In this document: positions 1 to 64,000 of the stretch, in pieces
How the letters are laid out: the number at the start of each line of letters is the position of its first letter
How positions within the stretch are numbered: the first letter of the stretch is position 1
Assembly (NCBI RefSeq): GCF_000969985.1
Contig: NZ_CP009526.1
Location: 4,650,001-4,714,000, forward strand
Reading direction: 5' to 3'
Source of the DNA: Methanosarcina barkeri str. Wiesmoor
Lineage (GTDB): Archaea; Halobacteriota; Methanosarcinia; Methanosarcinales; Methanosarcinaceae
Length of the DNA: 64,000 nt
Program-made: the position numbers and the translations under genes
Notes under the pieces: generated by a model
The model's input: the letters and a program-made list of their open reading frames with translations, nothing else
Database searches by the model: none
Told to the model about the DNA's origin: nothing

Positions 1-851
1 CTTGTGATCAAAATTATACTTTTTTCAGTTTATTTTAGGCGAGTAAGTACTTTTCTAATCCATTTCATTCTTTCGATTTATTTTTCCAAGATGTAAAATA
101 CTCAGATTTTTTCTTTGATTTTTGTGCCCACATTTTCCAATCCATGTCAATTATCTGCCATTATCCTATCAAAGGCTTCTCTCTTTATTTGCAACTTCCC
201 TTTTATTTCTTTTCCTGACTTTTTTCTCAACTTTTCTGGCTGATACTTTTCTAATAGGGCAGCTTAATTACTTTACGTAGAATATTTTTGATGCTGCTTT
301 ATTTTTAAATAGCTCTCTTCTCCTCCAGCTAAGACAAACTCCGTAATTTGTTTTATCTCTTACAATTTTCGTTATTTATTAGTCTCCAATGTTAAAATTT
401 GCGGCAAGTGATGAGCGGAAATAATATAGTTTTGAAACTTAAAGCACCTATAAGTAAATTATAAAGAAAATCAATAAGTTTGCGGGACTGAAATCTTAAA
501 GTTCTGAGCTTTCGTACTATTGATTCTCAAGCTTATTTTTTATCGATTTACTTATATTTTTATAATCTGTCAGTTAATACAAATCTTCAATAACTGATAT
601 TTCAATTGTCTAATATTATATATATACTAACATAAGGCCGGAGCATGCGGATACATACTGTATATTATATTTTTTAAGGTAGGACTATCAATAAATTTAT
701 ATATGTATTTTTCCAGATTTTACTTTGAAAAACAAATATTTTGGTAATGTTTAAAATATCTAATTTCTTTCCAGATTCAACAACTTTTAAGATTTTGAGA
801 TCTAAACTTACTCTAAATATATACATAGCTACACAAAGGGGGTTATCAAGA
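1..851. other. AT-rich intergenic region at window start
   Basis: No convincing gene is visible. The sequence is AT-rich and full of stops in all frames. The right part forms the promoter and leader of the glycosyltransferase at 852. Confidence 0.6.
613..625 (+). promoter_or_regulatory. TATA-like box upstream of the glycosyltransferase at 852
   Basis: A run of TATTATATATATA matches an archaeal TATA box. It lies about 225 bases before the preferred start codon, implying a leader of roughly 200 bases, which is ordinary for Methanosarcina. No experimental start is known here. Confidence 0.35.
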
Positions 852-1817
852 ATGAATGATCAGCTACTTATGGAAAATGATACAGGACACATAATAAATA
901 AAAGAAATAAATGTATTGTAAGAAGAGCTTCTAAAAATGTCACAGTTGTCCTTTCTTCCTACAATGAAGAAACGTCTATAGGAAGCATTATACTTCTCAC
1001 GAGGCTCTATGCTGATAGGGTGATTGTAGTTGATGATGCCAGTTCAGATCAAACAGCCGAAATAGCAAAAAAAGCTGGGGCTGAAGTGATTATAAACAGA
1101 ACTAACAGGGGAAAAGGTGCGTCTTTCGAAACAGGTTTTAAAGCTGCAGTCCATCTCGGCGCTGATATAATTGTGACAATGGACTCAAGAGGTCACCATA
1201 ACCCTGACGACATCCCTAGGCTCATTGACCCGATAATAACAGGAAGTGCAGACGTGGTAAATGGGACTCGACATTTAAACAATGTGAACAGTAACATTCC
1301 TGTTTATCGCCGTGTTAGGCAAACGATTCTGAGTAGATTTGCTAATAAAAAATCTGACAAAATTAAAGATTCTCAGGTCACTTTTCGCGCCTTTACAGCT
1401 TCTACAAAAGATATTATTCACCTCGATGCCCAGGACCCGGCGATAGAAAGTGAGATGCTTGCAGATGCAGGCAAATCTGGTCTTCGCATAACAGAAGTCA
1501 AAATAGGTGCCTATTATAACTTTGAAGATCCGGTACAAGATCCAGTCAAGTATTTATTTGGAGTCCTGAAAACTGTAGTTAGAGATATAGAGGCCAATAA
1601 GCCGCTGTACTTTTATGCAGTGCCAGGTTTTGCCCTTGCCACATGCGGTTTTTACATGGGTTTAAAATTTCTTGAAGCTTGTATCCTTGGAATAGAAAAT
1701 CTTCATTTCGGGCCCATACTTTTGATGGTTTTTTTATCTGTTGCAGGAGTATATATGACAGTAACAGGAATTGTAATGCATTCCCTGGTAGAGGTGACCC
1801 AAACAGAGGCTACATAA
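852..1817 (+). CDS. DPM1/GtrB-like family 2 glycosyltransferase with altered DxD site
   Basis: Predicted membrane-anchored family 2 glycosyltransferase of the dolichyl-phosphate-mannose-synthase type. These enzymes move a sugar from a nucleotide donor to polyprenyl phosphate at the inner membrane face. The protein is 321 residues. The GT-A domain begins with VVLSSYNEE near residue 32, has DD at 61-62, and is followed by two C-terminal hydrophobic segments (about 255-315). I chose the ATG at 852 over one at 741 because AAAGGGGG lies 9 bases upstream and the extra 37 residues look like nothing in the family. Odd: the site reading DSDGQHDP in the relative at 13415 reads DSRGHHNP here (111-118), and DSQSGFRA reads DSQVTFRA. 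Metal or donor handling is therefore probably changed, or activity is lost. It is convergent with the next gene. Confidence 0.85.
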   Translation: MNDQLLMENDTGHIINKRNKCIVRRASKNVTVVLSSYNEETSIGSIILLTRLYADRVIVVDDASSDQTAEIAKKAGAEVIINRTNRGKGASFETGFKAAVHLGADIIVTMDSRGHHNPDDIPRLIDPIITGSADVVNGTRHLNNVNSNIPVYRRVRQTILSRFANKKSDKIKDSQVTFRAFTASTKDIIHLDAQDPAIESEMLADAGKSGLRITEVKIGAYYNFEDPVQDPVKYLFGVLKTVVRDIEANKPLYFYAVPGFALATCGFYMGLKFLEACILGIENLHFGPILLMVFLSVAGVYMTVTGIVMHSLVEVTQTEAT

Positions 1818-1930
1818 TACCCTTAATATACAATCACTCACCCCACTTTCCACAGATGTCCTATCAATTTTCATAATATTTCCTGCTCTCGTTTTTTAAA
1901 TTTTCAGGTTTTACTGTTTGAACAAATTCT

Positions 1931-3463
1931 TCAATTTCGAAATTCTCTAATTATCTTTTTCATCTGTTCATCTTTTTTCAAGATATATAGATAGTAAAAA
2001 CAGACAATTACACCGGAAAAGATAACAATCAATATCTGGTTTATTTCTACGATTTTAAGGGCAATAATGATAGTTCCTGCAGGAATAAAGAGAATAAAAT
2101 TCGAAAATACTATTTTCAGGACTCTCGAAGCCTTTACTCCTGCATAAGACATCATCTTTAGGCAAAGATAACCGTATACCGCAATACCTGACAGTGAAAA
2201 AAGAATAAGTGCCGTGCGTGCATTTCCGAGCAAGCCGCCGATTGTAAGGGAGAGGAGGCGTGTTATCAGGTTGAAAAAATTATAATGAAAACCGAAGTGA
2301 TATTTTTCGACTACTACGTATATAGCAGTTAATGGAGAGGATATAAACCATACAAAAGCCCAGAGACTAAGAATCTGGGCGTAGATGCCTGCTTCTGTCC
2401 AGGCTTTTCCGAAAATAACTGTAAAGACGTCGCCGCCGACAATTGTCAGGATAAGTATCGGGAACATACCTATAACCACAAGCATTCTGAACACATCCTC
2501 AACAAGGTAAGGAAGAGTACCCTCGGTGAAGGCTCTTGAGGCTCTCTGGAAGAATACCTGTGATATCGAACCTCCAATGAAACTCATCGGCAGCTGCAGA
2601 AGGCGAAAGCCGAGAGAATAAAAACCTACCACTGCAGGCGTGAAGAAAGCCGAAAGAAGAAAAGCAGGAAGCTGCCAGGAGACTGAGTTCATGAGGGCAC
2701 CCCATGTATCTACAAACGAAAACTTGCGGTACTTCTTAAACCCCTCATAGATTTTTTCCCAGCTCAGACTTTTCGCAATTAATTTCCTGTCATCTCTCCA
2801 TATCTGCCCTCCAAGCACAAATGTTGCAATAGACTGACCGGCAAGGCTTCCAACTATCAACCCGCCTGCAACCTTTTCTGTAAACCCCAGACCTAGCTGT
2901 GTTGCAGTACTCGAGAACGAACTGAAGACTCTTGAAAGTGAAAGCCTTTTAAAAAGTTTTGTTCTTGAATTCCAGCTATTCAGTGCAAGAAATAATCCAT
3001 TTACAAAAATAAAAGGAGGTACAAGCCAGAGATAGTCTCCTATCTGCTGAGAATTTAGAATATCAACTATTGGCTCTTTAAAGTACCATATGGCTGGAAA
3101 GGTTAAACCGGTCACGAAAAGCACTGCTAGAAAACTCAGCCCCAACAGGTTTACAGCCTCTTCACTCGATTCAGGTAGCATTATGGAATATTCGTATCTC
3201 ATGCAGGCAATGACACTGATAATGCTAGTGATAGAAAGATACAGAGCCCAAACTCCAAAATCATCAGGCCCATAGAGGCGAGTCAATACAGGAGCAGCCA
3301 AAATTGTAAGGATTTGAGCAAAGGTTGTTCCGCCTGCAAGTGTTAGCACATCAGTAACAAAGCTTTCCTTCTTGCTGTTATCAGACTGTTCCTCTGCTGC
3401 ATCTGCTGTTATTTCATCCATTTCCAGTACCTTAAAAGAAGTTTCCGTTATAACTGAACTCAA
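1931..3463 (-). CDS. Polysaccharide flippase (MOP/Wzx family)
   Basis: Multi-pass membrane protein of 510 residues with about 12-14 hydrophobic segments, in the lipopolysaccharide/O-antigen flippase branch of the MOP superfamily. It would flip a lipid-linked oligosaccharide across the membrane. The N-terminus carries an acidic cytosolic stretch (about residues 15-35), then the usual first helix with the LTRLYGPDDFG signature after it. It is clearly paralogous to the flippase at 44959-46431 (both share VFFQ and a PxFLL...VVG(F/Y) block). The 3463 start is a TTG with AGGA upstream. An ATG at 3421 with AAGGT seven bases upstream is an alternative that removes 14 residues. The transported glycan is unknown; the closest gene context is the diacetamido-sugar operon. 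Confidence 0.85.
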   Translation of the reverse strand: MSSVITETSFKVLEMDEITADAAEEQSDNSKKESFVTDVLTLAGGTTFAQILTILAAPVLTRLYGPDDFGVWALYLSITSIISVIACMRYEYSIMLPESSEEAVNLLGLSFLAVLFVTGLTFPAIWYFKEPIVDILNSQQIGDYLWLVPPFIFVNGLFLALNSWNSRTKLFKRLSLSRVFSSFSSTATQLGLGFTEKVAGGLIVGSLAGQSIATFVLGGQIWRDDRKLIAKSLSWEKIYEGFKKYRKFSFVDTWGALMNSVSWQLPAFLLSAFFTPAVVGFYSLGFRLLQLPMSFIGGSISQVFFQRASRAFTEGTLPYLVEDVFRMLVVIGMFPILILTIVGGDVFTVIFGKAWTEAGIYAQILSLWAFVWFISSPLTAIYVVVEKYHFGFHYNFFNLITRLLSLTIGGLLGNARTALILFSLSGIAVYGYLCLKMMSYAGVKASRVLKIVFSNFILFIPAGTIIIALKIVEINQILIVIFSGVIVCFYYLYILKKDEQMKKIIREFRN

Positions 3464-3992
3464 TTTAGTCCTGCATTTTCAAGCTGCTTTTACTATGAAA
3501 ATGAAATTATAGATATAATATTCTCAAGCTGATGCTGAATATTAGACTTTTTTCCCTCTAAACTCCCCTATAAATAAACACCTTGGAATAAATATGTCGG
3601 TTTCCTTAATCTAATTATCATATTTTCTTTTTATGAATTCTGGCTGGATTCCGGTCATGATGAAAATTTTTAACGCAACTTCAGTGTTAAATTTTTAAAT
3701 AATTCAGGTTCCAAAACCGATAGTAATCGATTATCCTATCTAAGGTACCCCCATAACTGAAAAAAGTTATTAATCAAACTTACTTTCGATACTGATCAAT
3801 ATTTATTAATTTGTTAAAATATTTGGTTTAATTTGATAGTGTTAATTTGATAGTGTTAATTTGATAGTGTTAATTTGATAGTGTTAATTTGATAGTGTTA
3901 ATTTGATTAGTGTTATCTTACTTATATAGAAAAATTAATATATCCTAGAGCCTCTGTAATTACCAACTGAATATTATCCGGTGACCCGTTTT
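3464..3992. other. Intergenic region with a short tandem repeat
   Basis: No gene seen. The stretch separates two minus-strand genes and contains the 14-base tandem repeat listed separately. It probably holds the promoter of the flippase and the 3' end of the preceding operon. Confidence 0.5.
3827..3911. repeat. 14-bp tandem repeat (GTTAATTTGATAGT)
   Basis: Four perfect head-to-tail copies of GTTAATTTGATAGT occupy 3841-3896, with an imperfect copy on each side (3827-3840 and 3897-3911, the latter with one inserted T). There are no spacers between copies, so this is a microsatellite-like array and not CRISPR. It sits downstream of the deacetylase-like gene and upstream of the flippase start. 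Confidence 0.95.
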
Positions 3993-5039
3993 TCAATATC
4001 GTGGTTCAATATGGGTAGACCACCAATTATATATTTCCTCCCCACTTGCAAGCCAGGCTTTTTTGCCGGAAACATATTTGAGGAATTTTTCGTAGTATTT
4101 AAGACCTTCTCCATCAATGGATGTATTGTTGTGCCATAGAATTGTGATTACACCATTATACTGTTCAACTTTATCGACAAGACTTTTTGTGAGTTCCCAG
4201 GCCTTTTTAACATCAAGTCGCATGTAACTTCTGAATAACGTCCGGTCCATAACTATGAGGGGCAGCTCAATGATATCTATTTGTTTTCCAGCGTTTATAT
4301 TATATGGCCTGAAAGGATGGCACATACCATTTCTAAAGCCTGCACAATCTGAATACCCAAATGTTGTGTCATACTTAAAGTTTGCTTTGCTTAATAATTC
4401 CCATGTATCCGGTACTTTAAACCTTAAATAATGATTTCTGTACCCTATAATTTCCTTGCCTAATACATTTTCAAGTCTCTGCTTTTTTTTCTTTATATCT
4501 TCCAAGCTGCTGTAAGACTCATGCCCTCCATGCAACCCTACTTCCCAACCATGAGTGGATATAAACTTCAATTCGGCTTCAAGATCCTCAATTTCATAAT
4601 TGAAGTCTTTCTCTCCAGGCCTCAAGGCCAGAAAATAAAAGCTGGATTTTGCATTATACTTTGCCTCCAGCTCCATTATTTCTCTAAAGTTCCAGCAAGG
4701 GTTAAACTTTTTGCAAATTCTACAAAAAGGTGTCTTTATAGCATCTGTTAAATTTCCGTTAGCAAAGGCTTTGGCAGTTCCAATGATCGTGTAGATCTTT
4801 TCTGGATATATTACATCAATATCATGAGTAAGGCAGACTGCGAATTTTTTTCCATCTGGATACTCAGGGTGTAACCCGTTTTCGACCAGAAACCTGGAAA
4901 CACTGGGATCAAAAATATTCCTCTGGCTGCTTAAATAGTACGGAAACCTATCGTACTGGTCAGAAAAGGTTAAATTGTATTCTTCTTTTTTGCTAAATAA
5001 ATCCCAGAGCTCCTCATTTTGTTTCAGTTTCTCGATCAT
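3993..5039 (-). CDS. Polysaccharide deacetylase-like protein (NodB-related), paralogue 1
   Basis: A 348-residue cytosolic protein with no signal peptide. It has a conserved N-terminal head (KLKQNEELWDLFSKKEEY) and a NodB/CE4-like barrel. The THDID motif near residue 71 is the expected metal and catalytic aspartate site, and LHGGHES near residue 165 is the expected metal-binding histidine pair. It then has GYRNHYLRF and a late WHN motif. CE4 enzymes remove N- or O-acetyl groups from sugars. The ATG follows GGAAGGAAG. It lies 57 bases behind the nucleotide-sugar dehydrogenase and probably ends that operon. Two paralogues lie at 40392 and 48575, each in a separate glycosyltransferase/flippase group, so the family may process one polymer or lipid-linked precursor per locus. 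The substrate is unknown. Confidence 0.75.
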   Translation of the reverse strand: MIEKLKQNEELWDLFSKKEEYNLTFSDQYDRFPYYLSSQRNIFDPSVSRFLVENGLHPEYPDGKKFAVCLTHDIDVIYPEKIYTIIGTAKAFANGNLTDAIKTPFCRICKKFNPCWNFREIMELEAKYNAKSSFYFLALRPGEKDFNYEIEDLEAELKFISTHGWEVGLHGGHESYSSLEDIKKKKQRLENVLGKEIIGYRNHYLRFKVPDTWELLSKANFKYDTTFGYSDCAGFRNGMCHPFRPYNINAGKQIDIIELPLIVMDRTLFRSYMRLDVKKAWELTKSLVDKVEQYNGVITILWHNNTSIDGEGLKYYEKFLKYVSGKKAWLASGEEIYNWWSTHIEPRY

Positions 5040-5096
5040 CTTCCTTCCTTTTTCCAGATTTTAAAGCCTGAACTAGTTTTTTAAATAAATCTTAGT

Positions 5097-6524
5097 TTAC
5101 ATTAATAAATGTTCGTTTTTATCGCCTCTACCTATTCCCTTATAGACAAACCCCTCACTAATAAATTCGTCCGGTTCAATTACATTTCTTCCATCTACAA
5201 TAACTGGTTTTTCCTTGCCTGTAATTTTCTTTACCCAATCAGCCTTTATATCAGAGTATGCACTGTGCCCTGCAAAAATAACCACAGCATCCACGTCTCT
5301 GATAACATTTTCAAGATTATCTGAAATCTCAATTCCTGGATAGTTCACAACATAAGGGTCGTGCACATTAACTGTCGCACCTGCCTTCAGGCAGAGGTCT
5401 CTGTAAGGTTCTGAAGGCGTGTTTCTCGCATCATCCGAATCCCGGATGAAAGCCCAGCCGAGCATTGCAATATTTGAGCCCTTCATCTCCTTTCCAACCC
5501 TTTTAAGAGCTGCAACAGTCAGGTTGTACATATGGACAGGCATGAAATCGTTGACTTTTCTTGCGAGCACATAGATTGAGTCTGCACTTTCCGGATAGTC
5601 AAGCTGCCCATTACCTATCTTAACTCCTCTTTCCAGATGGTATGTATCCTTGGTAAGACAGTGACCTCCAACGCCTGCCCCTGGCCAGAGTATAGCTCTT
5701 GTAATACCTTCTCCTTTTAGACTGTCTACTCCAGTCCTTACATCGTACACGTTTATGCCCATGGCTTCACAGTAAAGGGCAAGCTGGTTGATTGCTGCAA
5801 TCTGTAGATCGCGGAAAGTATTCTCTGCAGTTTTCGTTACCTCGGCTGCAGTTGCACTCATAGGAATTACTTTCCCCACAGTCAATACAGGAGAATAGAG
5901 CTCGATAGCCCGCCTGGTACTTGCTTCGTTTATGCCGCCCACGATTCTATCATGTTCTCTGATATTTTTTAAAAGCCTGCCTACCATTACTCTTTCAGGG
6001 GCATGGGCAAGGGCAAAGTCTTCTCCGGCTTTCAGGCCCGACTCTTCCTCAAGAATCTGTTTTGCCATACCTTCGGTTGTGCCAGGGGTAATTGTGGACT
6101 CAAGAACTACGAGCATTCCTGGTTTCAAGTATTTTCCTACGTTTCTTATGCCTTCAATGAGTGCGGAAAAGTCAGGTTCCAAATCTTTAGGATTTGCAAA
6201 AGGAGTTTGGATTGCAAGCGTGACGGCATCAAGTTCTGATATCCGTGAAAAGTCAGGAGTGCATTCAAACTTGCCGGCATTTACAACTTTATTAATAAGG
6301 TCTTCTAAGCCGGGCTCTTCTCCTTTTAGAGGGCTCTCTCCACGGTTGAGCATACCAATCTTGTAACTTGAACTTTTTGAATTGCGCTGGAAGCCAAGAA
6401 CTTTATTGAAACATGGGGCATCTGCGAAAAGAACCGCTGAAGGAATACCTACATAGCCCATACCAAGTACTCCAATTTTTTTGATTGGGCCTCTTTCCTT
6501 GAAAAGTTTTTCTAATTTACTCAT
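5097..6524 (-). CDS. Nucleotide-sugar 6-dehydrogenase (WecC/WbpA type)
   Basis: A 475-residue NAD-dependent UDP-sugar dehydrogenase of the UDP-ManNAc/UDP-GlcNAc 6-dehydrogenase group. It oxidises the C6 alcohol to a carboxylate in two steps. Visible are the N-terminal Rossmann signature GVLGMGYVG, the central STITPGTTE segment, and the catalytic cysteine in GGHCLTKD (about residue 289). The ATG at 6524 is preferred to the GTG at 6533: GTGAT, a good match to the archaeal SD, lies four bases upstream of the ATG and would itself overlap the GTG. It is fourth in a minus-strand operon with a 3-dehydrogenase, an aminotransferase and an acyltransferase. That combination matches bacterial WbpA-B-E-D, so UDP-GlcNAc is the likelier substrate. 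A UDP-ManNAc dehydrogenase is the alternative. Confidence 0.85.
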   Translation of the reverse strand: MSKLEKLFKERGPIKKIGVLGMGYVGIPSAVLFADAPCFNKVLGFQRNSKSSSYKIGMLNRGESPLKGEEPGLEDLINKVVNAGKFECTPDFSRISELDAVTLAIQTPFANPKDLEPDFSALIEGIRNVGKYLKPGMLVVLESTITPGTTEGMAKQILEEESGLKAGEDFALAHAPERVMVGRLLKNIREHDRIVGGINEASTRRAIELYSPVLTVGKVIPMSATAAEVTKTAENTFRDLQIAAINQLALYCEAMGINVYDVRTGVDSLKGEGITRAILWPGAGVGGHCLTKDTYHLERGVKIGNGQLDYPESADSIYVLARKVNDFMPVHMYNLTVAALKRVGKEMKGSNIAMLGWAFIRDSDDARNTPSEPYRDLCLKAGATVNVHDPYVVNYPGIEISDNLENVIRDVDAVVIFAGHSAYSDIKADWVKKITGKEKPVIVDGRNVIEPDEFISEGFVYKGIGRGDKNEHLLM

Positions 6525-6619
6525 GTTTATCACTTATTGTATTGTTTTTTCAGATCTTTTCAAACCTTTTCTCTTTTCAAAAGTTTTCGAGATTTTACTT
6601 TTTCAGAGTCTTTTCCGGC

Positions 6620-7558
6620 TTATTGTCCTACTTCAATTAATCTTTCTTCCTGGTAGGATTTTATAGCTGCCATTGCGACTTCAAGGGCATGTTTTCCGTC
6701 TTCTCCACAGGGGTTAGGTTTTCTACCCTTTGTAGCACAATCTATAAAATAAGTGAGTTCATTTTTCAGGGGTTCGCTATGTTCTACTTTGGCTTTTCTT
6801 ATCCATTCGTTATCATGTAGCTGTACTGTCTGATTAATATAGTCCAGATAGGCAACTCCCTTAATCCCAATCGCTGTTAACTGCCTTATCTTGTGCGGAG
6901 TCAGCCAGTTTGTTTCCACAACCCCTGCAAAATTATGGTCCATACGCAGGATAATTGAGGCGTGATCTTCAAATGAGTGAATGTCAGCACCTGCAATTGC
7001 ATAAACACTATTTATTTTCTTACCGTAAAGATATGAGATCACATCTATATCATGGACGCCAATATCCAGGATTACTCCCACGTCTCTTATTCTCGGGTTA
7101 TAGGGGCCTACTCGTTTGGTTGAGATTGAGACTATCTTTCCCAAAATGCCTGAATTTATAATCTCTTTGAGTTTTATAACTGCGGGATTAAAGCGCTCGA
7201 TGTGCCCAACCATAAGGATTTTTCCCGCTTTTTGTGCAGCTGCTATCATCAAGTCCGCGTTTTCAGTCGTATCTGCAATCGGCTTTTCTACAAGGACATG
7301 TACACCTGCCTCAAGAGCATCAAGTACGACCTGCTTATGCAGCTTGGTGGGCACAACCACACTTACCGCATCAAGCCCTTCAGCTAACATTTTCTTATAA
7401 TCTGTAAAGGCTTTTGTCTTGAATTGTGTAGCCATTGCTTCAACACGCTTCTGGTCTACATCCGAGATTCCGGCAAGCTCCACGTCATTCATTTCACTGT
7501 AAATTCTTACGTGGTTCTGTCCCATAGCACCTGTACCTATTACTCCTACTCTAATCAA
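6620..7558 (-). CDS. Gfo/Idh/MocA oxidoreductase, probable UDP-GlcNAc(A) 3-dehydrogenase (WbpB-like)
   Basis: A 312-residue NAD(P)-dependent oxidoreductase. The N-terminal Rossmann fold begins IRVGVIGTGAMGQNH and contains the family motif VEKPIAD with its catalytic lysine, followed by the alpha/beta Gfo/Idh C-terminal domain (GVHDIDV, about residue 165). The expected reaction is oxidation of C3 of UDP-GlcNAcA (or UDP-GlcNAc) to the 3-keto sugar that the neighbouring aminotransferase then aminates. A GTG at 7567 is possible. The TTG at 7558 gives the normal family N-terminus with GTGA just upstream. Only 36 bases separate it from the aminotransferase stop. Context, not sequence alone, fixes the substrate. 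Confidence 0.8.
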   Translation of the reverse strand: MIRVGVIGTGAMGQNHVRIYSEMNDVELAGISDVDQKRVEAMATQFKTKAFTDYKKMLAEGLDAVSVVVPTKLHKQVVLDALEAGVHVLVEKPIADTTENADLMIAAAQKAGKILMVGHIERFNPAVIKLKEIINSGILGKIVSISTKRVGPYNPRIRDVGVILDIGVHDIDVISYLYGKKINSVYAIAGADIHSFEDHASIILRMDHNFAGVVETNWLTPHKIRQLTAIGIKGVAYLDYINQTVQLHDNEWIRKAKVEHSEPLKNELTYFIDCATKGRKPNPCGEDGKHALEVAMAAIKSYQEERLIEVGQ

Positions 7559-7603
7559 AAGTCTCACTTCCTGGTTCTGAGAATACAGTGGCTGGAAAAC
7601 TAA

Positions 7604-8686
7604 TCAATCCTTTGCATAAAATTCTTTGGTCGCCTCGACTATTTCCTGCAAATCAGTTTTGGATAATGCAGGGTGCACGGGGAGAGAAATAACCTCTTCC
7701 GCCGCCTTTTCTGCGACCGGTAGAGAATCCCTGTATCCAAGTTCCCTGTAGAAAGGTTGTTTGTGAATGGATATAGGATAATGGATTCCTGTTCCTATTT
7801 CTTTTTCTTTCAGGAAAGTTGCCAGTTGATCTCTTTTTTCTGCTCTGACCGTATACTGGTGGAATACATGGGTGCAGTCAGCTCTTATTACCGGTGGCAT
7901 AATTCCGGATATACCTTTTAACCCTGCTGAAAGAATCTCTGCATTCTTTTGTCTGGCCGCTGTAAACCCGTCCAGCTTTCCAAGCTGTACAAGTCCGATT
8001 GCAGCTGCAATATCAGTCATACGCAGGTTGAAGCCCAGCATTTCATGCAGATACCGAACTTTTGAGCCGTGAGCACGGATCATTTTTGCCTTCTCTGCAA
8101 TTTCCTTGTCGTCCGTAGTGAGAATTCCGCCTTCGCTTGTTGTCATATTTTTAGTAGGGTAAAAGCTGAATGCTCCTGTTCCGAAACTGCCCACTTTTTT
8201 TCCAAGGCATTCTGCACCATGGGACTGGCAGGCATCTTCAATTACAATAAGCTTATTATCATCTGCAATTTCCATTATCGCTTTCATGTCTGCAGGATGC
8301 CCATAGAGGTGAACAGGCAAAATTGCTCTGGTTTTTGGAGTTATTTTCTCCTGAACTTTTTCAGGATCTATATTATATGTATCTGATTCAATATCTGCAA
8401 AAACAGGTTTTGCCCCGGTATAAAGGACGCTGTTTGCTGTTGCAATGAAACTGAAGGGGCTTGTAATCACTTCATCTCCTTTTCCTATGCCATGGGCAAG
8501 AAGCGCAATGTACAAAGCTGCAGTGCCAGAGCTCACGGCAACCCCATACTCACAACCAGTGTATTCAGAAAAAGCAAGTTCAAATTCTTCGACTTTTGGG
8601 CCCTGTGCAATCATGCCTGATCTCAGGACCTTTGTTACTGCATCAATCTCTTCCTTACCCATCAGGGGCTTGGCAATTGAAATCAT
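7604..8686 (-). CDS. DegT/DnrJ/EryC1/StrS sugar aminotransferase (WbpE-like)
   Basis: A 360-residue PLP-dependent aminotransferase of the sensory-histidine/DegT group. The PLP lysine is K179 in [14 protein letters not shown], the cofactor-ring pocket is DACQSHGAE (151-159), and the N-terminus PLMGKEE is typical. It would convert the 3-keto UDP-sugar made by its downstream neighbour to a 3-amino sugar, usually with glutamate as donor. The length is normal and no active-site change was noticed. It lies 64 bases after the hexapeptide acyltransferase gene and 36 bases before the dehydrogenase, in one operon. Confidence 0.88.
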
Positions 8687-8750
8687 TTTGGAACCTCGTT
8701 TAATAATCTTGATGAAACTACTCTTACTTAATCTTGATTTTTTGATAGGT

Positions 8751-9419
8751 TTATATTTGATTCAATTCCTTTAAATCTTGTGGGAGTTCTTGTATTCTGG
8801 CAGGCACTCCAATTGCAAGTTTCCAGGCAGGCACATTTTTTGTCACAAGTGCTCCTCCTGCAACCATTGCTCCTTCCCCTATTTCAACATCGGGGAGTAG
8901 GGTGGCGTTTGCACCTATAGACGCTCCTTTTCTCAAGAAAGGACCCTTCAATTCGTATTTCTTTCTAATAGGATATTTATCGTTGGCCAGAACAGCACAG
9001 GGCCCAATAAATACATTGTCCTCGATAACAACATTGGTTGGAATGTAGACATTTCCCTGGATGCTTACATTATTTCCTATTTTCACATGTCCATCTATAA
9101 TGACATTGGTTCCAATAAGAACATTGTTTCCAATTTCGGTATTTTCTCTAATCATTACGTTATGCCCGGTTTTGAAGTTTTTTCCGGTTTTTACGTTGGA
9201 AAATATCGTTGATCCAGCTCTTATAATTGAATCCGGGCCTATGGCACACCCTGGAAAATCAAAGTTTTCAATTTCGATGTTTTGCTTCAGGATTTCCATC
9301 AAGATCCTGTGTTCAGGGTATCCTAGAATCACATTTTCCATTATTACTGTGTCTTTTCCAATTACAGAGGTTCCGTATATCTTAGAAGAATTGTGAATTT
9401 TAAATTCAGTCGAGTTCAT
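8751..9419 (-). CDS. Left-handed beta-helix N-acetyltransferase (WbpD-like)
   Basis: A 222-residue hexapeptide-repeat acyltransferase. Most of the chain is repeats of the [IV]G-x-N type (for example [13 protein letters not shown]), with a loop around [14 protein letters not shown] and a C-terminal GVPARI end. It would acetylate the 3-amino group of the UDP-sugar with acetyl-CoA, giving UDP-2,3-diacetamido-2,3-dideoxy-glucuronate. The ATG at 9419 is chosen because GGGGGAA lies immediately upstream; an upstream start at 9473 adds 18 residues with no family match. It is the first gene of the operon, so its promoter should lie in 9420-9600. Confidence 0.82.
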
Positions 9420-9921
9420 TGTTCCCCCGTTCTTCTGGTTTTTCTTAGCCAGATAAACTTTCTGTTGGAGCATGAAAACATCTGCTTACTTTTTGCAGTT
9501 TTACATAGCTTTTCATTTCATAGTTATTCATTTTTTATGTTCCCAATAATCGGAATAATCTAAACTCTCAGGACAGCCCAAGATGTTGTGATTACTTTTC
9601 CCATATTCATTTCTTTGATTTTTCTAACTACTCCTAAATTTTTAGTTTAAAGGGTTTTTTAATTATATAATGATTTGGTTTATTTTTCTACTCTTCTTTT
9701 CTATCTTTTCCAAGAATTCTTCAATTATTTTCAGGAATTTTTCAATTTATATTTTGCGTTTATAGCTTTACAATATAATTTTTAATTTTATTCATTTAAT
9801 TGCAAACTTAAACTCACAGGTATTTTCGTTATCTATTAAGAGAACCTCCCACATTTTTCCAAAATTCGAGTTTAATGCTTCTTCTCTTGATGTTTATCAA
9901 TGGTATGAGTAGGATTTTTGT
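9420..9921. other. AT-rich intergenic region between divergent genes
   Basis: No gene seen. It probably holds the promoter of the minus-strand sugar operon. Near its right edge a 17-base direct repeat (TATGAGTAGGATTTTT at 9904 and 9921) abuts the broken membrane-protein gene. Confidence 0.5.
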
Positions 9922-10245
9922 ATGAGTAGGATTTTTATATCTTATCGCTTATTTGTTCCTGTAACATACTAATCAACTCAAGGAGTACTAACTACGCTTA
10001 CAAGTTTAATCACGTCTAACTCCGTTTCTTCGAGTGCGCTCTCAGTAACTACCGTAACACCGGGAATTCCTGAAGGCGCATCTGTGGCTGCGGCAGTTTT
10101 ACTTATATTGCTTTTGCTCAGGGACTTTCTCCCTGCATCGAAACATTGGGAAAGTACGGTAAAGGTTTCTTTGAATATGGGAATTATTCCACTGATGTTT
10201 TCCTTTGGTGCAATCATTCTCTTTAAGGTTGTCGCACTATTTTAA
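9922..10245 (+). pseudogene. Broken gene for a small two-helix membrane protein
   Basis: The plus strand encodes a clear small protein ending at 10245: an SVSSSALSVTTVTPGIPEG head, a hydrophobic helix (AAAVLLILLLL), a charged RDFLPASKHWE loop, and a second helix ending FKVVALF. It matches in layout the intact 92-residue protein at 38467 (GIP, helix, short charged loop, NMGIIP/DMGIYP, helix). The only in-frame start is the ATG at 9922, but a TAA at 9970-9972 interrupts the frame after 16 codons, and no ATG, GTG or TTG follows before the helices. TAA is not the pyrrolysine codon. It is probably a pseudogene, or it starts at an unusual codon after 9972. Function unknown. Confidence 0.6.
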
Positions 10246-10774
10246 TGGCTTTTCAGAGGGCTACCATCCAAGTGTCCCCCGATTCCCATCTCGGCAGAGT
10301 TGCAGCTCTGCAATGCACTGCCCTTTTTGCTTCACTTTACTTCGCTCACGAGGACTAAATTATGGGCAAGTAACAGTAATCTTGTTTCAAAAAGTAGCTT
10401 CTGGATAAAATAACACTTTTTTAAGAAAGACTGTCTGAATTGACTCAGTTCGGCTGCAGTGGGCAATTTTGATTATATTCGGCAGTTGATGAGTTTCATT
10501 ACTTTTTTGCTCTGATGGAATACTGTTTATTATCTAAACGTTCTGTTTAATTCTAAAAAATATGAAAAACACGAAAAGCATGAGGAACTGCTAATATTTA
10601 CCTATTCGATATTCCCATTATTATAGAAGCCTGAGTGAGTTTTTCCTGAGCATATGATCGAGAGTAAGTCGGGAAATAAGTTTCAACCATATAGAAGCTT
10701 TAACCTTTGGCTTAATTTCCTTTGATCGAAACCCCTTTTTTATTTTTCGGAATACGTGAGTGGACGCAGATAGT
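10246..10774. other. Intergenic region without recognisable gene
   Basis: Short reading frames here have no SD, no family resemblance and skewed composition. It lies between the pseudogene and the 3' end of the protease gene. Nothing else was recognised. Confidence 0.5.
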
Positions 10775-11617
10775 TTAAAAGAGAAGGGGGATAATCCCGA
10801 AAAAGAATACATTCATAAATCCATGAATTAATGCGACCAGCGGTAGGCTTCGGGTTCCGTAAAATAGGTAGCCTATAACAGCACCTACTAAGGTTATGTA
10901 AAATATTTCGTAAATGCTCCCATATCCTGAATGCATTAACCCGAATAAAACACTTGTAACTATCAGCGCTTCCCGGTTGCCTAATACTATTTCCAACCGG
11001 TTCTGCAGAATTGACCGGAAGATCATCTCCTCTATAGGACTCACGAGAAAGACCATAATTATGGTGAGATTTATGAGGTTAAGAATTGAAAGATTCGGAA
11101 TAAGAGGATTTTTTCCGACTATGATATATTCCCCTGCTCCTAATAAAAGGCCCATGAATATTGATAATGGAATATATATCCCCATTTTTTTGAAGGTTAT
11201 CCCAAGCTGTGTGCTAGTAAACTCCTGATTAATGGCTGCAATGCTCACAGGAATTGCCAGAAGACAGTATATGAAAATAAGGTTGTAAAGTTTTTCTTCA
11301 TAGAAAAGAGGCATTGAAAAATCTACAAGACGCAGGATTGGTAGAAGGATAAAACTCTGATAGGTTTTCTGAATTTCCTTGTTTTTTATATATATTATGG
11401 AAAAGGAAAGCCCAAGAAGAACTAATGCATGTATTTCCATGGCTTCGAGTTTCCTTCCCGAATATATCATTAGTTCTGCAAGAGCAATAGCTACAATTGG
11501 GATTGCTAGATAGACCCATTTATTTTCTATCTCAGGTGTTTTTTCCTTCAGATTCTCAGACATCTTCGTTTTTATGCCTTCTGGAGTCTCCACATTAGGA
11601 CTCTCAAATGCTCCCAT
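10775..11617 (-). CDS. CPBP-family intramembrane metalloprotease (CAAX/Abi)
   Basis: A 280-residue multi-pass membrane protein of the CPBP (Rce1/Abi) family. All family motifs are visible: EEMIFR (the EExxxR pair, about residues 196-201), FGLMH (His about 229) and HGFMN (HxxxN, about 265-269). Such proteins cleave peptide bonds inside the membrane; the target is unknown. The start is the ATG at 11617, five bases after GGAGGTG. That SD is built into the last codons of the upstream DUF1616 gene, whose TGA ends two bases before this ATG, so the two genes are very probably translationally coupled. A GTG at 11623 overlapping the stop is less likely. It may process a surface or exported protein of this locus, but that is inference. 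Confidence 0.85.
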   Translation of the reverse strand: MGAFESPNVETPEGIKTKMSENLKEKTPEIENKWVYLAIPIVAIALAELMIYSGRKLEAMEIHALVLLGLSFSIIYIKNKEIQKTYQSFILLPILRLVDFSMPLFYEEKLYNLIFIYCLLAIPVSIAAINQEFTSTQLGITFKKMGIYIPLSIFMGLLLGAGEYIIVGKNPLIPNLSILNLINLTIIMVFLVSPIEEMIFRSILQNRLEIVLGNREALIVTSVLFGLMHSGYGSIYEIFYITLVGAVIGYLFYGTRSLPLVALIHGFMNVFFFGIIPLLF

Positions 11618-11619
11618 CC

Positions 11620-12507
11620 TCACACCTCCTCTCCAACATTTATCCAGAGGCGCAAATCTTTGTAGGGTATATTCTTTTCAGTTTCATTGAAAAGCAGGAA
11701 CTCAAGCTTCATATTTTTTCCTTCAACAGAAGGTGTAATCTCAAGAGGTTCTACCAGGGTCTTATTATTGGCAAGTCTGATATGCTGCAGATTTTCCGGA
11801 AGAGGCAACGATTGATTTTTAAGCCTTACTTCCATTGTATAGTCCATTGTTCTATACTCGTTATTTGCTATTCCTATAAAGTAGGTCCCACTTTCTCCCT
11901 GTATATAATCTGTTTTATAGTTGTTAGCCGTCCCATTGGCCCCAAGAACATAGAACTCCGTATATGGCTCTTTGTCATAAGGCACCAGAATGACGTAAGC
12001 TCCAGTCCCTATCAAGATAAGGACAGAAAGAGCTAGAATTAGCCTGAGGTTTTTCTCTATTTTAGATACCGGCTCTCCCATTATTCCAGATAGCAGGGTG
12101 AGGGCAAGAGCCCTGAAAGGTACCTCAAATTTCCTGTCTGCAGGTAGATAGTTTCTTCTAACGTATGCTGCTGCCAACATAATCAGGGTAAATATGGAGA
12201 CACTTGTAATAAGAGGCATCTCCTTGATTCCCCATGGTGTATAACTAAGTGCTAGCCCTATCAAAGCCACAACTGAGACGCTCATTGCAACAGAAAGAGC
12301 TATCCTTTCCATCCCTTCAAGTCCGCTTTTTTCTGGAAAGAGCATGGCTATGAGGGCGTACCCTGGGAAGAAGAGTATCAGGGGTAGACCAAGAGATGTG
12401 CGAATAAGACTTCCGCTAAGTACAGGAATTAGTACAAAAATATCCATAAGAATTACAAGGCCTGCTACTAACAACAGGTCAGATGGGAACTTCTGGTTTC
12501 CGGCCAT
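11620..12507 (-). CDS. DUF1616 membrane protein
   Basis: A 295-residue protein with four N-terminal hydrophobic segments containing the DUF1616 signature (LGLPLILFFPGYALIAMLFP, about residues 37-56). A further membrane helix (about 160-180) is followed by an extracellular beta-rich tail (FYVLGANG... to GEEV). DUF1616 proteins are common in methanogens and often sit in glycosylation loci; their function is not established. The ATG at 12507 is preferred because GAGGAG lies four bases upstream; a start at 12519 would overlap that SD. It is co-transcribed with the downstream CPBP protease. Confidence 0.8.
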   Translation of the reverse strand: MAGNQKFPSDLLLVAGLVILMDIFVLIPVLSGSLIRTSLGLPLILFFPGYALIAMLFPEKSGLEGMERIALSVAMSVSVVALIGLALSYTPWGIKEMPLITSVSIFTLIMLAAAYVRRNYLPADRKFEVPFRALALTLLSGIMGEPVSKIEKNLRLILALSVLILIGTGAYVILVPYDKEPYTEFYVLGANGTANNYKTDYIQGESGTYFIGIANNEYRTMDYTMEVRLKNQSLPLPENLQHIRLANNKTLVEPLEITPSVEGKNMKLEFLLFNETEKNIPYKDLRLWINVGEEV

Positions 12508-13414
12508 ATAACTCCTCATAAAGCATATGTTTTTTGGCTTCCAAGCCTTTTCGTTATTCGGGCTAATCTGCCAATTTCTCTGTTCACTAATGAGGTTTTT
12601 CGGAAACCTTTCGATTTCCTCTTACCGGCTGCTTTGGTCTTCAATTGCGAAAGAGTTACGCCGGAAAGGTGAAAGCTATCCGAGCTTTAATCCCGGTTTT
12701 CTTCTAATTTAGCAGAATATATTTCCTGAATTATATTCGTTTTCAAGAATGTTTTAACCCGATCTACTCAATTACCTAGTTGTATAAAATATCTTTCCCT
12801 TTTCCTGAATTGTATATAAAATACTTTTCCCTTATTTCCATCTCCTTGAAAGAAGTTTTAGCCTTTTAAGCCTCCATCTATCTAAATTTTTAGATACATT
12901 TTTGGGGTTGAACCCGCAGGGGTTAAGTCTATGGGGTTATAAACATTGACATATAACAAGGAAGTCTTTGAGTTCTTATATCTGCGTAATTTTTTCTTTT
13001 ATTATTCTCTTATTACAGTCAGTAATTGATGCCTTTTAAGCTATTATTTCGGATGGCAGGCGTTTTACATGGGTTTAATTATTTTTTATTATCAGAATTA
13101 CTGGTTAATTATTTTTTGTGTCTAAATGCTTATATATCTCGTATATTAAAACAGATACAGGTCTTGTATTAAATGCTGTGACTCACTTACGGAGTATATA
13201 TGTTCCTTCTTTTGGGTAAAAAGAGGAGAACAATTCCCTCAACTGATTCTCTGTAAATGTAGCCGTAAAAGACCTTTTGAAACCCTCTAAAAATTATGGA
13301 GCGATGACTCTGAAAAATATATTTGCAGAATTTGGAATTTTTACTGATTTTTCTCTAATAAACTACGTTATTAAGACTTCTTACATTTATCTTCAAAGAG
13401 GTAGATGATTGCAT
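12508..13414. other. Divergent promoter region
   Basis: About 900 bases between divergent genes with no supported gene. It holds two near-identical stretches around 12780-12830 (TATAAAATA followed by TTCCCTT), a small perfect hairpin (AACCC-GCAG-GGGTT, 12911-12924) and a TATA-like TTATATATC at 13130-13138 that could drive the plus-strand glycosyltransferase with a leader of about 250 bases. Confidence 0.45.
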
Positions 13415-14314
13415 ATGGCCATTACGATTGCAGCCATGCCTGCCTATAACGAAGCCCACGCCATTGCAGATGTTATCAAGGGTTGCAAAAAATACGTCGA
13501 CAGAGTAGTAGTTGTAGATGACGGAAGCACCGATAATACTGTCGACATCGCCGAATCTCTTGGCGCCTATGTAGTTCGCCACGAAACAAATAAGGGATAT
13601 GGAGCAGCCCTAAGGAACTGCTTTGAAACCGCCCGTAGGCTCGATGCAAATGCTATGGTCATAATTGACTCTGACGGTCAACATGACCCCTCCGAAATTC
13701 CCAAGCTCCTTGAACCCTTGAAAAATGGTTTTGATCTGGTAATTGGCTCAAGGTTTGTCAATGGTAACGGTAAAAATGTCCCTATTTACCGTAAATTCGG
13801 GATGAAAGTCCTTGATATTGCAACCTATATTGCAGGCGGTCTGAATGTAACGGATTCACAAAGCGGCTTCCGAGCTTATGGAAAAAAAGCTATTGAAAAC
13901 ATAAATTTGAATGGCACAGATATGTCGGCAGGCTCTGAAATCCTGATTCAGGCCAAGGATTATAAATTGAAGTTTACTGAAGTGGAAATCCATTGCAGAT
14001 ATGACCTCGAGGACTGCTCAAGTGAGCATCCTTTTATACATGGTCCTAGAGTCCTGTTCCGCATCCTTAAAGATATGGAGTACAGACGACCTTTGTACTA
14101 TTTCTCCGTTCCTGGCCTGATTATGACATCTACAGGCATTCTTATGGGATTAATATTTTTGCAGGATTTTCTTCAGGGAGGATCCCTGCGCTTTGGACCA
14201 ACACTACTTATGGTTATGCTGACGGTTATAGGGGCCTTCATGGTGTTTACCGGAATAATACTGCATGCCATCTCAAGAATGATATTTTTAAACGAGAATA
14301 TTCGAAAACAGTAA
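13415..14314 (+). CDS. DPM1/GtrB-like family 2 glycosyltransferase
   Basis: A 299-residue polyprenyl-phosphate glycosyltransferase. The GT-A domain starts AAMPAYNEA, has VVDDGSTDNT (about 34-43), an intact DSDGQHDP site (85-92) and the acceptor-side DSQSGFRA motif, followed by two C-terminal membrane helices. It would charge a polyprenyl phosphate with a sugar for later transfer outside the membrane, for example by a GT-C enzyme such as the neighbour at 15536. The ATG at 13415 fits the family start. A TTG at 13409, six bases after GAGGT, adds two residues and cannot be excluded. It is first in a run of plus-strand genes (22 bases to the next). Confidence 0.88.
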   Translation: MAITIAAMPAYNEAHAIADVIKGCKKYVDRVVVVDDGSTDNTVDIAESLGAYVVRHETNKGYGAALRNCFETARRLDANAMVIIDSDGQHDPSEIPKLLEPLKNGFDLVIGSRFVNGNGKNVPIYRKFGMKVLDIATYIAGGLNVTDSQSGFRAYGKKAIENINLNGTDMSAGSEILIQAKDYKLKFTEVEIHCRYDLEDCSSEHPFIHGPRVLFRILKDMEYRRPLYYFSVPGLIMTSTGILMGLIFLQDFLQGGSLRFGPTLLMVMLTVIGAFMVFTGIILHAISRMIFLNENIRKQ

Positions 14315-14336
14315 TGTTAAAACGGGGCCAATTTAT

Positions 14337-15350
14337 ATGAAATACCCTTTCGTTTCAGTCGTAGTAGGTATTCGTAATGAAGAAAAATTTATTGAAGAAT
14401 GTATTGAGTCACTTATTAATCTAGATTACCCGAGAGATTCTTACGAGATTATTATCATTGATGGTATGTCCACCGACAAAACGCGAGATATAGTACAAAA
14501 ATATCCTGTCAAACTTCTTTTGAACGAAAAAAAGAATGTTGCTGCGGCAAGAAACCTTGGCGTAGAGAATGCCAGGGGAGAACTTGTCGCATTTACTGAC
14601 GGAGACTGTAAGGTCGATCCTCAGTGGTTGAAAGCTCTTGTCCATGAAATGCAAACTTCTCCAGATGATGTTGTGTGTTTTGGAGGCCCTAACCTGATCT
14701 TTGACACTGATCCTGTATTTGGCAGGGTGGTGGGATATGCCCAAGAATCTTTCTTGGGGTCTGGAGGTTCGGCTCAGTCCAAAAACTCCACAAAAAAGCA
14801 TTATGTCAGCTCTCTTCCTAATTGCAATGCAATGTACAAAAAAGCTGCAATTAAGGAAGTTGGAGGTTTTGATGAGCGGTTTGTGGTAGGTCAGGACGGG
14901 GACCTGAACTACAGAATCGGTAAGAAGGGTAACAAGTTTTTGTATATCCCGAATGCACAGGTCCTGCACCATAGAAGAGGAACTCTCAAGTCCTTTTCCG
15001 TAAGGATGTTTAAATATGGTATGTGGATGGCAGAACTTTTCAAGAAGCATGGAGAATTTGTCCGTTGGTATGCTTTTTTGCCTTCGATTGCCACCTTGTT
15101 TGCAGTCATTTTGCTTATCGCGTCTATCAAGTATTCCACTGCAGGCCTGCTTCTTCTTGTACTCGTGACCATATATTTTATTCTTGTTTTTATTACCTCA
15201 ATCCAGGTTACCTATAAAATGAAATCAAAATACGGTCTTTTTGCTCTTTTTATTATTCCTGTGCAGCACGTTGCTTATGGACTGGGGTTTTTGTACAGCT
15301 TTACAAATTCTCCGTTGACCTCAAAAGTCAGTTCCTGTTCAAGTACTTAA
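14337..15350 (+). CDS. Family 2 glycosyltransferase with C-terminal membrane helices
   Basis: A 337-residue GT2 protein. The N-terminal GT-A domain has SVVVGIRNEEKFI, IIIDGMSTDKT, and the metal site TDGDCKVD (about 96-103). A catalytic-base region (GGFDERFVVGQDGDLNYRI) and a basic HHRRG patch follow, then three hydrophobic segments from about residue 235. The arrangement resembles polymerising or chain-extending bacterial exopolysaccharide transferases. It lies 22 bases after the DPM1-like gene and is likely co-transcribed. The SD is weak (GGGG about 11 bases upstream). Sugar and linkage are unknown. Confidence 0.85.
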   Translation: MKYPFVSVVVGIRNEEKFIEECIESLINLDYPRDSYEIIIIDGMSTDKTRDIVQKYPVKLLLNEKKNVAAARNLGVENARGELVAFTDGDCKVDPQWLKALVHEMQTSPDDVVCFGGPNLIFDTDPVFGRVVGYAQESFLGSGGSAQSKNSTKKHYVSSLPNCNAMYKKAAIKEVGGFDERFVVGQDGDLNYRIGKKGNKFLYIPNAQVLHHRRGTLKSFSVRMFKYGMWMAELFKKHGEFVRWYAFLPSIATLFAVILLIASIKYSTAGLLLLVLVTIYFILVFITSIQVTYKMKSKYGLFALFIIPVQHVAYGLGFLYSFTNSPLTSKVSSCSST

Positions 15351-15535
15351 TAACTATAAATTATATCATTTATTTAAAAAGAAACCGAAACACTTGAATA
15401 TATGAGAAGCTTTTCAGGGCAAAATCTTCTTAATCAATAAAGTCCTGATGAACTCTCACTGATTTTCAAACACAGAAGTTTGGATGCCAGGTTTGTTAAA
15501 TATATTATATGATTGCTTAAGGTCATGGAGATAGT

Positions 15536-17524
15536 ATGTTCGGATTAAGTAAAGAAGCAGGACGCGGATTAGATAATGACCGTCTAATGAGGTTAATTTC
15601 TTTTCTGTTTCCGTTAGCTATAATCTTCGCAGTAATATTCACTTTCTTATGGATGTTTGCAACCGGGAAGTTCGGTTATGCACTTCGGGGGCTATTTACA
15701 GGAATACCTGCAATACTTTCCTGTCTTTTCATACTGTTCATTTACAAAAAAGATGTAAGTTTGCATGATATCGATATCTTTCCATCATTGAGTACAAAGT
15801 CTCTTACGTACCTTTTTGGGATATTTTATATTGGGTCCATAGTTGTACTTTTGCTGTCTCCAGGAAGCAGGCCTCTTTACTATTTCCTCTTTATTTTAGG
15901 ACTTTATCTATCGGTATTCTTCCAAATTTTCTCTAAAGATGTAAACCCTACACTTATTCTGGCGGAATCTATCTTAATCGCGGGTAATTTAATTTACAGT
16001 GTGACTTTAAATTATGATTTCTATGTCGGTACCACAGACATCCTGCCTCATATTTTTATTTCAGAAGTTACTGCACTGACCGGGAAAACAATTCCTACTT
16101 CCTTAAGCGATTACGCTTACTTCCCTCTTTATCATGTGTTTATTGCAGAAGCTTCTGAGATCTTGCACATAAGCGTAAAGAACTCACTTTTTCTGGTAAC
16201 TGCACCTGTCTATGTAATAACTATAATTTTCCTTTATTACCTTTTTAATTACATAACAAACAACAGGCAGATCTCACTCCTCTCATGCTTACTCTTCTCC
16301 GTAAGTTCTACCGTACTCTATTATGGTGTCAATGTAATCACCCGCACAATGGCATTCATAATGTTCATTGTATTATTGTACCTGATTTATAGTGTTAATT
16401 TCAAAAAGGATAAACTGTCCTTAAAAACCCTCTCAGTAATTGTTGCAGTTTTTTTAACTTTAGTTCACAATGTATCCCTTCCACAGCTCGTTCTATTACT
16501 GATAATTCTTCTTGCATCGGAATATGTGATAGGGAATAACAACTATATCAGTAAACCCTTCTTTATACTGCTTAATGTCATTTTTGCCGCTTACTGGTTC
16601 TTCGTAGCATACGTGTTTGTACAGAGGAGCCTGGCTCCCCGTTTGCAGAGCCAATTTTTGGATTCTATAGTTCTAACTGCCGGAGGTTCAGAAGTTCTTC
16701 AGGAAAGCTTGACTGATTTATCAGGGCTTCTGGATAAATCGGTATTTTTATTTTTTGCACTGATAGGAATAGGTTTTCTCCTGAAAAATTACAAGAAAAA
16801 TTATGCTGCCGTATTAGGGTTATTTGCTCTGTTAACTCTTGTATTTTACATCCCCAACCCCCTCAATACGATCTGGCAGTTCAAAGTCCTCTTCAGAGTT
16901 GACCGGTTTATGCTTTTCGTTAGTCCCTTTATGGCTTTCGCAATGGGGTACGGATTGTATATATTCTGGAATTATATGGTTAAATATTCCTCTAAGAGAT
17001 TGAACTCCGCTTTCTTAGTGATCTTATTGTTTTCTACTTTTGTTTTAGTTTCTTCGATCTACAGTATTGCAGATTCGGGTTGCCTTAGTCAAGAAGCAAA
17101 ACACGAATATTTTACTTCCGAAGAGTTAAGCGGCTTTAATCATATTTTCAAGTATGTCCCTGTCAATTCCTCAACTAAGTCGATTTATACCGATTATTAC
17201 GCTTCGAGATTCTTTTATGTCCCGCTGATTCCTTCGAAATCTGCGGAATTGAATATCTCATCTTATGATAATTACAGAATCGGTAATGTAAATAAACTCC
17301 CAGAATACAAAGGTTATATAGTTCTCAGAACCAGAGAGTTTCTCAGGAGTGGATTATACTTTGGAAGTGAGGAAAGCACCTTGAAAGATACTGCCAACTA
17401 TTTCTATCAAGGACTGCCCAAAAACGAGCTTGAGCTGGAAAGCAACCTCAAAAGTCTTGACAAAATTTATTCAAATCCATCGACAGACATTTATATACCA
17501 CATCAGGGATTAAATAAACCCTGA
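15536..17524 (+). CDS. Large GT-C-like polytopic membrane protein
   Basis: A 662-residue membrane protein with about 12-13 hydrophobic helices and a C-terminal soluble domain from about residue 510. After the first third lies a loop YVGTTDILPHIF, then YFPLYHVFIAE; the paralogue at 46516 has GYDAYFHASM and YYPLFHVFVS at the same places. An acidic residue in the first outer loop is the hallmark of GT-C glycosyltransferases, which use polyprenyl-linked sugars outside the cell. I infer a polyprenyl-sugar-dependent transferase or polymerase. The ATG is preceded by GGAGATAGT. It is likely in the same transcription unit as the two upstream GT2 genes, despite a 185-base gap. No named family was recognised with certainty. 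Confidence 0.65.
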   Translation: MFGLSKEAGRGLDNDRLMRLISFLFPLAIIFAVIFTFLWMFATGKFGYALRGLFTGIPAILSCLFILFIYKKDVSLHDIDIFPSLSTKSLTYLFGIFYIGSIVVLLLSPGSRPLYYFLFILGLYLSVFFQIFSKDVNPTLILAESILIAGNLIYSVTLNYDFYVGTTDILPHIFISEVTALTGKTIPTSLSDYAYFPLYHVFIAEASEILHISVKNSLFLVTAPVYVITIIFLYYLFNYITNNRQISLLSCLLFSVSSTVLYYGVNVITRTMAFIMFIVLLYLIYSVNFKKDKLSLKTLSVIVAVFLTLVHNVSLPQLVLLLIILLASEYVIGNNNYISKPFFILLNVIFAAYWFFVAYVFVQRSLAPRLQSQFLDSIVLTAGGSEVLQESLTDLSGLLDKSVFLFFALIGIGFLLKNYKKNYAAVLGLFALLTLVFYIPNPLNTIWQFKVLFRVDRFMLFVSPFMAFAMGYGLYIFWNYMVKYSSKRLNSAFLVILLFSTFVLVSSIYSIADSGCLSQEAKHEYFTSEELSGFNHIFKYVPVNSSTKSIYTDYYASRFFYVPLIPSKSAELNISSYDNYRIGNVNKLPEYKGYIVLRTREFLRSGLYFGSEESTLKDTANYFYQGLPKNELELESNLKSLDKIYSNPSTDIYIPHQGLNKP

Positions 17525-17579
17525 AACTTATTTTTAAAATATACCTATATCTTTTTGTCCGGTACTCATTTTACTTCTA

Positions 17580-17708
17580 GAGCCTATCCCGAAACTCAAA
17601 ATTTTATTTTTGAATCTCGTATTTGGGACGATCAATTGAATGCCTAATCACTCAAATGATCCTGAAAACCATGATGATTTAGAATAAAATAGGTTTTGGG
17701 ATAGGCTC
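17580..17708. mobile_element. 129-bp MITE-like element with 3-bp target duplication
   Basis: The ends are inverted repeats, GAGCCTATCCCGAAAC at the left and its near-perfect complement (GAGCCTATCCCAAAAC read inward) at the right, 15 of 16 matching. The element is flanked by CTA on both sides (17577-17579 and 17709-17711), which looks like a target duplication. It has no coding capacity, so if mobile it needs a transposase from elsewhere. The end sequence and a CTA duplication would fit an IS5-type transposase, but that is inference. Confidence 0.7.
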
Positions 17709-17846
17709 CTAGATAAAATGATGCAGCAGGCATTTGTCATAAGTAACAGCTTTTACGAGTTTTTATCTGCGATTCTGTGGATTTGAAGGTCTGTGAGTTA
17801 CGGCAGACAAAGAAATTAAAAAAGTAAGCTTAAGGAAACTAGGTAC

Positions 17847-19052
17847 TTATTTCGAAGCTTTCTCTAAAAGCTCTGAGTATATACCCACAGTCTTTTTTGC
17901 ATGGGCTTCCCAGGTAAGTCCTCTCTGAATTATGCTTTTACGCCCGAGTTTCCCCATGTTTTCTCTCTGGCTTTTATTCTCAAGCAGTTTATTAATTTTT
18001 CTGGATAATTCTCCAGGATTTTTTGCTGGTACTAGATACCCTGTTTCCCCATCAACCATAAGTTCAGGTATCCCGCCGACGTCAGTTGCTACAACCGGGA
18101 CCTCACAGGCAAGGGCCTCGAGTACTACATTTGGTCTACCCTCCGAAAGGGAAGGCAATACGAGGATATCCGAAGCTGAGATCCAGAGTGGGATATTCTC
18201 ATGATTTACAGGACCAATGAATCTAATGTAATCTGCAATTTTGAGCTCTTGTGCTCTTTTTTCCAGACCTTTTCTCAGGCCGTCGTCCCTGCCTACCATA
18301 AAAAGAGTGGTATTCATGCTCGCAAAATCCTTTGCAGCTTCAATCAGGTAGTCCACACCTTTTATTTTTCTAAGGGCTCCAACAAATAGGACGATATTCT
18401 TATCTTGCGGCAGGTTTAACAGATTCCTTGCATGTGCCTTTCCTGCAGGTTTGAATTTTACGGTGTCAACACCGTTTGGAACCACATGGACCTTCTCTTC
18501 ATTTATTCCCAGATTTACGATGTGGAGCTTGAGATCCTCGCTGACAGAAAGAATCTTATCTGCAAAATTCATTGCCTCTATAATCTGCTTTGATGTATAG
18601 GAGCCTTCATAAGCGACTTTTCTTTCGATTGTCCCGAGTGCACTTATTACGAGAGGAACTCTCCATTTCTTTGCAAGTTTCATCATCCCATATCCGTCAG
18701 GATATGAAAAGTGTGCGTGGATCAGGTCTGGCTCTGGCTTTATATTTTTGATTGCGTATTCGAAAATGAAGTGAGAGTACGAAAACCCTGTTATGGGATA
18801 AAAATATTTTTTGGGGACAGCATATATATAACGTGGATAGTGAAGGTCGTATTTTTCTGTATGCTCAATCCGCGGCAGTTTAAAAAAGTTATGATATGGA
18901 AGTGCGGAAAAGGGAAGGACGAAGGGTTTTGGAGAGATAACAGTAACATCTACGCCCTGGTTTGCAATTGAGTCTATACTCTGTTTTATGAATGTCCCAA
19001 GTTGAGGGTAATACCTGTTAGGAAATTCCTGACATGCTTCCAGTACTTTCAT
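17847..19052 (-). CDS. Family 4 glycosyltransferase
   Basis: A 401-residue GT-B retaining glycosyltransferase. The N-terminal Rossmann domain carries the short PQLGTFI and AHFSYPDGY acceptor-side elements. The linker has VVPNGVD (about 190), and the C-terminal donor domain has FVGALRKIKGVDYLIEA and the E-x7-E element SEGRPNVVLEALACE. It has no signal or membrane helix, so it acts on the cytosolic side, transferring a sugar from a nucleotide donor to a lipid-linked or protein acceptor. It stands alone on the minus strand between plus-strand glycosyltransferase genes and shares a divergent promoter region (19053-19254) with the next gene. Confidence 0.88.
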   Translation of the reverse strand: MKVLEACQEFPNRYYPQLGTFIKQSIDSIANQGVDVTVISPKPFVLPFSALPYHNFFKLPRIEHTEKYDLHYPRYIYAVPKKYFYPITGFSYSHFIFEYAIKNIKPEPDLIHAHFSYPDGYGMMKLAKKWRVPLVISALGTIERKVAYEGSYTSKQIIEAMNFADKILSVSEDLKLHIVNLGINEEKVHVVPNGVDTVKFKPAGKAHARNLLNLPQDKNIVLFVGALRKIKGVDYLIEAAKDFASMNTTLFMVGRDDGLRKGLEKRAQELKIADYIRFIGPVNHENIPLWISASDILVLPSLSEGRPNVVLEALACEVPVVATDVGGIPELMVDGETGYLVPAKNPGELSRKINKLLENKSQRENMGKLGRKSIIQRGLTWEAHAKKTVGIYSELLEKASK

Positions 19053-19254
19053 AATCTTTTGCTCGTTTTCGCTTCGGATGCATCAAAAGCAGACAGAGGA
19101 GAGAATTAATCCTATAAATACTTCTCTGCAAAATGTATTAAATTATTGTCCATGGGTTTTATACTAAACCCTCACCCTTAAACTGAAAAAAATAATAAAA
19201 AAAGCTATGGGATAAACTAATTAACTACTTTTGCCATTCTGGTAACCAGCTACT

Positions 19255-20439
19255 ATGGTTAAAAAAGTAAATAATATTTTCCTGGTTTATTACGGCTCTT
19301 TCAATGCTAAATCAGGTTCGAACATCCACATTCTTGAACTTTTAAGAAATTTAAAAAAGTATACTGATATAGTCTTGTTTGTACCCGGACAGAAGAGTGT
19401 AGACCGTACTCTTCCAGGGATAAAATGCGTGCCTGTAATAGACAATAAATATCTTGTACAGCCCTCTTACGAATTCATGCTTTCTTTTTACCTTCTTTAT
19501 TCTTGCATAAGAAATAGGCCTGATGTGCTCTATCTTCGCCAGAATTCTTTTCCGTTCTTTCCCATATTTCTATGTAAAATTCTAAAAATTCCTTCAATAG
19601 TAGAAGTCAATGGGATAGTTCTGGATGAGTTAAAGGTCGATCCAAATTCACAGTCTTTTGCGTATAGAGTTTTCTCTCATCTTGCACTCCGGTCTGAGAA
19701 CTTTAATTACAAGCATTGCGACAGAATTGTTTCTGTCACGGATAAGCTCAGGGACGAACTTGTGAGACTATACTCTGTTCCGGAGAGTAAAATCTATGTT
19801 ATTAACAATGGGGCAAATACCGATGTATTCAAGCCTCTTGGTTTAGAACAGACAAGAGAAAAACTGCAGCTTGAAAACTCAAAAAAGTACGTATGCTTTG
19901 TAGGGAATCTTGCAGCCTGGCAGGGAGTTGAATTTCTCATCCATGCTTCTCCTTTAATTCTGGAGAAATGTCCTGATACTCATTTTCTTATTGTCGGGGA
20001 CGGAGTTATGAAGGATAAATTGATGGAAACGGCTTCCAAGTTAGAGCTTTCGGATAAATTTACTTTCACCGGAAGAATCCCCTACGAACAAGTTCCTCTC
20101 TACATTAACGCGGCCGACGTCTGCGTTGCTCCTTTCATCAAGGAAAGGAACTCAAAAATAGGACTTTCAGCGTTGAAAACGTATGAGTACCTTGCCTGTG
20201 GAAAGCCGATTGTGGCAAGTGGTATTTCAGGAGTCAAAGATTTGATTGAAGCTTCAGGTGGTGGAATTTCAGTAACTCCCGAGAATCCTAAACAACTTGC
20301 TACTGCTGTAATAAGGTTGCTTCTCGATGAAAATACCCGAGTTCTTATGGGAGAGAAAGGACGAAGATATGTCGTTGAGAATCACAGCTGGGATGGAGTT
20401 GCAAGAAAAATTCTGGACATATGCAAAGATATCATTTAA
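19255..20439 (+). CDS. Family 4 glycosyltransferase, founder of the duplicated module
   Basis: A 394-residue GT-B transferase. It has SGSNIHILELLRNL at the N-terminus (nucleotide-loop region), INNGANTDVF in the linker, FVGNLAAWQGVEFLI in the donor domain, and a variant E-x7-E (KIGLSALKTYEYLACGKP). It is closely related to the protein at 42404-43624 (same NGANT, LAPWQGVEYLI and YEYMACGKP blocks). Its last about 75 bases are copied, in decayed form, downstream of three of the four disaggregatase genes (23105, 26027, 29027). This shows that the array grew by duplication starting inside this gene. Substrate unknown. Confidence 0.88.
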   Translation: MVKKVNNIFLVYYGSFNAKSGSNIHILELLRNLKKYTDIVLFVPGQKSVDRTLPGIKCVPVIDNKYLVQPSYEFMLSFYLLYSCIRNRPDVLYLRQNSFPFFPIFLCKILKIPSIVEVNGIVLDELKVDPNSQSFAYRVFSHLALRSENFNYKHCDRIVSVTDKLRDELVRLYSVPESKIYVINNGANTDVFKPLGLEQTREKLQLENSKKYVCFVGNLAAWQGVEFLIHASPLILEKCPDTHFLIVGDGVMKDKLMETASKLELSDKFTFTGRIPYEQVPLYINAADVCVAPFIKERNSKIGLSALKTYEYLACGKPIVASGISGVKDLIEASGGGISVTPENPKQLATAVIRLLLDENTRVLMGEKGRRYVVENHSWDGVARKILDICKDII

Positions 20440-20904
20440 CCTGCTTTCGGCAAGTATACGTGAGAATTCATTTAATATCTCTACTAATATCGATTTATTG
20501 AAAACTTCAAAAATTAAATTTAAATTGAAAACTATTAAATGTTAACCATATTTTCATTAATATATTTTATAATATATTGGAAAAACGGCAAATAGGATTG
20601 AGACTCTATCCGCATGATTCTAATATTCAAAAGAACTTATAATAAATAACTACCAAATATGTTAATATATTAAAATGTGCTTGCTGCCGAAAATTCGAAA
20701 AATATCATGCCCATTTGTATATTACAGCTCTGCCGTAACAGAGTCCGGCAATTATATAATATTTATCTTAATCACACTGTTTACTTTAAGGAGTTAATTA
20801 GAAATTGGCAACAAATTTACTATTTTCTCAAGAGGAATTTGTGTAAGTTGGAGAAATTGGTCTGAGAAACAGGCGACTTATTCTGAATTCTTTACTATAG
20901 TATC

Positions 20905-21212
20905 TTGTTTGATTCAGTAGTTTTCGCTATGAATTATTATTTCAGCACTTAATTCTACAGTCCTTAAACTCATATACCCATCTTTTAAAAAATTGTGTTA
21001 AATCGTATATAAAAAATTATTATAGATATATAAATATTTTTAATAGATATTATCAAATTATATAACTGTATACGCTGTTACTACACAAATATCTACCTAA
21101 CAGAAATAATTATGTAATTTGTTAGGATTTGTACTAAACAATTTCGATGTTAGAACGAGGATTAGGAATCTTTTTATTGAGGGGTTGCCTTATTCTTGAA
21201 GACGTTATTATA
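20905..21212 (+). pseudogene. Relic of a fifth disaggregatase module (leader plus signal peptide)
   Basis: Three decayed pieces follow the order of the intact modules. At 20909-20934 is GATTCAGTAG..TTCGCTATGAA, as in the conserved leader. At about 21075-21130 is sequence resembling the region before the fourth gene. At 21147 an ATG opens a 36-codon frame starting MLERGLGIFLLRGCLILED, which matches the signal peptide MLKRELGIFFLISCLILAN of the genes at 23872 and 26874. After about 21212 the similarity stops. I read it as the 5' end of a lost paralogue. Confidence 0.7.
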
Positions 21213-21438
21213 TATTTACTTTTTACATTTTCAAAAATTAATTTGCGTATATAAAGCCTTTGAATTCTGAAAGAATCTAACGTTTGCGATATCTTGTTCA
21301 ACATATCTGAAAATAGAAGTAAGCTTCTTCAACTTTGTAACAAGTTGGCATATATTTTACGGAGGTGCGGATACGTCACTGCACAAATATTTAATTATCA
21401 AAAATATTAATAAATTTCATTCTGATCATATTCAGATA

Positions 21439-22908
21439 ATGTCGACGTTAAAACGAGAACTGGAAATCCTTTTATTGGTAGGTTGCCTTATTCTTGTAAA
21501 CGTTCCTACTGCTTTATGCCTAAGTCCTGCACCAACTGTTTACGTTGCAGGGGATGGTAGTGGAGATTTTAACTGCGATGGAAAAGATGATCATGTACAG
21601 ATAAATCAGGCCCTTAAGTTTGTGGCCGATAATTCTGAATATACAACTGTCCACCTTAAAGGTCCTTTTACGTATGTTATTGACGATACTCTTCTCATCG
21701 GCAGCAATACTATTCTTGAAGGGGATTCTACTGCTGTGATCAAGCTGGATAACAATGCAGGTTGGGTTGTAATGAAACCTATGATCCAGCAGATGAGCAG
21801 TTCCGGAAATAACAACATTGTAATAAGAGGGTTCGAGGTTAATGGAAATCACGATGGAAATTCCGAAGAGGATGGTGACGGATACTACAATATAATGTAC
21901 TTACTCCATTGCAATAACGTAGAAGTATACAATATGTATATGCATGATGGTCATGGAGACGGGCTGAGGATAAAATATAGTGAGAACGTCAAGTTTTACG
22001 ACAATACCATCTACAAGCTTGGGCATGACGGTTTGTTTGCAATTCAGTGCCAGAACGTAGAGGCTTGGAACAATAAAATAACCTGTAGGACTAACAGCGG
22101 CCTTAGAGTCTGGAATTCAAACCACATCAAACTCCATGATAATTTAATCGATTCTTTCTACCATTGGAGCGCAGGTGGCCCGGGCATTCAGGTAGAAAAG
22201 TCTGCAGGTACTATGGATGATATTGAAATCTACAATAATACTATCCATAACACCTATGGGCCTGGAATCTGGCTGTTCAACTATGATACCTCTGCTACCA
22301 AAGACCAGGGGAAAAATATCCATATTTATCATAATATCTTATACAGTACAGGTACCAATCCTAGCATTACATGGGTTGGGGGTATTCTGGGGAGTGGATT
22401 CCACGATACACTTATAGAAAATAATGTCTTTGACAGTTCATATCATGTTGCTATTGTCAGTATGTGTCCTGAGCGTTATTCTCCAGATTACTCATCAGAA
22501 TACACAACAATTGCCCATAACAACATAATCGTAAATACCCAGAAACGTACAAAGTATCCGAGTGGGACAGGGTATGGAATTATGAATTATCTGCCTGCAA
22601 CACATTCATTTGATATTTCTTATAATTGTCTTTATAATAATTCAGCAGGTTACTATAAAAACTGCACCTCGAAAGCGGATCTCCATATAAGGCCATTATT
22701 TGTAGACCAGGAAAACCATGATTATCACCTTCAATCAAGAGGTGGAACTTGGAACGGGAAAACCTGGGTTAAATACAAAGTGAGTTCTCCATGTATTGAT
22801 TCCGGATATTCGTCCTCTGACTATTCCAAAGAACCTGAAGATAACGGAAACAGAATCAACATAGGAAGGTATGGGAACACGATCTATGCATCAAAATCAA
22901 AGCACTGA
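21439..22908 (+). CDS. Disaggregatase-family secreted beta-helix protein 1 (no C-terminal repeat)
   Basis: A 489-residue exported protein with a signal peptide of about 29 residues (hydrophobic core LLLVGCLILV). A disaggregatase N-terminal stretch follows (VYVAGDGSGDFNCDGKDD, about 33-50; the DxNxDGxDD part may bind calcium). The rest is a right-handed parallel beta-helix rich in N-N-x-I repeats (about 120-440). The family includes disaggregatase, which cleaves the methanochondroitin matrix of Methanosarcina. It ends just after the helix (NTIYAS), lacking the disaggregatase-related repeats of its array neighbour. The start is shifted: the codon aligned with the ATG of genes 2 and 3 is ACG here, and the ATG used lies two codons upstream, without a clear SD. 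Confidence 0.8.
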   Translation: MSTLKRELEILLLVGCLILVNVPTALCLSPAPTVYVAGDGSGDFNCDGKDDHVQINQALKFVADNSEYTTVHLKGPFTYVIDDTLLIGSNTILEGDSTAVIKLDNNAGWVVMKPMIQQMSSSGNNNIVIRGFEVNGNHDGNSEEDGDGYYNIMYLLHCNNVEVYNMYMHDGHGDGLRIKYSENVKFYDNTIYKLGHDGLFAIQCQNVEAWNNKITCRTNSGLRVWNSNHIKLHDNLIDSFYHWSAGGPGIQVEKSAGTMDDIEIYNNTIHNTYGPGIWLFNYDTSATKDQGKNIHIYHNILYSTGTNPSITWVGGILGSGFHDTLIENNVFDSSYHVAIVSMCPERYSPDYSSEYTTIAHNNIIVNTQKRTKYPSGTGYGIMNYLPATHSFDISYNCLYNNSAGYYKNCTSKADLHIRPLFVDQENHDYHLQSRGGTWNGKTWVKYKVSSPCIDSGYSSSDYSKEPEDNGNRINIGRYGNTIYASKSKH

Positions 22909-23104
22909 TGCACCGGTATGTTTATCGTTTCTTTTATCGTGAATCCAGATACTTGAGGTTGCGTTAATAAATTAACATTGATAAAGTACCTAACCGTTAT
23001 GGAAAAACTAATGTCAAGAAAATTTAGTTATTGGTCACAGGTTAACTCTGAATCGTTACATATTGATGAGAATAAATCAAAAATTATGCCCAATAATTAA
23101 ATTG

Positions 23105-23190
23105 CCATGACACTAGATACATCCTTGAGAATTATAGCTGGGAGGGAGTTGAAAAAGATTCGGTACAACTTTAGCGATATCATTCAATAG
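23105..23190 (+). pseudogene. Decayed 3' end of the GT4 gene at 19255 (copy 1)
   Basis: The sequence AGATAC.TCCTTGAGAAT..TAGCTGGGA.GGAGTTG followed by GATATCATT aligns with 20368-20440, the last codons of the GT4 gene (RYVVENHSWDGVARK ... DII). Read in frame it begins RYILENYSWEGVEK. It lies 200 bases after gene 1 of the disaggregatase array. Confidence 0.75.
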
Positions 23191-23209
23191 TTTTCTTTAA
23201 CGATAGTGG

Positions 23210-23367
23210 TACAGGTAGTCTCAAAACGATATTCAATTCTACAATTGAGATAATTTATTGGCGATAAGAGTAAGCCCTGCATAAATTTTGGAATGATTTC
23301 CTTCAGAATTAAGTCAAAAATGTCCCTCCCAATTATAGAAATTGTTAGAGTTTTGAGACCTCCAGTA
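23210..23367. mobile_element. About 158-bp MITE-like element with long terminal inverted repeats
   Basis: The left end (TACAGGTAGTCTCAAAAC) and the complement of the right end (TACTGGAGGTCTCAAAAC) match at 15 of 18 positions. Similarity continues inward, with gaps in identity, to about 40 bases, ending CTACAATTG versus CTATAATTG. No reading frame is present. It sits between the GT4 relic and the leader of gene 2 and is absent from the equivalent place in the other array units, so it is a separate insertion. No target duplication was obvious. Confidence 0.65.
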
Positions 23368-23548
23368 TCTTTTAATAAAGCTGATTCTGACTTCGGTTGT
23401 TGTCCAGAATCTTCATAGGTTCTTCTTACAATCTCACAGACTGACTAAAAATTTAAAAAGACTGCCCAAATAGTTATATAACGTTGTGATATAGTTTATA
23501 CTGTTGACTATAGAAATTAAATTGAGGGATAATACTTTATTTACTTAC

Positions 23549-23790
23549 TATGTTTCATGGGGGGACTTAGGTGAATTTAAGGAATTAGCCTGAAAAAAAG
23601 GGAGATTTCTTCTGGATCCCTTATTTATTGTATTTTATTGGATTCAGTAGCTTTCGCTATGAATAAACTCTCCAGAACTTTTCTATAGCCTTGAATGTCG
23701 GAGAGTGGATACTATTTAAAAAATCTCATCCACCATTCAGTGAACTGAGCAAGAAATTTGTCTAATTATTTGATAAACAATTGTAATTTT
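23549..23790 (+). promoter_or_regulatory. Conserved leader of disaggregatase gene 2
   Basis: This non-coding block precedes three array genes. It starts TTTCATGGGGGGACTTAGG, then has GATTCAGTAGCTTTCGCTATGAA (with TAGC-TTTC-GCTA able to form a small hairpin), then ACTCTCC (23667-23673) pairing perfectly with GGAGAGT (23700-23706). The 7-bp stem is kept in all three copies. It could be a structured 5' leader or promoter element; no known riboswitch was recognised. Confidence 0.5.
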
Positions 23791-23871
23791 TGTAGACATA
23801 TGGGTACTTTCACCCAGTTCTTACTCTGTAAGCTTATTAACAAATTTTCACAGTAGTCTCAGGTGATATAG

Positions 23872-25845
23872 ATGCTAAAAAGAGAATTAGGGATCTTTTT
23901 CTTGATAAGTTGCCTTATTCTTGCAAACGTTCCTACTGTTTTATGCCGAAGTCCTGCACCAACTGTTTATGTTGCAGGAGATGGTAGTGGGGATTTTAAC
24001 TGCGATGGAAAAGATGACCATGTACAGATAAATCAGGCCCTTAAGTTTGTGGCCGGGAACTCTAAATATACTACTGTTCACCTCAAAGGTCCTTTTACGT
24101 ATGTTATTGACGATACTATTCTCATCGGCAGCAATACTATTCTTGAAGGGGATTCAAACGCTGTTATTAAACTGGCTAACAACGCAGGTTGGGCTACAAT
24201 GAAACCTATGATCAAGCAGATGAGCAGTTCCGGAAATAACAACATTGTAATAAGAGGGTTTGAGATTAATGGAAACCATGACGGTAATCCTAAAGTTTCT
24301 AAGGGTAAAGGGTACTATAATATGATTTACTTTACTAACTGTAATAACGTAAAAGTATACAAAATGTATATGCACGATGGACTTGGAGACGGGCTGAGGA
24401 TAAAATACGGAAAAAATATTAAATTTTATAAAAACAGGATATACAAACTCGGGCACGACGGTCTGTTTGCAATTCAGTGTCAGAATGTAGAAGCCTGGAA
24501 TAATACAATAACCTGTAGAACTAACAGCGGTCTTAGAATCTGGAACTCAAACCATGTAAAATTCCATAATAATGTAATCAATTCTTTCTATCACTGGAGT
24601 GCAGGCGGGGCGGCCATTCAAATAGAAAAGTCTGCAGGAATTATGAATGACATAGAGATCTATGATAATACTATATCTAACACCTATGGACCTGGAATCT
24701 GGATTTTCAACTATGATACCTCTGCTACTAAAGATCAAGGGAAAAATGTTCATATTTATAATAATGTCTTCTACGGTACAGGTACCAATCCGAGCATTAC
24801 CTGGGTTGGAGGTATTGTAGCCAGTGGGTTCCATGATACTCTAATTGAAAATAATGTTTTTGACGGCGTATACCATGCTGCTGTTATTCATATGTATCCA
24901 GAAGCTTATTCTCCAAAGTACTCGTCAAAATACACAACAATTGTCCGTAACAACATAATTGTAAACACTCAGAAACGTACAAAGGCCCCTAGTGGAACAG
25001 GGTATGCAGTGATAAATTATCTTACTAAAAACCATAACTTTGTGCTGGAGAATAACTGCCTTTACGAGAATTCAGCAGGCAAATATAAAGGCTGCACTTC
25101 GAAATCCGACATATACTTAAACCCATTATTTGTAAACCAGAAATACCATGATTATCACCTCCAATCAGTTGCAGGTCACTGGAATGGAAAAAAATGGGTT
25201 AAAGACAGAGTTAGTTCTCCCTGTATTGATTCCGGATATGCCTCGTCTGACTATTCTAAAGAACCGGAAAATAATGGGAACAGGATCAACATAGGAAGAT
25301 ATGGAAACACAATCTATGCTTCACTGTCATCGAGTTCAAGAGTAAAGACTGTGCAGTCTTCGTTAACAGACTATATCTCCGAAGCTACAAATGAGACTGA
25401 TGAAGATCTTAACTTTACGGAGGAAGTTTTTGACGTGGACGAAGATAATTGCACATACTCTGAAGATCTTTCTATCGACACACAGAGCCTGGTTATCGAT
25501 TCAATTCCCAAAACTACAGTTAAGATTGGAGAAACTTTGAACTTTACAGTAAAAGCTTCTGATGTGAATGGAGGCAATCTTACCTTTTCAGCATCTGCTC
25601 TTCCTGAAGGCGCAAGTTTTGACGAAACAGGGATTTTTAACTGGACGCCTTCAGAAGGACAGGAAGGAATATACAAGATATATTTTGAAGTAAGCGATGG
25701 TATTTTCAAAGATTCTGAAGGTGCAATAATAAGTGTGGTTGAAGAAGACTCTTTGAACCTTTCTAATGTGTACGACAGCTACATTTACGAAGTATCTCCT
25801 GAAGATCCTTGTTTGAATAATTTATCTTTCGGATTGGAGGAATAG
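23872..25845 (+). CDS. Disaggregatase-family secreted protein 2 (beta-helix, Ig-like domain, truncated repeat)
   Basis: A 657-residue exported protein. It has a signal peptide ending near residue 25, the disaggregatase N-terminal motif (33-50), a right-handed beta-helix (about 120-455), an acidic linker (about 505-535), and an Ig/cadherin-like domain (about 541-622, SIPKTTVKIGETLNFTV ... IYFEVSDG). The last about 28 residues (NLSNVYDSYIYEVSPEDP) align with the first strand of the disaggregatase-related repeat of gene 4 and then stop at a TAG, so the repeat is truncated. The ATG has an ideal SD, AGGTGAT, four bases upstream. It is nearly identical to the next gene. Likely an extracellular matrix-cleaving or matrix-binding protein; catalytic activity is not proven by sequence. 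Confidence 0.82.
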   Translation: MLKRELGIFFLISCLILANVPTVLCRSPAPTVYVAGDGSGDFNCDGKDDHVQINQALKFVAGNSKYTTVHLKGPFTYVIDDTILIGSNTILEGDSNAVIKLANNAGWATMKPMIKQMSSSGNNNIVIRGFEINGNHDGNPKVSKGKGYYNMIYFTNCNNVKVYKMYMHDGLGDGLRIKYGKNIKFYKNRIYKLGHDGLFAIQCQNVEAWNNTITCRTNSGLRIWNSNHVKFHNNVINSFYHWSAGGAAIQIEKSAGIMNDIEIYDNTISNTYGPGIWIFNYDTSATKDQGKNVHIYNNVFYGTGTNPSITWVGGIVASGFHDTLIENNVFDGVYHAAVIHMYPEAYSPKYSSKYTTIVRNNIIVNTQKRTKAPSGTGYAVINYLTKNHNFVLENNCLYENSAGKYKGCTSKSDIYLNPLFVNQKYHDYHLQSVAGHWNGKKWVKDRVSSPCIDSGYASSDYSKEPENNGNRINIGRYGNTIYASLSSSSRVKTVQSSLTDYISEATNETDEDLNFTEEVFDVDEDNCTYSEDLSIDTQSLVIDSIPKTTVKIGETLNFTVKASDVNGGNLTFSASALPEGASFDETGIFNWTPSEGQEGIYKIYFEVSDGIFKDSEGAIISVVEEDSLNLSNVYDSYIYEVSPEDPCLNNLSFGLEE

Positions 25846-26026
25846 CTGAACTTTAAAATCAACGTTGATCAATGAATTTCCAGGAAAAACTATAAATGGA
25901 CAAGGTAAACAAGAATTGAAACTTTCTGGGTTCATCTGCGTTTGTCCGTGGTTTATTAAGAATATGTGAAATCGATTCACTAGATAAAACAAGCTTTTTC
26001 AAGAGAATGATCGGAATATCTTAAGA

Positions 26027-26076
26027 ACGTAGCTAGAATGGAGTTGCAAGAATGGAATTGGAGCAATATTATCTAA
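26027..26076 (+). pseudogene. Decayed 3' end of the GT4 gene (copy 2)
   Basis: AGCTAGAATGGAGTTGCAAG followed by a weaker ATTGGAG..AT.TTATCTAAC match aligns with AGCTGGGATGGAGTTGCAAG and the end of the GT4 gene at 20385-20442. It is more decayed than the copy at 23105. Confidence 0.6.
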
Positions 26077-26552
26077 CAGTACTTTTATGATATGTCAGAT
26101 GGTTATGCCTAACTTCCAAACTCCTTTCTAACTTCCGTATTCTTTTCTATTTTTGGCAGGTTTCCTAGTAATTTTCTATCCTTTGTGGAGTCTTAATCTA
26201 TAAAATTCGATTTTTAATAATTTACATAACTGTTTTTGAAGTGTTTAATCCTTTTTTAAAGTAAAAGTAAAAAGTTGACTTTGCCAAAACTATGCAATAT
26301 ATTATCAAAAGAAGAACTCACCTCAAAATAAAGAGCTATAGTCCACCACATGAATTTAGTTACGATGTAGGCTCAATAAACTCTGTTTTAATTTTGACTT
26401 TTCTCATTCCAAATACTTATTTATTCCCTAGAACACGATGCAATTCTTCGAATATTTGTCAGATTTGCCCAAATACTTTTATAACATTGGGATATAATTT
26501 ACAATGTAGACTATAGAAATTAAATTAAGGGCTAATACATTATTTATTTACT

Positions 26553-26792
26553 ATGTTTCATGGGGGGACTTAGGTGAATTTAAGGAATTAGCCTGAAAAA
26601 AGGGAGATTTCTTCTGGATCCCTTATTTATTGTATTTTATTGGATTCAGTAGCTTTCGCTATGAATAAACTCTCCAGAACTTTTCTATAGCCTTGAATAT
26701 CGGAGAGTGGATACTATTTAAAAAATCTCATCCACCATTCAGTGAACTGAGCAAGAAATTTGTCTAATTATTTGATAAACAATTGTAATTTT
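26553..26792 (+). promoter_or_regulatory. Conserved leader of disaggregatase gene 3
   Basis: Almost identical to the leader at 23549, including TTTCATGGGGGGACTTAGG, the TAGC-TTTC-GCTA hairpin and the 7-bp stem. The near identity is expected from the recent duplication, so it adds little independent evidence for selection. Confidence 0.5.
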
Positions 26793-26873
26793 TGTAGACA
26801 TATGGGTACTTTCACCCAGTTCTTACTCTGTAAGCTTATTAACAAATTTTCACAGTAGTCTCAGGTGATATAG

Positions 26874-28847
26874 ATGCTAAAAAGAGAATTAGGGATCTTT
26901 TTCTTGATAAGTTGCCTTATTCTTGCAAACGTTCCTACTGTTTTATGCCGAAGTCCTGCACCAACTGTTTATGTTGCAGGAGATGGTAGTGGGGATTTTA
27001 ACTGCGATGGAAAAGATGACCATGTACAGATAAATCAGGCCCTTAAGTTTGTGGCCGGGAACTCTAAATATACTACTGTTCACCTCAAAGGTCCTTTTAC
27101 GTATGTTATTGACGATACTCTTCTCATCGGCAGCAATACTATTCTTGAAGGGGATTCAAACGCTGTTATTAAACTGGCTAACAACGCAGGTTGGGCTACA
27201 ATGAAACCTATGATCAAGCAGATGAGCAGTTCCGGAAATAACAACATTGTAATAAGAGGGTTTGAGATTAATGGAAACCATGACGGTAATCCTAAAGTTT
27301 CTAAGGGTAAAGGGTACTATAATATGATTTACTTTACTAACTGTAATAACGTAAAAGTATACAAAATGTATATGCACGATGGACTTGGAGACGGGCTGAG
27401 GATAAAATACGGAAAAAATATTAAATTTTATAAAAACAGGATATACAAACTCGGGCACGACGGTCTGTTTGCAATTCAGTGTAAGAACGTAAAGGCCTGG
27501 AAAAACACAATAACCTGTAGAACTAACAGCGGTCTTAGAATCTGGAACTCAAACCATGTAAAATTATATAATAATGTAATCAATTCTTTCTATCACTGGA
27601 GTGCAGGCGGGGCGGCCATTCAAATAGAAAAGTCTGCAGGAATGATGAATGATATAGAGATCTATGATAATACTATATCTAACACCTATGGCCCTGGAAT
27701 CTGGATTTTCAACTATGATACCTCTGCTACTAAAAATCAAGGGAAAAATGTTCATATTTATAATAATGTCTTCTACGGTACAGGTACCAATCCGAGCATT
27801 ACCTGGGTTGGAGGTATTGTAGCCAGTGGGTTCCATGATACTCTAATTGAAAATAATATTTTTGACGGCGTATACCATGCTGCTGTTATTCATATGTATC
27901 CAGAAGCTTATTCTCCAAAGTACTCGTCAAAATACACAACAATTGTCCGTAACAACATAATTGTAAACACTCAGAAACGTACAAAGGCCCCTAGTGGAAC
28001 AGGGTATGCAGTGATAAATTATCTTACTAAAAACCATAACTTTGTGCTGGAGAATAACTGCCTTTACAAGAATTCAGCAGGCAAATATAAAGGCTGCACT
28101 TCGAAATCTGACATATACTTAAACCCATTATTTGTAAACCAGAAATACCATGATTATCACCTCCAGTCAGTTGCAGGTCACTGGAATGGAAAAAAATGGG
28201 TTAAAGACAAAGTTAGTTCTCCCTGTATTGATTCCGGATATGCCTCGTCTGATTATTCTAAAGAACCGGAAAATAATGGGAACAGGATCAACATAGGAAG
28301 ATATGGAAACACAATCTATGCTTCACTGTCATCGAGTTCAAGAGTAAAGACTGTGCAGTCTTCGTTAACAGACTATATCTCCGAAGCTACAAATGAGACT
28401 GATGAAGATCTTAACTTTACGGAGGAAGTTTTTGACGTGGACGAAGATAATTGCACATACTCTGAAGATCTTTCTATCGACACACAGAGCCTGGTTATCG
28501 ATTCAATTCCCAAAACTACAGTTAAGATTGGAGAAACTTTGAACTTTACAGTAAAAGCTTCTGATGTGAATGGAGGCAATCTTACCTTTTCAGCATCTGC
28601 TCTTCCTGAAGGCGCAAGTTTTGACGAAACAGGGATTTTTAACTGGACGCCTTCAGAAGGACAGGAAGGAATATACAAGATATATTTTGAAGTAAGCGAT
28701 GGTATTTTCAAAGATTCTGAAGGTGCAATAATAAGTGTGGTTGAAGAAGACTCTTTGAACCTTTCTAATGTGTACGACAGCTACATTTACGAAGTATCTC
28801 CTGAAGATCCTTGTTTGAATAATTTATCTTTCGGATTGGAGGAATAG
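26874..28847 (+). CDS. Disaggregatase-family secreted protein 3 (near-duplicate of protein 2)
   Basis: A 657-residue copy of its neighbour with the same domains: signal peptide, beta-helix, acidic linker, Ig-like domain and truncated C-terminal repeat. I count 11 amino-acid differences: I83L, Q204K, E207K, N210K, F231L, H232Y, I257M, D288N, V329I, E399K and R446K. All lie in the first 446 residues; 447-657 are identical. The net effect is about seven more positive charges on the beta-helix. SD and start are identical to gene 2 (AGGTGAT, four bases, ATG). Confidence 0.82.
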   Translation: MLKRELGIFFLISCLILANVPTVLCRSPAPTVYVAGDGSGDFNCDGKDDHVQINQALKFVAGNSKYTTVHLKGPFTYVIDDTLLIGSNTILEGDSNAVIKLANNAGWATMKPMIKQMSSSGNNNIVIRGFEINGNHDGNPKVSKGKGYYNMIYFTNCNNVKVYKMYMHDGLGDGLRIKYGKNIKFYKNRIYKLGHDGLFAIQCKNVKAWKNTITCRTNSGLRIWNSNHVKLYNNVINSFYHWSAGGAAIQIEKSAGMMNDIEIYDNTISNTYGPGIWIFNYDTSATKNQGKNVHIYNNVFYGTGTNPSITWVGGIVASGFHDTLIENNIFDGVYHAAVIHMYPEAYSPKYSSKYTTIVRNNIIVNTQKRTKAPSGTGYAVINYLTKNHNFVLENNCLYKNSAGKYKGCTSKSDIYLNPLFVNQKYHDYHLQSVAGHWNGKKWVKDKVSSPCIDSGYASSDYSKEPENNGNRINIGRYGNTIYASLSSSSRVKTVQSSLTDYISEATNETDEDLNFTEEVFDVDEDNCTYSEDLSIDTQSLVIDSIPKTTVKIGETLNFTVKASDVNGGNLTFSASALPEGASFDETGIFNWTPSEGQEGIYKIYFEVSDGIFKDSEGAIISVVEEDSLNLSNVYDSYIYEVSPEDPCLNNLSFGLEE

Positions 28848-29026
28848 CTGAACTTTAAAATCAACGTTGATCAATGAATTTCCAGGAAAAACTATAAATG
28901 GACAAGGTAAACAAGAATTGAAACTTTCTGGGTTCATCTGCGTTTATCCCTGATTTTTGAGGATATGTGGATCGATGCACTAGATAAAACAAGCTTTTTC
29001 AAGAGAATGATCGGAATATCTTAAGA

Positions 29027-29076
29027 ACGTAGCTAGAATGGAGTTGCAAGAATGGAATTGGAGCAATATTATCTAA
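29027..29076 (+). pseudogene. Decayed 3' end of the GT4 gene (copy 3)
   Basis: Same decayed GT4 tail as at 26027, carried along in duplication unit B and identical to it over this stretch. Confidence 0.6.
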
Positions 29077-29552
29077 CAGTACTTTTATGATATGTCAGAT
29101 GGTTATGCCTAACTTCCACACTCCTCTCTAACTTCCGTATTCTTTTCTATTTTTGGCAGGGTTTCCGGGTAATTTTCTATCCTTTGTGGAGTCTTAATCG
29201 ATATCATCTTACTCTTAATCATTTGTATAGCTGTTTTTAAGTGTCTAATTTCCTCTTTTAAGGTAAAAGCAAAAAGTTGACTTTGCCAAAACTATGCGAT
29301 ATATTATCAAAAGAAGACCTTCCATTAAAAATGAATATCTGGAATTTACTTTCTAAATTTGATTCCAGCATAGATTTAATAAAACTATATTTTGATTTTG
29401 ACTTTTCTCATTCCAAAGACTTATTTGTTCTCTCAATCACTATGCAACTCCCTAAATATTTAGTAAGTTTGCACATATATTTTTATAACATCGCGATATA
29501 GTTTACAGTGTTGACTATAGAAATTTAATTGAAGGCTAATACTCAGATTATT

Positions 29553-29735
29553 CACTATGTTTCATGGGGGGATTAGGTGAGTTCGAGGAATTGGCCTGAA
29601 AATAGGAGATTTATTCTGAGTCCCTTATTTATTGCATTTTATTGGATTCAGTAGCATTTGCCATGAATAAACTCTCCAGAACTTTTCTATAGCCTTGAAT
29701 ATCGGAGAGTGGATACTGTTTAAAAAATCAGATCC
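29553..29735 (+). promoter_or_regulatory. Conserved leader of disaggregatase gene 4
   Basis: This is the most diverged of the three leaders, so what it keeps is informative: TTTCATGGGGGGA, GATTCAGTAGC, and the whole stretch from ATGAATAAACTCTCC through GGAGAGTGGATACT. The ACTCTCC/GGAGAGT stem is at 29671-29677 and 29704-29710. The upstream TAGC...GCTA hairpin is damaged here (GCATTTGCCA). Confidence 0.5.
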
Positions 29736-29842
29736 AATTTGCGAGAAACAGAATATTAAATAAACTTTTGACAAATAATAACAAACTTTGCGGGGATATT
29801 GATACGTCACCACATGAAAATCTACCTACGAAAATTAACAAT

Positions 29843-32512
29843 ATGCGCTGTTGTGATCAATCCCAGGTAATCTCGATATTAAAACGAGAATTAGGAGTCT
29901 TTTTATTGGTAGGTTGCCTTATTCTTGCAAGCGTTCCTACTGCTTTATGCCGAAGTCCTGCACCAACTGTTTACGTTGCAGGGGACGGTAGTGGAGATTT
30001 TAACTGCGATGGAAAAGATGATCATGTACAGATAAATCAGGCCCTTAAGTTTGTGGCCGATAATTCTGAATATACAACTGTCTACCTTAAAGGTCCTTTT
30101 ACATATGTTATTGACGATACTATTCTCATCGGCAGCAATACTATTCTTGAAGGGGATTCTACTGCTGTGATCAAGCTGGTTGATCATGCAGGCTGGGTTA
30201 CAATGAAACCTTTGATCAAGCAGATGAGCAATTCCGGAAATAACAACATTGTAATAAGAGGGTTTGAGGTTAATGTGAACCATGACGGTAACACCGAGTT
30301 CGCTAAGGGTAAAGGATATTATAATGTGATTTACTTCCTTTACTGCAATAACGTAGAAGTATACAATATGTATATGCATGATGGTCATGGAGACGGGCTG
30401 AGGATAAAATATAGTGAGAACGTCAAGTTTTACAACAATACTATCTATAAGCTCGGACACGACGGTCTGTTTGCAATTCAGTGTCAGAATGTAGAAGCCT
30501 GGAATAATACAATAACTTGCAGGACTAACAGCGGTCTTAGAATCTGGAACTCAAACCATGTAAAATTCCATAATAATGTAATCAATTCTTTCTATCACTG
30601 GAGTGCAGGCGGGGCGGCCATTCAGATAGAAAAGTCTGCAGGAATTATGGATGATATAGAGATCTATGATAATACTATATCTAACACCTATGGCCCTGGA
30701 ATCTGGCTTTTTAACTATGATAGCTCTTCTGCTACCAGAGACCAAGCGAAAAATGTCTACATCCATCACAATACTTTCTATGACACGGGCACTAATCCTA
30801 GCATTACTTGGGTAGGCGGTATCATAACTGGCGGATTCGAAGACACTGTTATTGAAAACAATGTATTTGACGGAATCTACCACACTGCAATCGCCAATAT
30901 GTATATCAACAGTTATTCCCCAACCTATGTGCCAGAAGGTGATGGATTCACAACAATTGTCCGCAATAACATAATTGTAAATACCAGGTTGCGCACAAAG
31001 TCTCCGAGTGGGACAGGGTATGGAATTATGAATTACCTACCTGCAACACATTCCTTTGTGCTGGAAAATAACTGTCTTTACAATAACTCAGCAGGTAACT
31101 ATAGAAACTGCGCGTCGACAACTGATATCCATGTAAACCCTCTTTTTGCAGACTCAGAAAACCATGAATACCATATTCAATCCGTCTCAGGCCGCTGGAA
31201 CGGAGAAACCTGGGTTAAGGATACTGTAAGTTCTCCCTGTATTGATGCCGGGTGTTCTTTCTCGGATTACTCTAACGAGCCCGAAAACAATGGAAACAGA
31301 ATCAATATAGGAAGATATGGAAACACAATCTACGCGTCTCTTTCAGGAACCTCTTTGAATCTCTCTGGAGAGATGTACGACAACCGTATGCGTGAAGCTT
31401 CTCCTGACGATGTCTTTTCGGAGAAGTCATTTCTCGATGTAGGGGGAATAAGCCGTGTTGGCAAATACAGAGATCTTATATGGTTTAACGTAAGCGAATA
31501 CACCAATGCTACTGAAATCAGCAGTGCAACTCTTTCCCTTTTCTGGTACTACCCTTACAGCACACGACCAAATGATACTATTATCGAGGTTTACAGGCCT
31601 GTTTCTTGGAATCCTGACTATGTAAGCTGGAATAAAAAGAATAAAGATATTACCTGGAATAACGCAGGAGGAGATTGGTATGACAGAAATGGTGTTCTCC
31701 AGGGAAGTACTCCGTATGCTACATTAACCCTGAGAGCCAGTAGTTTGCCAGATAACAGGTATTATGAACTCAATGTAACCGATCTCGTAAAAGAGTATGT
31801 CGGTGGCAAGTACGAAAACACAGGTTTCCTTATAAAAGCCCGCAGTGAAAATGATAACTATATCGCCTTCTACAGTGCTGACTGCGGAAACATGAATCAG
31901 GTGCCGAAACTTAATATTGAGAAAAGGGTAACTGCAAATGCAACTATTACTGACGCAAAAGACAACCGTCTACGTGAAATCTCGCCTGAGGGCGTTTTTT
32001 CTGACACACCATTTATCGATGCAGGAGAATTAAGTAATGTCGGGAAGTACAGAGATGTTATATCGTTTAATTTAAGTGAATATACCAGTGCCACAGAGGT
32101 AGACAGTGCAACTCTTTCTCTTTTCTGGTATTACCCTTCCAGCACACGATCAAATGATACGGTTATCGAGATTTACAGGCCTGTTTCTTGGAACCCTGAC
32201 TATGTAAGCTGGAATAAAAAGAATAAAGATATTGCCTGGAATAACGCAGGAGGAGATTGGTATGACAGAAATGGTGTTCTCCAGGGAAGTACTCCGTATG
32301 CTACATTAACTCTGAGAGCCAGTAGTTTGCCAGATAACAGGTATTATGAACTCAATGTAACCGATCTTGTAAAAGAGTACGTCAGTGGCAGGTACGAAAA
32401 CACAGGTTTCCTTATAAAAGCCCGCAGTGAAAATGATAACTATATCGCCTTCTACAGTGCTGACTGCGGAAACATGAATCAGGTGCCAAAACTGAATCTT
32501 GTATACAGATAA
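29843..32512 (+). CDS. Disaggregatase-family secreted protein 4 (beta-helix plus two disaggregatase-related repeats)
   Basis: An 889-residue exported protein and the most complete of the array. It has a signal sequence with core GVFLLVGCLILASV, the disaggregatase N-terminal motif, and a beta-helix (to about 500). Two tandem disaggregatase-related repeats follow, starting YDNRMREASPDD and KDNRLREISPEG. They lie 194 codons apart and are almost identical over their second half (WNPDYVSWNKKNKDI to QVPKLN). The start is uncertain. At the place where genes 2 and 3 have ATG after AGGTGAT, this gene has ATA after AGGTAAT (29876). The nearest in-frame ATG is 29843, with no clear SD, and a TTG at 29768 would be longer still. 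Best candidate in the array for a disaggregatase-type matrix hydrolase. Confidence 0.78.
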   Translation: MRCCDQSQVISILKRELGVFLLVGCLILASVPTALCRSPAPTVYVAGDGSGDFNCDGKDDHVQINQALKFVADNSEYTTVYLKGPFTYVIDDTILIGSNTILEGDSTAVIKLVDHAGWVTMKPLIKQMSNSGNNNIVIRGFEVNVNHDGNTEFAKGKGYYNVIYFLYCNNVEVYNMYMHDGHGDGLRIKYSENVKFYNNTIYKLGHDGLFAIQCQNVEAWNNTITCRTNSGLRIWNSNHVKFHNNVINSFYHWSAGGAAIQIEKSAGIMDDIEIYDNTISNTYGPGIWLFNYDSSSATRDQAKNVYIHHNTFYDTGTNPSITWVGGIITGGFEDTVIENNVFDGIYHTAIANMYINSYSPTYVPEGDGFTTIVRNNIIVNTRLRTKSPSGTGYGIMNYLPATHSFVLENNCLYNNSAGNYRNCASTTDIHVNPLFADSENHEYHIQSVSGRWNGETWVKDTVSSPCIDAGCSFSDYSNEPENNGNRINIGRYGNTIYASLSGTSLNLSGEMYDNRMREASPDDVFSEKSFLDVGGISRVGKYRDLIWFNVSEYTNATEISSATLSLFWYYPYSTRPNDTIIEVYRPVSWNPDYVSWNKKNKDITWNNAGGDWYDRNGVLQGSTPYATLTLRASSLPDNRYYELNVTDLVKEYVGGKYENTGFLIKARSENDNYIAFYSADCGNMNQVPKLNIEKRVTANATITDAKDNRLREISPEGVFSDTPFIDAGELSNVGKYRDVISFNLSEYTSATEVDSATLSLFWYYPSSTRSNDTVIEIYRPVSWNPDYVSWNKKNKDIAWNNAGGDWYDRNGVLQGSTPYATLTLRASSLPDNRYYELNVTDLVKEYVSGRYENTGFLIKARSENDNYIAFYSADCGNMNQVPKLNLVYR

Positions 32513-33289
32513 AATTTAAATTCTCAAATAAGATTTTCCATTACTTCCGACCCAAGAATAAACTTCTGCTGTTGGATGTTTTGGAACTTTTTTCTTTTAA
32601 GGTACTAAAAACATGACTTATTCAGATTCTCCTGAAATAATCTTTTTAAGTGAGTTAGTACGGTTTCTAGACCTATTAATCAGGATTAATTTATTTGTTT
32701 TTGCTCCCAAACTTATTCTTCTTTGTAAAAGTTTTATTCTAAGATCAGGATATCTTTCGGATTTATACCTACTTTGTGTAAGATTTCTAATTGTGTTTTC
32801 TAATAAGCCAGAACTTACGGTTTTTTATTCTGAATTATTTTTGTCTCACCTATGCTTTTTGGGAAGTCATATCCAGACATGAACTGAACTTCTACCAAAA
32901 TTGTACTGAATTTTACCAAAATTTATCTCAACACAAAGGCTTTTATCTTTTGTAGAAATCTTTTACTGGGGGTAGTTGAAATTTGTTGTTGAAAAAAATG
33001 TATCTATAAAAATTTGGAGTTAACACTGAATATAAGTATGATATATTGAAACTTTTGAATTCAAAATTAAAGGTATTTTATATGAATGAAACTTATTATA
33101 ATATATTTATAAATAAAACTTTTACTGAGAGATTGAAACTTGAGCAAGACGATCAGCATTCAAAAGGATTTAAATATCAGGATCTGGATAGTGAGTCGGG
33201 TCAAGTCGCAAGAAAAACTTTCGTGTGAGGCTATTTTCATAACTTCTTTCAATGGAAATTCTTAAAAACGGAATTCTTTTTAAGGTGAT
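32513..33289. other. AT-rich intergenic region before the flippase
   Basis: Mostly AT-rich. A frame at 32613-32882 is Leu/Phe-rich, has no SD and resembles no family, so I do not call it. Near 32885-32925 the short sequence CTGAA.TT.TACCAAAAT occurs twice. A possible small gene lies at 33082. Confidence 0.45.
33082..33228 (+). CDS. Possible small hypothetical protein
   Basis: A 48-codon frame (MNETYYNIFINKTFTER ... ARKTFV) that is polar and charged, unlike random AT-rich translation. The SD is weak (AAAGG about 10 bases upstream) and no family was recognised. It ends 60 bases before the flippase. It could be a real small protein, the tail of a decayed gene or chance. Confidence 0.25.
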   Translation: MNETYYNIFINKTFTERLKLEQDDQHSKGFKYQDLDSESGQVARKTFV

Positions 33290-34759
33290 ATGGTGTCATA
33301 TCAAAAGTTTGCAAAGGATGTTGGTTTTATCGGGACAGTTCAGGTACTTACAAGCCTGGGAACTTTTTTCCTCCTTCCGATAATCACAAAAACCCTTGGG
33401 ACATACGACTATGGACTCTGGGCCCAGATCAATACCACTGTATCTCTCATCTCTCCCCTCGCACTGATGGGCCTCTCTATGGGTTTTGTCAGGTTTTTAT
33501 CTTCTGAAACGGAACCCAAAATAATAAGAGAAGCAGTATATTCAATTCTCTTTTTTGTAACTATATCCGGTCTGTTGGCCTCATTTTTACTCTATACGTT
33601 TGCAGAGCCTCTTGCTACTTTCGGTTTTAAAGACCCTCATGCAACTTATTTTATCCAGGCAGGTTCCCTTTTAATTCTCCTGACTGTAATTGAGTCTATA
33701 TCTCTTTTTTATTTCAGGATTTTCAGGCAGATTCAGACATTTTCTTACTTAACCCTTTTTGAAACGTTTGGAAAATTGTTTTTTATTCTTTTTCTTCTCA
33801 AAATGGGATACGGGCTTCTTGGTGTAATCGCGGCTACTCTACTTGTACAGGGCTCCATTTTTTTAATTTCTCTTCTGATGATCATATCACAGATAGGATT
33901 CGTTATCCCGCGATTTACTTACATAAAAGAGTATTTGCAATTTTCTCTACCGTTAACTCCCAATTCACTTGTAAGGTGGATTACAGAATCAAGTGACAGA
34001 TATATGGTTACTTATTTTCTCGGCCTTAGAAGCGTGGGCGTATATTCGGCAGCCTGCTCAATTGGCAGTCTTATACAGCTTTTTGTAAGCTCTCTTCAGC
34101 TCATTCTTCTTCCCGAGTTATCAAAGCTTTTCGATGAAAATAAAATGGATGAAGTAAGAATTTGTATGTCTCATTCTCTAAGATATTTCCTTCTCTTCTC
34201 AATTCCTGCAGTCTTCGGTCTCTCAGCTCTTGCAAAACCTTTGCTTGGGATTCTTACCACTGACGATTTTCTTTCGGGCTGGCTTGTGATTCCCATTATT
34301 GCCTTCTCAGGTCTTCTGGCAGGAATCTTCCAGATATTTGTCAACACAATGCTCCTTATCAAGCAAACAAAAACTGCGACCTACATTAATATTGTTGCAG
34401 CAGTTTCGAATGTATTGATTAACCTTCTACTGATACCTTCCATTGGAATTGTTGGAGCCTCATTGTCAACCTTATTTTCTTACTTTTTAATGGCTGTGCT
34501 TTGTATGCATATTTCCTTGAAACACTTTAAACTTGATTTTTATCTTCATGATATTGCAAAAAGCGTTCTGTCTTCAATAGTTATGTATCTCTTTGTTTCC
34601 TACTTCGCTATCTTAAGCATCGTTGAGCTTTTTGAGATTGCAGGTATGGGTGTACTTATCTATCTGGTTATGATGTTCCTAGTAGGCGGATTCACAGACC
34701 ATGAACTTTCTCTAATACGAAGGTACTTATTCAGAGTCAAAAGCGAAGTCAAACAGTAA
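33290..34759 (+). CDS. Polysaccharide flippase (MOP/Wzx family)
   Basis: A 489-residue membrane protein with about 14 hydrophobic helices, of the polysaccharide/teichoic-acid exporter branch of the MOP superfamily. The N-terminus FIGTVQVLTSLGTFFLLP and the later LGTYDYGLWAQ match the family's first two helices. It is distinct from the other two flippases in the window (1931 and 44959), which resemble each other more. AAGGTGAT directly abuts the ATG; a GTG three bases on (33293) may be the real start. It precedes the convergent epimerase/UDP-sugar genes, so it may export the polymer made from UDP-GlcA and the epimerase product. Confidence 0.85.
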   Translation: MVSYQKFAKDVGFIGTVQVLTSLGTFFLLPIITKTLGTYDYGLWAQINTTVSLISPLALMGLSMGFVRFLSSETEPKIIREAVYSILFFVTISGLLASFLLYTFAEPLATFGFKDPHATYFIQAGSLLILLTVIESISLFYFRIFRQIQTFSYLTLFETFGKLFFILFLLKMGYGLLGVIAATLLVQGSIFLISLLMIISQIGFVIPRFTYIKEYLQFSLPLTPNSLVRWITESSDRYMVTYFLGLRSVGVYSAACSIGSLIQLFVSSLQLILLPELSKLFDENKMDEVRICMSHSLRYFLLFSIPAVFGLSALAKPLLGILTTDDFLSGWLVIPIIAFSGLLAGIFQIFVNTMLLIKQTKTATYINIVAAVSNVLINLLLIPSIGIVGASLSTLFSYFLMAVLCMHISLKHFKLDFYLHDIAKSVLSSIVMYLFVSYFAILSIVELFEIAGMGVLIYLVMMFLVGGFTDHELSLIRRYLFRVKSEVKQ

Positions 34760-34819
34760 TTTTGCCTTTAATTTTATACTGATCAACAAAAAATTGTTTA
34801 GGAAAAACTGGAATAAAAG

Positions 34820-35779
34820 TTATTCTACTAGCTTTTCCTCAAGTAATGCCTTCGCCGTTTCCCTAATGCTTCTCTCTGATGTATAGACCGGTTTCCAGCC
34901 CAAACGTTTCATTTTTTCAATTCCTAATCTCATCTTTGGCACATCGCCTTTCCAGCCTCTGTTCCCTCCTGTATAGGTAAATTCAACATTAGAAAGCCCC
35001 ATCTCTTCTATAACAGCCTCTCCTATCTCTGTGGCACTGATGGTGTCTTCGGAGCCGATATTAAAGATGTTTACCTTTTCGTCGCTGTTCTCGATTAAAA
35101 ACAATATCGCGTCAACGCACTCCGAAACATGGAGGTAGGATTTTTCCTGTTTGCCATCTCCCAGGACTTCCAGCAAACTAGCATTATTCCACAGCTTTTT
35201 TATAAAGTCTACCGTAATCCCGTGTGTACTGCGTGGGCCAACAATGTTTGCGAAGCGAAATATCCAGGCCTGCATATCAAATGTATGAGAATATGAAGTA
35301 ATGAAGGCTTCGCAAGCCAGTTTAGAGGCACCGTAAAGAGATATAGGAATAAGGGGGCCGTAATCTTCCGGAGTAGGCATAATACTCGCTTCCCCATAAA
35401 CGGTTGAGGTGGAAGTAAACGCAATTTTTTTAGTATTGTTTTTCCTCATTGCTTCCAGAAGGTTATAAGTCGCCAGAATATTCTGATCTAAATGAACTCT
35501 GGTATCAGAGGCTCCGAGCCTGACATCAGGATTTGCGGCCACGTGACAAACAAAGTCAATACCTTTACAGGCCTTTTTTATCGCTTCCTGGTCAAGAAGG
35601 TCTCCTTTTATTAGGGTGAAGTCTGGGTTTTCAAAATGATCTTCTATAAATTCCATTTTTCCTGAACTCAGGTTATCAAAAACAGTAACCCTACTTCCTT
35701 TTTCTATAAAACGATCTACAAGATGGCTCCCTATAAAACCGGCTCCTCCTGTCACAAGTATTTTATTCTTTGCAGCCAT
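34820..35779 (-). CDS. NAD-dependent UDP-sugar epimerase (GalE/WbpP-like extended SDR)
   Basis: A 319-residue extended short-chain dehydrogenase/epimerase. It has TGGAGFIGSHLV at the N-terminus, HVAANPDVR, STSTVYGE, and the catalytic YGASK at about residue 147. It would interconvert C4 epimers such as UDP-Glc/UDP-Gal or UDP-GlcNAc/UDP-GalNAc. The ATG at 35779 is preferred because GGGAGA lies eight bases upstream; a start at 35794 would contain that SD. Its place beside galU and UDP-glucose 6-dehydrogenase makes UDP-GalNAc supply for a chondroitin-like polymer attractive, but specificity cannot be read from these motifs. Confidence 0.82.
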   Translation of the reverse strand: MAAKNKILVTGGAGFIGSHLVDRFIEKGSRVTVFDNLSSGKMEFIEDHFENPDFTLIKGDLLDQEAIKKACKGIDFVCHVAANPDVRLGASDTRVHLDQNILATYNLLEAMRKNNTKKIAFTSTSTVYGEASIMPTPEDYGPLIPISLYGASKLACEAFITSYSHTFDMQAWIFRFANIVGPRSTHGITVDFIKKLWNNASLLEVLGDGKQEKSYLHVSECVDAILFLIENSDEKVNIFNIGSEDTISATEIGEAVIEEMGLSNVEFTYTGGNRGWKGDVPKMRLGIEKMKRLGWKPVYTSERSIRETAKALLEEKLVE

Positions 35780-35976
35780 GGAAAATTCTCCCATAATCGT
35801 TCTTTCGATTAATACTTTATAATGTCATAAAGTAATCAGAAAATACTTTTATCTCATTCCCTATATGTGGAATGAATAGATAACCAGAGAAAATTAAAGA
35901 TATTCTGGTTAAAGAGTATTATTTGCCTAACTATATGAATAACTTTTTATAGAATCCCTTTACCGGAGAGTTTATT

Positions 35977-36864
35977 TTGACCGTTAAAAAAGCACTTATT
36001 CCGGCAGCTGGTCTTGGGACCCGTTTCCTTCCTGCCACCAAGTCAATGCCAAAAGAGATGCTTCCTATTATTGACACACCTGTGATTCAATATGTTGTAG
36101 AGGAAGCCATTGCCTCGGGAATTGAGGATATAATCATTATCACAGGCAGGGGTAAACGGGCAATTGAAGATTATTTCGATGATTCTCCTGAACTCGAAAT
36201 GCATCTTGCGAAAAAGCACAATACCGAACTTCTTAAACTTGTCAGGAATGTTTCTTCCCTTGTGGATATTCACTATATCCGCCAGAAAGAACCTAACGGG
36301 CTCGGGGATGCAGTTCTCAGGGCAGAAAACCACATTGGAGACGAACCTTTCGCCGTGCTTCTTGGAGACGATATTATTGTGAATAACAAGCCCTGCACTG
36401 CCCAACTCATAGATAATTTTGAGAAATATGGGAGGTCCACGCTTGCAGTGGAAGAAGTCCCTCGTGAAAAATTAAGTAGTTATGGAATTATAAAGGGCAA
36501 GCCTCTTAGTAATTCTCTCTATGTACTGGAGGACATTGTTGAAAAACCGTCACCTGAAAATGCTCCCTCAAATATGGGAGCAATAGGCCGCTATGTTTTC
36601 ACCCCTGAAATATTTGACTGTATAAAAGAAGCCGGGACAGGGGTAGGAAACGAAATCCAGTTGACTGATGGGATTCGGGTTCTTAACAGGTCACAGATGA
36701 TATACGCATGCAGGTTCAAAGGAAAAAGATTCGATACTGGCGACAGGTTAGGGTACGTGAAATCAATAGTAGATTTTGCCCTTGAAAACGAAAACCTTAG
36801 AGAAGACGTACTTGAGTACTTAAGAGAAATCCTAGCAGAGGTAAAGGAACCTTCAAGCAAATAA
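35977..36864 (+). CDS. galU: UTP--glucose-1-phosphate uridylyltransferase
   Basis: A 295-residue nucleotidyltransferase of the bacterial GalU type, making UDP-glucose from glucose 1-phosphate and UTP in the cytosol. The N-terminal signature is PAAGLGTRFLPATKSMPKEM (about 9-28). RQKEPNGLGDAV and the LGDDI metal site (about 128) follow, then the late KGKRFDTGDRLGY. Length is typical. It starts with TTG at 35977, supported by GGAGAG six bases upstream; no in-frame ATG lies nearby. Its product feeds the UDP-glucose 6-dehydrogenase encoded convergently 85 bases away. Confidence 0.93.
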   Translation: MTVKKALIPAAGLGTRFLPATKSMPKEMLPIIDTPVIQYVVEEAIASGIEDIIIITGRGKRAIEDYFDDSPELEMHLAKKHNTELLKLVRNVSSLVDIHYIRQKEPNGLGDAVLRAENHIGDEPFAVLLGDDIIVNNKPCTAQLIDNFEKYGRSTLAVEEVPREKLSSYGIIKGKPLSNSLYVLEDIVEKPSPENAPSNMGAIGRYVFTPEIFDCIKEAGTGVGNEIQLTDGIRVLNRSQMIYACRFKGKRFDTGDRLGYVKSIVDFALENENLREDVLEYLREILAEVKEPSSK

Positions 36865-36949
36865 GATCCTATTTATAAGGGCAGTTAAAGGCCAGCAAAG
36901 TCATATCATATAAATTTGTGTAAAAAGAGGAAATGATTTCTGCTGGTTT

Positions 36950-38233
36950 TTACCAGCAGAGACCCTCATAATCTATATTTTTCGCTTTAATTATCCGCCT
37001 TCCATCAACTACTATCTTTTCTTTCATGACTTCAAATTCAGAGTCAAGTTGCTTGAACTCACTCCATTCTGTCATTACAAGGCAGGCGTCAGCACCTTCA
37101 AGAGCATCTTTAGCTTTCCCGGAGTATTCAATTGTTGGAAAGATTCGCTTCATATTCTCGATTGCCATTGGGTCGTAAGCCGAAACCTCTGCTCCTAGTC
37201 TTAGAAGTTCAGCAATGATAGGGATAGATCTAGACTCCCTTATATCATCCGTATCATTTTTAAAAGCAAGCCCAAGGACTGCAACTTTTTTACCCTCAAG
37301 GCTTCCTATTTTCTTCTGTAGTATTTCGGTCATAAGAATTGGCTGTTTTTCGTTTACTCCAATTACGGATTCCAGAAGCACTGGAGAATATCCTATTTCT
37401 TTTGCCTTTCCTATAAGTGCTTTTACATCTTTTGGGAAACAAGACCCTCCAAATCCTGCTCCTGAATTCAAAAACTTTGGGGATATCCTGGAATCCTTAC
37501 CTACCGCTTTCATAACCTCGTAGGTATCAACGTTTAACCGTTTGCAAATGTTGCCAATCTCATTAGCAAAGGATATTTTAGTTGCTAGAAGAGAGTTATT
37601 TGCATATTTGATCATTTCCGCTGTTGATAGACTCGTGCGGGTGACTTCACATTTAAAGGTCCGGTAAAGTTCTGAGACAAGATCTCCTGATTTCTGGTCA
37701 ATTGCTCCAACAACTATTTTATCAGGATGCATGAAGTCGTAGACGGCCTTCCCTTCTCTGAGGAATTCGGGATTCATTGCAACTCCAAAGTTTTTTCCGG
37801 CTATCTTTCCTGAAGTTTCTTCAAGGATAGGAAGGACAAATTTTTCAGTTGTCTCGGGCACAACTGTGCTTTTAACAACTACTACATGGTAGCCTTCTTT
37901 CTTTGCCAGTACTGCCCCTATACTTGCTGTTGCTGCACGAACAATTGAAAGGTCTATACTCCCATCTTCTGCGGAAGGAGTTCCTACGCAGATAAAGGAA
38001 ATGTCCGTATTCTTGATTGCAAATTCATAGTCAGTGGTTGCAGTGAGACTTTTTCCTGCATATTTTTGCAAAAGCTCTCCAAGTCCCTCTTCATAGATCG
38101 GGGGAATGCCTGAATTTATTTGATCCATCTTTTTCTTGTCGATATCTACACAGACTACTTCATGCCCGACTTCTGCAAAACATGCGGCTGTGACCGAGCC
38201 CACATATCCTGACCCTATAACGGAAATTTTCAT
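36950..38233 (-). CDS. ugd: UDP-glucose 6-dehydrogenase
   Basis: A 427-residue NAD-dependent dehydrogenase turning UDP-glucose into UDP-glucuronate. It has the Rossmann motif GSGYVGSVTAACFAEVGHE (7-25), GTPS at about 84-87, the EMIKYANN lysine (K209), and the catalytic Cys265 in GFGGSCFPKD. The C-terminal UDP-binding domain has GLAFKNDTDDIRES. It is clearly different from the WecC/WbpA-type enzyme at 5097. With galU and the epimerase it would supply glucuronate, a building block of methanochondroitin. Confidence 0.92.
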   Translation of the reverse strand: MKISVIGSGYVGSVTAACFAEVGHEVVCVDIDKKKMDQINSGIPPIYEEGLGELLQKYAGKSLTATTDYEFAIKNTDISFICVGTPSAEDGSIDLSIVRAATASIGAVLAKKEGYHVVVVKSTVVPETTEKFVLPILEETSGKIAGKNFGVAMNPEFLREGKAVYDFMHPDKIVVGAIDQKSGDLVSELYRTFKCEVTRTSLSTAEMIKYANNSLLATKISFANEIGNICKRLNVDTYEVMKAVGKDSRISPKFLNSGAGFGGSCFPKDVKALIGKAKEIGYSPVLLESVIGVNEKQPILMTEILQKKIGSLEGKKVAVLGLAFKNDTDDIRESRSIPIIAELLRLGAEVSAYDPMAIENMKRIFPTIEYSGKAKDALEGADACLVMTEWSEFKQLDSEFEVMKEKIVVDGRRIIKAKNIDYEGLCW

Positions 38234-38466
38234 AAATTGAACCTCTTTATTGAGAATTGGAGAGTAATCAATTCCAATTCTTATTTATTTTTTGATAGGA
38301 CCTCATTCCAGGTTTACTATAGAAACTGCCAATCTATACAGTTTTTTAGCCCAAATTACTAATAATTTTTTATAAGTTTATATAGTTTAAAGGCTTTATA
38401 ACTTGTATAGTTAGATTTAATACATGTTTTGATAACTCCTTTACAGAAGTTTTTGGGGATCTTATA

Positions 38467-38745
38467 ATGTTTTCAATACTTGGCTTGAGCGCAGAGTTTG
38501 CAGCGGAGAATTCTCTTTCAGACTTAGGTATCTGCTTCCTCTCGACGGATTTTGGAATCCCTGTATATTATCAGATAACGGTCGTGGGACTAATCGCTCT
38601 TGTGGGTATGAAGGAAATGCTGCTGGCCTCTAGAGAAGAAGATGAGTTTTCTGTGGACTCAATAGATATGGGAATTTATCCTCTTATAGTATGCTTCATT
38701 GCTAGTTTCCTCTTTGCAGGCTTTGAAATAATATATATAAAGTAA
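38467..38745 (+). CDS. Small two-helix membrane protein
   Basis: A 92-residue protein with hydrophobic segments at about 36-52 and 70-90 and a short charged loop between them (ASREEDEFSVDS). The ATG follows GGGGATC at six bases. It shares layout and short motifs with the broken gene at 9922 (GIP before helix 1; DMGIYP versus NMGIIP before helix 2). Function is unknown. The two copies next to glycan operons suggest a role linked to the envelope, which is inference only. Confidence 0.7.
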   Translation: MFSILGLSAEFAAENSLSDLGICFLSTDFGIPVYYQITVVGLIALVGMKEMLLASREEDEFSVDSIDMGIYPLIVCFIASFLFAGFEIIYIK

Positions 38746-39334
38746 TCCTCCTAATGATTATATATTTATTTACTCAGTATTTCTTTTGTTTCTTCCAGTA
38801 AGTTTATTTTCCTACCAAATTAGAAAAAGCTAAATAATGTTTATTTTTCTATTTTTAAGAATATAATATCTATAATTCTCAACATTGATAATTCTAGTTA
38901 TCTTAATTTAGTAACTATGTTTCCATAGCTATTTATCTTTGAGCCATTTATCTTCTAATCATAATATTGTTTGTTAATGACTCTGACTAAATTAAAAAAT
39001 TTAGTATCATAGGGACACTATTAAGGGGGGTCTCCAGCCGCTGGAGAAGGATAGTTGTCACTTTTTAACATAGAATGAGGTGGGAGAGTTCTATCTGATA
39101 GAACAGTTTTGAAATCGGGGTTGAGTGGAAACCAGGATTTGACTGCATACTGTTGTTAAAGTTGAGAGAGAAAAATGCAGGAAGGTTTCCTGATTTGTTG
39201 ATATTAATTCATCTCATATGCTTTTAAATCAGGTTCAAGGTTAGTGTCCTAACTCTCAATCTCGAAAGGTACTCGAGCAGACAGACTGTCTTTTGGTATA
39301 TTATCATAGGAAATATTAATTGGGGAGTGAAAAG
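38746..39334. other. Intergenic region upstream of the DUF354 operon
   Basis: No gene seen. It contains the hairpin at 39031 and AT-rich stretches suitable for a promoter of the long plus-strand operon that follows. Confidence 0.45.
39031..39047. promoter_or_regulatory. Short perfect hairpin (TCTCCAG-CCG-CTGGAGA)
   Basis: A 7-bp perfect inverted repeat with a 3-base loop, directly after GGGGGG and about 290 bases before the DUF354 gene. There is no T-run after it, so it is not a simple terminator. It may be an operator or leader structure; role unknown. Confidence 0.4.
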
Positions 39335-40408
39335 TTGAGAGTTCTTGTCGATATAGGGCATCCAGCCCATGTTCATTTTTTTAAAAACACTATATGGAGT
39401 CTTGAGAAAAAAGGGCATCAAGTAATGGTAGTTTCGCGAGACAAGGATGTAGTAATAGAGCTCTTGAACGCCTACGGAATTCCGCATACGGTTTTGAGTA
39501 AAGTAAAACCAGGAAAGATTAATTTGCTTGAAGAATGGTTCATAAGAGAGTTTAAAACTTTTAAAATTACCCAGCAATTTGATCCTGACCTTTTTATAGG
39601 TATCCTTTCTCCAGCTGTAGCTCAGGTAGCCTGGATACAGCGGAAAAAATCCATAATTTTTAACGACACCGAACACGCATTACTGGCCCAGAAGTTAACC
39701 TATCCCTTCTGTAACATAATCTGCACCCCTTCATGCTATCTAAAAAATGAAGGACGAAAACAGATAAGGTATAGTGGATATCATGAACTGGCTTATCTTC
39801 ATCCATCTTATTTTACTCCCCGTCCTGAGACCCTGAAAGACCTCGGGGTAGAGGAGGGGGAGCCTTTTACAATCCTTCGCTTTGTTTCATGGGGTGCGCA
39901 TCACGATGTCGGCCAGCATGGAATTAAAGATAAAGTAGCACTTGTCCAGGAAGCCGAAAAATTCGGAAAAGTATTCATAACTTCAGAAGGCCCTCTGGAA
40001 AAAGAGTTTGAGAAGTATAGAGTATGGGTTTCTCCAGAAAAAATTCACCATTTGCTCTATTATGCCACTCTATATGTGGGTGAGGGGGCAACGATGGCTG
40101 TTGAGAGTGCAATCCTGGGAACTCCATCAATCTATATTTCCACTCTTGCAGGAACTATGGGAAATTTTTCTGAACTTGAGAGGAAGTACGGTTTGCTTTT
40201 TAATTACAGTGATTCGCAATCTGCCATAATAAAAATCACAGAACTTTTCAAAGATTCGGAACTTAAGAAAAGCTGGGGTCTTAAAAGGGCTGCCCTTCTC
40301 AGGGATAAAATCAATGTTACCGAGTTCATGGTCAAGCTTATAGAAAATCTTCCTGAAAAAAAATCTGGATTTTCTTTATCTTCGGTTTCGGATGAGTCTT
40401 ATGTATAA
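39335..40408 (+). CDS. DUF354 protein (GT-B-like glycosyltransferase)
   Basis: A 357-residue protein of the DUF354 family, which has a GT-B fold resembling UDP-GlcNAc 2-epimerases and MurG-type transferases. Visible are IGHPAHVHFF at the N-terminus, SPAVAQVAW, FNDTEHALLAQ, and GEGATMAVESAILGTPSIY, which is the donor-site region. The TTG at 39335 is chosen: GGGAGTGA lies four bases upstream and the protein then starts MRVLVDIGHP as expected. A TTG at 39320 would include the SD. It is first in a packed operon and overlaps the next gene by 17 bases. Function in archaea is unproven, though the family usually sits in glycan loci. Confidence 0.8.
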   Translation: MRVLVDIGHPAHVHFFKNTIWSLEKKGHQVMVVSRDKDVVIELLNAYGIPHTVLSKVKPGKINLLEEWFIREFKTFKITQQFDPDLFIGILSPAVAQVAWIQRKKSIIFNDTEHALLAQKLTYPFCNIICTPSCYLKNEGRKQIRYSGYHELAYLHPSYFTPRPETLKDLGVEEGEPFTILRFVSWGAHHDVGQHGIKDKVALVQEAEKFGKVFITSEGPLEKEFEKYRVWVSPEKIHHLLYYATLYVGEGATMAVESAILGTPSIYISTLAGTMGNFSELERKYGLLFNYSDSQSAIIKITELFKDSELKKSWGLKRAALLRDKINVTEFMVKLIENLPEKKSGFSLSSVSDESYV

Positions 40409-41441
40409 ATTGCTAATGGAAAACCAGAATATTTGGGATCTTTTCACCCGAAAAGAAGAATATTATCCCGAAAAGATGGATGAACACCAGCGTTTTCTTT
40501 TCTCTGAAAAAGATCTACGAAATGCCTCTGATCCCGAGGTCTCCAGGTATCTTATGGAAAATAAGATGCATGTCAAGTTCCCCGAAAATAAATCATTTGC
40601 CGTTTGTTTGACTCATGATGTAGACGATATTTATCCACCTCTTTCCCATAGCTTGTTGTCATCAGCTTACAGCCTTAAACAGTTAAATTTCAAGGATTCT
40701 GCAGCTCAGTTACTGTGGAAATTGAGGGGAATAGACTACTCTCCTTACCTTAATTTTTCTAAAATTATGGATATTGAAGCTAGTTTTGAAGCAAAGTCCT
40801 CTTTTTACTTCATTACTGCAGAAGCCGATCCAATAAGATTCCGATATAATATAGAAGACATAGAACATCATCTGGGAGAAGTTTTAGATAGAGGATGGGA
40901 GATTGGTCTTCACGGAGGTTACTATTCATACGATAGCCCAGAAAAAATAAAAAAAGAAAAAGAAAGACTTGAAGCAGTTCTGGGTAAAAAAGTAATAGGT
41001 TTTCGCAATCATTACCTCCGATTCAAAACTCCAGACTCCTGGGAAATACTTGCAGATGCCGGTTTTAGCTATGACTCCACTTTCGGGCATAGATACTCAG
41101 TCGGCTTCAGGAATGGAATGTGCCACCCTTTCAGTCCATATAACCTTAAAACAGAAAAAGAAATTGATATCCTCGAAATTCCACTTATCGTTATGGACGC
41201 TGCTCTTTTTGCTACTTCAAAATCTTATGAGGAAGCCTGGGAACGCACAAAAAATCTAATTGATACTACAGCAGGCCTCAACGGTGTTATTACCCTGCTG
41301 TGGCATAATTTCGCGTTCAGTTGCAATTTTCGAAAAGACTGGGTGAGGATGTATGAGAAGGTGCTTCAGTACTGCTCCGGAAAAGGGGCATGGATGACAA
41401 GTGGAGAAGAAATCTACAGGTGGTGGGCAGATAGGAGCTGA
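40392..41441 (+). CDS. Polysaccharide deacetylase-like protein, paralogue 2
   Basis: A 349-residue relative of the proteins at 3993 and 48575, with the same head (ENQNIWDLFTRKEEY), LTHDVDD metal motif, GFRNHYLRF and WHN. It differs at the histidine site: the paralogues read LHGGH, this one LHGGYYSY, so one presumed metal ligand is tyrosine. That could mean changed metal use or a non-catalytic role. It overlaps the upstream DUF354 gene by 17 bases and the downstream GT2 by 41 bases, implying coupled translation. Starts at 40392 or 40401 are both possible. Confidence 0.75.
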   Translation: MSLMYKLLMENQNIWDLFTRKEEYYPEKMDEHQRFLFSEKDLRNASDPEVSRYLMENKMHVKFPENKSFAVCLTHDVDDIYPPLSHSLLSSAYSLKQLNFKDSAAQLLWKLRGIDYSPYLNFSKIMDIEASFEAKSSFYFITAEADPIRFRYNIEDIEHHLGEVLDRGWEIGLHGGYYSYDSPEKIKKEKERLEAVLGKKVIGFRNHYLRFKTPDSWEILADAGFSYDSTFGHRYSVGFRNGMCHPFSPYNLKTEKEIDILEIPLIVMDAALFATSKSYEEAWERTKNLIDTTAGLNGVITLLWHNFAFSCNFRKDWVRMYEKVLQYCSGKGAWMTSGEEIYRWWADRS

Positions 41442-42357
41442 ATTAAAAGGAAAGTATCTGCTGGTTACGCCTGCAAAGAATGAAGAACAAAATCTTCCCG
41501 AAGTTTCGAAGGCTGTAATCGAACAAGAATTAAAACCGGAGTTATGGATTATAGTCGATGATGGAAGTACGGATGAAACACCAAGTATTCTCGAAGGCCT
41601 GCGGTCAAACTGGCCCTGGATTCGGAGTATAAGATTACCTCCAAGACCAAGAGACATTACTTTTCACTACAGTTATGTCTGCAAACAGGGCTTTGACTAT
41701 GCTCTTGAGTATTGTAGGGAAAATAATATTGAATTCGAGTATATAGGCCTTCTTGATGCTGATACGGTGCTTGAAGAAAATTATTTTGGAAAACTTCTGG
41801 CTGAGTTTAAAAAGGATAATTCTCTCGGAATTGTAAGTGGGGGGGTATATTATGATACTAACGGAAAACTTTCCCTGGAAGTAACTGCAAAAAACCTTCC
41901 TCGAGGCACAGGAAGGATCTGGAAGAAAGAGTGCTTCTTCGAGACTGGCGGTTATCAGGTTGAGCCGTCCCCAGATTCAATTTCTAATATAAAAGCTCTC
42001 TTGCGAGGCTGGCGGCTCATGCAGTATACTGAGGCAGTCCAGGTCCAGAAGCGTAAAACGAGTGCTGCTAACGGACTCTGGAATGGATATCTCAAAAACG
42101 GATGGATGGCTTATTACCTTGGCAAAAACTATTTCATGACCCTCTTAAACGTATTTCATCTTTCCCTGAAGTCTCCCTACTATACAGGAATTGCCTACTG
42201 TTGGGGGTATTTTGGTTCGGTGATTAAAAGAGAGAATAAAATCCAGGACCCTGAAGTAAGGGCTTACTACAGAAACCAGGGATTTGGAGGACTGTTATCC
42301 AGAATCTCAAGTAATTTTGATCAGAATTCAAGAAATGTAAAGGAGAAGAAGCAGTGA
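41401..42357 (+). CDS. Family 2 glycosyltransferase
   Basis: A 318-residue GT2 protein with LVTPAKNEEQNL, IIVDDGSTDET (about 51-61), the LLDADTVLE metal site (about 117), and GTGRIWKKECF. There is no strong membrane helix except a possible weak one near the end. It starts with GTG at 41401 inside the preceding gene; no other in-frame start lies before the GT-A domain, so the 41-base overlap seems real. An alternative is that the domain-proximal start was lost. The next gene begins 47 bases later. Confidence 0.82.
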   Translation: MEKKSTGGGQIGAELKGKYLLVTPAKNEEQNLPEVSKAVIEQELKPELWIIVDDGSTDETPSILEGLRSNWPWIRSIRLPPRPRDITFHYSYVCKQGFDYALEYCRENNIEFEYIGLLDADTVLEENYFGKLLAEFKKDNSLGIVSGGVYYDTNGKLSLEVTAKNLPRGTGRIWKKECFFETGGYQVEPSPDSISNIKALLRGWRLMQYTEAVQVQKRKTSAANGLWNGYLKNGWMAYYLGKNYFMTLLNVFHLSLKSPYYTGIAYCWGYFGSVIKRENKIQDPEVRAYYRNQGFGGLLSRISSNFDQNSRNVKEKKQ

Positions 42358-42403
42358 AGATTAGAAAACATCTCGAAAAGGCAATTCATTTACAGGTGAT
42401 AAT

Positions 42404-43624
42404 TTGAAGATGCTTTTTCTTGATATGGTAAGGCCCCTTTCTCTTGCTGATGGCTCGCTTATCCACAGATACGAGCTTGTTAGCAATCTTGCCAGACTTG
42501 ACAATGAGATCCATATTTTTACCGTTGGCAAGACTTCCTTTTCGAGCGTGACCAATGTTCACAGCCATTATGTCCCTCCTGGGAATTTCTTTTCACTTAC
42601 TGTCAACTATTTCAGAAACTCCATATACCTTCTGGGCTCCGAAAATTTTGATGTGCTATATACTCGCAATCCCAATTTTGGCTTTCTTGCCGGGGTCTTC
42701 TGTAAAAGCAGATGCAAAAGAATTATTTATGAATTAAATGGAATTCCTGAAGACGAAAAGAATCTCTTCAGGAAAAAATCCGAAGGAGATAAATTCTCGC
42801 ATCCCAAAAAAAGAAGTAGTTTCTCAAACCGATATGTCTCTGCACATTCCAGGCTAAAATTGTTTATTCTCAAGAAAGCTCTCGGGTTTTCGGACAGAAT
42901 TATTGCTGTGACTCCCGGAATAAAAGTAAATCTTGAGAAGGACTATAAAATCCCTGGAGAAAAAATAGTCGTTGTTTCCAATGGGGCCAACACTTCTCTT
43001 TTCCGGCCTCTGGAACAGGAAACCTGCAGAAGAAAACTTGGTCTGGATCTTGAAATTCCTTTCGTATGCTTTGTGGGTAATCTAGCTCCCTGGCAGGGTG
43101 TCGAGTATCTAATAAAGGCAGCTCCATTCATACTTTCCAGATTTCCGGAATGCCGCTTTTTGATTGTCGGAGACGGGGTCATGAAAAACGATCTTATAAA
43201 ACTTTCCCGGGAACTCGGAGTTGAGAACAGGTTCATTTTTACGGGTGTGATTGCCTACGATCGCGTATCTCTCTACATTAATGCCAGCGATATCTGTACC
43301 GCTCCTTTTATATTTGCCAGAAACGAAAAAATAGGCCTATCTCCTTTGAAGTTATATGAATACATGGCTTGCGGAAAACCTGTAGTTGCAAGCAATATAA
43401 GTGGCGTATTCGAGGTACTTGAGATTTCAGAAGGGGGAATTCCTGTCCTTCCTGAAAACCCGAGCGCTCTTGCAGAATGCATATTAAAGCTGCTTGAAAA
43501 TCCCGATTTAAGAATGAAATTGGGTTCAAAAGGTTTAAGTTATGTTACTGAAAATTACAGCTGGTACAGCGTTGCGAAAAAGGTTAACGAAGTCTGCAAA
43601 TCAGAAATTGAGGCCAAAAAATAA
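42404..43624 (+). CDS. Family 4 glycosyltransferase (paralogue of 19255)
   Basis: A 406-residue GT-B transferase. It has an N-terminal DMVRPLSLADGSLIHRYELV element, VSNGANTSLF in the linker, FVGNLAPWQGVEYLIKA and a KIGLSPLKLYEYMACGKP donor site. These blocks are shared with the protein at 19255, so the two probably use the same or similar donor sugars. It starts at TTG 42404, three bases after AGGTGAT; an ATG at 42410 (spacing nine) is nearly as good. An insertion rich in basic residues (about 118-145, KKSEGDKFSHPKKRSS) is absent from 19255. Confidence 0.87.
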   Translation: MKMLFLDMVRPLSLADGSLIHRYELVSNLARLDNEIHIFTVGKTSFSSVTNVHSHYVPPGNFFSLTVNYFRNSIYLLGSENFDVLYTRNPNFGFLAGVFCKSRCKRIIYELNGIPEDEKNLFRKKSEGDKFSHPKKRSSFSNRYVSAHSRLKLFILKKALGFSDRIIAVTPGIKVNLEKDYKIPGEKIVVVSNGANTSLFRPLEQETCRRKLGLDLEIPFVCFVGNLAPWQGVEYLIKAAPFILSRFPECRFLIVGDGVMKNDLIKLSRELGVENRFIFTGVIAYDRVSLYINASDICTAPFIFARNEKIGLSPLKLYEYMACGKPVVASNISGVFEVLEISEGGIPVLPENPSALAECILKLLENPDLRMKLGSKGLSYVTENYSWYSVAKKVNEVCKSEIEAKK

Positions 43625-43630
43625 GGGCTT

Positions 43631-43755
43631 GAAATCAGTCTTATGTTTTCCTATAACTCATCAGGGTAAGATAACTCATCAGAATAAGAATAGTCATCTA
43701 TTAAAATCAGTCTTATGTTTTCCTATAACTCATCAGGACAAGAATAGTCATCTAT
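43631..43755. repeat. Two-copy direct repeat between GT4 and GNAT genes
   Basis: AATCAGTCTTATGTTTTCC and the following TATAACTCATCAGG begin at about 43632 and again at about 43703. Both copies end with AAGAATAGTCATCTATT, and the first contains a 16-base internal duplication of AACTCATCAG.TAAGA. It fills almost the whole spacer. Role unknown; possibly a slippage product. Confidence 0.85.
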
Positions 43756-43771
43756 TTGAACGGGGCTTAAA

Positions 43772-44779
43772 ATGGACGAAATCGAAGTTAGAGAATTAGC
43801 GCCATCTGAATATAATGAATGGGATTTGCTCGTAGAAAAAGCTCAGCCTGGTACACTCTTTCATACCAGTGAATGGCTTGGAATTTGTAGGGATGCCCTA
43901 TCGAAGGAGCTTAGAATTTATGGTTGTTTCAGAAAAGGCGAGCTTGTGGGAGGGTGCCCTCTTTTTGTTAAAAATATCAAAGGAGCTTTGAAAGTAGCGA
44001 ATTCTACCTGTAATATGACCAGCTACAGCGGCCCTCTTATAAAAGAGAGTAATAGCTCCAAAGCAAGTAAACGGGTACAGGAAGTTCACGACATTCTTAA
44101 TCCTCTAAGGGAATTCCTTTGTAAGCAGGGATTTGACAGTATTCACCTTACGTTCGCTCCAGGTTTTAAAGATGTAAGGCCTTTTACGTGGTACGGATGG
44201 GACTCCACTGTGCACTATACCCATTATTTGAATCTGAACGAAGATGTAGATAATAACATTTCAAGAAAGATTCGAAGAGAACTTAAAACGGCAAATGAGG
44301 CAGGACTTAAAACCAGGGTATGGAACGATCCTGAAACATATTATCATTTGCTCTCAATGGTCTACGAAAAACAGAAATTAGCCCCTCCCCTTCCCAGAGG
44401 GTTTTTCGAAAGAGTGTTTAAACTGATTCAGGAAAAAGATATTGGCTATATGTTTGTCACGGAGACTCCTGAGGGTGAAGCTATTGCAGCTCACTTAAAT
44501 CTATATGGAAAGAAGTGCACTGTAACCTGGACTTCAGCCCTGAACCCGGATTTTGGCCGTTTGGGTCCTAACGCTCTTCTGTATTATAACGAGTTTCTTG
44601 ACCTGAAATCCCGAAATTTCGAGTATATGAACGTAATGGCAGCAAACATTTCCAGGTTTGCGGATTTCATTATGGGCTTTTCTCCTGAGCTAATTCCTTA
44701 TTATAGCGTGACTCTAGAGAGCAAAAAATATTCAATCGCAAAAACCATGTATAAAATTACTCACAAAGAAACTTACTGA
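43772..44779 (+). CDS. GNAT/FemAB-like acyltransferase
   Basis: A 335-residue cytosolic protein with the FemAB/BioF2-type double GNAT layout: an N-terminal half (LFHTSEWLGICRDAL ... GGCPLFV), then SRKIRRELKTANEAGL (about 166-181), and a C-terminal half (AIAAHLNLYGKKCTVTWTSALNP, GPNALLYY). FemAB proteins add amino acids from aminoacyl-tRNA to peptidoglycan precursors; related proteins in polysaccharide loci may acylate sugars. Archaea lack peptidoglycan, so the substrate here is probably a sugar or lipid-linked glycan, which is inference. It is last in the 39335-44779 operon and convergent with the flippase. Confidence 0.72.
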   Translation: MDEIEVRELAPSEYNEWDLLVEKAQPGTLFHTSEWLGICRDALSKELRIYGCFRKGELVGGCPLFVKNIKGALKVANSTCNMTSYSGPLIKESNSSKASKRVQEVHDILNPLREFLCKQGFDSIHLTFAPGFKDVRPFTWYGWDSTVHYTHYLNLNEDVDNNISRKIRRELKTANEAGLKTRVWNDPETYYHLLSMVYEKQKLAPPLPRGFFERVFKLIQEKDIGYMFVTETPEGEAIAAHLNLYGKKCTVTWTSALNPDFGRLGPNALLYYNEFLDLKSRNFEYMNVMAANISRFADFIMGFSPELIPYYSVTLESKKYSIAKTMYKITHKETY

Positions 44780-44851
44780 TAAAAATCGAAATTTTAAATA
44801 TATAAAAGTCGGGAAAAACCCAAAATTATTTTTTCATTGTTTTTCCAATGG

Positions 44852-44865
44852 TTTTTCCTTTTTTT
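44852..44865 (+). terminator. T-rich archaeal-type terminator
   Basis: TTTTTCCTTTTTTT lies about 75 bases after the acyltransferase stop, between convergent genes, preceded by other T-runs. Archaeal polymerases stop at such T-tracts without a hairpin. Confidence 0.4.
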
Positions 44866-44958
44866 ATTCTGACTGAACCTCTACTTTTCCTCTACAAATG
44901 AGATTTCTTAAGAGATTAACTTTCAGTAAGATTTTCTCTAAAAAGGGAATTAAGCTTT

Positions 44959-46431
44959 TCAGGTTCTATTTTTTATATTCACAAGAAAGGCCGAAAATAT
45001 CTTCTTGAACGTAGGATCGTCACGAAGAGCTATCCCATAATAGATAGGGGTTATGATAATAGCTGCAAGCATAATGATATAAAAATTCGCAGAGAGCGTT
45101 TCTAGTAGAATCACTGGGATTGAGATAACTGCCCCAATTGCTGTATATTTAACGAGGATTTCCAGGCTTTTCCTTTTACTGATTCCTACAAGATTAAGCA
45201 AATATGCATTATTCCAGAGAGCAAATATAACTCCTGTGAAACTAAACAAGCAAAGGGAAAACTCAGCACTTTTTGCATAAATTCCTCCTATAGCAAGTGC
45301 TACGAACCTTGAAATTAAAAGAGCCGTACTGTAAGTAAACCAGACTTTTTGCTTTTCAAATACACTGTAGAGAGTTGAAATAGGCAAGGCAAGGAAAACA
45401 AGGAATATGAATGGAACAAGGATTTTTACATAAGTGCCTGCTACATACCAGTTTTTTCCAAAAGCAAACGTAAATATTTCTTCTCCCAGAATTAACAGGA
45501 GGATCATAGGGAATATTCCTATTAAAATTAGCTTTTTGTAAACTTCGCTTACAATAGCTTTCATATCGCCGCTTGAATTCCCATTTTTCACCTCACTGAT
45601 TTTCTGGAAGAAAACCTGTTGTATAGCGGTTCCAACAAGTCCCATGGGCATATTTACTACTTGATTTGCAAGTGAAAAATATCCGACAACGCTTGTGCTG
45701 TAAAAATATGCGAGCAAGAAGGTAGGCACCTGTGGAGAAATCGTATTTGCAAGTGTAGACCATGAACTAAATAAAGGAAAATTTTTATATTCAATTGCCA
45801 CCTCTTTCATTTTTTTAACTGATATTTTCCTGAAGACCTTAAAGTCTTCTCTTACACCTCTGAGCATGGAAAGGTCTGCAAGTCCATATCCAAGGGTATA
45901 ACCTACTATTAGGCCCAAAGGCGATGCAGTCCAGAAAGGAATTAACTGAAGCAATTTGGCCGATAAAGCATTTAGAACTCTGGACCCTGCAATAACTCCA
46001 AAACGTAGTTTTCTTGAAAGCCAGTAATTCTGCACGAAAAAAAGACCATTAAAGAATACTATTACAGGAAGATAAATTAAATATTTTGAGGATCCTTTCG
46101 TATGAAATATATACTCAATAATATGCTCAATATCCTCTGGAAAGATTATCACTGCTACAGCTATGAGTATGGAAATAAAAGTGACTAAAATCGAGGAAAG
46201 GAAAAACACATTTGCGGAATCCTCTTCGGACTTTGGTAACATAATAGCAAACTGATATGAAAAAGTAGAGAAAATTACCAGTATGCCTGATACTGCCACA
46301 AAAAGCTGAAAGACTCCCATATCGTCAGGGCTGTAAATTCTAGTAACTATTGGTACAAGAAGTATACCCAGAATCTGTGCAGCGACACTTCCTGATACAA
46401 GTTTTAACACATTACCGATAAAGTTTGACAT
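44959..46431 (-). CDS. Polysaccharide flippase (MOP/Wzx family), paralogue of 1931
   Basis: A 490-residue membrane protein with about 12-14 helices. The start MSNFIGNVLKLVSGSVAAQ and the TRIYSPDDMGVFQL block are typical of the family. Blocks such as PTFLLAYF...VVGYFSLANQ and IQQVFFQKIS match the flippase at 1931. I prefer the ATG at 46431, since a start at 46482 adds a polar extension not seen in relatives; the SD there is weak (GTTGGA). It follows the GT-C-like gene with a gap of less than 90 bases and is probably co-transcribed with it. Confidence 0.83.
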   Translation of the reverse strand: MSNFIGNVLKLVSGSVAAQILGILLVPIVTRIYSPDDMGVFQLFVAVSGILVIFSTFSYQFAIMLPKSEEDSANVFFLSSILVTFISILIAVAVIIFPEDIEHIIEYIFHTKGSSKYLIYLPVIVFFNGLFFVQNYWLSRKLRFGVIAGSRVLNALSAKLLQLIPFWTASPLGLIVGYTLGYGLADLSMLRGVREDFKVFRKISVKKMKEVAIEYKNFPLFSSWSTLANTISPQVPTFLLAYFYSTSVVGYFSLANQVVNMPMGLVGTAIQQVFFQKISEVKNGNSSGDMKAIVSEVYKKLILIGIFPMILLLILGEEIFTFAFGKNWYVAGTYVKILVPFIFLVFLALPISTLYSVFEKQKVWFTYSTALLISRFVALAIGGIYAKSAEFSLCLFSFTGVIFALWNNAYLLNLVGISKRKSLEILVKYTAIGAVISIPVILLETLSANFYIIMLAAIIITPIYYGIALRDDPTFKKIFSAFLVNIKNRT

Positions 46432-46515
46432 AATAATTTCCAACTTTAAAACATAAACCCCAGCATGTGGGCTTTTTTTCATTTCTCAATAAGTAATGGA
46501 GACTATCCTGTACTC

Positions 46516-48453
46516 TTAGTTTCTGGCCGTTTTTCCTTCCTTTGTGTAAGCAAATACCTCGTCGTTATCATATACTCTGGCATAATCGTGTGTGTTGAAT
46601 CTGTTGAAAAATCCCTCTGGCAATGTCTGGATAATATTTACTCCATAGCGTTCAGGATCATTGATAGAGACAGGTTCTTTAACAGTTGACTTTCTAAGCA
46701 AAATCGTAGGACTGCCATCAATCTCTCCAGTCTGTATATGCTGAATGTTAAAATATGTTGCGTTACTGGAATCATATGCTCTGTCCCTGTAAAAAAGACA
46801 ACTGTCATAGGGGGAATCCATCAGAATATTTCCAGAGCACTTTTCGGTTACTGTTTTAATGGCCTCGATTTCAATACTTTTAAACTGGTTTCTTACGGTT
46901 GTGTCCTTTGCTACAAGTGGGTTGTCTTTATTTATGCCTGGTGTTGTAACCATTACAAACGAAAATAGAAGAATGATTGTGAACATCACAGGTATCCTTG
47001 CTTTTTTTGAGTTAAAGAGACTTACTAATTTCAACATATATGAGGCGGATACAAGTGCCAGGAACACGGCTATCAGTGGGAACCATCGGCTTGTAAGGAA
47101 ATTCCTCATTCCAAGTAAAGGAATTCCATAAGCAAGACCGTACAGGATTATAACAACTAAAGCAATAGAAAACTTATTAACTTTTTTGATATCTTCGCGA
47201 GAAAGCCATGCCAATACTCCTCCTATTGCGAAAAAAGGTAGAGCAAGATAGCTTATATGGAGTAAGAGCGTTTCCAGTGTTTCCTGATTATTTACGGAAC
47301 CCATAATAAGTTCATCACTTGAGTAGCTTGATCCGATTTGAAGGACATCCATAAGAGGACTGAGAACCATTTCAAGAAACGAGGTATTTGAGTTAACATA
47401 AGTGAACATCCAGTATGTTTGTAAACTAATAACAAAAAAGAGGATATAATTAAAACTGTTTATTTTCACGAAAAGACTTTTATATACACGATTGTGCAGA
47501 TATTTGCCTGCACAAATTGAGACTAAAGAAAGAAATACTACAAAAGTTGTCAACTGGTGGGTCAGAACCATTAGAATAGTAGTTAACAGAATGAATCCTG
47601 TATATCTCAAGCTCTGTTTCTCGCTAAAGATCGCGTATATAATGAATATAAAATAGCAAAGAACAAGAGAACCAGGAGTTATATTTGTAATGCCTGCAAC
47701 GATATTATGATTATTTAAGTTTATTAATAATGTTGCCAGCAAACCCATCTGAATGCCTTCAATTTTTTTTCCTACTAGGTAAACGCCTACTGTACTGAGA
47801 ACACTGGCAAACCCTATGGAATAAAATATTGCGTCTTTGATATCGGTTTCACCCATTACCTGGATAATTGAGACAAAAACATGAAAAAGGGGGTAGTAGA
47901 AGTACTTACTGCTTGTTTCAATAGGAGCAACAAATCCGGTATCAGTAATTGCTCGTGACATACTGGCATGGAAATAAGCATCATAGCCCATCAAACTTGG
48001 AAAATTATAAAAAATTCCAACTCTGATGAGAATTGATAGCAGGAATATCTGCAATAATAGAGAGTTCACTCCGTCTCCCTCTCTAACATAAAGAATCTGG
48101 GAGGCGATAATAGCTGCAAGGATACATATCAATATAAAGGAAGATATAGGTCTGTAATATAAACTAGTGCTATATATAAAAACGCATGCCAGAAAAATGA
48201 GATAAAACGAGATTCCCAGTATACTTTTAAATTTGTTTTCTCGGGAAGATATTGCGGCCTCACTCTTAAATTTATTTCTAAATATAAAGTAGATCAAACA
48301 GGAGGACAGAATAGCAATTCCAATATCTTTCTGGTTCAGGTCGATGATGTAGTACAAAGAAATAATTAATAATCCTAAACCGAATCCCATGACGCTGAGA
48401 ATCACATCCAAATTTGTTGTAAGTCTCCCCGCGTATCCTCTTACAGTTACCAT
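46516..48453 (-). CDS. Large GT-C-like polytopic membrane protein
   Basis: A 645-residue membrane protein with about 14 helices and a C-terminal outside domain of about 120 residues. SLMGYDAYFHASMSRA (about 155-170) carries the acidic first-loop residue typical of GT-C transferases, followed by YFYYPLFHVFVS. The protein at 15536 has equivalent motifs. It probably uses a polyprenyl-linked sugar outside the membrane, as a transferase or polymerase. The ATG at 48453 follows TGGGGT at four bases; a start at 48495 is less supported. Genes for a deacetylase-like protein (upstream) and a flippase (downstream) flank it on the same strand. Confidence 0.65.
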   Translation of the reverse strand: MVTVRGYAGRLTTNLDVILSVMGFGLGLLIISLYYIIDLNQKDIGIAILSSCLIYFIFRNKFKSEAAISSRENKFKSILGISFYLIFLACVFIYSTSLYYRPISSFILICILAAIIASQILYVREGDGVNSLLLQIFLLSILIRVGIFYNFPSLMGYDAYFHASMSRAITDTGFVAPIETSSKYFYYPLFHVFVSIIQVMGETDIKDAIFYSIGFASVLSTVGVYLVGKKIEGIQMGLLATLLINLNNHNIVAGITNITPGSLVLCYFIFIIYAIFSEKQSLRYTGFILLTTILMVLTHQLTTFVVFLSLVSICAGKYLHNRVYKSLFVKINSFNYILFFVISLQTYWMFTYVNSNTSFLEMVLSPLMDVLQIGSSYSSDELIMGSVNNQETLETLLLHISYLALPFFAIGGVLAWLSREDIKKVNKFSIALVVIILYGLAYGIPLLGMRNFLTSRWFPLIAVFLALVSASYMLKLVSLFNSKKARIPVMFTIILLFSFVMVTTPGINKDNPLVAKDTTVRNQFKSIEIEAIKTVTEKCSGNILMDSPYDSCLFYRDRAYDSSNATYFNIQHIQTGEIDGSPTILLRKSTVKEPVSINDPERYGVNIIQTLPEGFFNRFNTHDYARVYDNDEVFAYTKEGKTARN

Positions 48454-48574
48454 ACAACCCCACAATATAATAATTTTTGTAAATAGTATATTCAACTTAA
48501 AATATTTTTTGTCGTAAATCCAGACGACTTTTTACGGACTTCTTCTCTCTTTCATGTCCTTTTTCTTTTGCATT

Positions 48575-49618
48575 TCAGCCCGTCTTAACTTTAATATTAT
48601 TCTTCCACCATCTGCATATTTCAGCCCCCGATGCCGCCCAAGCCCCCTTTTCGATGCAGCATTGAAGTATTTTTTTGTAAAACTCCAGGTAATTTCCCTG
48701 CATATATGTATTATGCCAAAGAACTGTAAGTACTCCTCTATGGCATTCAACTGTATCAATGAGCTTTTCCGTAAACTTCCACGCCTGATTGAAGTCAAGA
48801 TGCATCTGATTGAAAAGAGTAGTATCCATTATACTTAGAGGGATTTCGAGGATACCAATTTCTTTTCCTGTGTTAAGGTTATATGGACTGAAAGGGTGGC
48901 ACATTCCATTCCTGAAGCCCGCACAATCATGGTATCCGAAAGTGGAGTCATAGCTGAAACCCGCATCTGCAAGAAACTCCCAGGTTTTGGGAGTTTTAAA
49001 CCGTAAATAATGATTTCTGTAACCAATGACCTCTTTCTTCAATGCTTTTTCCAATTTTTGTTTTTTACTTTTGATTTCGATCGGATTGTTATAAGCTTCA
49101 TGTCCCCCATGGAGTCCTACCTCCCATCCGTGGTCCGAAATATGACCAAGTTCTCCTTCCAGTTCCTCAATATTGAAAGTGTAATCTTCATTCCCCGGAT
49201 CAAGGGTCAGGAAATAAAAAGTGAACTTCGATCCGTAATTTTCTTCCAGTTCCATAATTTGCCTAAAATTCCATAAAGGGCTCCAGGTTTTATTTATTCT
49301 TGAAAATGGAAGGATAGAGGCCTGTGCAAACTGCCCCTTTTTAAGAGCTTTTATGGTTCTGGCTGCAGTATTTAACATTCCAGGACATACAAAATCAATG
49401 TCATGAGTAAGGCATACAGCAAATTTTTTTCCTTCAGGATATTCGGGATTCAGGCCGTTTTTTATCAGAAAACTCGAGACTTCAGGCTCAAAAACATTTC
49501 TTTGACTGCTTAAATAATAGGAAAATCTTCCGTATTTATCTAAAAGGATAGGGTCGTACTCTTCTTTTTTTGTAAACAGCTCCCACAGCTCTTTATTTTG
49601 TTCCACTTTTTTGATCAA
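48575..49618 (-). CDS. Polysaccharide deacetylase-like protein, paralogue 3
   Basis: A 347-residue paralogue of the proteins at 3993 and 40392, with IKKVEQNKELWELFTKKEEY, LTHDIDF, LHGGHEAY, GYRNHYLRF and WHN all present. The TTG at 49618 is chosen because GGGGGAT lies three bases upstream and the resulting start aligns with MIEKLKQNEELWDLF of paralogue 1. Longer starts at 49636 or 49675 add unmatched residues. It is closer to paralogue 1 than to paralogue 2 and keeps both histidines. It leads a minus-strand group with the GT-C-like protein and a flippase. Confidence 0.77.
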   Translation of the reverse strand: MIKKVEQNKELWELFTKKEEYDPILLDKYGRFSYYLSSQRNVFEPEVSSFLIKNGLNPEYPEGKKFAVCLTHDIDFVCPGMLNTAARTIKALKKGQFAQASILPFSRINKTWSPLWNFRQIMELEENYGSKFTFYFLTLDPGNEDYTFNIEELEGELGHISDHGWEVGLHGGHEAYNNPIEIKSKKQKLEKALKKEVIGYRNHYLRFKTPKTWEFLADAGFSYDSTFGYHDCAGFRNGMCHPFSPYNLNTGKEIGILEIPLSIMDTTLFNQMHLDFNQAWKFTEKLIDTVECHRGVLTVLWHNTYMQGNYLEFYKKILQCCIEKGAWAASGAEICRWWKNNIKVKTG

Positions 49619-50562
49619 AGTATCCCCCTTAACCATACTTCTTGGATCTTCAACTTTATTAAATATTTGGTTCACTTTAGTTTTGTTTTTCTCATTGAGG
49701 AACCTATCTCGATGATCCTGTCATATCAATCTCGTTCCCACTGAAACCCCAAATATACTTTCTCACAGATTTCTTATATCTTTCAAATCACAACTGTAAA
49801 ATCTTGACTTTTATCTCTTCAGTACGGTTTTTTTCCATATTCTGGCATTTTCTTAATAAGAAATATATCGTATTATTCAGAGATAAAAAGCACAATTATT
49901 CTATTAATATCTATATTTGACATAATACTAACAGAATATTTCCGAAATATTTTGTAGTCTCATCGACAAGCCATCGATAAGCCGAGGCGCGTCAGTCTAC
50001 ATCCTTGTATAATGTCTGCCATTATATAACTAAAAATTATTATGATGTAAGTTTTATCGTTAAATTAAAATTCTTTTATCAGTGTTCTTTCACTATTTAT
50101 ACTATTTTGCTCATTTTGCCTGTTAATATTTAAGTTGTTCAGTATTTGTTATCTCTTCAAGATTCCTTTTTCACGAAAATAGGAACTTATTTCAAATAGG
50201 GAAATTTTTTTTATAATTGGTTTACTCACTCATTACTAAGCAAGTTGCGTGAATAACTAATGTATCCATAAATTGTCCTACCTCATAACTATTATAAATT
50301 CTGTTTTATCTAATATTAATTACATAAGGAGACCTTAGCCAGTCAACTCATCTCTTTTCATCTCTTTTATTTTTATTTTTATTTATAGAGACCATTTGTA
50401 AGGACAATTTTTCCTTATTAATATTTTTACGAGTATATCTTTATTTGATGTTAACCTTATATATATCTTAATCTAATAATTTTTAGTATGATAGCCTTTA
50501 ATATTTTTCCACTTATACAGATAAAGGGGGTTATAGCATATGCATATGTATAAGGGGGTGGA
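49619..50562. other. Divergent promoter region with a possible short upstream frame
   Basis: No long gene. A TATA-like TTATATATA lies at about 50457-50466. Near the right end AAAGGGGGTTAT precedes an ATG at 50540 that opens a 21-codon frame ending at 50605, overlapping the start of the double GT2 gene in another frame. Confidence 0.5.
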
Positions 50563-52164
50563 TTGGGTTTGTTTTCAGCCCTTACACTTGGACTTAATTC
50601 TCTAATCTCTGATCCTATTAGCATAGTATCTTCGCCATCTCAACTTACCGATAGGCTGCTCCAGCATGAATTTACCGTCTTGATTCCAGCTCAGAACGAG
50701 GAAACTTCAATTGGAAGCAAAGTATTGATTGCGGCAAGTTACGCAGACCGTGTACTTGTTCTTGACAAAGGTTCTACCGATCGAACTATGGAAGTAGCTG
50801 CTTTGGGAGGGGCACGAGTTGTTCCTGTCTCCGGTGGGGAGGAGGAACTACTTGATGTCCTCTACAAGGCCTCTCTTGATTCTGAACTTGTGGTTCTTAT
50901 CTATCCGGAATGTATGCAGGATATAGATCTGCTTTCTCATGTCCTTGAGCCTTTAAGACGCGGGTTTGACCTATCTGTGGGTTCGTGGCCCTGCCGCATT
51001 TCTTGTGAGCAGGAAACAGTAATGCTCTTTAATGGGAAAAATACTTTCAAGGAAAAAATAGGCTTTCTTGCAATAACTGCAGACTCACTACAGAAAATCA
51101 GTTCAGGCAAACAGCATTTAACTTTAAAGTCTTTGCTTTCTGCAGCGAAAACCGAAGGACTTAAGGTTAACTATCTGAGTTTTGATGTAGATCCTATATT
51201 CAGGAAGCTTGAGAGCACACGTATTGGAGTTGTTGTGCCTGCTTATAATGAGGAATTACTTATAGGTGAGACTCTAAGCGGTATTCCTGAATATGTGGAC
51301 CGAATTTACGTAATCGATGACGGTAGTATAGATCGAACAGGAGAAATTGTAAAAAAGTTCGGAGACTCCAGAATCGTCTATTTGCGCCATGAAGTAAACA
51401 AAGGAGTAGGCGCAGGAATAATTGACGGATATAAACTTGCTCTGAGAGACGAGATGGACATCGTTGCGGTTATGGCTGGAGATAATCAGATGGATCCTAT
51501 TCAACTTCCCAGGTTGATTTTTCCAATCATTGAGGGGAAAGCTGATTATACAAAAGGCAACAGATTACTCACTGACGATTTTAGGGCCGGAATGAGCAAA
51601 TGGAGATCTCTTGGAAATCTTCTTCTCAGCTTTATCACAAAAATAGGCAGCGGTTACTGGCAAGTTATGGATCCTCAGAATGGATATACAGCTATTTCCA
51701 GGCAGGCCCTAGAGGTTATTGATCTGGATTCAGTCTATCCTTATTATGGCTATTGTAACGATCTGTTGATCAAGCTTAATGCCTTTGGAATGAGAGTAAT
51801 GGATGTAGTAATGCCCGCTCGGTATGGTAGAGAGAGATCAAAGATTCACTACGGTAAGTTTATTCGCAAAGTAGCTCCCATGATCTTTAGAGGTTTTCTA
51901 TGGAGGCTTAGGGTCAAATATACAGTGCTGGACTTCCATCCACTTGTACTATTTTATTTCCTTGGAATGGTTGCCTTGCCTGTTGGTGTTATTTTAGGAA
52001 TATGGGGCTTTTTGCAAATCTTGTTGCAAAATTCCCTCCCTTCCTACTATCCTCTGCTTGGTTTCCTTGTATTGGGCACGGGGCTTCAGATGCTTCTCTT
52101 TGGAATGCTTTTCGATATGCAGGTTGAAAAGAAAAGGAATGAAAGAGTAGGGCTTGCTCGTTAA
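50563..52164 (+). CDS. Fused double GT2 protein: degenerate domain plus intact DPM1-like domain
   Basis: A 533-residue protein with two GT-A domains. The first (about 36-215) starts VLIPAQNEETSIGS but has LDKGSTD for the usual DDGS and YPECMQDID in place of the DxD site, so it looks catalytically dead. The second (about 220-440) has VVVPAYNEE, VIDDGSIDRTGE (250-261) and AGDNQMDP (305-312), then two C-terminal helices. The first domain resembles the protein at 852 (ETSIGS, YADRV). The start is a TTG after GGGGGTGGA; a TTG at 50569 is possible. The second domain probably makes a polyprenyl-phosphate sugar. The first may bind a partner or regulate. Confidence 0.82.
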   Translation: MGLFSALTLGLNSLISDPISIVSSPSQLTDRLLQHEFTVLIPAQNEETSIGSKVLIAASYADRVLVLDKGSTDRTMEVAALGGARVVPVSGGEEELLDVLYKASLDSELVVLIYPECMQDIDLLSHVLEPLRRGFDLSVGSWPCRISCEQETVMLFNGKNTFKEKIGFLAITADSLQKISSGKQHLTLKSLLSAAKTEGLKVNYLSFDVDPIFRKLESTRIGVVVPAYNEELLIGETLSGIPEYVDRIYVIDDGSIDRTGEIVKKFGDSRIVYLRHEVNKGVGAGIIDGYKLALRDEMDIVAVMAGDNQMDPIQLPRLIFPIIEGKADYTKGNRLLTDDFRAGMSKWRSLGNLLLSFITKIGSGYWQVMDPQNGYTAISRQALEVIDLDSVYPYYGYCNDLLIKLNAFGMRVMDVVMPARYGRERSKIHYGKFIRKVAPMIFRGFLWRLRVKYTVLDFHPLVLFYFLGMVALPVGVILGIWGFLQILLQNSLPSYYPLLGFLVLGTGLQMLLFGMLFDMQVEKKRNERVGLAR

Positions 52165-52221
52165 GACTTGGAAGATTATTCTTCCAGATTTTTTGTTTTA
52201 ATTTTCCCTTTCTTTTTTTAT

Positions 52222-52285
52222 CCATTACTCTTTAAATCTATTTTTTTTCATTCATTACTCTTTAAATCTATTTTTTTCATTCATT
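52222..52285. repeat. Two-copy T-rich direct repeat
   Basis: CATTACTCTTTAAATCTA followed by a T-run occurs at about 52223 and again at about 52254. It lies between the double GT2 gene and the insertion sequence. The T-runs may act as an archaeal terminator. Confidence 0.7.
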
Positions 52286-52354
52286 ATACCCTTGAATTTA
52301 TCTTTTTCTTTAGTCACTCCACGCTTTCCGCAGTAAAATTTCATATTTCATCGC

Positions 52355-54066
52355 ACTTTCCGCAGTAAATTTTCTGGATTTGATATTTTTCAAATCATGT
52401 ACTTACTTTTTATAAAATCTCATCCAATTTCCCCTTGATGACTCTCTCTCCCATCTCTGAATCCACAACTCATCTTGGTCATTATGGCCTTATTGCTGGC
52501 ATATTTGACGAACTTGAAATTTCAGATTTGATTGACACTCTTCTTCCTAAGAAAAGTGGTCATAACATTTCTCATTCTACTGTTCTTAAGGCAATGTGCA
52601 TTAACGGTTTAGGATTTACTGAACGTCGTCTTTACCTATTTCCTGCTTTCTTTGAAAACTTGCCCACTGAAAGGTTACTGGGAGAAGGTGTTCTCCCAGA
52701 ACACCTTAATGATGACGTTTTTGGCAGAACTCTGGACAAAATCCAGGAATATGGAGCAACCGAAATCTTCAATCATATAATTCTGCAAGCTATGAAACAC
52801 GTTCCTATTAATCCTCGTTTTTGTCATTCAGATACTACAAATTTCAGTGTTTATGGTGACTATAAAAATGATGATAACGGCAAAACTATCAACATTACTT
52901 ATGGTCATCCTAAAGATAAGAGAGTCGATTTACTTCGTTTTTCTATTTCTATGGTTACTGATCAGAAAAGAATTCCTCTGTTTGTGAGAGCGTTAGATGG
53001 TAACAGTTCCGATAAGAAAGTTCTCATCAAAACCATAAAGGAAGTAACACAGAACCTGAATCTTGATCAGAGAGTCTACCATATTGCAGACAGTGCATTT
53101 TATACTGAAGATAATGTCAAAGAGATAGGAACTAACGCTTTTTTCATCTCGAGAGTACCTGCAACCATCAATGAATCAAAGGAATTATTGATGACAGACT
53201 TAATTCTGGAAACATGCTCTGATGAACGTTATTCTTGTTCTGCTGTAAAATCCTGTTATGGTGGAGTAGAACAGTTATGGGTTGTATTCTGTTCAGAGGA
53301 AATGAAAAAGAAGGAAGAGAAGAAATTTGATGAAAAGATTCTCAAAGAGCTTGAAGCAGCAGAAAAGTCTCTTAAAAAGCTTTCTAATCATGAGTTTGCT
53401 TGTGAAGCAGACGCAAGAATGGCTGCTGAACAATGGTTGAAAGAGAATGAACTGTATGAATTCCAGAAACTTGAAATAAAAACTAAGTCACACAGACTTG
53501 GAAACAAGAAAGGAAGACCAAGGAAAGGTGAAGATGTACAGACTTTTTACCTGATAGAAGCAGAGATAAAACACGACCAGGAGAAAGTACAGGAAAAAAG
53601 AGCAAAGTTAGGAAGGTTCATTCTTGCAACCAATGATCTGGAGTTGACTCCAGATCAACTCCTAAAGTACTATAAAGAACAGGGAACAGTTGAAAGAGGG
53701 TTCAGGTTCCTTAAAGATAAGAGTTTCAGAGTGTCTGAGGTGTACCTGAAAAAAGAGTCCAGAATAGAAGCACTTGCAATGGTAATGGTTCTGTGTTTGT
53801 TATTGTATTCAATAGCTGAATGGAAACTGAGAACAAGATTGGAGGAAACAAAAGAAGCTATTAGAAACCAAGTAAAGAAGAAAACACAGACTCCAACAAT
53901 GAAATGGGTATTCTTTCAGTTCAGGAGAATAACGGAGTTAGAGATCGAAATTGAGGGAAAGAGGATAAAAAAGGTATTAAATCTGGATGAAGAAACAATT
54001 AAAGTGCTGAGATTGATGGGAGAAAAATACGAAAAATATTATATGTGAAAAAATAATGCGGAAAGT
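52355..54066 (+). mobile_element. IS1634-family insertion sequence
   Basis: About 1.71 kb bounded by inverted ends: ACTTTCCGCAGTAAATTTTC on the left and the complement of TGCGGAAAGT on the right, which read inward continues ACTTTCCGCATTATTTTTTC. A second partial left end (CTTTCCGCAGTAAAATTTC at 52324) lies 31 bases outside. I could not see a clear target duplication. The single gene is a full-length transposase, so the element may be active. Confidence 0.8.
52438..54048 (+). CDS. IS1634-family DDE transposase
   Basis: A 536-residue transposase with the DUF4277-type N-terminal region (THLGHYGLIAGIFDEL) and an RNase H-like core split by an insertion. The presumed catalytic residues are D in FCHSDTTNF, D in YHIADSAFY and E in GTVERGFRFL. 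The basic, coiled-coil-like stretch at about 285-380 belongs to the insertion domain. No frameshift or stop is present. The ATG at 52438 directly follows a TTG that could also start. Confidence 0.9.
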   Translation: MTLSPISESTTHLGHYGLIAGIFDELEISDLIDTLLPKKSGHNISHSTVLKAMCINGLGFTERRLYLFPAFFENLPTERLLGEGVLPEHLNDDVFGRTLDKIQEYGATEIFNHIILQAMKHVPINPRFCHSDTTNFSVYGDYKNDDNGKTINITYGHPKDKRVDLLRFSISMVTDQKRIPLFVRALDGNSSDKKVLIKTIKEVTQNLNLDQRVYHIADSAFYTEDNVKEIGTNAFFISRVPATINESKELLMTDLILETCSDERYSCSAVKSCYGGVEQLWVVFCSEEMKKKEEKKFDEKILKELEAAEKSLKKLSNHEFACEADARMAAEQWLKENELYEFQKLEIKTKSHRLGNKKGRPRKGEDVQTFYLIEAEIKHDQEKVQEKRAKLGRFILATNDLELTPDQLLKYYKEQGTVERGFRFLKDKSFRVSEVYLKKESRIEALAMVMVLCLLLYSIAEWKLRTRLEETKEAIRNQVKKKTQTPTMKWVFFQFRRITELEIEIEGKRIKKVLNLDEETIKVLRLMGEKYEKYYM

Positions 54067-54132
54067 AGGTTTCATGATTTTTCCTGCTATTACTTTTCAA
54101 TCAAACGTGGATTTATATGAATACGCATAAAA

Positions 54133-54155
54133 CCCCTGTGTCTTTAGATCAGGGG
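54133..54155 (+). repeat. IS200/IS605-type end hairpin remnant
   Basis: CCCCTG (54133-54138) pairs perfectly with CAGGGG (54150-54155) around TGTCTTTAGAT. Such TCTTTAGA-looped hairpins are typical of the right ends of archaeal IS200/IS605 elements. No tnpA or tnpB gene is attached to this one. Confidence 0.5.
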
Positions 54156-54280
54156 ATATAAGCGTCAACTTCTCCCAATTCTTTTCAGTATTCTTTACTT
54201 CATATAGACTATCGGATAATTTAACATTAGATTAAGGTATGCGAAAACCAAGCAACCTTTTTAAAAAATTTCACCATCAG

Positions 54281-54460
54281 GCTCATTAGGTCGTAGAAAA
54301 ACCTTCGACTCTATCTTGTAACTACGTAAAGCCGAAACGAGCGAAAGAACGAGACTCAGTACAGACAGCTCAACTGGAATTAAAGTCTTTGGAGATGCCG
54401 ATGGTCATCTATGAATTAGGAAACCGCTAAGTCTTTAGCTTAGTGGCAGTTCACTTTTAT
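54281..54460 (+). pseudogene. 3' remnant of a tnpB gene with its right-end hairpin
   Basis: An open frame ending at TAA 54428-54430 reads RAKERDSVQTAQLELKSLEM then PMVIYELGNR, like the tail of an OrfB/TnpB protein. The stop lies within a hairpin, CCGCTAAG (54424-54431) with CTTAGTGG (54439-54446), followed by CAGTTCAC, the usual layout of an IS605-type right end. In intact elements this region also encodes the TnpB guide RNA. Everything upstream is gone. Confidence 0.5.
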
Positions 54461-54667
54461 GAAGAAGGTAAAAACAACTATATGGTGTATTTAGAGATCA
54501 AAAACGATATCATTCAGTTTTACCAAATAGTACTGTATTGTCTCTGATCCGTCCAGTTGCAAAGATAGGAAAGCAAAGACGATGTTTTTCCTTATTGTTT
54601 TTCTATTATATCAAAACGTTTTTCTTCTTCATGAATCAAACTATTTCCAGGCTAACTTTATCGACAT

Positions 54668-56755
54668 TCAGGTATACTCTATAGTGAGTTTGGGTCTCTG
54701 ATTTTTATTTTGCCAGTTGGAACTGTAGAAAGCTACATAGTTTTCATCTTCCTCGTGGGCTTTTATAAGGAAACCTGTATTCTCGTACTTTCCGCTTATA
54801 TATTCCTGCACAAGTTCTGTTACATCTAGGTCGTAGTAGCGGTTGTCAGGGGTTTCATCTCCACTGATAGTTACCTTGGCATATGGAGTGCTTCCCTGGA
54901 AAATCCCATTCCGGTCATACCAGTCTCCTCCAGAGTTTTTCCAAGGGTCATTAGATTCCCTCTGCTGCCAGGTAACATGTTCTCTGCACCATTTCGTAGG
55001 CCTGTATACTTCCAGTATGGTATCCTTCGATCTTATTTGATTCTCCGGATAGTACCAGAATAAAGATAGGGTTGCCTCATCAACCTGGTCAGTCTGATTA
55101 AGTGAACTCAGATCAAAGATTATAACGCCTCTGTAAATGCCTCCATCGGATTTTTTTCCGACATCTATATACTCACTATCACTAAAAGTGATATTTGGAG
55201 CTTCTTCTCTCAGCCTGTTGTCAGAAATAATGAAAGGTAAAGCAATTTTAAGGTTTTCCGCTTTATCAGACTGCATCGAAAGATTTAAGAATAATTTTTT
55301 CAGGAACCTTATAAACTCTGAAAAAGCCCTTTTAAGACTCGACTCAAAGCCTTCTTCCTGTCCGGTCTGGACTTTGCTTTCATTTATCTCATAAGGCATC
55401 TGTGGTCCAGCAGACATAGCTTCACTCCAGGGAAAGTCCTTACCCAAAGACTCATTGGTGTTCAACTTCGCTGCAAGTTCTGAGTCAGCTTCAACGTCTG
55501 AGGTAGAATTTACACCCATATAATTTCCACCGGCGTTGCCTGAAAGACAATTGTTTTCCAGGATAAAGGAATGGGTATTTTTTAGATGGTTGTATACAGC
55601 ATATCCATCTCCAGCTGCAGGACTAGACTGTGTATTAATTATTATATTATTTTTCACGATAGTTATATAGCCTGAACCTGGGGCCGAAAATTCATCACTG
55701 ACCTGTTTATGGGCAATAGCAGCTCCATAGCATCCGTCAAATTTATTGTTCTCTATCATGGTATTTTGGACACCATTAAGCACTATGCCCCCTGACCAGT
55801 CCGCACCCTCGTTAATACCGGTTTTATAAAATTTATTATGGTGTATGAATATATCTTTTGCAGAATCTTTAGAATACCCGGATCCATAGCCTGTAATCCA
55901 TATACCTGCTGTGTTCGTCTCATATAGCAGATTATTGTAGATCTCGATATCATTCATCACAGTTGACGGACCAATTTTCTGGATTTCGATTCCTGCCCCA
56001 CCCCCTCCTTCTGAGTTAATTATATTGTTATAGAATTTTACATGGTTTGTATTGTAAATTCTCAAACCGCTATTCGTTCTGCACGTTATTTTATTATTCC
56101 AGGCCTCTATATTCGAAGAATAGATAGCGTAGAGGACGTCATGCCCTAACTTATATACCCGGTTATTGTAAAACTTAACACCTGAACATTTTACGGCTTT
56201 AAGCCCATCGCCATGGCTGTCATGCATATACATATCGTGAACCTGTATATTCTCGCAGTTAAGGACATGGATCAGGTTATGATATCCTTTCCCCCTATTC
56301 TTTTCATTGTTTTTATCGTGATTTCCGTCAATCTCAAATCCCCTTATAGTAATATCATGATTTCCAACACTGTCCATCTGCGTAATCATAGGTTTTTCTA
56401 GAGGCCAACCTGCTTTATCTTCAAGTTTGATTACGGCTGTAGAATCTCCTGCCAGAATAGTGTCGTTTCCAATAAAAATACTGTCCGAGATGATGTATGT
56501 ATTGGGGCCCTTCAGATGAACGGTTGTGAACTGAGGGTTTTCTGCAACATATGCAAGAGCTTTGTTTATCTCTACCTGGTCGTCACTTCCATCACAGTTA
56601 AAGTCCCCACTTCCATTGGTAGCAACATAAACTGTTGTACAGGATGTCTTTGATAAAGTGAGAGTTATACTTACGATTATAAAAACAAAAATTATATTAA
56701 GAAACAATAACTTTTTTCTGTCTCCCCATTTATACGTTAGCTTCTTTCCATTCAT
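54668..56755 (-). CDS. Disaggregatase-family secreted protein 5 (beta-helix plus one repeat)
   Basis: A 695-residue protein with an N-terminal hydrophobic signal or anchor (LLFLNIIFVFIIVSITL, about 17-33) and the disaggregatase motif VYVATNGSGDFNCDGSDD. A beta-helix (about 120-430) lacks the last turns and the CIDSGY block seen in the array proteins. A linker with an amphipathic stretch (EFIRFLKKLFLNLSMQ) follows, then one disaggregatase-related repeat (DNRLREEAPNITFSDSEYID to PKLTIEYT). The ATG at 56755 has GGGGAT five bases upstream; a start at 56791 adds 12 residues. It is separate from the plus-strand array and about as diverged from it as protein 6. Likely an extracellular matrix enzyme. 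Confidence 0.8.
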   Translation of the reverse strand: MNGKKLTYKWGDRKKLLFLNIIFVFIIVSITLTLSKTSCTTVYVATNGSGDFNCDGSDDQVEINKALAYVAENPQFTTVHLKGPNTYIISDSIFIGNDTILAGDSTAVIKLEDKAGWPLEKPMITQMDSVGNHDITIRGFEIDGNHDKNNEKNRGKGYHNLIHVLNCENIQVHDMYMHDSHGDGLKAVKCSGVKFYNNRVYKLGHDVLYAIYSSNIEAWNNKITCRTNSGLRIYNTNHVKFYNNIINSEGGGGAGIEIQKIGPSTVMNDIEIYNNLLYETNTAGIWITGYGSGYSKDSAKDIFIHHNKFYKTGINEGADWSGGIVLNGVQNTMIENNKFDGCYGAAIAHKQVSDEFSAPGSGYITIVKNNIIINTQSSPAAGDGYAVYNHLKNTHSFILENNCLSGNAGGNYMGVNSTSDVEADSELAAKLNTNESLGKDFPWSEAMSAGPQMPYEINESKVQTGQEEGFESSLKRAFSEFIRFLKKLFLNLSMQSDKAENLKIALPFIISDNRLREEAPNITFSDSEYIDVGKKSDGGIYRGVIIFDLSSLNQTDQVDEATLSLFWYYPENQIRSKDTILEVYRPTKWCREHVTWQQRESNDPWKNSGGDWYDRNGIFQGSTPYAKVTISGDETPDNRYYDLDVTELVQEYISGKYENTGFLIKAHEEDENYVAFYSSNWQNKNQRPKLTIEYT

Positions 56756-56944
56756 TTCAAATCCCCAATATATTGAACTATAATTCTTCAATATTAAAAA
56801 ATTTATCTTTTAGGACTGCAAATAAACTCCCCTCAAAAATATTTGCATTCTTCCCACTGCTTGAATCTCAGAACTAAAGTTCTGAAAAGTGCATCTTAAC
56901 TTTAAAAATTAAAATACATTCATGGAAAATCTGAATTTTTAAAA

Positions 56945-57147
56945 TTTATTTCAGTTGAATACCCCGCTAGCTTGCTGCAGGGATGGAAACATTTCCCAGT
57001 AACCGTTGATGATAATATGATTCTCAATTCTATTTTTTGATTGTTAACTTCTGTTCAAACTAAATTGCTTAGGATTATTGTCTCCTTTTACGAAATTTGG
57101 AGTGGTGGCGCGAACATACCCGTTACTTGCTGCAGATACGCCACCGC
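56945..57147. repeat. Two related 40-50-bp repeats with stem-loop potential
   Basis: The first copy (56945-56983) reads TTTATTTCAGTTGAATACCCC..TAGCTTGCTGCAGG. The second (about 57115-57155) reads CCCGTTACTTGCTGCAG.TACGCCACCGCAACTTT. The copy at 60157 joins both halves. Around the second copy GGTGGCG (57103-57109) pairs with CGCCACC (57140-57146). They lie upstream of disaggregatase gene 5. Confidence 0.6.
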
Positions 57148-57171
57148 AACTTTTATTTTAACTTATTGAAT

Positions 57172-57312
57172 GAGCCCATCCCAAAATCAATTTTGTTCCC
57201 AAATTGACAGGAAATTCATAACATTATTTTCCACGATAAAACACCGATAAAAAACTCGATTTATTCATAATGGAGTAAGATTAGTAATTTTGAGTTTTGG
57301 GGGGTCAACTCG
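57172..57312. mobile_element. Degenerate MITE-like element related to the one at 17580
   Basis: The left end is GAGCCCATCCCAAAAT. The complement of the right end reads GACCCCCCAAAACTCAAAATT, and its AAACTCAAAATT also occurs right after the left end of the 129-bp element at 17580. Its size (about 140 bp) fits. The ends are poorly matched to each other, so this is a weak call. Confidence 0.35.
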
Positions 57313-57611
57313 AATTTAAAAATTTGCCTGTTAATTTTCACCTAGATATGAAGTAAAACTACCCATTGATAAGTAATTCTTATAAGAAGCACTCTTACTC
57401 TAAATTTTATATAAATCCTTACCATAATTGATTGAATTATCTAAGCTTATATATTTTAGGCTCTTGAACTCGTAAATCCCTTATAAATCCTTAGGGTTTA
57501 TCGGTTTACTTATATTCTACTTCAGGGAGTTTAGGAAGTTAAACTTAGCAGATTCTAGGAGATATCGGAACTTCTAAATTCTGCAAAAGTAAGTAAAGGG
57601 GGGACATAGTT

Positions 57612-58193
57612 ATTATTAAATCGAAAACAGATTACGATTTTTACGTTAAAGCGGACAAGTTTGCTTTAGGGAAACACACTAGAAGCCCTAGACTAATTGG
57701 TGACGATATATGGAAATTTCAGAGATTACTACGAAAAAATGAGTACTATCACAACTGTAAGAAATCTTTAATTTCCAAATTATATTTCAAATACTTATTA
57801 TTCAGGTTCTACACTATGAGTGTTCACCTAGGGTTCAGTATTCCAATAAATGTCTTTGGTCCAGGGTTGTGTATTGCCCATAGAGGAACTATCATTATAA
57901 ACAAAAATGCCAGGGTTGGGGAGAACTGCAGAATACATGCCTGTACTAATATAGGATCTAGCCAGGATGGGATTTCAGCCCCGCAAATTGGAAATAACGT
58001 ATATATAGGACCTGGTGCCAAAATTTTTGGAAATATCGTAATTGCCGACAATATAGCAATTGGAGCAAACTCCGTTGTAAATAAATCATTTTATGAAAAA
58101 GGCATTTCAATTGCAGGCATTCCTGCCAAAAAAATAAGCACTAAAGGATCAGATGGCATTATAGTTACAGCTACGCAAAATTGTAAAAAATAA
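57612..58193 (+). CDS. Serine-acetyltransferase-like hexapeptide protein without a canonical start
   Basis: The open frame runs from a TAA at 57594 to 58193. From about 57615 it encodes a full CysE/sugar-acetyltransferase-type protein of about 193 residues: KSKTDYDFYVKADKFALG and DDIWKFQRLLRKNEYYHNC, then a hexapeptide beta-helix (SIPINVFGPGLCIAHRGTII, NIGSSQDG, IGPGAKIFG) and a GIPAKKI end. An ATG at 57816 would drop the conserved N-terminal half. No ATG, GTG or TTG exists in frame before that, yet AAAGGGGGG at 57595-57603 is an excellent SD, with ATA (57606), GTT (57609) and ATT (57612) at start distance. It may use a near-cognate start or be a recent start-loss pseudogene. It probably acetylates a sugar of the locus. 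Confidence 0.65.
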   Translation: MIKSKTDYDFYVKADKFALGKHTRSPRLIGDDIWKFQRLLRKNEYYHNCKKSLISKLYFKYLLFRFYTMSVHLGFSIPINVFGPGLCIAHRGTIIINKNARVGENCRIHACTNIGSSQDGISAPQIGNNVYIGPGAKIFGNIVIADNIAIGANSVVNKSFYEKGISIAGIPAKKISTKGSDGIIVTATQNCKK

Positions 58194-58319
58194 TTTTGAT
58201 TTAAATAAGTGAGTACTACATAAATGAATATCACGTTCAGTAAATGAATTATAAATTGTTTAATCCTGTTTTTCTCTAATTAGCTAAATACTTTGCTAAT
58301 AAAATAAGCTAAGTAAGCT

Positions 58320-59933
58320 TTAATATAACATATTAAAGCAGAATAAAAAAAACATCTTCAGCAGCAGCCTGAAAGTTTTCCATTCTGGTGAAAATAGTTG
58401 GTTCCACCATACAACATATCCGGGTCTATTCCCTGAGATCGAAGCCCATTCAGTATTTCCATACCTGCCTATATTGGCCCTGCTTCCACTATTTCCTGGC
58501 TCCTTTGAATATTCAGAGTCCAGATAACCGGTGTCGATACATGGAGAACTTACAGTATCCTTTACCCACGTTTTTCCATTCCATCTTCCACCTGTTGATT
58601 TCAGATGATAATCATGATTTTTTTCGTTTGCAAAGTGGGGGTTTACATGGATGTCGCTTGTCGAACTGGCGTTTCTATAGTCTCCTGCTAAGTTATTGTA
58701 AAGGCAGTTATTTTCCAGCACAAAGGAATGCGTTTCAGGAAGATAATTAATAACTCCATATCCTGTCCCGCTTGGATCTTTTTTACGTTGCAGCATATTT
58801 ACAATAATATTATTGCGGACAATTGTGGTATATCCTGTATCTTTGGGTGAAAGATCGGTAGAATCATTCGTAGGATACATATGGACAAGCGCAGCATGAT
58901 ACGTACCATCAAATACGTTATTCTCAACAAGGGTATTGTAAAATCCACTTGTTACTATACCACCTACCCAATCTATGTTTGGGTTCGTACCGGTGCTATA
59001 GAAAATATTGTGGTGAATATATACGTTCTCTGCCTCTTCCCTGGGGTAAGAGTTACCATAGCCTAACAGCCAGATTCCGGGTCCATAGGTGTTATGAATA
59101 GTATTATTATACACCTCTATGTCATTCATTACACCTGTTGTTTTCTCAATCAGAATTCCAGAACCGCCAGCACTCCAGTGATAAAAGGAATCTATTATGT
59201 TATCATGGAACTTGACATGGTTTGAATTCCAGATTCTAAGACCGCTGTTAGTCCTGCAGGTTATCCTGTTTTTCCAGGCCTCAACGTTCAGGCAATCGAT
59301 GGCAAAAAGACCGTCATGCCCCAGTTTATATACTCGGTTATCGTAAAATTGGATATTAGAGCTTCTTTCTATCTTCAGCCCATCTCCGTGCCCGTCGTGC
59401 ATGTATATAGAGTGAACCTGAATATTGCTGGAATTAGAGAAATAAATCTGATTGTAACATCCCTCTCCTCTCTTTTTGTCTTCGTTCTTGTCATGATTTC
59501 CGTTGATTTCAAATCCTTTTATAGTGATATTCTGGCTTCCAGAACTGTCCATCTGCGTAATCAAGGGCTTATTCCTTGGCCAGCCTGCTTTATCTTCAAG
59601 TTTGATTACAGCTGTAGAATCTCCTGCCAGAATAGTGTCATTTCCAATTAAAATACTGTCCGAGATGATGTATGTATTGGGGCCCTTCAGATAAACGGTT
59701 GTGAACTGAGGGTTTTCTGCAACATATGCGAACGCTTTGTTTATTTCTACCTGGTCATTACTTCCATCGCAGTTAAAATTCCCTCTCCCGTCGGCAGAAA
59801 CGTAAACAGTTATACTGGATGATGTAGTGGAAAGAGCGGTGGTTCCTAATGCGATCAAAAAAACTAAAATTGTAAAGTAGACTACGTTTTTTTTCCTCTT
59901 TTGCCATCTATGTCTTAGACTTTCCCAGTTCAT
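58320..59933 (-). CDS. Disaggregatase-family secreted protein 6 (beta-helix only)
   Basis: A 537-residue protein with a basic N-terminus, a signal/anchor helix (about 17-36), VYVSADGRGNFNCDGSND, and a beta-helix with the full set of turns including the YHWSAGG and CIDTGY blocks (to about 495). Instead of disaggregatase-related repeats it ends in a short tail with a hydrophobic stretch (LLLKMFFLFCFNMLY). This could anchor it or be read from non-native sequence after a truncation. It shares long identical stretches with protein 5 at the N-terminus (NPQFTTV.LKGPNTYIISDS). The SD is AGGA before the ATG. Confidence 0.8.
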   Translation of the reverse strand: MNWESLRHRWQKRKKNVVYFTILVFLIALGTTALSTTSSSITVYVSADGRGNFNCDGSNDQVEINKAFAYVAENPQFTTVYLKGPNTYIISDSILIGNDTILAGDSTAVIKLEDKAGWPRNKPLITQMDSSGSQNITIKGFEINGNHDKNEDKKRGEGCYNQIYFSNSSNIQVHSIYMHDGHGDGLKIERSSNIQFYDNRVYKLGHDGLFAIDCLNVEAWKNRITCRTNSGLRIWNSNHVKFHDNIIDSFYHWSAGGSGILIEKTTGVMNDIEVYNNTIHNTYGPGIWLLGYGNSYPREEAENVYIHHNIFYSTGTNPNIDWVGGIVTSGFYNTLVENNVFDGTYHAALVHMYPTNDSTDLSPKDTGYTTIVRNNIIVNMLQRKKDPSGTGYGVINYLPETHSFVLENNCLYNNLAGDYRNASSTSDIHVNPHFANEKNHDYHLKSTGGRWNGKTWVKDTVSSPCIDTGYLDSEYSKEPGNSGSRANIGRYGNTEWASISGNRPGYVVWWNQLFSPEWKTFRLLLKMFFLFCFNMLY

Positions 59934-60815
59934 TTTTATTCCTATACTTTTTCAGTCTTAGCTTTCCAGGCATGAAAAAAACAATCTTCAGAGAATATTA
60001 TCAGTTAAATTTTAGCATAGATTAATATTTCTTTTTAATTCCATGGATTGTATAGTTAACTAAAGTGAACTTTTACCAGTTTTTTGCTTTTAAAGCCTCT
60101 GAAGTTTCTAGAAAACATAAAAACAAGAGTAATTAATTTATATAGTGTACAAGAAGTTTATTTCAGTTGAATACCCCATTGCTTGCTGCAGGTACGCCAG
60201 CGCAACTTTGATTCAAAAGATTTTTTGAGCCAGCATTACTAATTAATAAATTTAAACAATTGTTTTATTATCTAGACGTAAGGGAGGTAGGTTTGGACAA
60301 TGTATTCTTAACTGTCTCTGCAATCTTCCTGCAGTCTTCCTGCAAAATAGTAACATTTATTCCTGTTTCAACTTCTACAGTCTCCTTAATACCAGAGATT
60401 GCACTGCAACTTATTCTGTAGAACTCGGGCGTAGCTCGGAAATACTGAAAAAAAAGGTTCCTGCATTTTCAAGTAATTCATTAAGAAGTATAGGATATCT
60501 CAAACTAAATTTTATAAGCCTTTTTAAGTTGTCGGGTAGACAATTTGTCTATTGATCCTACATTTATATCTGTCTATATCTTTAAATTAGTAATTAAATT
60601 TTCAATGTTATATGCAAAAATGCTTTTCAAGATTATTTCCTACTTTTTATTTTTAATGAACATTCAAAAAATTTTTATACCCATGCGTCCCTTTTCTAAA
60701 TGTTAAATTTTTTGCTAAGTGAAATTCTCATTTATTCCCATTCGCATGTAATTTCACTATAAGTCAAAAATTTGTTATGTGATTATAAGCGCATTTGGTC
60801 GCGCGGTGGGGTCTT
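59934..60815. other. Intergenic region between divergent genes
   Basis: No gene seen. It holds the composite repeat at 60157 and AT-rich sequence. A CTGC-rich patch around 60315-60345 (TCTTCCTGCAGTCTTCCTGC) is an 11-base tandem duplication. The last 100 bases should contain the promoter of the NodB-type gene. Confidence 0.45.
60157..60204. repeat. Composite copy of the TTGAATACCCC / TTGCTGCAGG repeat
   Basis: It reads TTTATTTCAGTTGAATACCCC, then ATTGCTTGCTGCAGGTACGC and CAGCGCAACTTTGATT. Its first half matches 56945-56983 and its second half matches the copy near 57120. It lies about 220 bases upstream of disaggregatase gene 6, as the other copies do for gene 5. Confidence 0.65.
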
Positions 60816-61712
60816 ATGAAGGGGAGTTTTTCAGTTACAGTGGATCTTGAAGATTGGTATCATATTCCTTCAGTCTGCAGTTCTCCTTACGCCGTTTACA
60901 GGACTGTAAACGAGTTTTTTGAAAAATGGGAAGGCAGGTACGATTACCTGACTGAACCTACAAAAAGGGCATTGGATATTCTCGATGAGTTCAACGTGAC
61001 TGCTACTTTCTTTGTAGTTGCGGATATTGTAGAACACTATCCTGGACTTGTCGAGTCAATTGTGGAAAGAGGGCATGAAATTGCATGTCACGGTCTGCAT
61101 CACGCCTGCAAAATCAATCCTGAGACAAAGGAGCGATTAATGAGTAACGATGAATTCGAGCAGAAGACGTTGCGTGCGAAAAGAATTCTTGAAAAAGTTA
61201 GTGGGGAGAGAGTAGTAGGCTACAGGGCACCAAATGCCTTTATAGGTGGCTGGATGCTAGATTCACTTGAAAGCATCGGGTTCAGATATGATTCTTCAGT
61301 TTCCGTAAATTCTCTTTATAATAAAACGGATTCGTCCCTTAAGACAGTGTCATCTTTTCCTTACTATCCTTTAGAGAACGGGCTTGAGGCAGGCGAAGAC
61401 AGAAATTTTATTGAATTCCCCTGGGCATATTATCAGAACATACTTAAAATTCCGGCGTCAGGGGGTCCGATACTCCGCTTTCTTGGAGCCCCTCTGGTAT
61501 TGAATGGGCTTATCCAGAGTTTGAAAAGAGGACATACTATCTTTTATTTCCATCCAATTGATATTTCCTGTACTAAATTCCCTTCAGTAGGGAACAACAG
61601 ACCATTTTACTGGTGTATGAAGGGAAAGCTTGTAGAACGCAGAATTCGTCACATTCTGAAAGCTCTGAATGATGTTAATAAAGTGTGCCTAAGGGACTAC
61701 CCAGAAATATAG
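60816..61712 (+). CDS. NodB-type polysaccharide deacetylase (DUF3473 subgroup)
   Basis: A 298-residue CE4 protein. The catalytic motif is TVDLEDW (about 7-13), the histidine site is CHGLHH (about 97-102), then GYRAPN and a C-terminal FYFHPIDI with the late catalytic histidine. The C-terminal part (after about 200, EFPWAYYQN) matches the DUF3473 extension found in bacterial exopolysaccharide deacetylases. It has no signal peptide, so it should act in the cytosol on lipid-linked or nucleotide-linked sugar. The ATG at 60816 follows GGTGGGGT; a TTG at 60795 is unlikely. It is unrelated in detail to the three deacetylase-like paralogues. It lacks close neighbours. Confidence 0.87.
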   Translation: MKGSFSVTVDLEDWYHIPSVCSSPYAVYRTVNEFFEKWEGRYDYLTEPTKRALDILDEFNVTATFFVVADIVEHYPGLVESIVERGHEIACHGLHHACKINPETKERLMSNDEFEQKTLRAKRILEKVSGERVVGYRAPNAFIGGWMLDSLESIGFRYDSSVSVNSLYNKTDSSLKTVSSFPYYPLENGLEAGEDRNFIEFPWAYYQNILKIPASGGPILRFLGAPLVLNGLIQSLKRGHTIFYFHPIDISCTKFPSVGNNRPFYWCMKGKLVERRIRHILKALNDVNKVCLRDYPEI

Positions 61713-62722
61713 CCTTTAGAAAGGTTTTCTAGATATAATTGAAAGTTTGAAAAGAATCAGGATAAGTCTAAATTTTTAAACCCTACCCTATTATGTCTAA
61801 TTTTACTCTTCTAATCATAGATTATTGCTTTAAATCTACAATATACTTTTACAGTGATCGAAGTATTTACCAAAACTGATTTTTTTTAATTCCGAGATTT
61901 TCTTCCGTATCTCCTGACAGATGTGCAATCTAAAGGACAATAGGTTAATAATAATTGCAGAATAGCATAGCGATGAGTATAATAACAAGTATAATAAAGA
62001 ATAATTACAACTACAATAAAGAATAATTACAACTACAATAAAGAATAATTACAACTACAATAAAGAATAATCACAGCTGAATATTAATTATATAGGATAA
62101 ATATTTGTATCCTAAATCTATATTATTTATTAAAATAGATTTTAATTATATTTAATTTATACGATTTTACGGCATATTCCTCCATGTATTCCTCACTCTA
62201 TCTATTTCTCAGGGGAAACACCGAATTATCCTGATCTTAAACGAATGCTTTCTTCTGGAAGACTAGTTCGGGGCATGCAGAAGCTGGCAGGAATAGCAAA
62301 TAAATCTAATAAATGATATCTACTCCGTAAGGCTAAAACTGCATATAGTATTAGCAGAATTTGTACTCAAGAAGGATATACTTAATATACTGTGAGTTAA
62401 TTTGACAGAAATACTAAAGTCTCTGAATAAGGATATAGTACCCGAAAGACTTTAATTGTCGAAAAATTTTGACCCATCAAAACATTAATTAGGTTAAGGC
62501 AGGTATATCAAACTGCACTTAGGGCACAACCATTAATTATTTGTTGGGCTGATTGAATATAGGAAGAATACGATAGAGGAGAAACAAATAAACAAAATAT
62601 TAAGATCGAAAGTTTTTGGGCCTGTGTGCTGCCTGTAAAAAAACTCTTTAAGAGTGAAACCAAGTTTTCAGGAATAGATTATAGTTAGGTGCGGAAACTG
62701 GACTCTGTAATTTTCAAAAAGG
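61713..62722. other. Long intergenic region with tandem repeat
   Basis: About 1 kb without a supported gene, AT-rich, with a 22-base tandem repeat at 61990. The right part (62560-62720) is less AT-rich and may carry the promoter and leader of the membrane-protein gene. Confidence 0.45.
61990..62080. repeat. 22-bp tandem repeat (AATAAAGAATAATTACAACTAC)
   Basis: Three perfect copies of AATAAAGAATAATTACAACT followed by AC, plus a fourth with two changes (AATAAAGAATAATCACAGCT), lie head to tail without spacers. Non-coding. Confidence 0.9.
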
Positions 62723-64000
62723 ATGGGGGACACATTGTCTAAAACTACTAATAACATATTAAACCTTATAACCTCAATTTCTCTATTACTGCTGGTTTAT
62801 AGTCTTTTTATTCTCAGGGGAATTCAGCCCGAAGGATATGCAGTCGATATCTATGAACAGCTTCCGTTTCATTTTTACCTTACCCTTCTCTTTTGTTACG
62901 TTTCAGCCTGCGTTCTGCTTCTTGCATACCGAAAAATGAGTGCAGTTCTTATACTGCTTCTTGTTCATACTACAGTACTGATAACTCCGCACATGCTTGG
63001 CTATGTTTCAATAGGCAGGGGAGATGAATTCACGTACCTTGGGCTTGCAGGAGAGGGTTCATTTTGTAACCTTTCGGGCTTTTCCAACCTTTCTCCCACG
63101 GGTCCTCTGCTAGTTTCAGCTCTAGCTCAGGTTTCAGGCCTGGAAACATCGGCACTTTCATACTTCTTGCCAGTATTTTTTTCAATAATGTTTATTACTG
63201 GAATGTTCCTGTTCTATCGGATTTTTATGAGCAGGGAAAAATTGGTCTTAACGGCTTTTCTCTCCTCGCTTATTCCATATTTTGGCCATTTCCAGACCTC
63301 ATCAGTTCCTTATTATCTTTGTTTTTGCCTGATACCTCTATACCTTCTTGTGCTGAGAAAAGTAATTTCAGATAAAGACAGGGCAATGGCTGTTTGCCTT
63401 CTTTTCATGATACCATTGATTCCTTTAGCTCATCCCTTTATTTTTGCATATCTTGCCTGTTTCTCTCTGTCCCTTGTCTTCTCGAGCAAAATACTGAAGC
63501 TCGGATTTGTCCGTAAAACCCTGAGTCTCAACTCTCTCTTCTCTGACGCCTCACACCCTGCAGGGAAAAAAATGCCTATATTTGTCTTCCTGTCACTTAT
63601 CTCGGTAGGCTTCTTGCTTTGTGTGAAATATATTCTTCAGTTTTTTGATATATCTATTTCAAGCCTTATCCTGCGTACTAAAATGCTAGTGACTGCAGGT
63701 TTTTCCACGTTTCCATCAACTGAAAACGGATTTTTCGAGTTTGTACATCTCTTTAATCTCTACTACGGCAAATACTATATTCCTTTGATTTTTATTCTGA
63801 TCAATTCCGTAATCGTATGGCAGAATCGTAAAAGGTTTTGCCATCATTTTGTTCGCAGGTACCCCCGTTTCCTGGTCCTCTATATAATAACCTTTTTCCT
63901 GGAGCTTGCTTTCCTTTTAAATCCCTTCATTCCATACCCTCCAGATAAGTTTGCAAATTTGAGCTTCATTATTTTTGCCCAGATTCCTTTGTTGGGGTAT
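62723..64000 (+). CDS. GT-C-like polytopic membrane protein (partial, runs off the window)
   Basis: An open frame of 426 codons with no stop to the window end. It starts MGDTLSKTTNNILNL and has at least nine hydrophobic segments. A first-loop motif GRGDEFTYLGLAGEGS (about 97-112) contains acidic residues where GT-C transferases carry them. LSPTGPLLVSALAQ follows, comparable to the YxPLxHVF position in the proteins at 15536 and 46516. The ATG at 62723 and a TTG at 62735 (after GGGGGA) are both possible starts. Probably a third polyprenyl-sugar-dependent transferase or related membrane protein; the C-terminal domain is missing. Confidence 0.65.
   Translation, partial: MGDTLSKTTNNILNLITSISLLLLVYSLFILRGIQPEGYAVDIYEQLPFHFYLTLLFCYVSACVLLLAYRKMSAVLILLLVHTTVLITPHMLGYVSIGRGDEFTYLGLAGEGSFCNLSGFSNLSPTGPLLVSALAQVSGLETSALSYFLPVFFSIMFITGMFLFYRIFMSREKLVLTAFLSSLIPYFGHFQTSSVPYYLCFCLIPLYLLVLRKVISDKDRAMAVCLLFMIPLIPLAHPFIFAYLACFSLSLVFSSKILKLGFVRKTLSLNSLFSDASHPAGKKMPIFVFLSLISVGFLLCVKYILQFFDISISSLILRTKMLVTAGFSTFPSTENGFFEFVHLFNLYYGKYYIPLIFILINSVIVWQNRKRFCHHFVRRYPRFLVLYIITFFLELAFLLNPFIPYPPDKFANLSFIIFAQIPLLGY

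Follow-up and report, generated by a model that had tools for sequence, protein, structure and literature searches.

A disaggregatase gene array in Methanosarcina barkeri that probably grew by tandem duplications broken inside a neighboring glycosyltransferase gene

The disaggregatase array and its gene architecture

How did four genes for disaggregatase, which loosens clumped cells, come to stand in a row between a glycosyltransferase gene and a flippase gene in Methanosarcina barkeri, and what do the fragments of glycosyltransferase sequence lying between them record? The window (the whole stretch of DNA analyzed, 64,000 nt) belongs to a genome of 4.9 Mb (G000), in which the array lies between an intact GT4 gene (19255-20439, plus strand; PF00534, E 1e-34), which is the donor of the tails described below, and the flippase gene (33290). 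GT4 orthologs with matching neighbors are present in the other Methanosarcina genomes compared (one genome per species). The orthologous loci, with the same neighbors across the genus, hold one, two, three, or four disaggregatase genes; the copy number is four in this genome and one to three in the orthologous arrays of other Methanosarcina genomes.

All four array genes lie on the plus strand and contain PF08480 (Disaggr_assoc) at 248-278 bits (curated cut-off of 22.6). Gene 1 (21439-22908, 489 aa) comprises the catalytic part only (PF08480, E 9e-74); no Disaggr_repeat was found in it by the Pfam domain search, and its C-terminus, NTIYASKSKH directly before the stop codon, is identical in the gene-1 orthologs inspected. 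Gene 2 (23872-25845) and the near-identical gene 3 (26874-28847) each encode 657 aa with a catalytic and a He_PIG domain in Pfam. Gene 4 (29768-32512, 914 aa) combines the catalytic domain (PF08480, E 7e-83) with two Disaggr_repeat domains of the DNRLRE/CBM96 type (PF06848 in two stretches, E 5e-167) and retains its full C-terminus. Genes 1-3 are devoid of such repeats; that is, the upstream copies are truncated at the 3' end and the downstream copy is complete. The two-copy array of G020 (ERenArc_MAG2) likewise has a truncated upstream and a complete downstream copy, with the gene-4 repeats in a second frame. The ancestral architecture, a catalytic domain, He_PIG, and two repeats, is found in the single-copy genome DH2. 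The gene at the orthologous locus of G008, which we take to be the M. mazei disaggregatase gene, encodes three repeats and shows no match to He_PIG. No solved structure of a relative was retrieved by phmmer.

Gene 1 had 14 tblastn matches in the whole genome. Two further PF08480 genes lie on the minus strand of the window (54668-56791 and 58320-59933), one of them with a Disaggr_repeat, and a transposase gene (52435-54048; DUF4277 and DDE_Tnp_1, possibly IS1634-like) sits between a GT2-family gene and these genes.

GT4-tail relics and their junctions

The end of the GT4 gene (query window 20300-20445) was aligned with each spacer by the Smith-Waterman method, and the scores were compared with those of 500 dinucleotide shuffles. 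Decayed copies of the GT4 tail after genes 1, 2, and 3, as claimed in the original prediction, were recovered above all shuffles. The scores were 35 after gene 1 (shuffle maximum of 16, 0/500, Z 18.7; 20365-20439 vs. 23115-23187), 20 after gene 2 (maximum of 16, 0/500; 20352-20407 vs. 26002-26052), and 20 after gene 3 (maximum of 17, 0/500; match at 29002-29052). No GT4 tail was detected in the spacer after gene 4 (score of 12, reached by 123/500 shuffles), in the region before GT4 (score of 8, 480/500), or in the interval between GT4 and gene 1 (score of 10, 449/500). For both spacers tested against the last 400 nt of the 25 window genes, GT4 was the top match (35 vs. 17 and 20 vs. 14 for the next-best gene).

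Relic 1 was longer than first noted and spans about 22903-23187 (plus strand) with an insertion of ~100 nt at about 23010-23112; the part at 23115-23187 carries the Z of 18.7, and the rest was identified by the ortholog consensus. Its portion at 22903-22945 matches only weakly within this genome and was assigned from G010, G020, and G024. The junctions in these three genomes and the nhmmer match in G020 place the represented 3' part of GT4 at 20103-20439 (plus strand), i.e., from codon ~283. Relics 2 (26002-26062) and 3 (29002-29062), both on the plus strand, are 98-100% identical. As they are near-identical (98%) and lie within a homogenized tract of 2.6 kb, they were counted as one relic, relic 3 being a copy of relic 2 homogenized by gene conversion, and the array contains only two distinct GT4/enzyme junctions. 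The spacer behind gene 2 also holds an insertion of ~150 nt (25858-26000) containing CATCTGCGTTTGTCCGTGG, which may be a dispersed repeat; it is common to G029, G017, G002, and G021 and absent in G014, G024, and G023.

The relics were also recovered from the orthologous arrays. The consensus of the ortholog spacers matched the GT4 tail with a Z of 28 after gene 1 and 13 after gene 2, and the consensus of the last-gene spacers, used as a control, contained no GT4 tail (Z -0.9). In G020, a GT4 tail of 173 nt covering GT4 positions -156..0 lies directly behind gene 1 (nhmmer, E 1e-32), and the order is GT4, a catalytic-only gene, the GT4 tail, and a gene with repeats. A search of the genus with this relic returned mostly the GT4 tails themselves; besides the query, gene-1-type relics behind disaggregatase genes were found in G010, G024, G029, and G002. 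The relic was absent from all seven single-copy loci examined (six M. mazei-like genomes and G016, the latter having probably lost a copy). This comparison across Methanosarcina places on firm ground the proposed repeat unit, which has a breakpoint within GT4 and consists of the GT4 3' end, a leader, and an enzyme gene.

That breakpoint had been recognized at the outset; a second one, inside the enzyme gene, had been missed, and it removed the C-terminal carbohydrate-binding repeats of the upstream copies. Junction sequences joining the enzyme interior to the GT4 interior occur in several genomes and are absent at the seven single-copy loci. The region of the gene-1 stop codon matches GT4 -337..-297 in G020 and G024 and -335..-298 in G010 (p of 1-4/2000 each, in one shared register), and the stop codon in these three related genomes is out-of-frame GT4 DNA. 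About 140 nt of GT4 are missing before the homology resumes. At the gene-2 junction, the GT4 homology begins ~180 nt before the GT4 stop. Comparison of C-termini suggests that the break in gene 2 probably lies ~25 aa inside the first DNRLRE/CBM96-type repeat, with p of about 0.01-0.02 for the window gene and no significance for two orthologs.

Leader blocks, gene conversion, and selection

A leader block of ~200 nt was found upstream of 40 of the 44 disaggregatase genes of the locus examined across Methanosarcina. In the window, this conserved non-coding block lies on the plus strand at 20823-21004 (gene 1; nhmmer, E 1.4e-30), 23547-23755 (gene 2; E 3.6e-60), 26550-26757 (gene 3; E 8e-59), and 29552-29759 (gene 4; E 1.8e-56). 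The predicted order of GT4 tail, leader, and disaggregatase holds for genes 2, 3, and 4 and is kept in nearly all arrays, where relic, spacer, and leader are colinear with the interval between GT4 and gene 1. Resemblance between the spacer and this interval extends beyond the leader in G022 and G007, reaching to within ~80-100 nt of the GT4 stop; in this genome, the stretch from relic to leader has decayed too far for such a match. No leader was found outside the array in this genome; five further genomic copies of a short leader motif were judged to be chance matches (AT-rich, E 0.07, one beside a transposase gene). A structured RNA was rejected, as the leader had no Rfam match and the covariation term of its consensus fold was positive (i.e., unfavorable), and the leader was therefore treated as a conserved non-coding region, which may serve as a promoter or 5' region. 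Gene 1 lies 435 nt behind its leader, rather than ~117 nt, because of a tandem duplication of ~298 nt (21077-21206 vs. 21375-21504), which holds a decayed disaggregatase 5' end around 21146 (ATGTTAGAACGAGGATTAGG...).

Genes 2 and 3 are 98.7% identical across the catalytic codons (dS of 0.027). They lie in a homogenized tract, with copy A at 23517-26145 and copy B at 26520-29145 (both plus strand), whose identity is 96-100% in most bins of 100 nt and 93% in the lowest. A near-identical tract of 2.6 kb is prone to misassembly, which bears on the copy number of four. The edges of the tract are abrupt (63% and then below 50% on the left, 73-86% on the right), and the following 375 nt of the downstream spacers beyond the tract are 79% identical. 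A recent tandem duplication was rejected as the sole cause of the identity between genes 2 and 3, since the adjoining spacer is only 79% identical; the duplication that produced gene 3 is thus older than the identity suggests, and the pair was homogenized by gene conversion. Genes 1 and 4 also underwent gene conversion in their first 110 codons, with a dS of 0.02; between gene 1 and its ortholog in G029, dS is 0.19. In the disaggregatase gene tree, the orthologs of genes 2 and 4 are spread across the clade and the two G020 copies fall together, a pattern expected with gene conversion; the clustering of the G020 copies means that the distribution of gene 1 requires that gene conversion acted in G020 and that gene 1 was lost elsewhere.

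Orthologs and most older paralogs had a dN/dS ratio of about 0.12-0.2, which indicates purifying selection, and the copies are thus retained enzymes. Gene 4 would combine its activity with matrix binding, which genes 1-3 would lack. The array of G029, the closest relative, is split, with gene 1 beside GT4 and genes 2 and 4 inverted ~59 kb away.

Growth of the array and comparison with known systems

Taken together, the array very likely grew by tandem duplication of a segment running from the GT4 interior through the leader to the enzyme interior, with two captures and a third duplication, and the GT4 pieces would be non-functional scars. The ancestor would have carried one enzyme gene between GT4 and the flippase gene, composed of the catalytic domain, a He_PIG linker, and C-terminal DNRLRE/CBM96-type repeats. 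The duplicated segment would start inside GT4, pass through the enzyme leader, and stop inside the enzyme gene; its start would lie in the preceding gene, as is natural for a segment that includes a functional leader ahead of the enzyme gene. Each such event would yield two copies, an upstream one that has lost its 3' end and is fused with a GT4 tail, and a downstream one that is complete. In the capture that made gene 1, the break in the enzyme would have fallen where the catalytic domain ends, and the joined GT4 sequence would have begun around codon 283, with the stop codon supplied by out-of-frame GT4 sequence; in the one that made gene 2, the break would have fallen close to where the first repeat begins, with GT4 sequence attached from about 180 nt ahead of its stop. 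Gene 3 would have arisen from gene 2 by the third duplication, carrying the existing relic, and gene conversion would later have homogenized both, in an order of events that we infer. The original count of at least four rounds was too high, since four genes need three duplications; two of these left distinct GT4 junctions and the third copied an existing one, and the unit giving the extra fourth copy need not have begun in GT4.

In an alternative explanation, a single GT4/enzyme junction was copied by unequal crossing-over between enzyme genes, followed by different deletions in each copy; this would require GT4 to have been broken just once, and unequal exchange and gene conversion clearly operate in the array. 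However, the relics of genes 1 and 2 have 20 private changes each relative to GT4 and share only four derived sites, no alignment column is gapped in both relic consensuses, both breakpoints differ between the two junctions, and three deletions would be needed. We consider such a shared origin unlikely, although it is the strongest of the competing explanations. Because the junctions differ in both breakpoints and share few derived changes, two independent captures fit best, a preference that is a judgment of parsimony.

Duplication of whole GT4-disaggregatase pairs followed by deletion of the extra GT4 genes would likewise leave GT4 tails in every inter-copy spacer, and the gene-1 relic once held at least 337 nt of GT4. 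This course of events appears improbable, as tblastn maps revealed no N-terminal GT4 piece in any array examined and the upstream enzyme copies end exactly where GT4 begins, as a single fusion junction predicts. Chance resemblance, or convergence on a conserved motif at the C-terminus of GT4 enzymes (ENHSW...), might be considered, since this motif is short and no single genome gives a strong match for the gene-2 relic (best nhmmer E of 5e-7 in UBA289, 0.08 in this window), which depends on the consensus. It can be practically dismissed given that no shuffle reached the spacer scores, this GT4 was the best-matching of the 25 window genes, the ortholog consensus stands out against a clean control, and the G020 match extends over 173 nt; chance similarity was thus ruled out by the shuffle, other-gene, single-copy, and consensus comparisons. 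Building on independent captures, we tentatively suggest that at least two independent duplications broke inside GT4 and the enzyme gene and each yielded a repeat-less copy, a recurrent route to catalytic-only disaggregatases kept under selection beside a matrix-binding one.

Methanosarcina disaggregatase cleaves methanochondroitin; its activity has been experimentally confirmed only in M. mazei, and M. barkeri cells did not react with an antibody to the M. mazei enzyme (PMC12369344). The array genes resemble the M. mazei enzyme in the PF08480 catalytic region and, in gene 4, in the DNRLRE/CBM96-type repeats, which share homology with the alginate-binding module CBM96 (PMC9971899); the locus holds one long gene in M. 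mazei-like genomes and four genes here, of which three lack repeats. In the available part of the M. barkeri CM1 report, eleven proteins with PF08480 are counted, a similar abundance of paralogs, and that part gives the count with no array history (PMC4582637). No report of GT4 relics was found. The GT4 scars would explain how disaggregatase counts such as the one given in that part for CM1 have grown. A functional split is predicted between the copies that keep the DNRLRE repeats and those without them.

The array is a relatively ordered, multi-species record of the expansion of archaeal polysaccharide-degrading enzymes, in which fossil junctions distinguish the captures. In tandem gene amplification, a novel join point inside flanking genes is a general mechanism. 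The array resembles such amplification in its gene-interior joins and in the subsequent copy-number change and homogenization through homologous recombination; it differs in that its join points are old, common to several species, and coincide with upstream copies having lost their accessory domains. The process is ordinary gene amplification, a familiar type of event whose record, spanning several species, is unusually clear here.

Follow-up and report, generated by a model that had tools for sequence, protein, structure and literature searches.

The window, i.e., the whole stretch of 64,000 nt analyzed here, comes from Methanosarcina barkeri str. Wiesmoor (NZ_CP009526.1, positions 4,650,001 to 4,714,000; assembly GCF_000969985.1). 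A mechanically called open reading frame of 533 codons at 50563–52164 on the (+) strand, beginning with TTG at 50563, encodes two GT-A domains (here D1 and D2) in a single frame, which bears out the sequence-only reading of this DNA, in which the two were fused in one polypeptide. The true start is very probably the TTG at 50569, giving a protein of 531 aa, since the aligned codon is ATG or TTG in all 20 aligned sequences and lies downstream of a G-rich ribosome-binding site, whereas the codon at 50563 could serve as a start in 11 of the 20 and is a stop in one relative (L058). Residue numbers are nevertheless counted from TTG 50563, not from the conserved start. The parts of the gene are as follows, with active-site positions mapped by profile alignment onto PfDPMS, the dolichyl-phosphate mannose synthase of Pyrococcus furiosus (5MLZ/5MM1):

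50554–50562 (+): probable ribosome-binding site, GGGGGTGGA, judged from the sequence and G-rich in orthologues
50569–52164 (+): whole fused gene from the conserved start TTG 50569, 531 aa
50569–50664 (+): N-terminal tail, with low model confidence and weak constraint
50665–51186 (+): D1, degenerate GT-A domain, about residues 35–208 (model, fold and profile comparison)
50767–50769 (+): D1 K69, in the place of the base-binding Asp (PfDPMS Asp39)
50902–50916 (+): D1 YPECM, residues 114–118, in the place of DxDxQ (PfDPMS 89–93)
50986–50988 (+): D1 W142, in the place of the GSR Arg (PfDPMS Arg117)
51187–51219 (+): short D1–D2 junction, residues 209–219 (secondary structure of the model)
51220–51846 (+): D2, complete GT2 GT-A domain, residues 220–428 (PF00535; fold match to PfDPMS)
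51319–51321 (+): D2 D253, equivalent of the base-binding Asp
51481–51489 (+): D2 D307-N-Q309, equivalents of the metal-binding Asp91 and Gln93
51562–51564 (+): D2 R334, equivalent of Arg117
51850–52158 (+): C-terminal helices, residues 430–456, 461–487 and 495–532 (model; PfDPMS/ArnC alignments extend into them)

Upstream of the fused gene lie polysaccharide-deacetylase-like, flippase-like, GNAT/FemAB-like, GT4-type and GT2-type genes as well as a gene for a 659-aa membrane protein (46516–48495). The latter is rich in hydrophobic stretches and gave no match to a Pfam family or PDB sequence; that it is a GT-C enzyme is a guess. In 12 of 18 compared loci, the fused gene is preceded by flippase-like and membrane genes, including the 659-aa type, within a polysaccharide/glycoconjugate gene set. 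Four further features of the window are relevant here:

741–1817 (+): stand-alone GT2 of the ancestral group of D1, hereafter the 852 enzyme (trees; motif scoring)
13409–14314 (+): motif-complete stand-alone GT2, the closest relative of D1 in the separate Methanoculleus-type fusion (trees)
52435–54048: DDE transposase carrying DUF4277, immediately downstream of the fused gene
54668–56791: disaggregatase-related protein (PF06848, PF08480), just downstream

Disaggregatase-related proteins are associated with the cell matrix of Methanosarcina, and because of this neighbor the region may be concerned with matrix polysaccharide. The gene neighborhood as a whole fits cell-surface glycan synthesis.

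Analysis of D2 placed it next to the polyisoprenyl-phosphate glycosyltransferases of family GT2. The whole protein scored 92.1 bits against PF00535, with the best stretch at residues 223–385, i.e., within D2. In the whole-chain model, D2 matched PfDPMS (5mm1) with a Z of 23.1 (rmsd 5.8 over 278 residues, 220–521) and GtrB (9nyd) with a Z of 21.9 (rmsd 2.2 over 211 residues), and its profile matched 5mlz with an E-value of 1.9e-30. D2 is thus like PfDPMS and GtrB/ArnC in fold, in its equivalents of Asp39, Asp91, Gln93 and Arg117 and in its C-terminal helices, which from the model may comprise an amphipathic or interface helix and a membrane hairpin, with residues 461–487 and 495–532 predicted to cross the membrane. 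In PMC5526996, Asp39 of PfDPMS is assigned to the base, Asp91 and Gln93 to the metal and Arg117 to the lipid phosphate. The corresponding D253, D307, Q309 and R334 of D2 are invariant in all 55 aligned rows. An earlier description of the second domain as complete therefore stands for these four residues but not for the equivalent of PfDPMS Asp89, which is Ala (A305) in 55 of 55 rows and Asp in only 2 of 60 fused proteins. Since Asp89 makes no direct contact with the metal and D89A retains residual activity (PMC5526996), we did not count A305 as excluding D2 from the DPMS/GtrB/ArnC type. Based on its fold and invariant residues, and because GT2 enzymes with a lipid phosphate acceptor require no catalytic base (PMC7185993), D2 is most simply, and probably, a polyprenyl-phosphate glycosyltransferase with a putative role in transferring sugar to polyprenyl phosphate. 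Its best NCBIfam match, AglJ (TIGR04182), reached 121.1 bits, far under the curated cut-off of 325, which indicates a related family and not AglJ itself.

D1 is a degenerate GT2/GT-A domain. An AlphaFold2 model of D1 alone, built from 42 rows (pLDDT 83.1, pTM 0.80), matched mannosylglycerate synthase 2bo4 (Z 16.0, rmsd 3.1, 166 aligned), GpgS 5jud (Z 15.3, rmsd 3.3, 157 aligned) and GtrB 9nyc (Z 14.7, rmsd 3.8, 165 aligned). In profile–profile comparison (hhalign), D1 matched stand-alone GT2s at 99.9% (E 1.1e-34) and the D2 family at 99.0% (E 3.4e-18). The D1 piece on its own (187 aa) scored 16.2 bits against PF00535, under the 23.3 cut-off, with the match at residues 8–49 of the piece. The possibility that D1 would fall outside GT2 in profile searches, raised beforehand, was thus borne out by the Pfam score but not by the profile comparison, the fold and the tree (see below), and because these three agree, D1 stays inside GT2 despite the sub-threshold score.

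Among 22 window-type rows, the residue equivalent to Asp39 (69) was K in 10, E in 5, R in 3, Q in 2, H in 1 and G in 1; that equivalent to Asp89 (114) was Y in 21 and H in 1; to Asp91 (116), E in 18, D in 3 and A in 1; to Gln93 (118), M in 20 and L in 2; and to Arg117 (142), W in 21 and Q in 1. D1 also has no acceptor segment of the kind that bears PxYRRxGQ in the stand-alone enzymes, and by motif scoring 0 of 7 window-type rows had any of five donor/metal residues. The Glu of NEE (E46) and D68, the first Asp of “DDGS,” are retained, the latter in 22 of 22 window-type rows. Hence the claim that D1 lacks both aspartate sites holds functionally but not literally, as D68 is kept and residue 116 is mostly acidic; NEETSIGS and YADRV are indeed present in both D1 and the 852 enzyme. 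To judge from these residues, D1 is very likely non-catalytic. Given D68, the acidic residue 116 and the Asp39 equivalent kept in 45 of 60 fused D1s (see below), D1 may nonetheless bind a nucleotide or have weak activity.

The whole-chain model reached a pLDDT of 80.2 and a pTM of 0.61, the latter too low for reliable placement of the domains relative to each other. The D1–D2 junction in this model is only ~11 residues, and the two domains must therefore lie close together.

A search of 59 genomes, of which 30 belonged to the genus Methanosarcina (the window's own included), revealed the window-type fusion at full length in 27 of the 30 Methanosarcina genomes, with 79 to 100% identity, and this conservation excludes a chance origin of the fusion. 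In the other three, the gene was split by a frame change (G019), cut at a contig end (G004) or not found (G018). The genome of the window itself carries a second fused paralogue (C2:1125745–1127223, 53%) and, on contig 1, a D2 relative without the fusion. Fused relatives also occur in other Methanosarcinaceae, in Methanoperedens and in Methanomicrobiales; the fusion, for which a search in other archaea had been proposed, is widely conserved. Two fused genes on contigs labelled Deltaproteobacteria (L085) and Bacteroidales (L057) closely resemble the Methanomicrobiales (L093) and Methanosarcina copies, and these contigs are probably misbinned archaeal DNA.

Pairwise Nei–Gojobori dN/dS among 16 orthologues, limited to pairs with dS < 1.5, was 0.27 for the N-terminal tail (117 of 120 pairs), 0.076 for D1 (88 pairs), 0.044 for D2 (58 pairs) and 0.093 for the membrane part (78 pairs). 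Across 18 Methanosarcina rows, 95 of 181 positions were invariant in D1 and 143 of 208 in D2. With this dN/dS and number of invariant positions, D1 is under strong purifying selection and is not a decaying passenger. That D1 has been retained by evolution, though without its site, suggests a role for the dead copy in controlling or supporting the live D2.

We further examined how the two domains vary across the phylum, where 140 of 392 genomes gave a match to the fused-family profile at E ≤ 1e-60, mostly in D2 alone. Forty loci were taken from this search and other matches: 38 encode D1–D2, one has a receiver in place of D1 (L182) and one has D2 alone (L185). Among the metagenome-assembled genome (MAG) copies, two carry an in-frame TAA within D1 (L069, L138) and three have frame changes (L062, L067, L075); these broken copies reflect either assembly error or real decay. 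Strong matches to the window-type D1 profile (E < 1e-60) were found in frames with D2 or were fragments arising from frame changes or contig ends, whereas D2-family proteins without a fused partner make up 37 of the 67 rows in the D2 tree. Since D1 is found with D2 but D2 is often alone, D1 depends on D2 and not the reverse.

For motif scoring, we used 60 fused proteins, i.e., the 40 loci and 24 earlier rows minus L182, L185 and the duplicates L181 and L183. Equivalents of Asp39, Asp91, Gln93 and Arg117 were all present in 60 of 60 D2s but in only 1 of 60 D1s (L080), a comparison in which the rows were collected through D2 similarity and are thus biased toward those with an intact D2. Taken singly, these residues were retained in D1 in 45, 20, 4 and 7 of the 60 proteins, respectively. 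The pattern of loss differs: the window type has LDKGS, IYPECM and SWP; other Methanosarcinaceae keep VDDGS but have, e.g., LYANG; Methanoregula-like D1s retain both VDDNS and GSR but show IDSSGK; and Methanoculleus-type D1s keep the donor motifs, with the Arg of GSR absent in four of five and most of the segment after GSR absent in three of five. Judged by these motifs, the D1 sites appear to have been lost by different routes in different lineages.

Phylogenetic analysis showed that D1 and D2 have separate ancestries. The 23 D1s from Methanosarcina and Methanoperedens formed one group (100/99) among the stand-alone GT2s of a 59-row tree, in which the D2 family was set apart by a long branch (1.66; support 100/100). 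In the D2 tree, the D2s of the Methanosarcina and Methanoperedens fusions also formed one group (94/88). With D2 on its own branch and D1 among the stand-alone enzymes, the idea that D1 arose from D2 by internal duplication was rejected; D1 descended from a stand-alone GT2 group that includes the 852 enzyme. The special kinship between D1 and the 852 enzyme suggested by the sequence-only reading did not survive: a single clade of window-type D1 and the 852 type was rejected (p-AU 1e-5), and only the wider group is common to both. Where its kin show MDSDGQH, the 852 enzyme reads MDSRGHH and so is without the Asp91 and Gln93 equivalents, as is a relative with 83% identity (L133); it is possibly a second, stand-alone pseudo-glycosyltransferase. 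Its best NCBIfam match was likewise AglJ (TIGR04182), with 123 bits, again far under the cut-off of 325.

A single origin of all fusions was rejected when the D1s were held together (p 0.0007) and when the D2s were (p 7e-8). Holding the Methanosarcina/Methanoperedens D1s together with the Methanoculleus-type L080 gave p 0.0018. Methanosarcinales and Methanoregula-like D1s as one clade were not rejected (p 0.17; p 0.365 in a larger set), and the corresponding D2 clade was disfavored (p 0.022). In a larger D1 tree, the D1s of other Methanosarcinaceae genera were placed apart from the group of the window, and holding them together with those of the window type, the Methanosarcina paralogue, Methanoperedens and f14 was weakly rejected (p 0.037); some of the groups tested in this way were named only after the trees had been viewed. 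Because these D1s separate although the D2s of all these fusions form one group (93), D1 may have been replaced in the other genera, or long branches may be misleading. Overall, at least two and probably three acquisitions of an extra GT-A domain took place in the D2 family, perhaps with replacement, although the trees alone do not separate gain from loss.

One fused protein (L144:3734–5368) was considered as a living ancestor with an intact D1. The N-terminal half of its D1 shares 78% identity with L132, a live stand-alone GT2 of the same group, and clusters with enzymes of that kind (99/91), and the C-terminal half is of the degenerate D1 type (44% identity to L135, 11% to L132); given these mosaic halves, a recombinant is equally likely, and the candidate was set aside. 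Two other arrangements were observed. A triple protein in a Methanosarcinales MAG (L072:9968–12010) has a further GT2-like domain ahead of the D1–D2 fusion, with DDGS and MDSNGRHDP and without the acceptor segment. A different tandem (L143:771–2309, (−) strand) joins a segment-less GT2, like the first domain of the triple protein, to a complete GT2 of the stand-alone type.

In three Methanoregula MAGs, the place ahead of D2 is occupied by a CheY-like receiver domain (PF00072; 77.4, 78.0 and 81.3 bits), and the three D2s form one group (100). These receiver–D2 fusions are the following:

L111:9593–10969: PF00072 receiver ahead of D2
L114:9590–10939: PF00072 receiver ahead of D2
L116:9587–10948: PF00072 receiver ahead of D2

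All three receivers have DD, SDYLMPE and a Lys in place, which we take to be the phosphorylation site. The usual job of a CheY-like receiver is control, and these fusions are the best, though indirect, hint that the D1 slot is used for control. Inspection by eye of 20 further D2-family loci showed no receiver or other N-terminal domain; long frames in GC-rich D2-family loci represent stop-free stretches upstream of a start near MYR.

We moderately favor a joint reading in which D2 is a polyprenyl-phosphate glycosyltransferase and D1 a non-catalytic pseudo-glycosyltransferase that acts on it in cis in a regulatory or structural way. Specifically, D2, with its GT-A domain and C-terminal membrane hairpin, would move sugar from a nucleotide-sugar to a polyprenyl lipid phosphate. 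D1 would have come from a different, stand-alone GT2, lost its nucleotide, metal and acceptor sites and become an accessory domain that sets the activity or assembly of D2. This accessory role is supported by the finding that the slot ahead of D2 has been filled independently by other GT-A domains and once by a receiver. A bolder and tentative extension, which we consider possible but not likely, is that the N-terminal position is a control slot refilled repeatedly, by different stand-alone glycosyltransferases and once by a phosphorylatable receiver, in which dead glycosyltransferases with different routes of loss serve as allosteric donor sensors or switches, like pseudokinases.

Other explanations were weighed against this accessory reading. 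D1 might be a sensor that binds a nucleotide or nucleotide-sugar without turnover and tunes D2 allosterically. Retention of the base-binding Asp in 45 of 60 fused D1s, against the metal-site Gln in only 4, agrees with this idea, as does the receiver in the same slot in Methanoregula; however, the window type has lost that Asp in 22 of 22 rows, and we regard such a sensor as unlikely. It is less likely still that D1 remains an enzyme, either a second glycosyltransferase or a nucleotide-sugar hydrolase, with a changed and perhaps metal-independent site that would make the protein bifunctional. The constant D68, a residue 116 that is acidic in 21 of 22 window-type rows, the complete D1 motifs of L080 and the top Foldseek match of the whole chain (chondroitin polymerase K4CP, which has tandem GT-A domains) all point that way. 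Against them stand the missing Gln93, Arg117 and Asp89 equivalents and acceptor segment, the free variation of residue 69 among K, E, Q, H, R and G, and motif states that are very different between lineages, unlike those of a conserved active site.

Donor channeling, in which D1 would pass on a donor or product, either to D2 or to a neighboring enzyme, is in keeping with the close tethering of the two domains in the model and with the other glycosyltransferase and flippase genes nearby, but the nucleotide site is lost in the window-type D1, making this proposal very improbable. Least credible of all is that D1 is a remnant in decay, or that the fusion stems from an assembly or frame error: although frame changes or in-frame stops occur in or near D1 in L062, L067, L075 and L069, the full-length copies in 27 of 30 genomes, the low dN/dS of D1 and its invariant positions refute this for the genus Methanosarcina.

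Comparison with known systems places the accessory reading of D1 among several precedents. For the N-terminal D1, the PfDPMS and GtrB structures described in PMC5526996 offer no counterpart. LH3 (PLOD3) is a tandem GT-A protein with a non-catalytic accessory GT-A domain (PMC6082870); to judge from the sequence pattern, the D1–D2 protein resembles it in having a GT-A domain with apparently lost activity beside a live one in a single chain. LH3 differs in being a human collagen-modifying enzyme of other GT families, without polyprenyl-phosphate chemistry. In EXTL3 (PMC9178029) and COSMC (PMC7185993), a glycosyltransferase domain or protein has been retained after loss of activity as a scaffold, partner or helper, but EXTL3 pairs a dead GT47 with a live GT64, and COSMC, a GT31-family member, is a separate polypeptide. 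Receiver–glycosyltransferase fusions of Methanobacteriaceae, e.g., MTH_548, are described in a census of two-component proteins in archaea (PMC5847659). These resemble L111, L114 and L116 in joining one or more receiver domains to a glycosyltransferase domain in methanogens but carry a cellulose-synthase-like PF13641 domain, in contrast to the DPMS-like D2 family. A term-based search of one open-access library listed no paper on the D1–D2 fusion. Dead GT-A partners are already known, and what is new is the archaeal polyprenyl-phosphate setting with repeated joining.

If the accessory reading is true, pseudo-glycosyltransferases arose more than once next to the same live enzyme, and the role of a dead glycosyltransferase domain could be tested by deleting half a gene in hosts that are genetically tractable. 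It would also point to the supply of lipid-linked sugars being directly controlled in archaea; were the control-slot extension to hold, D1-type domains would set the entry of sugar into the lipid-linked pool for the cell surface.
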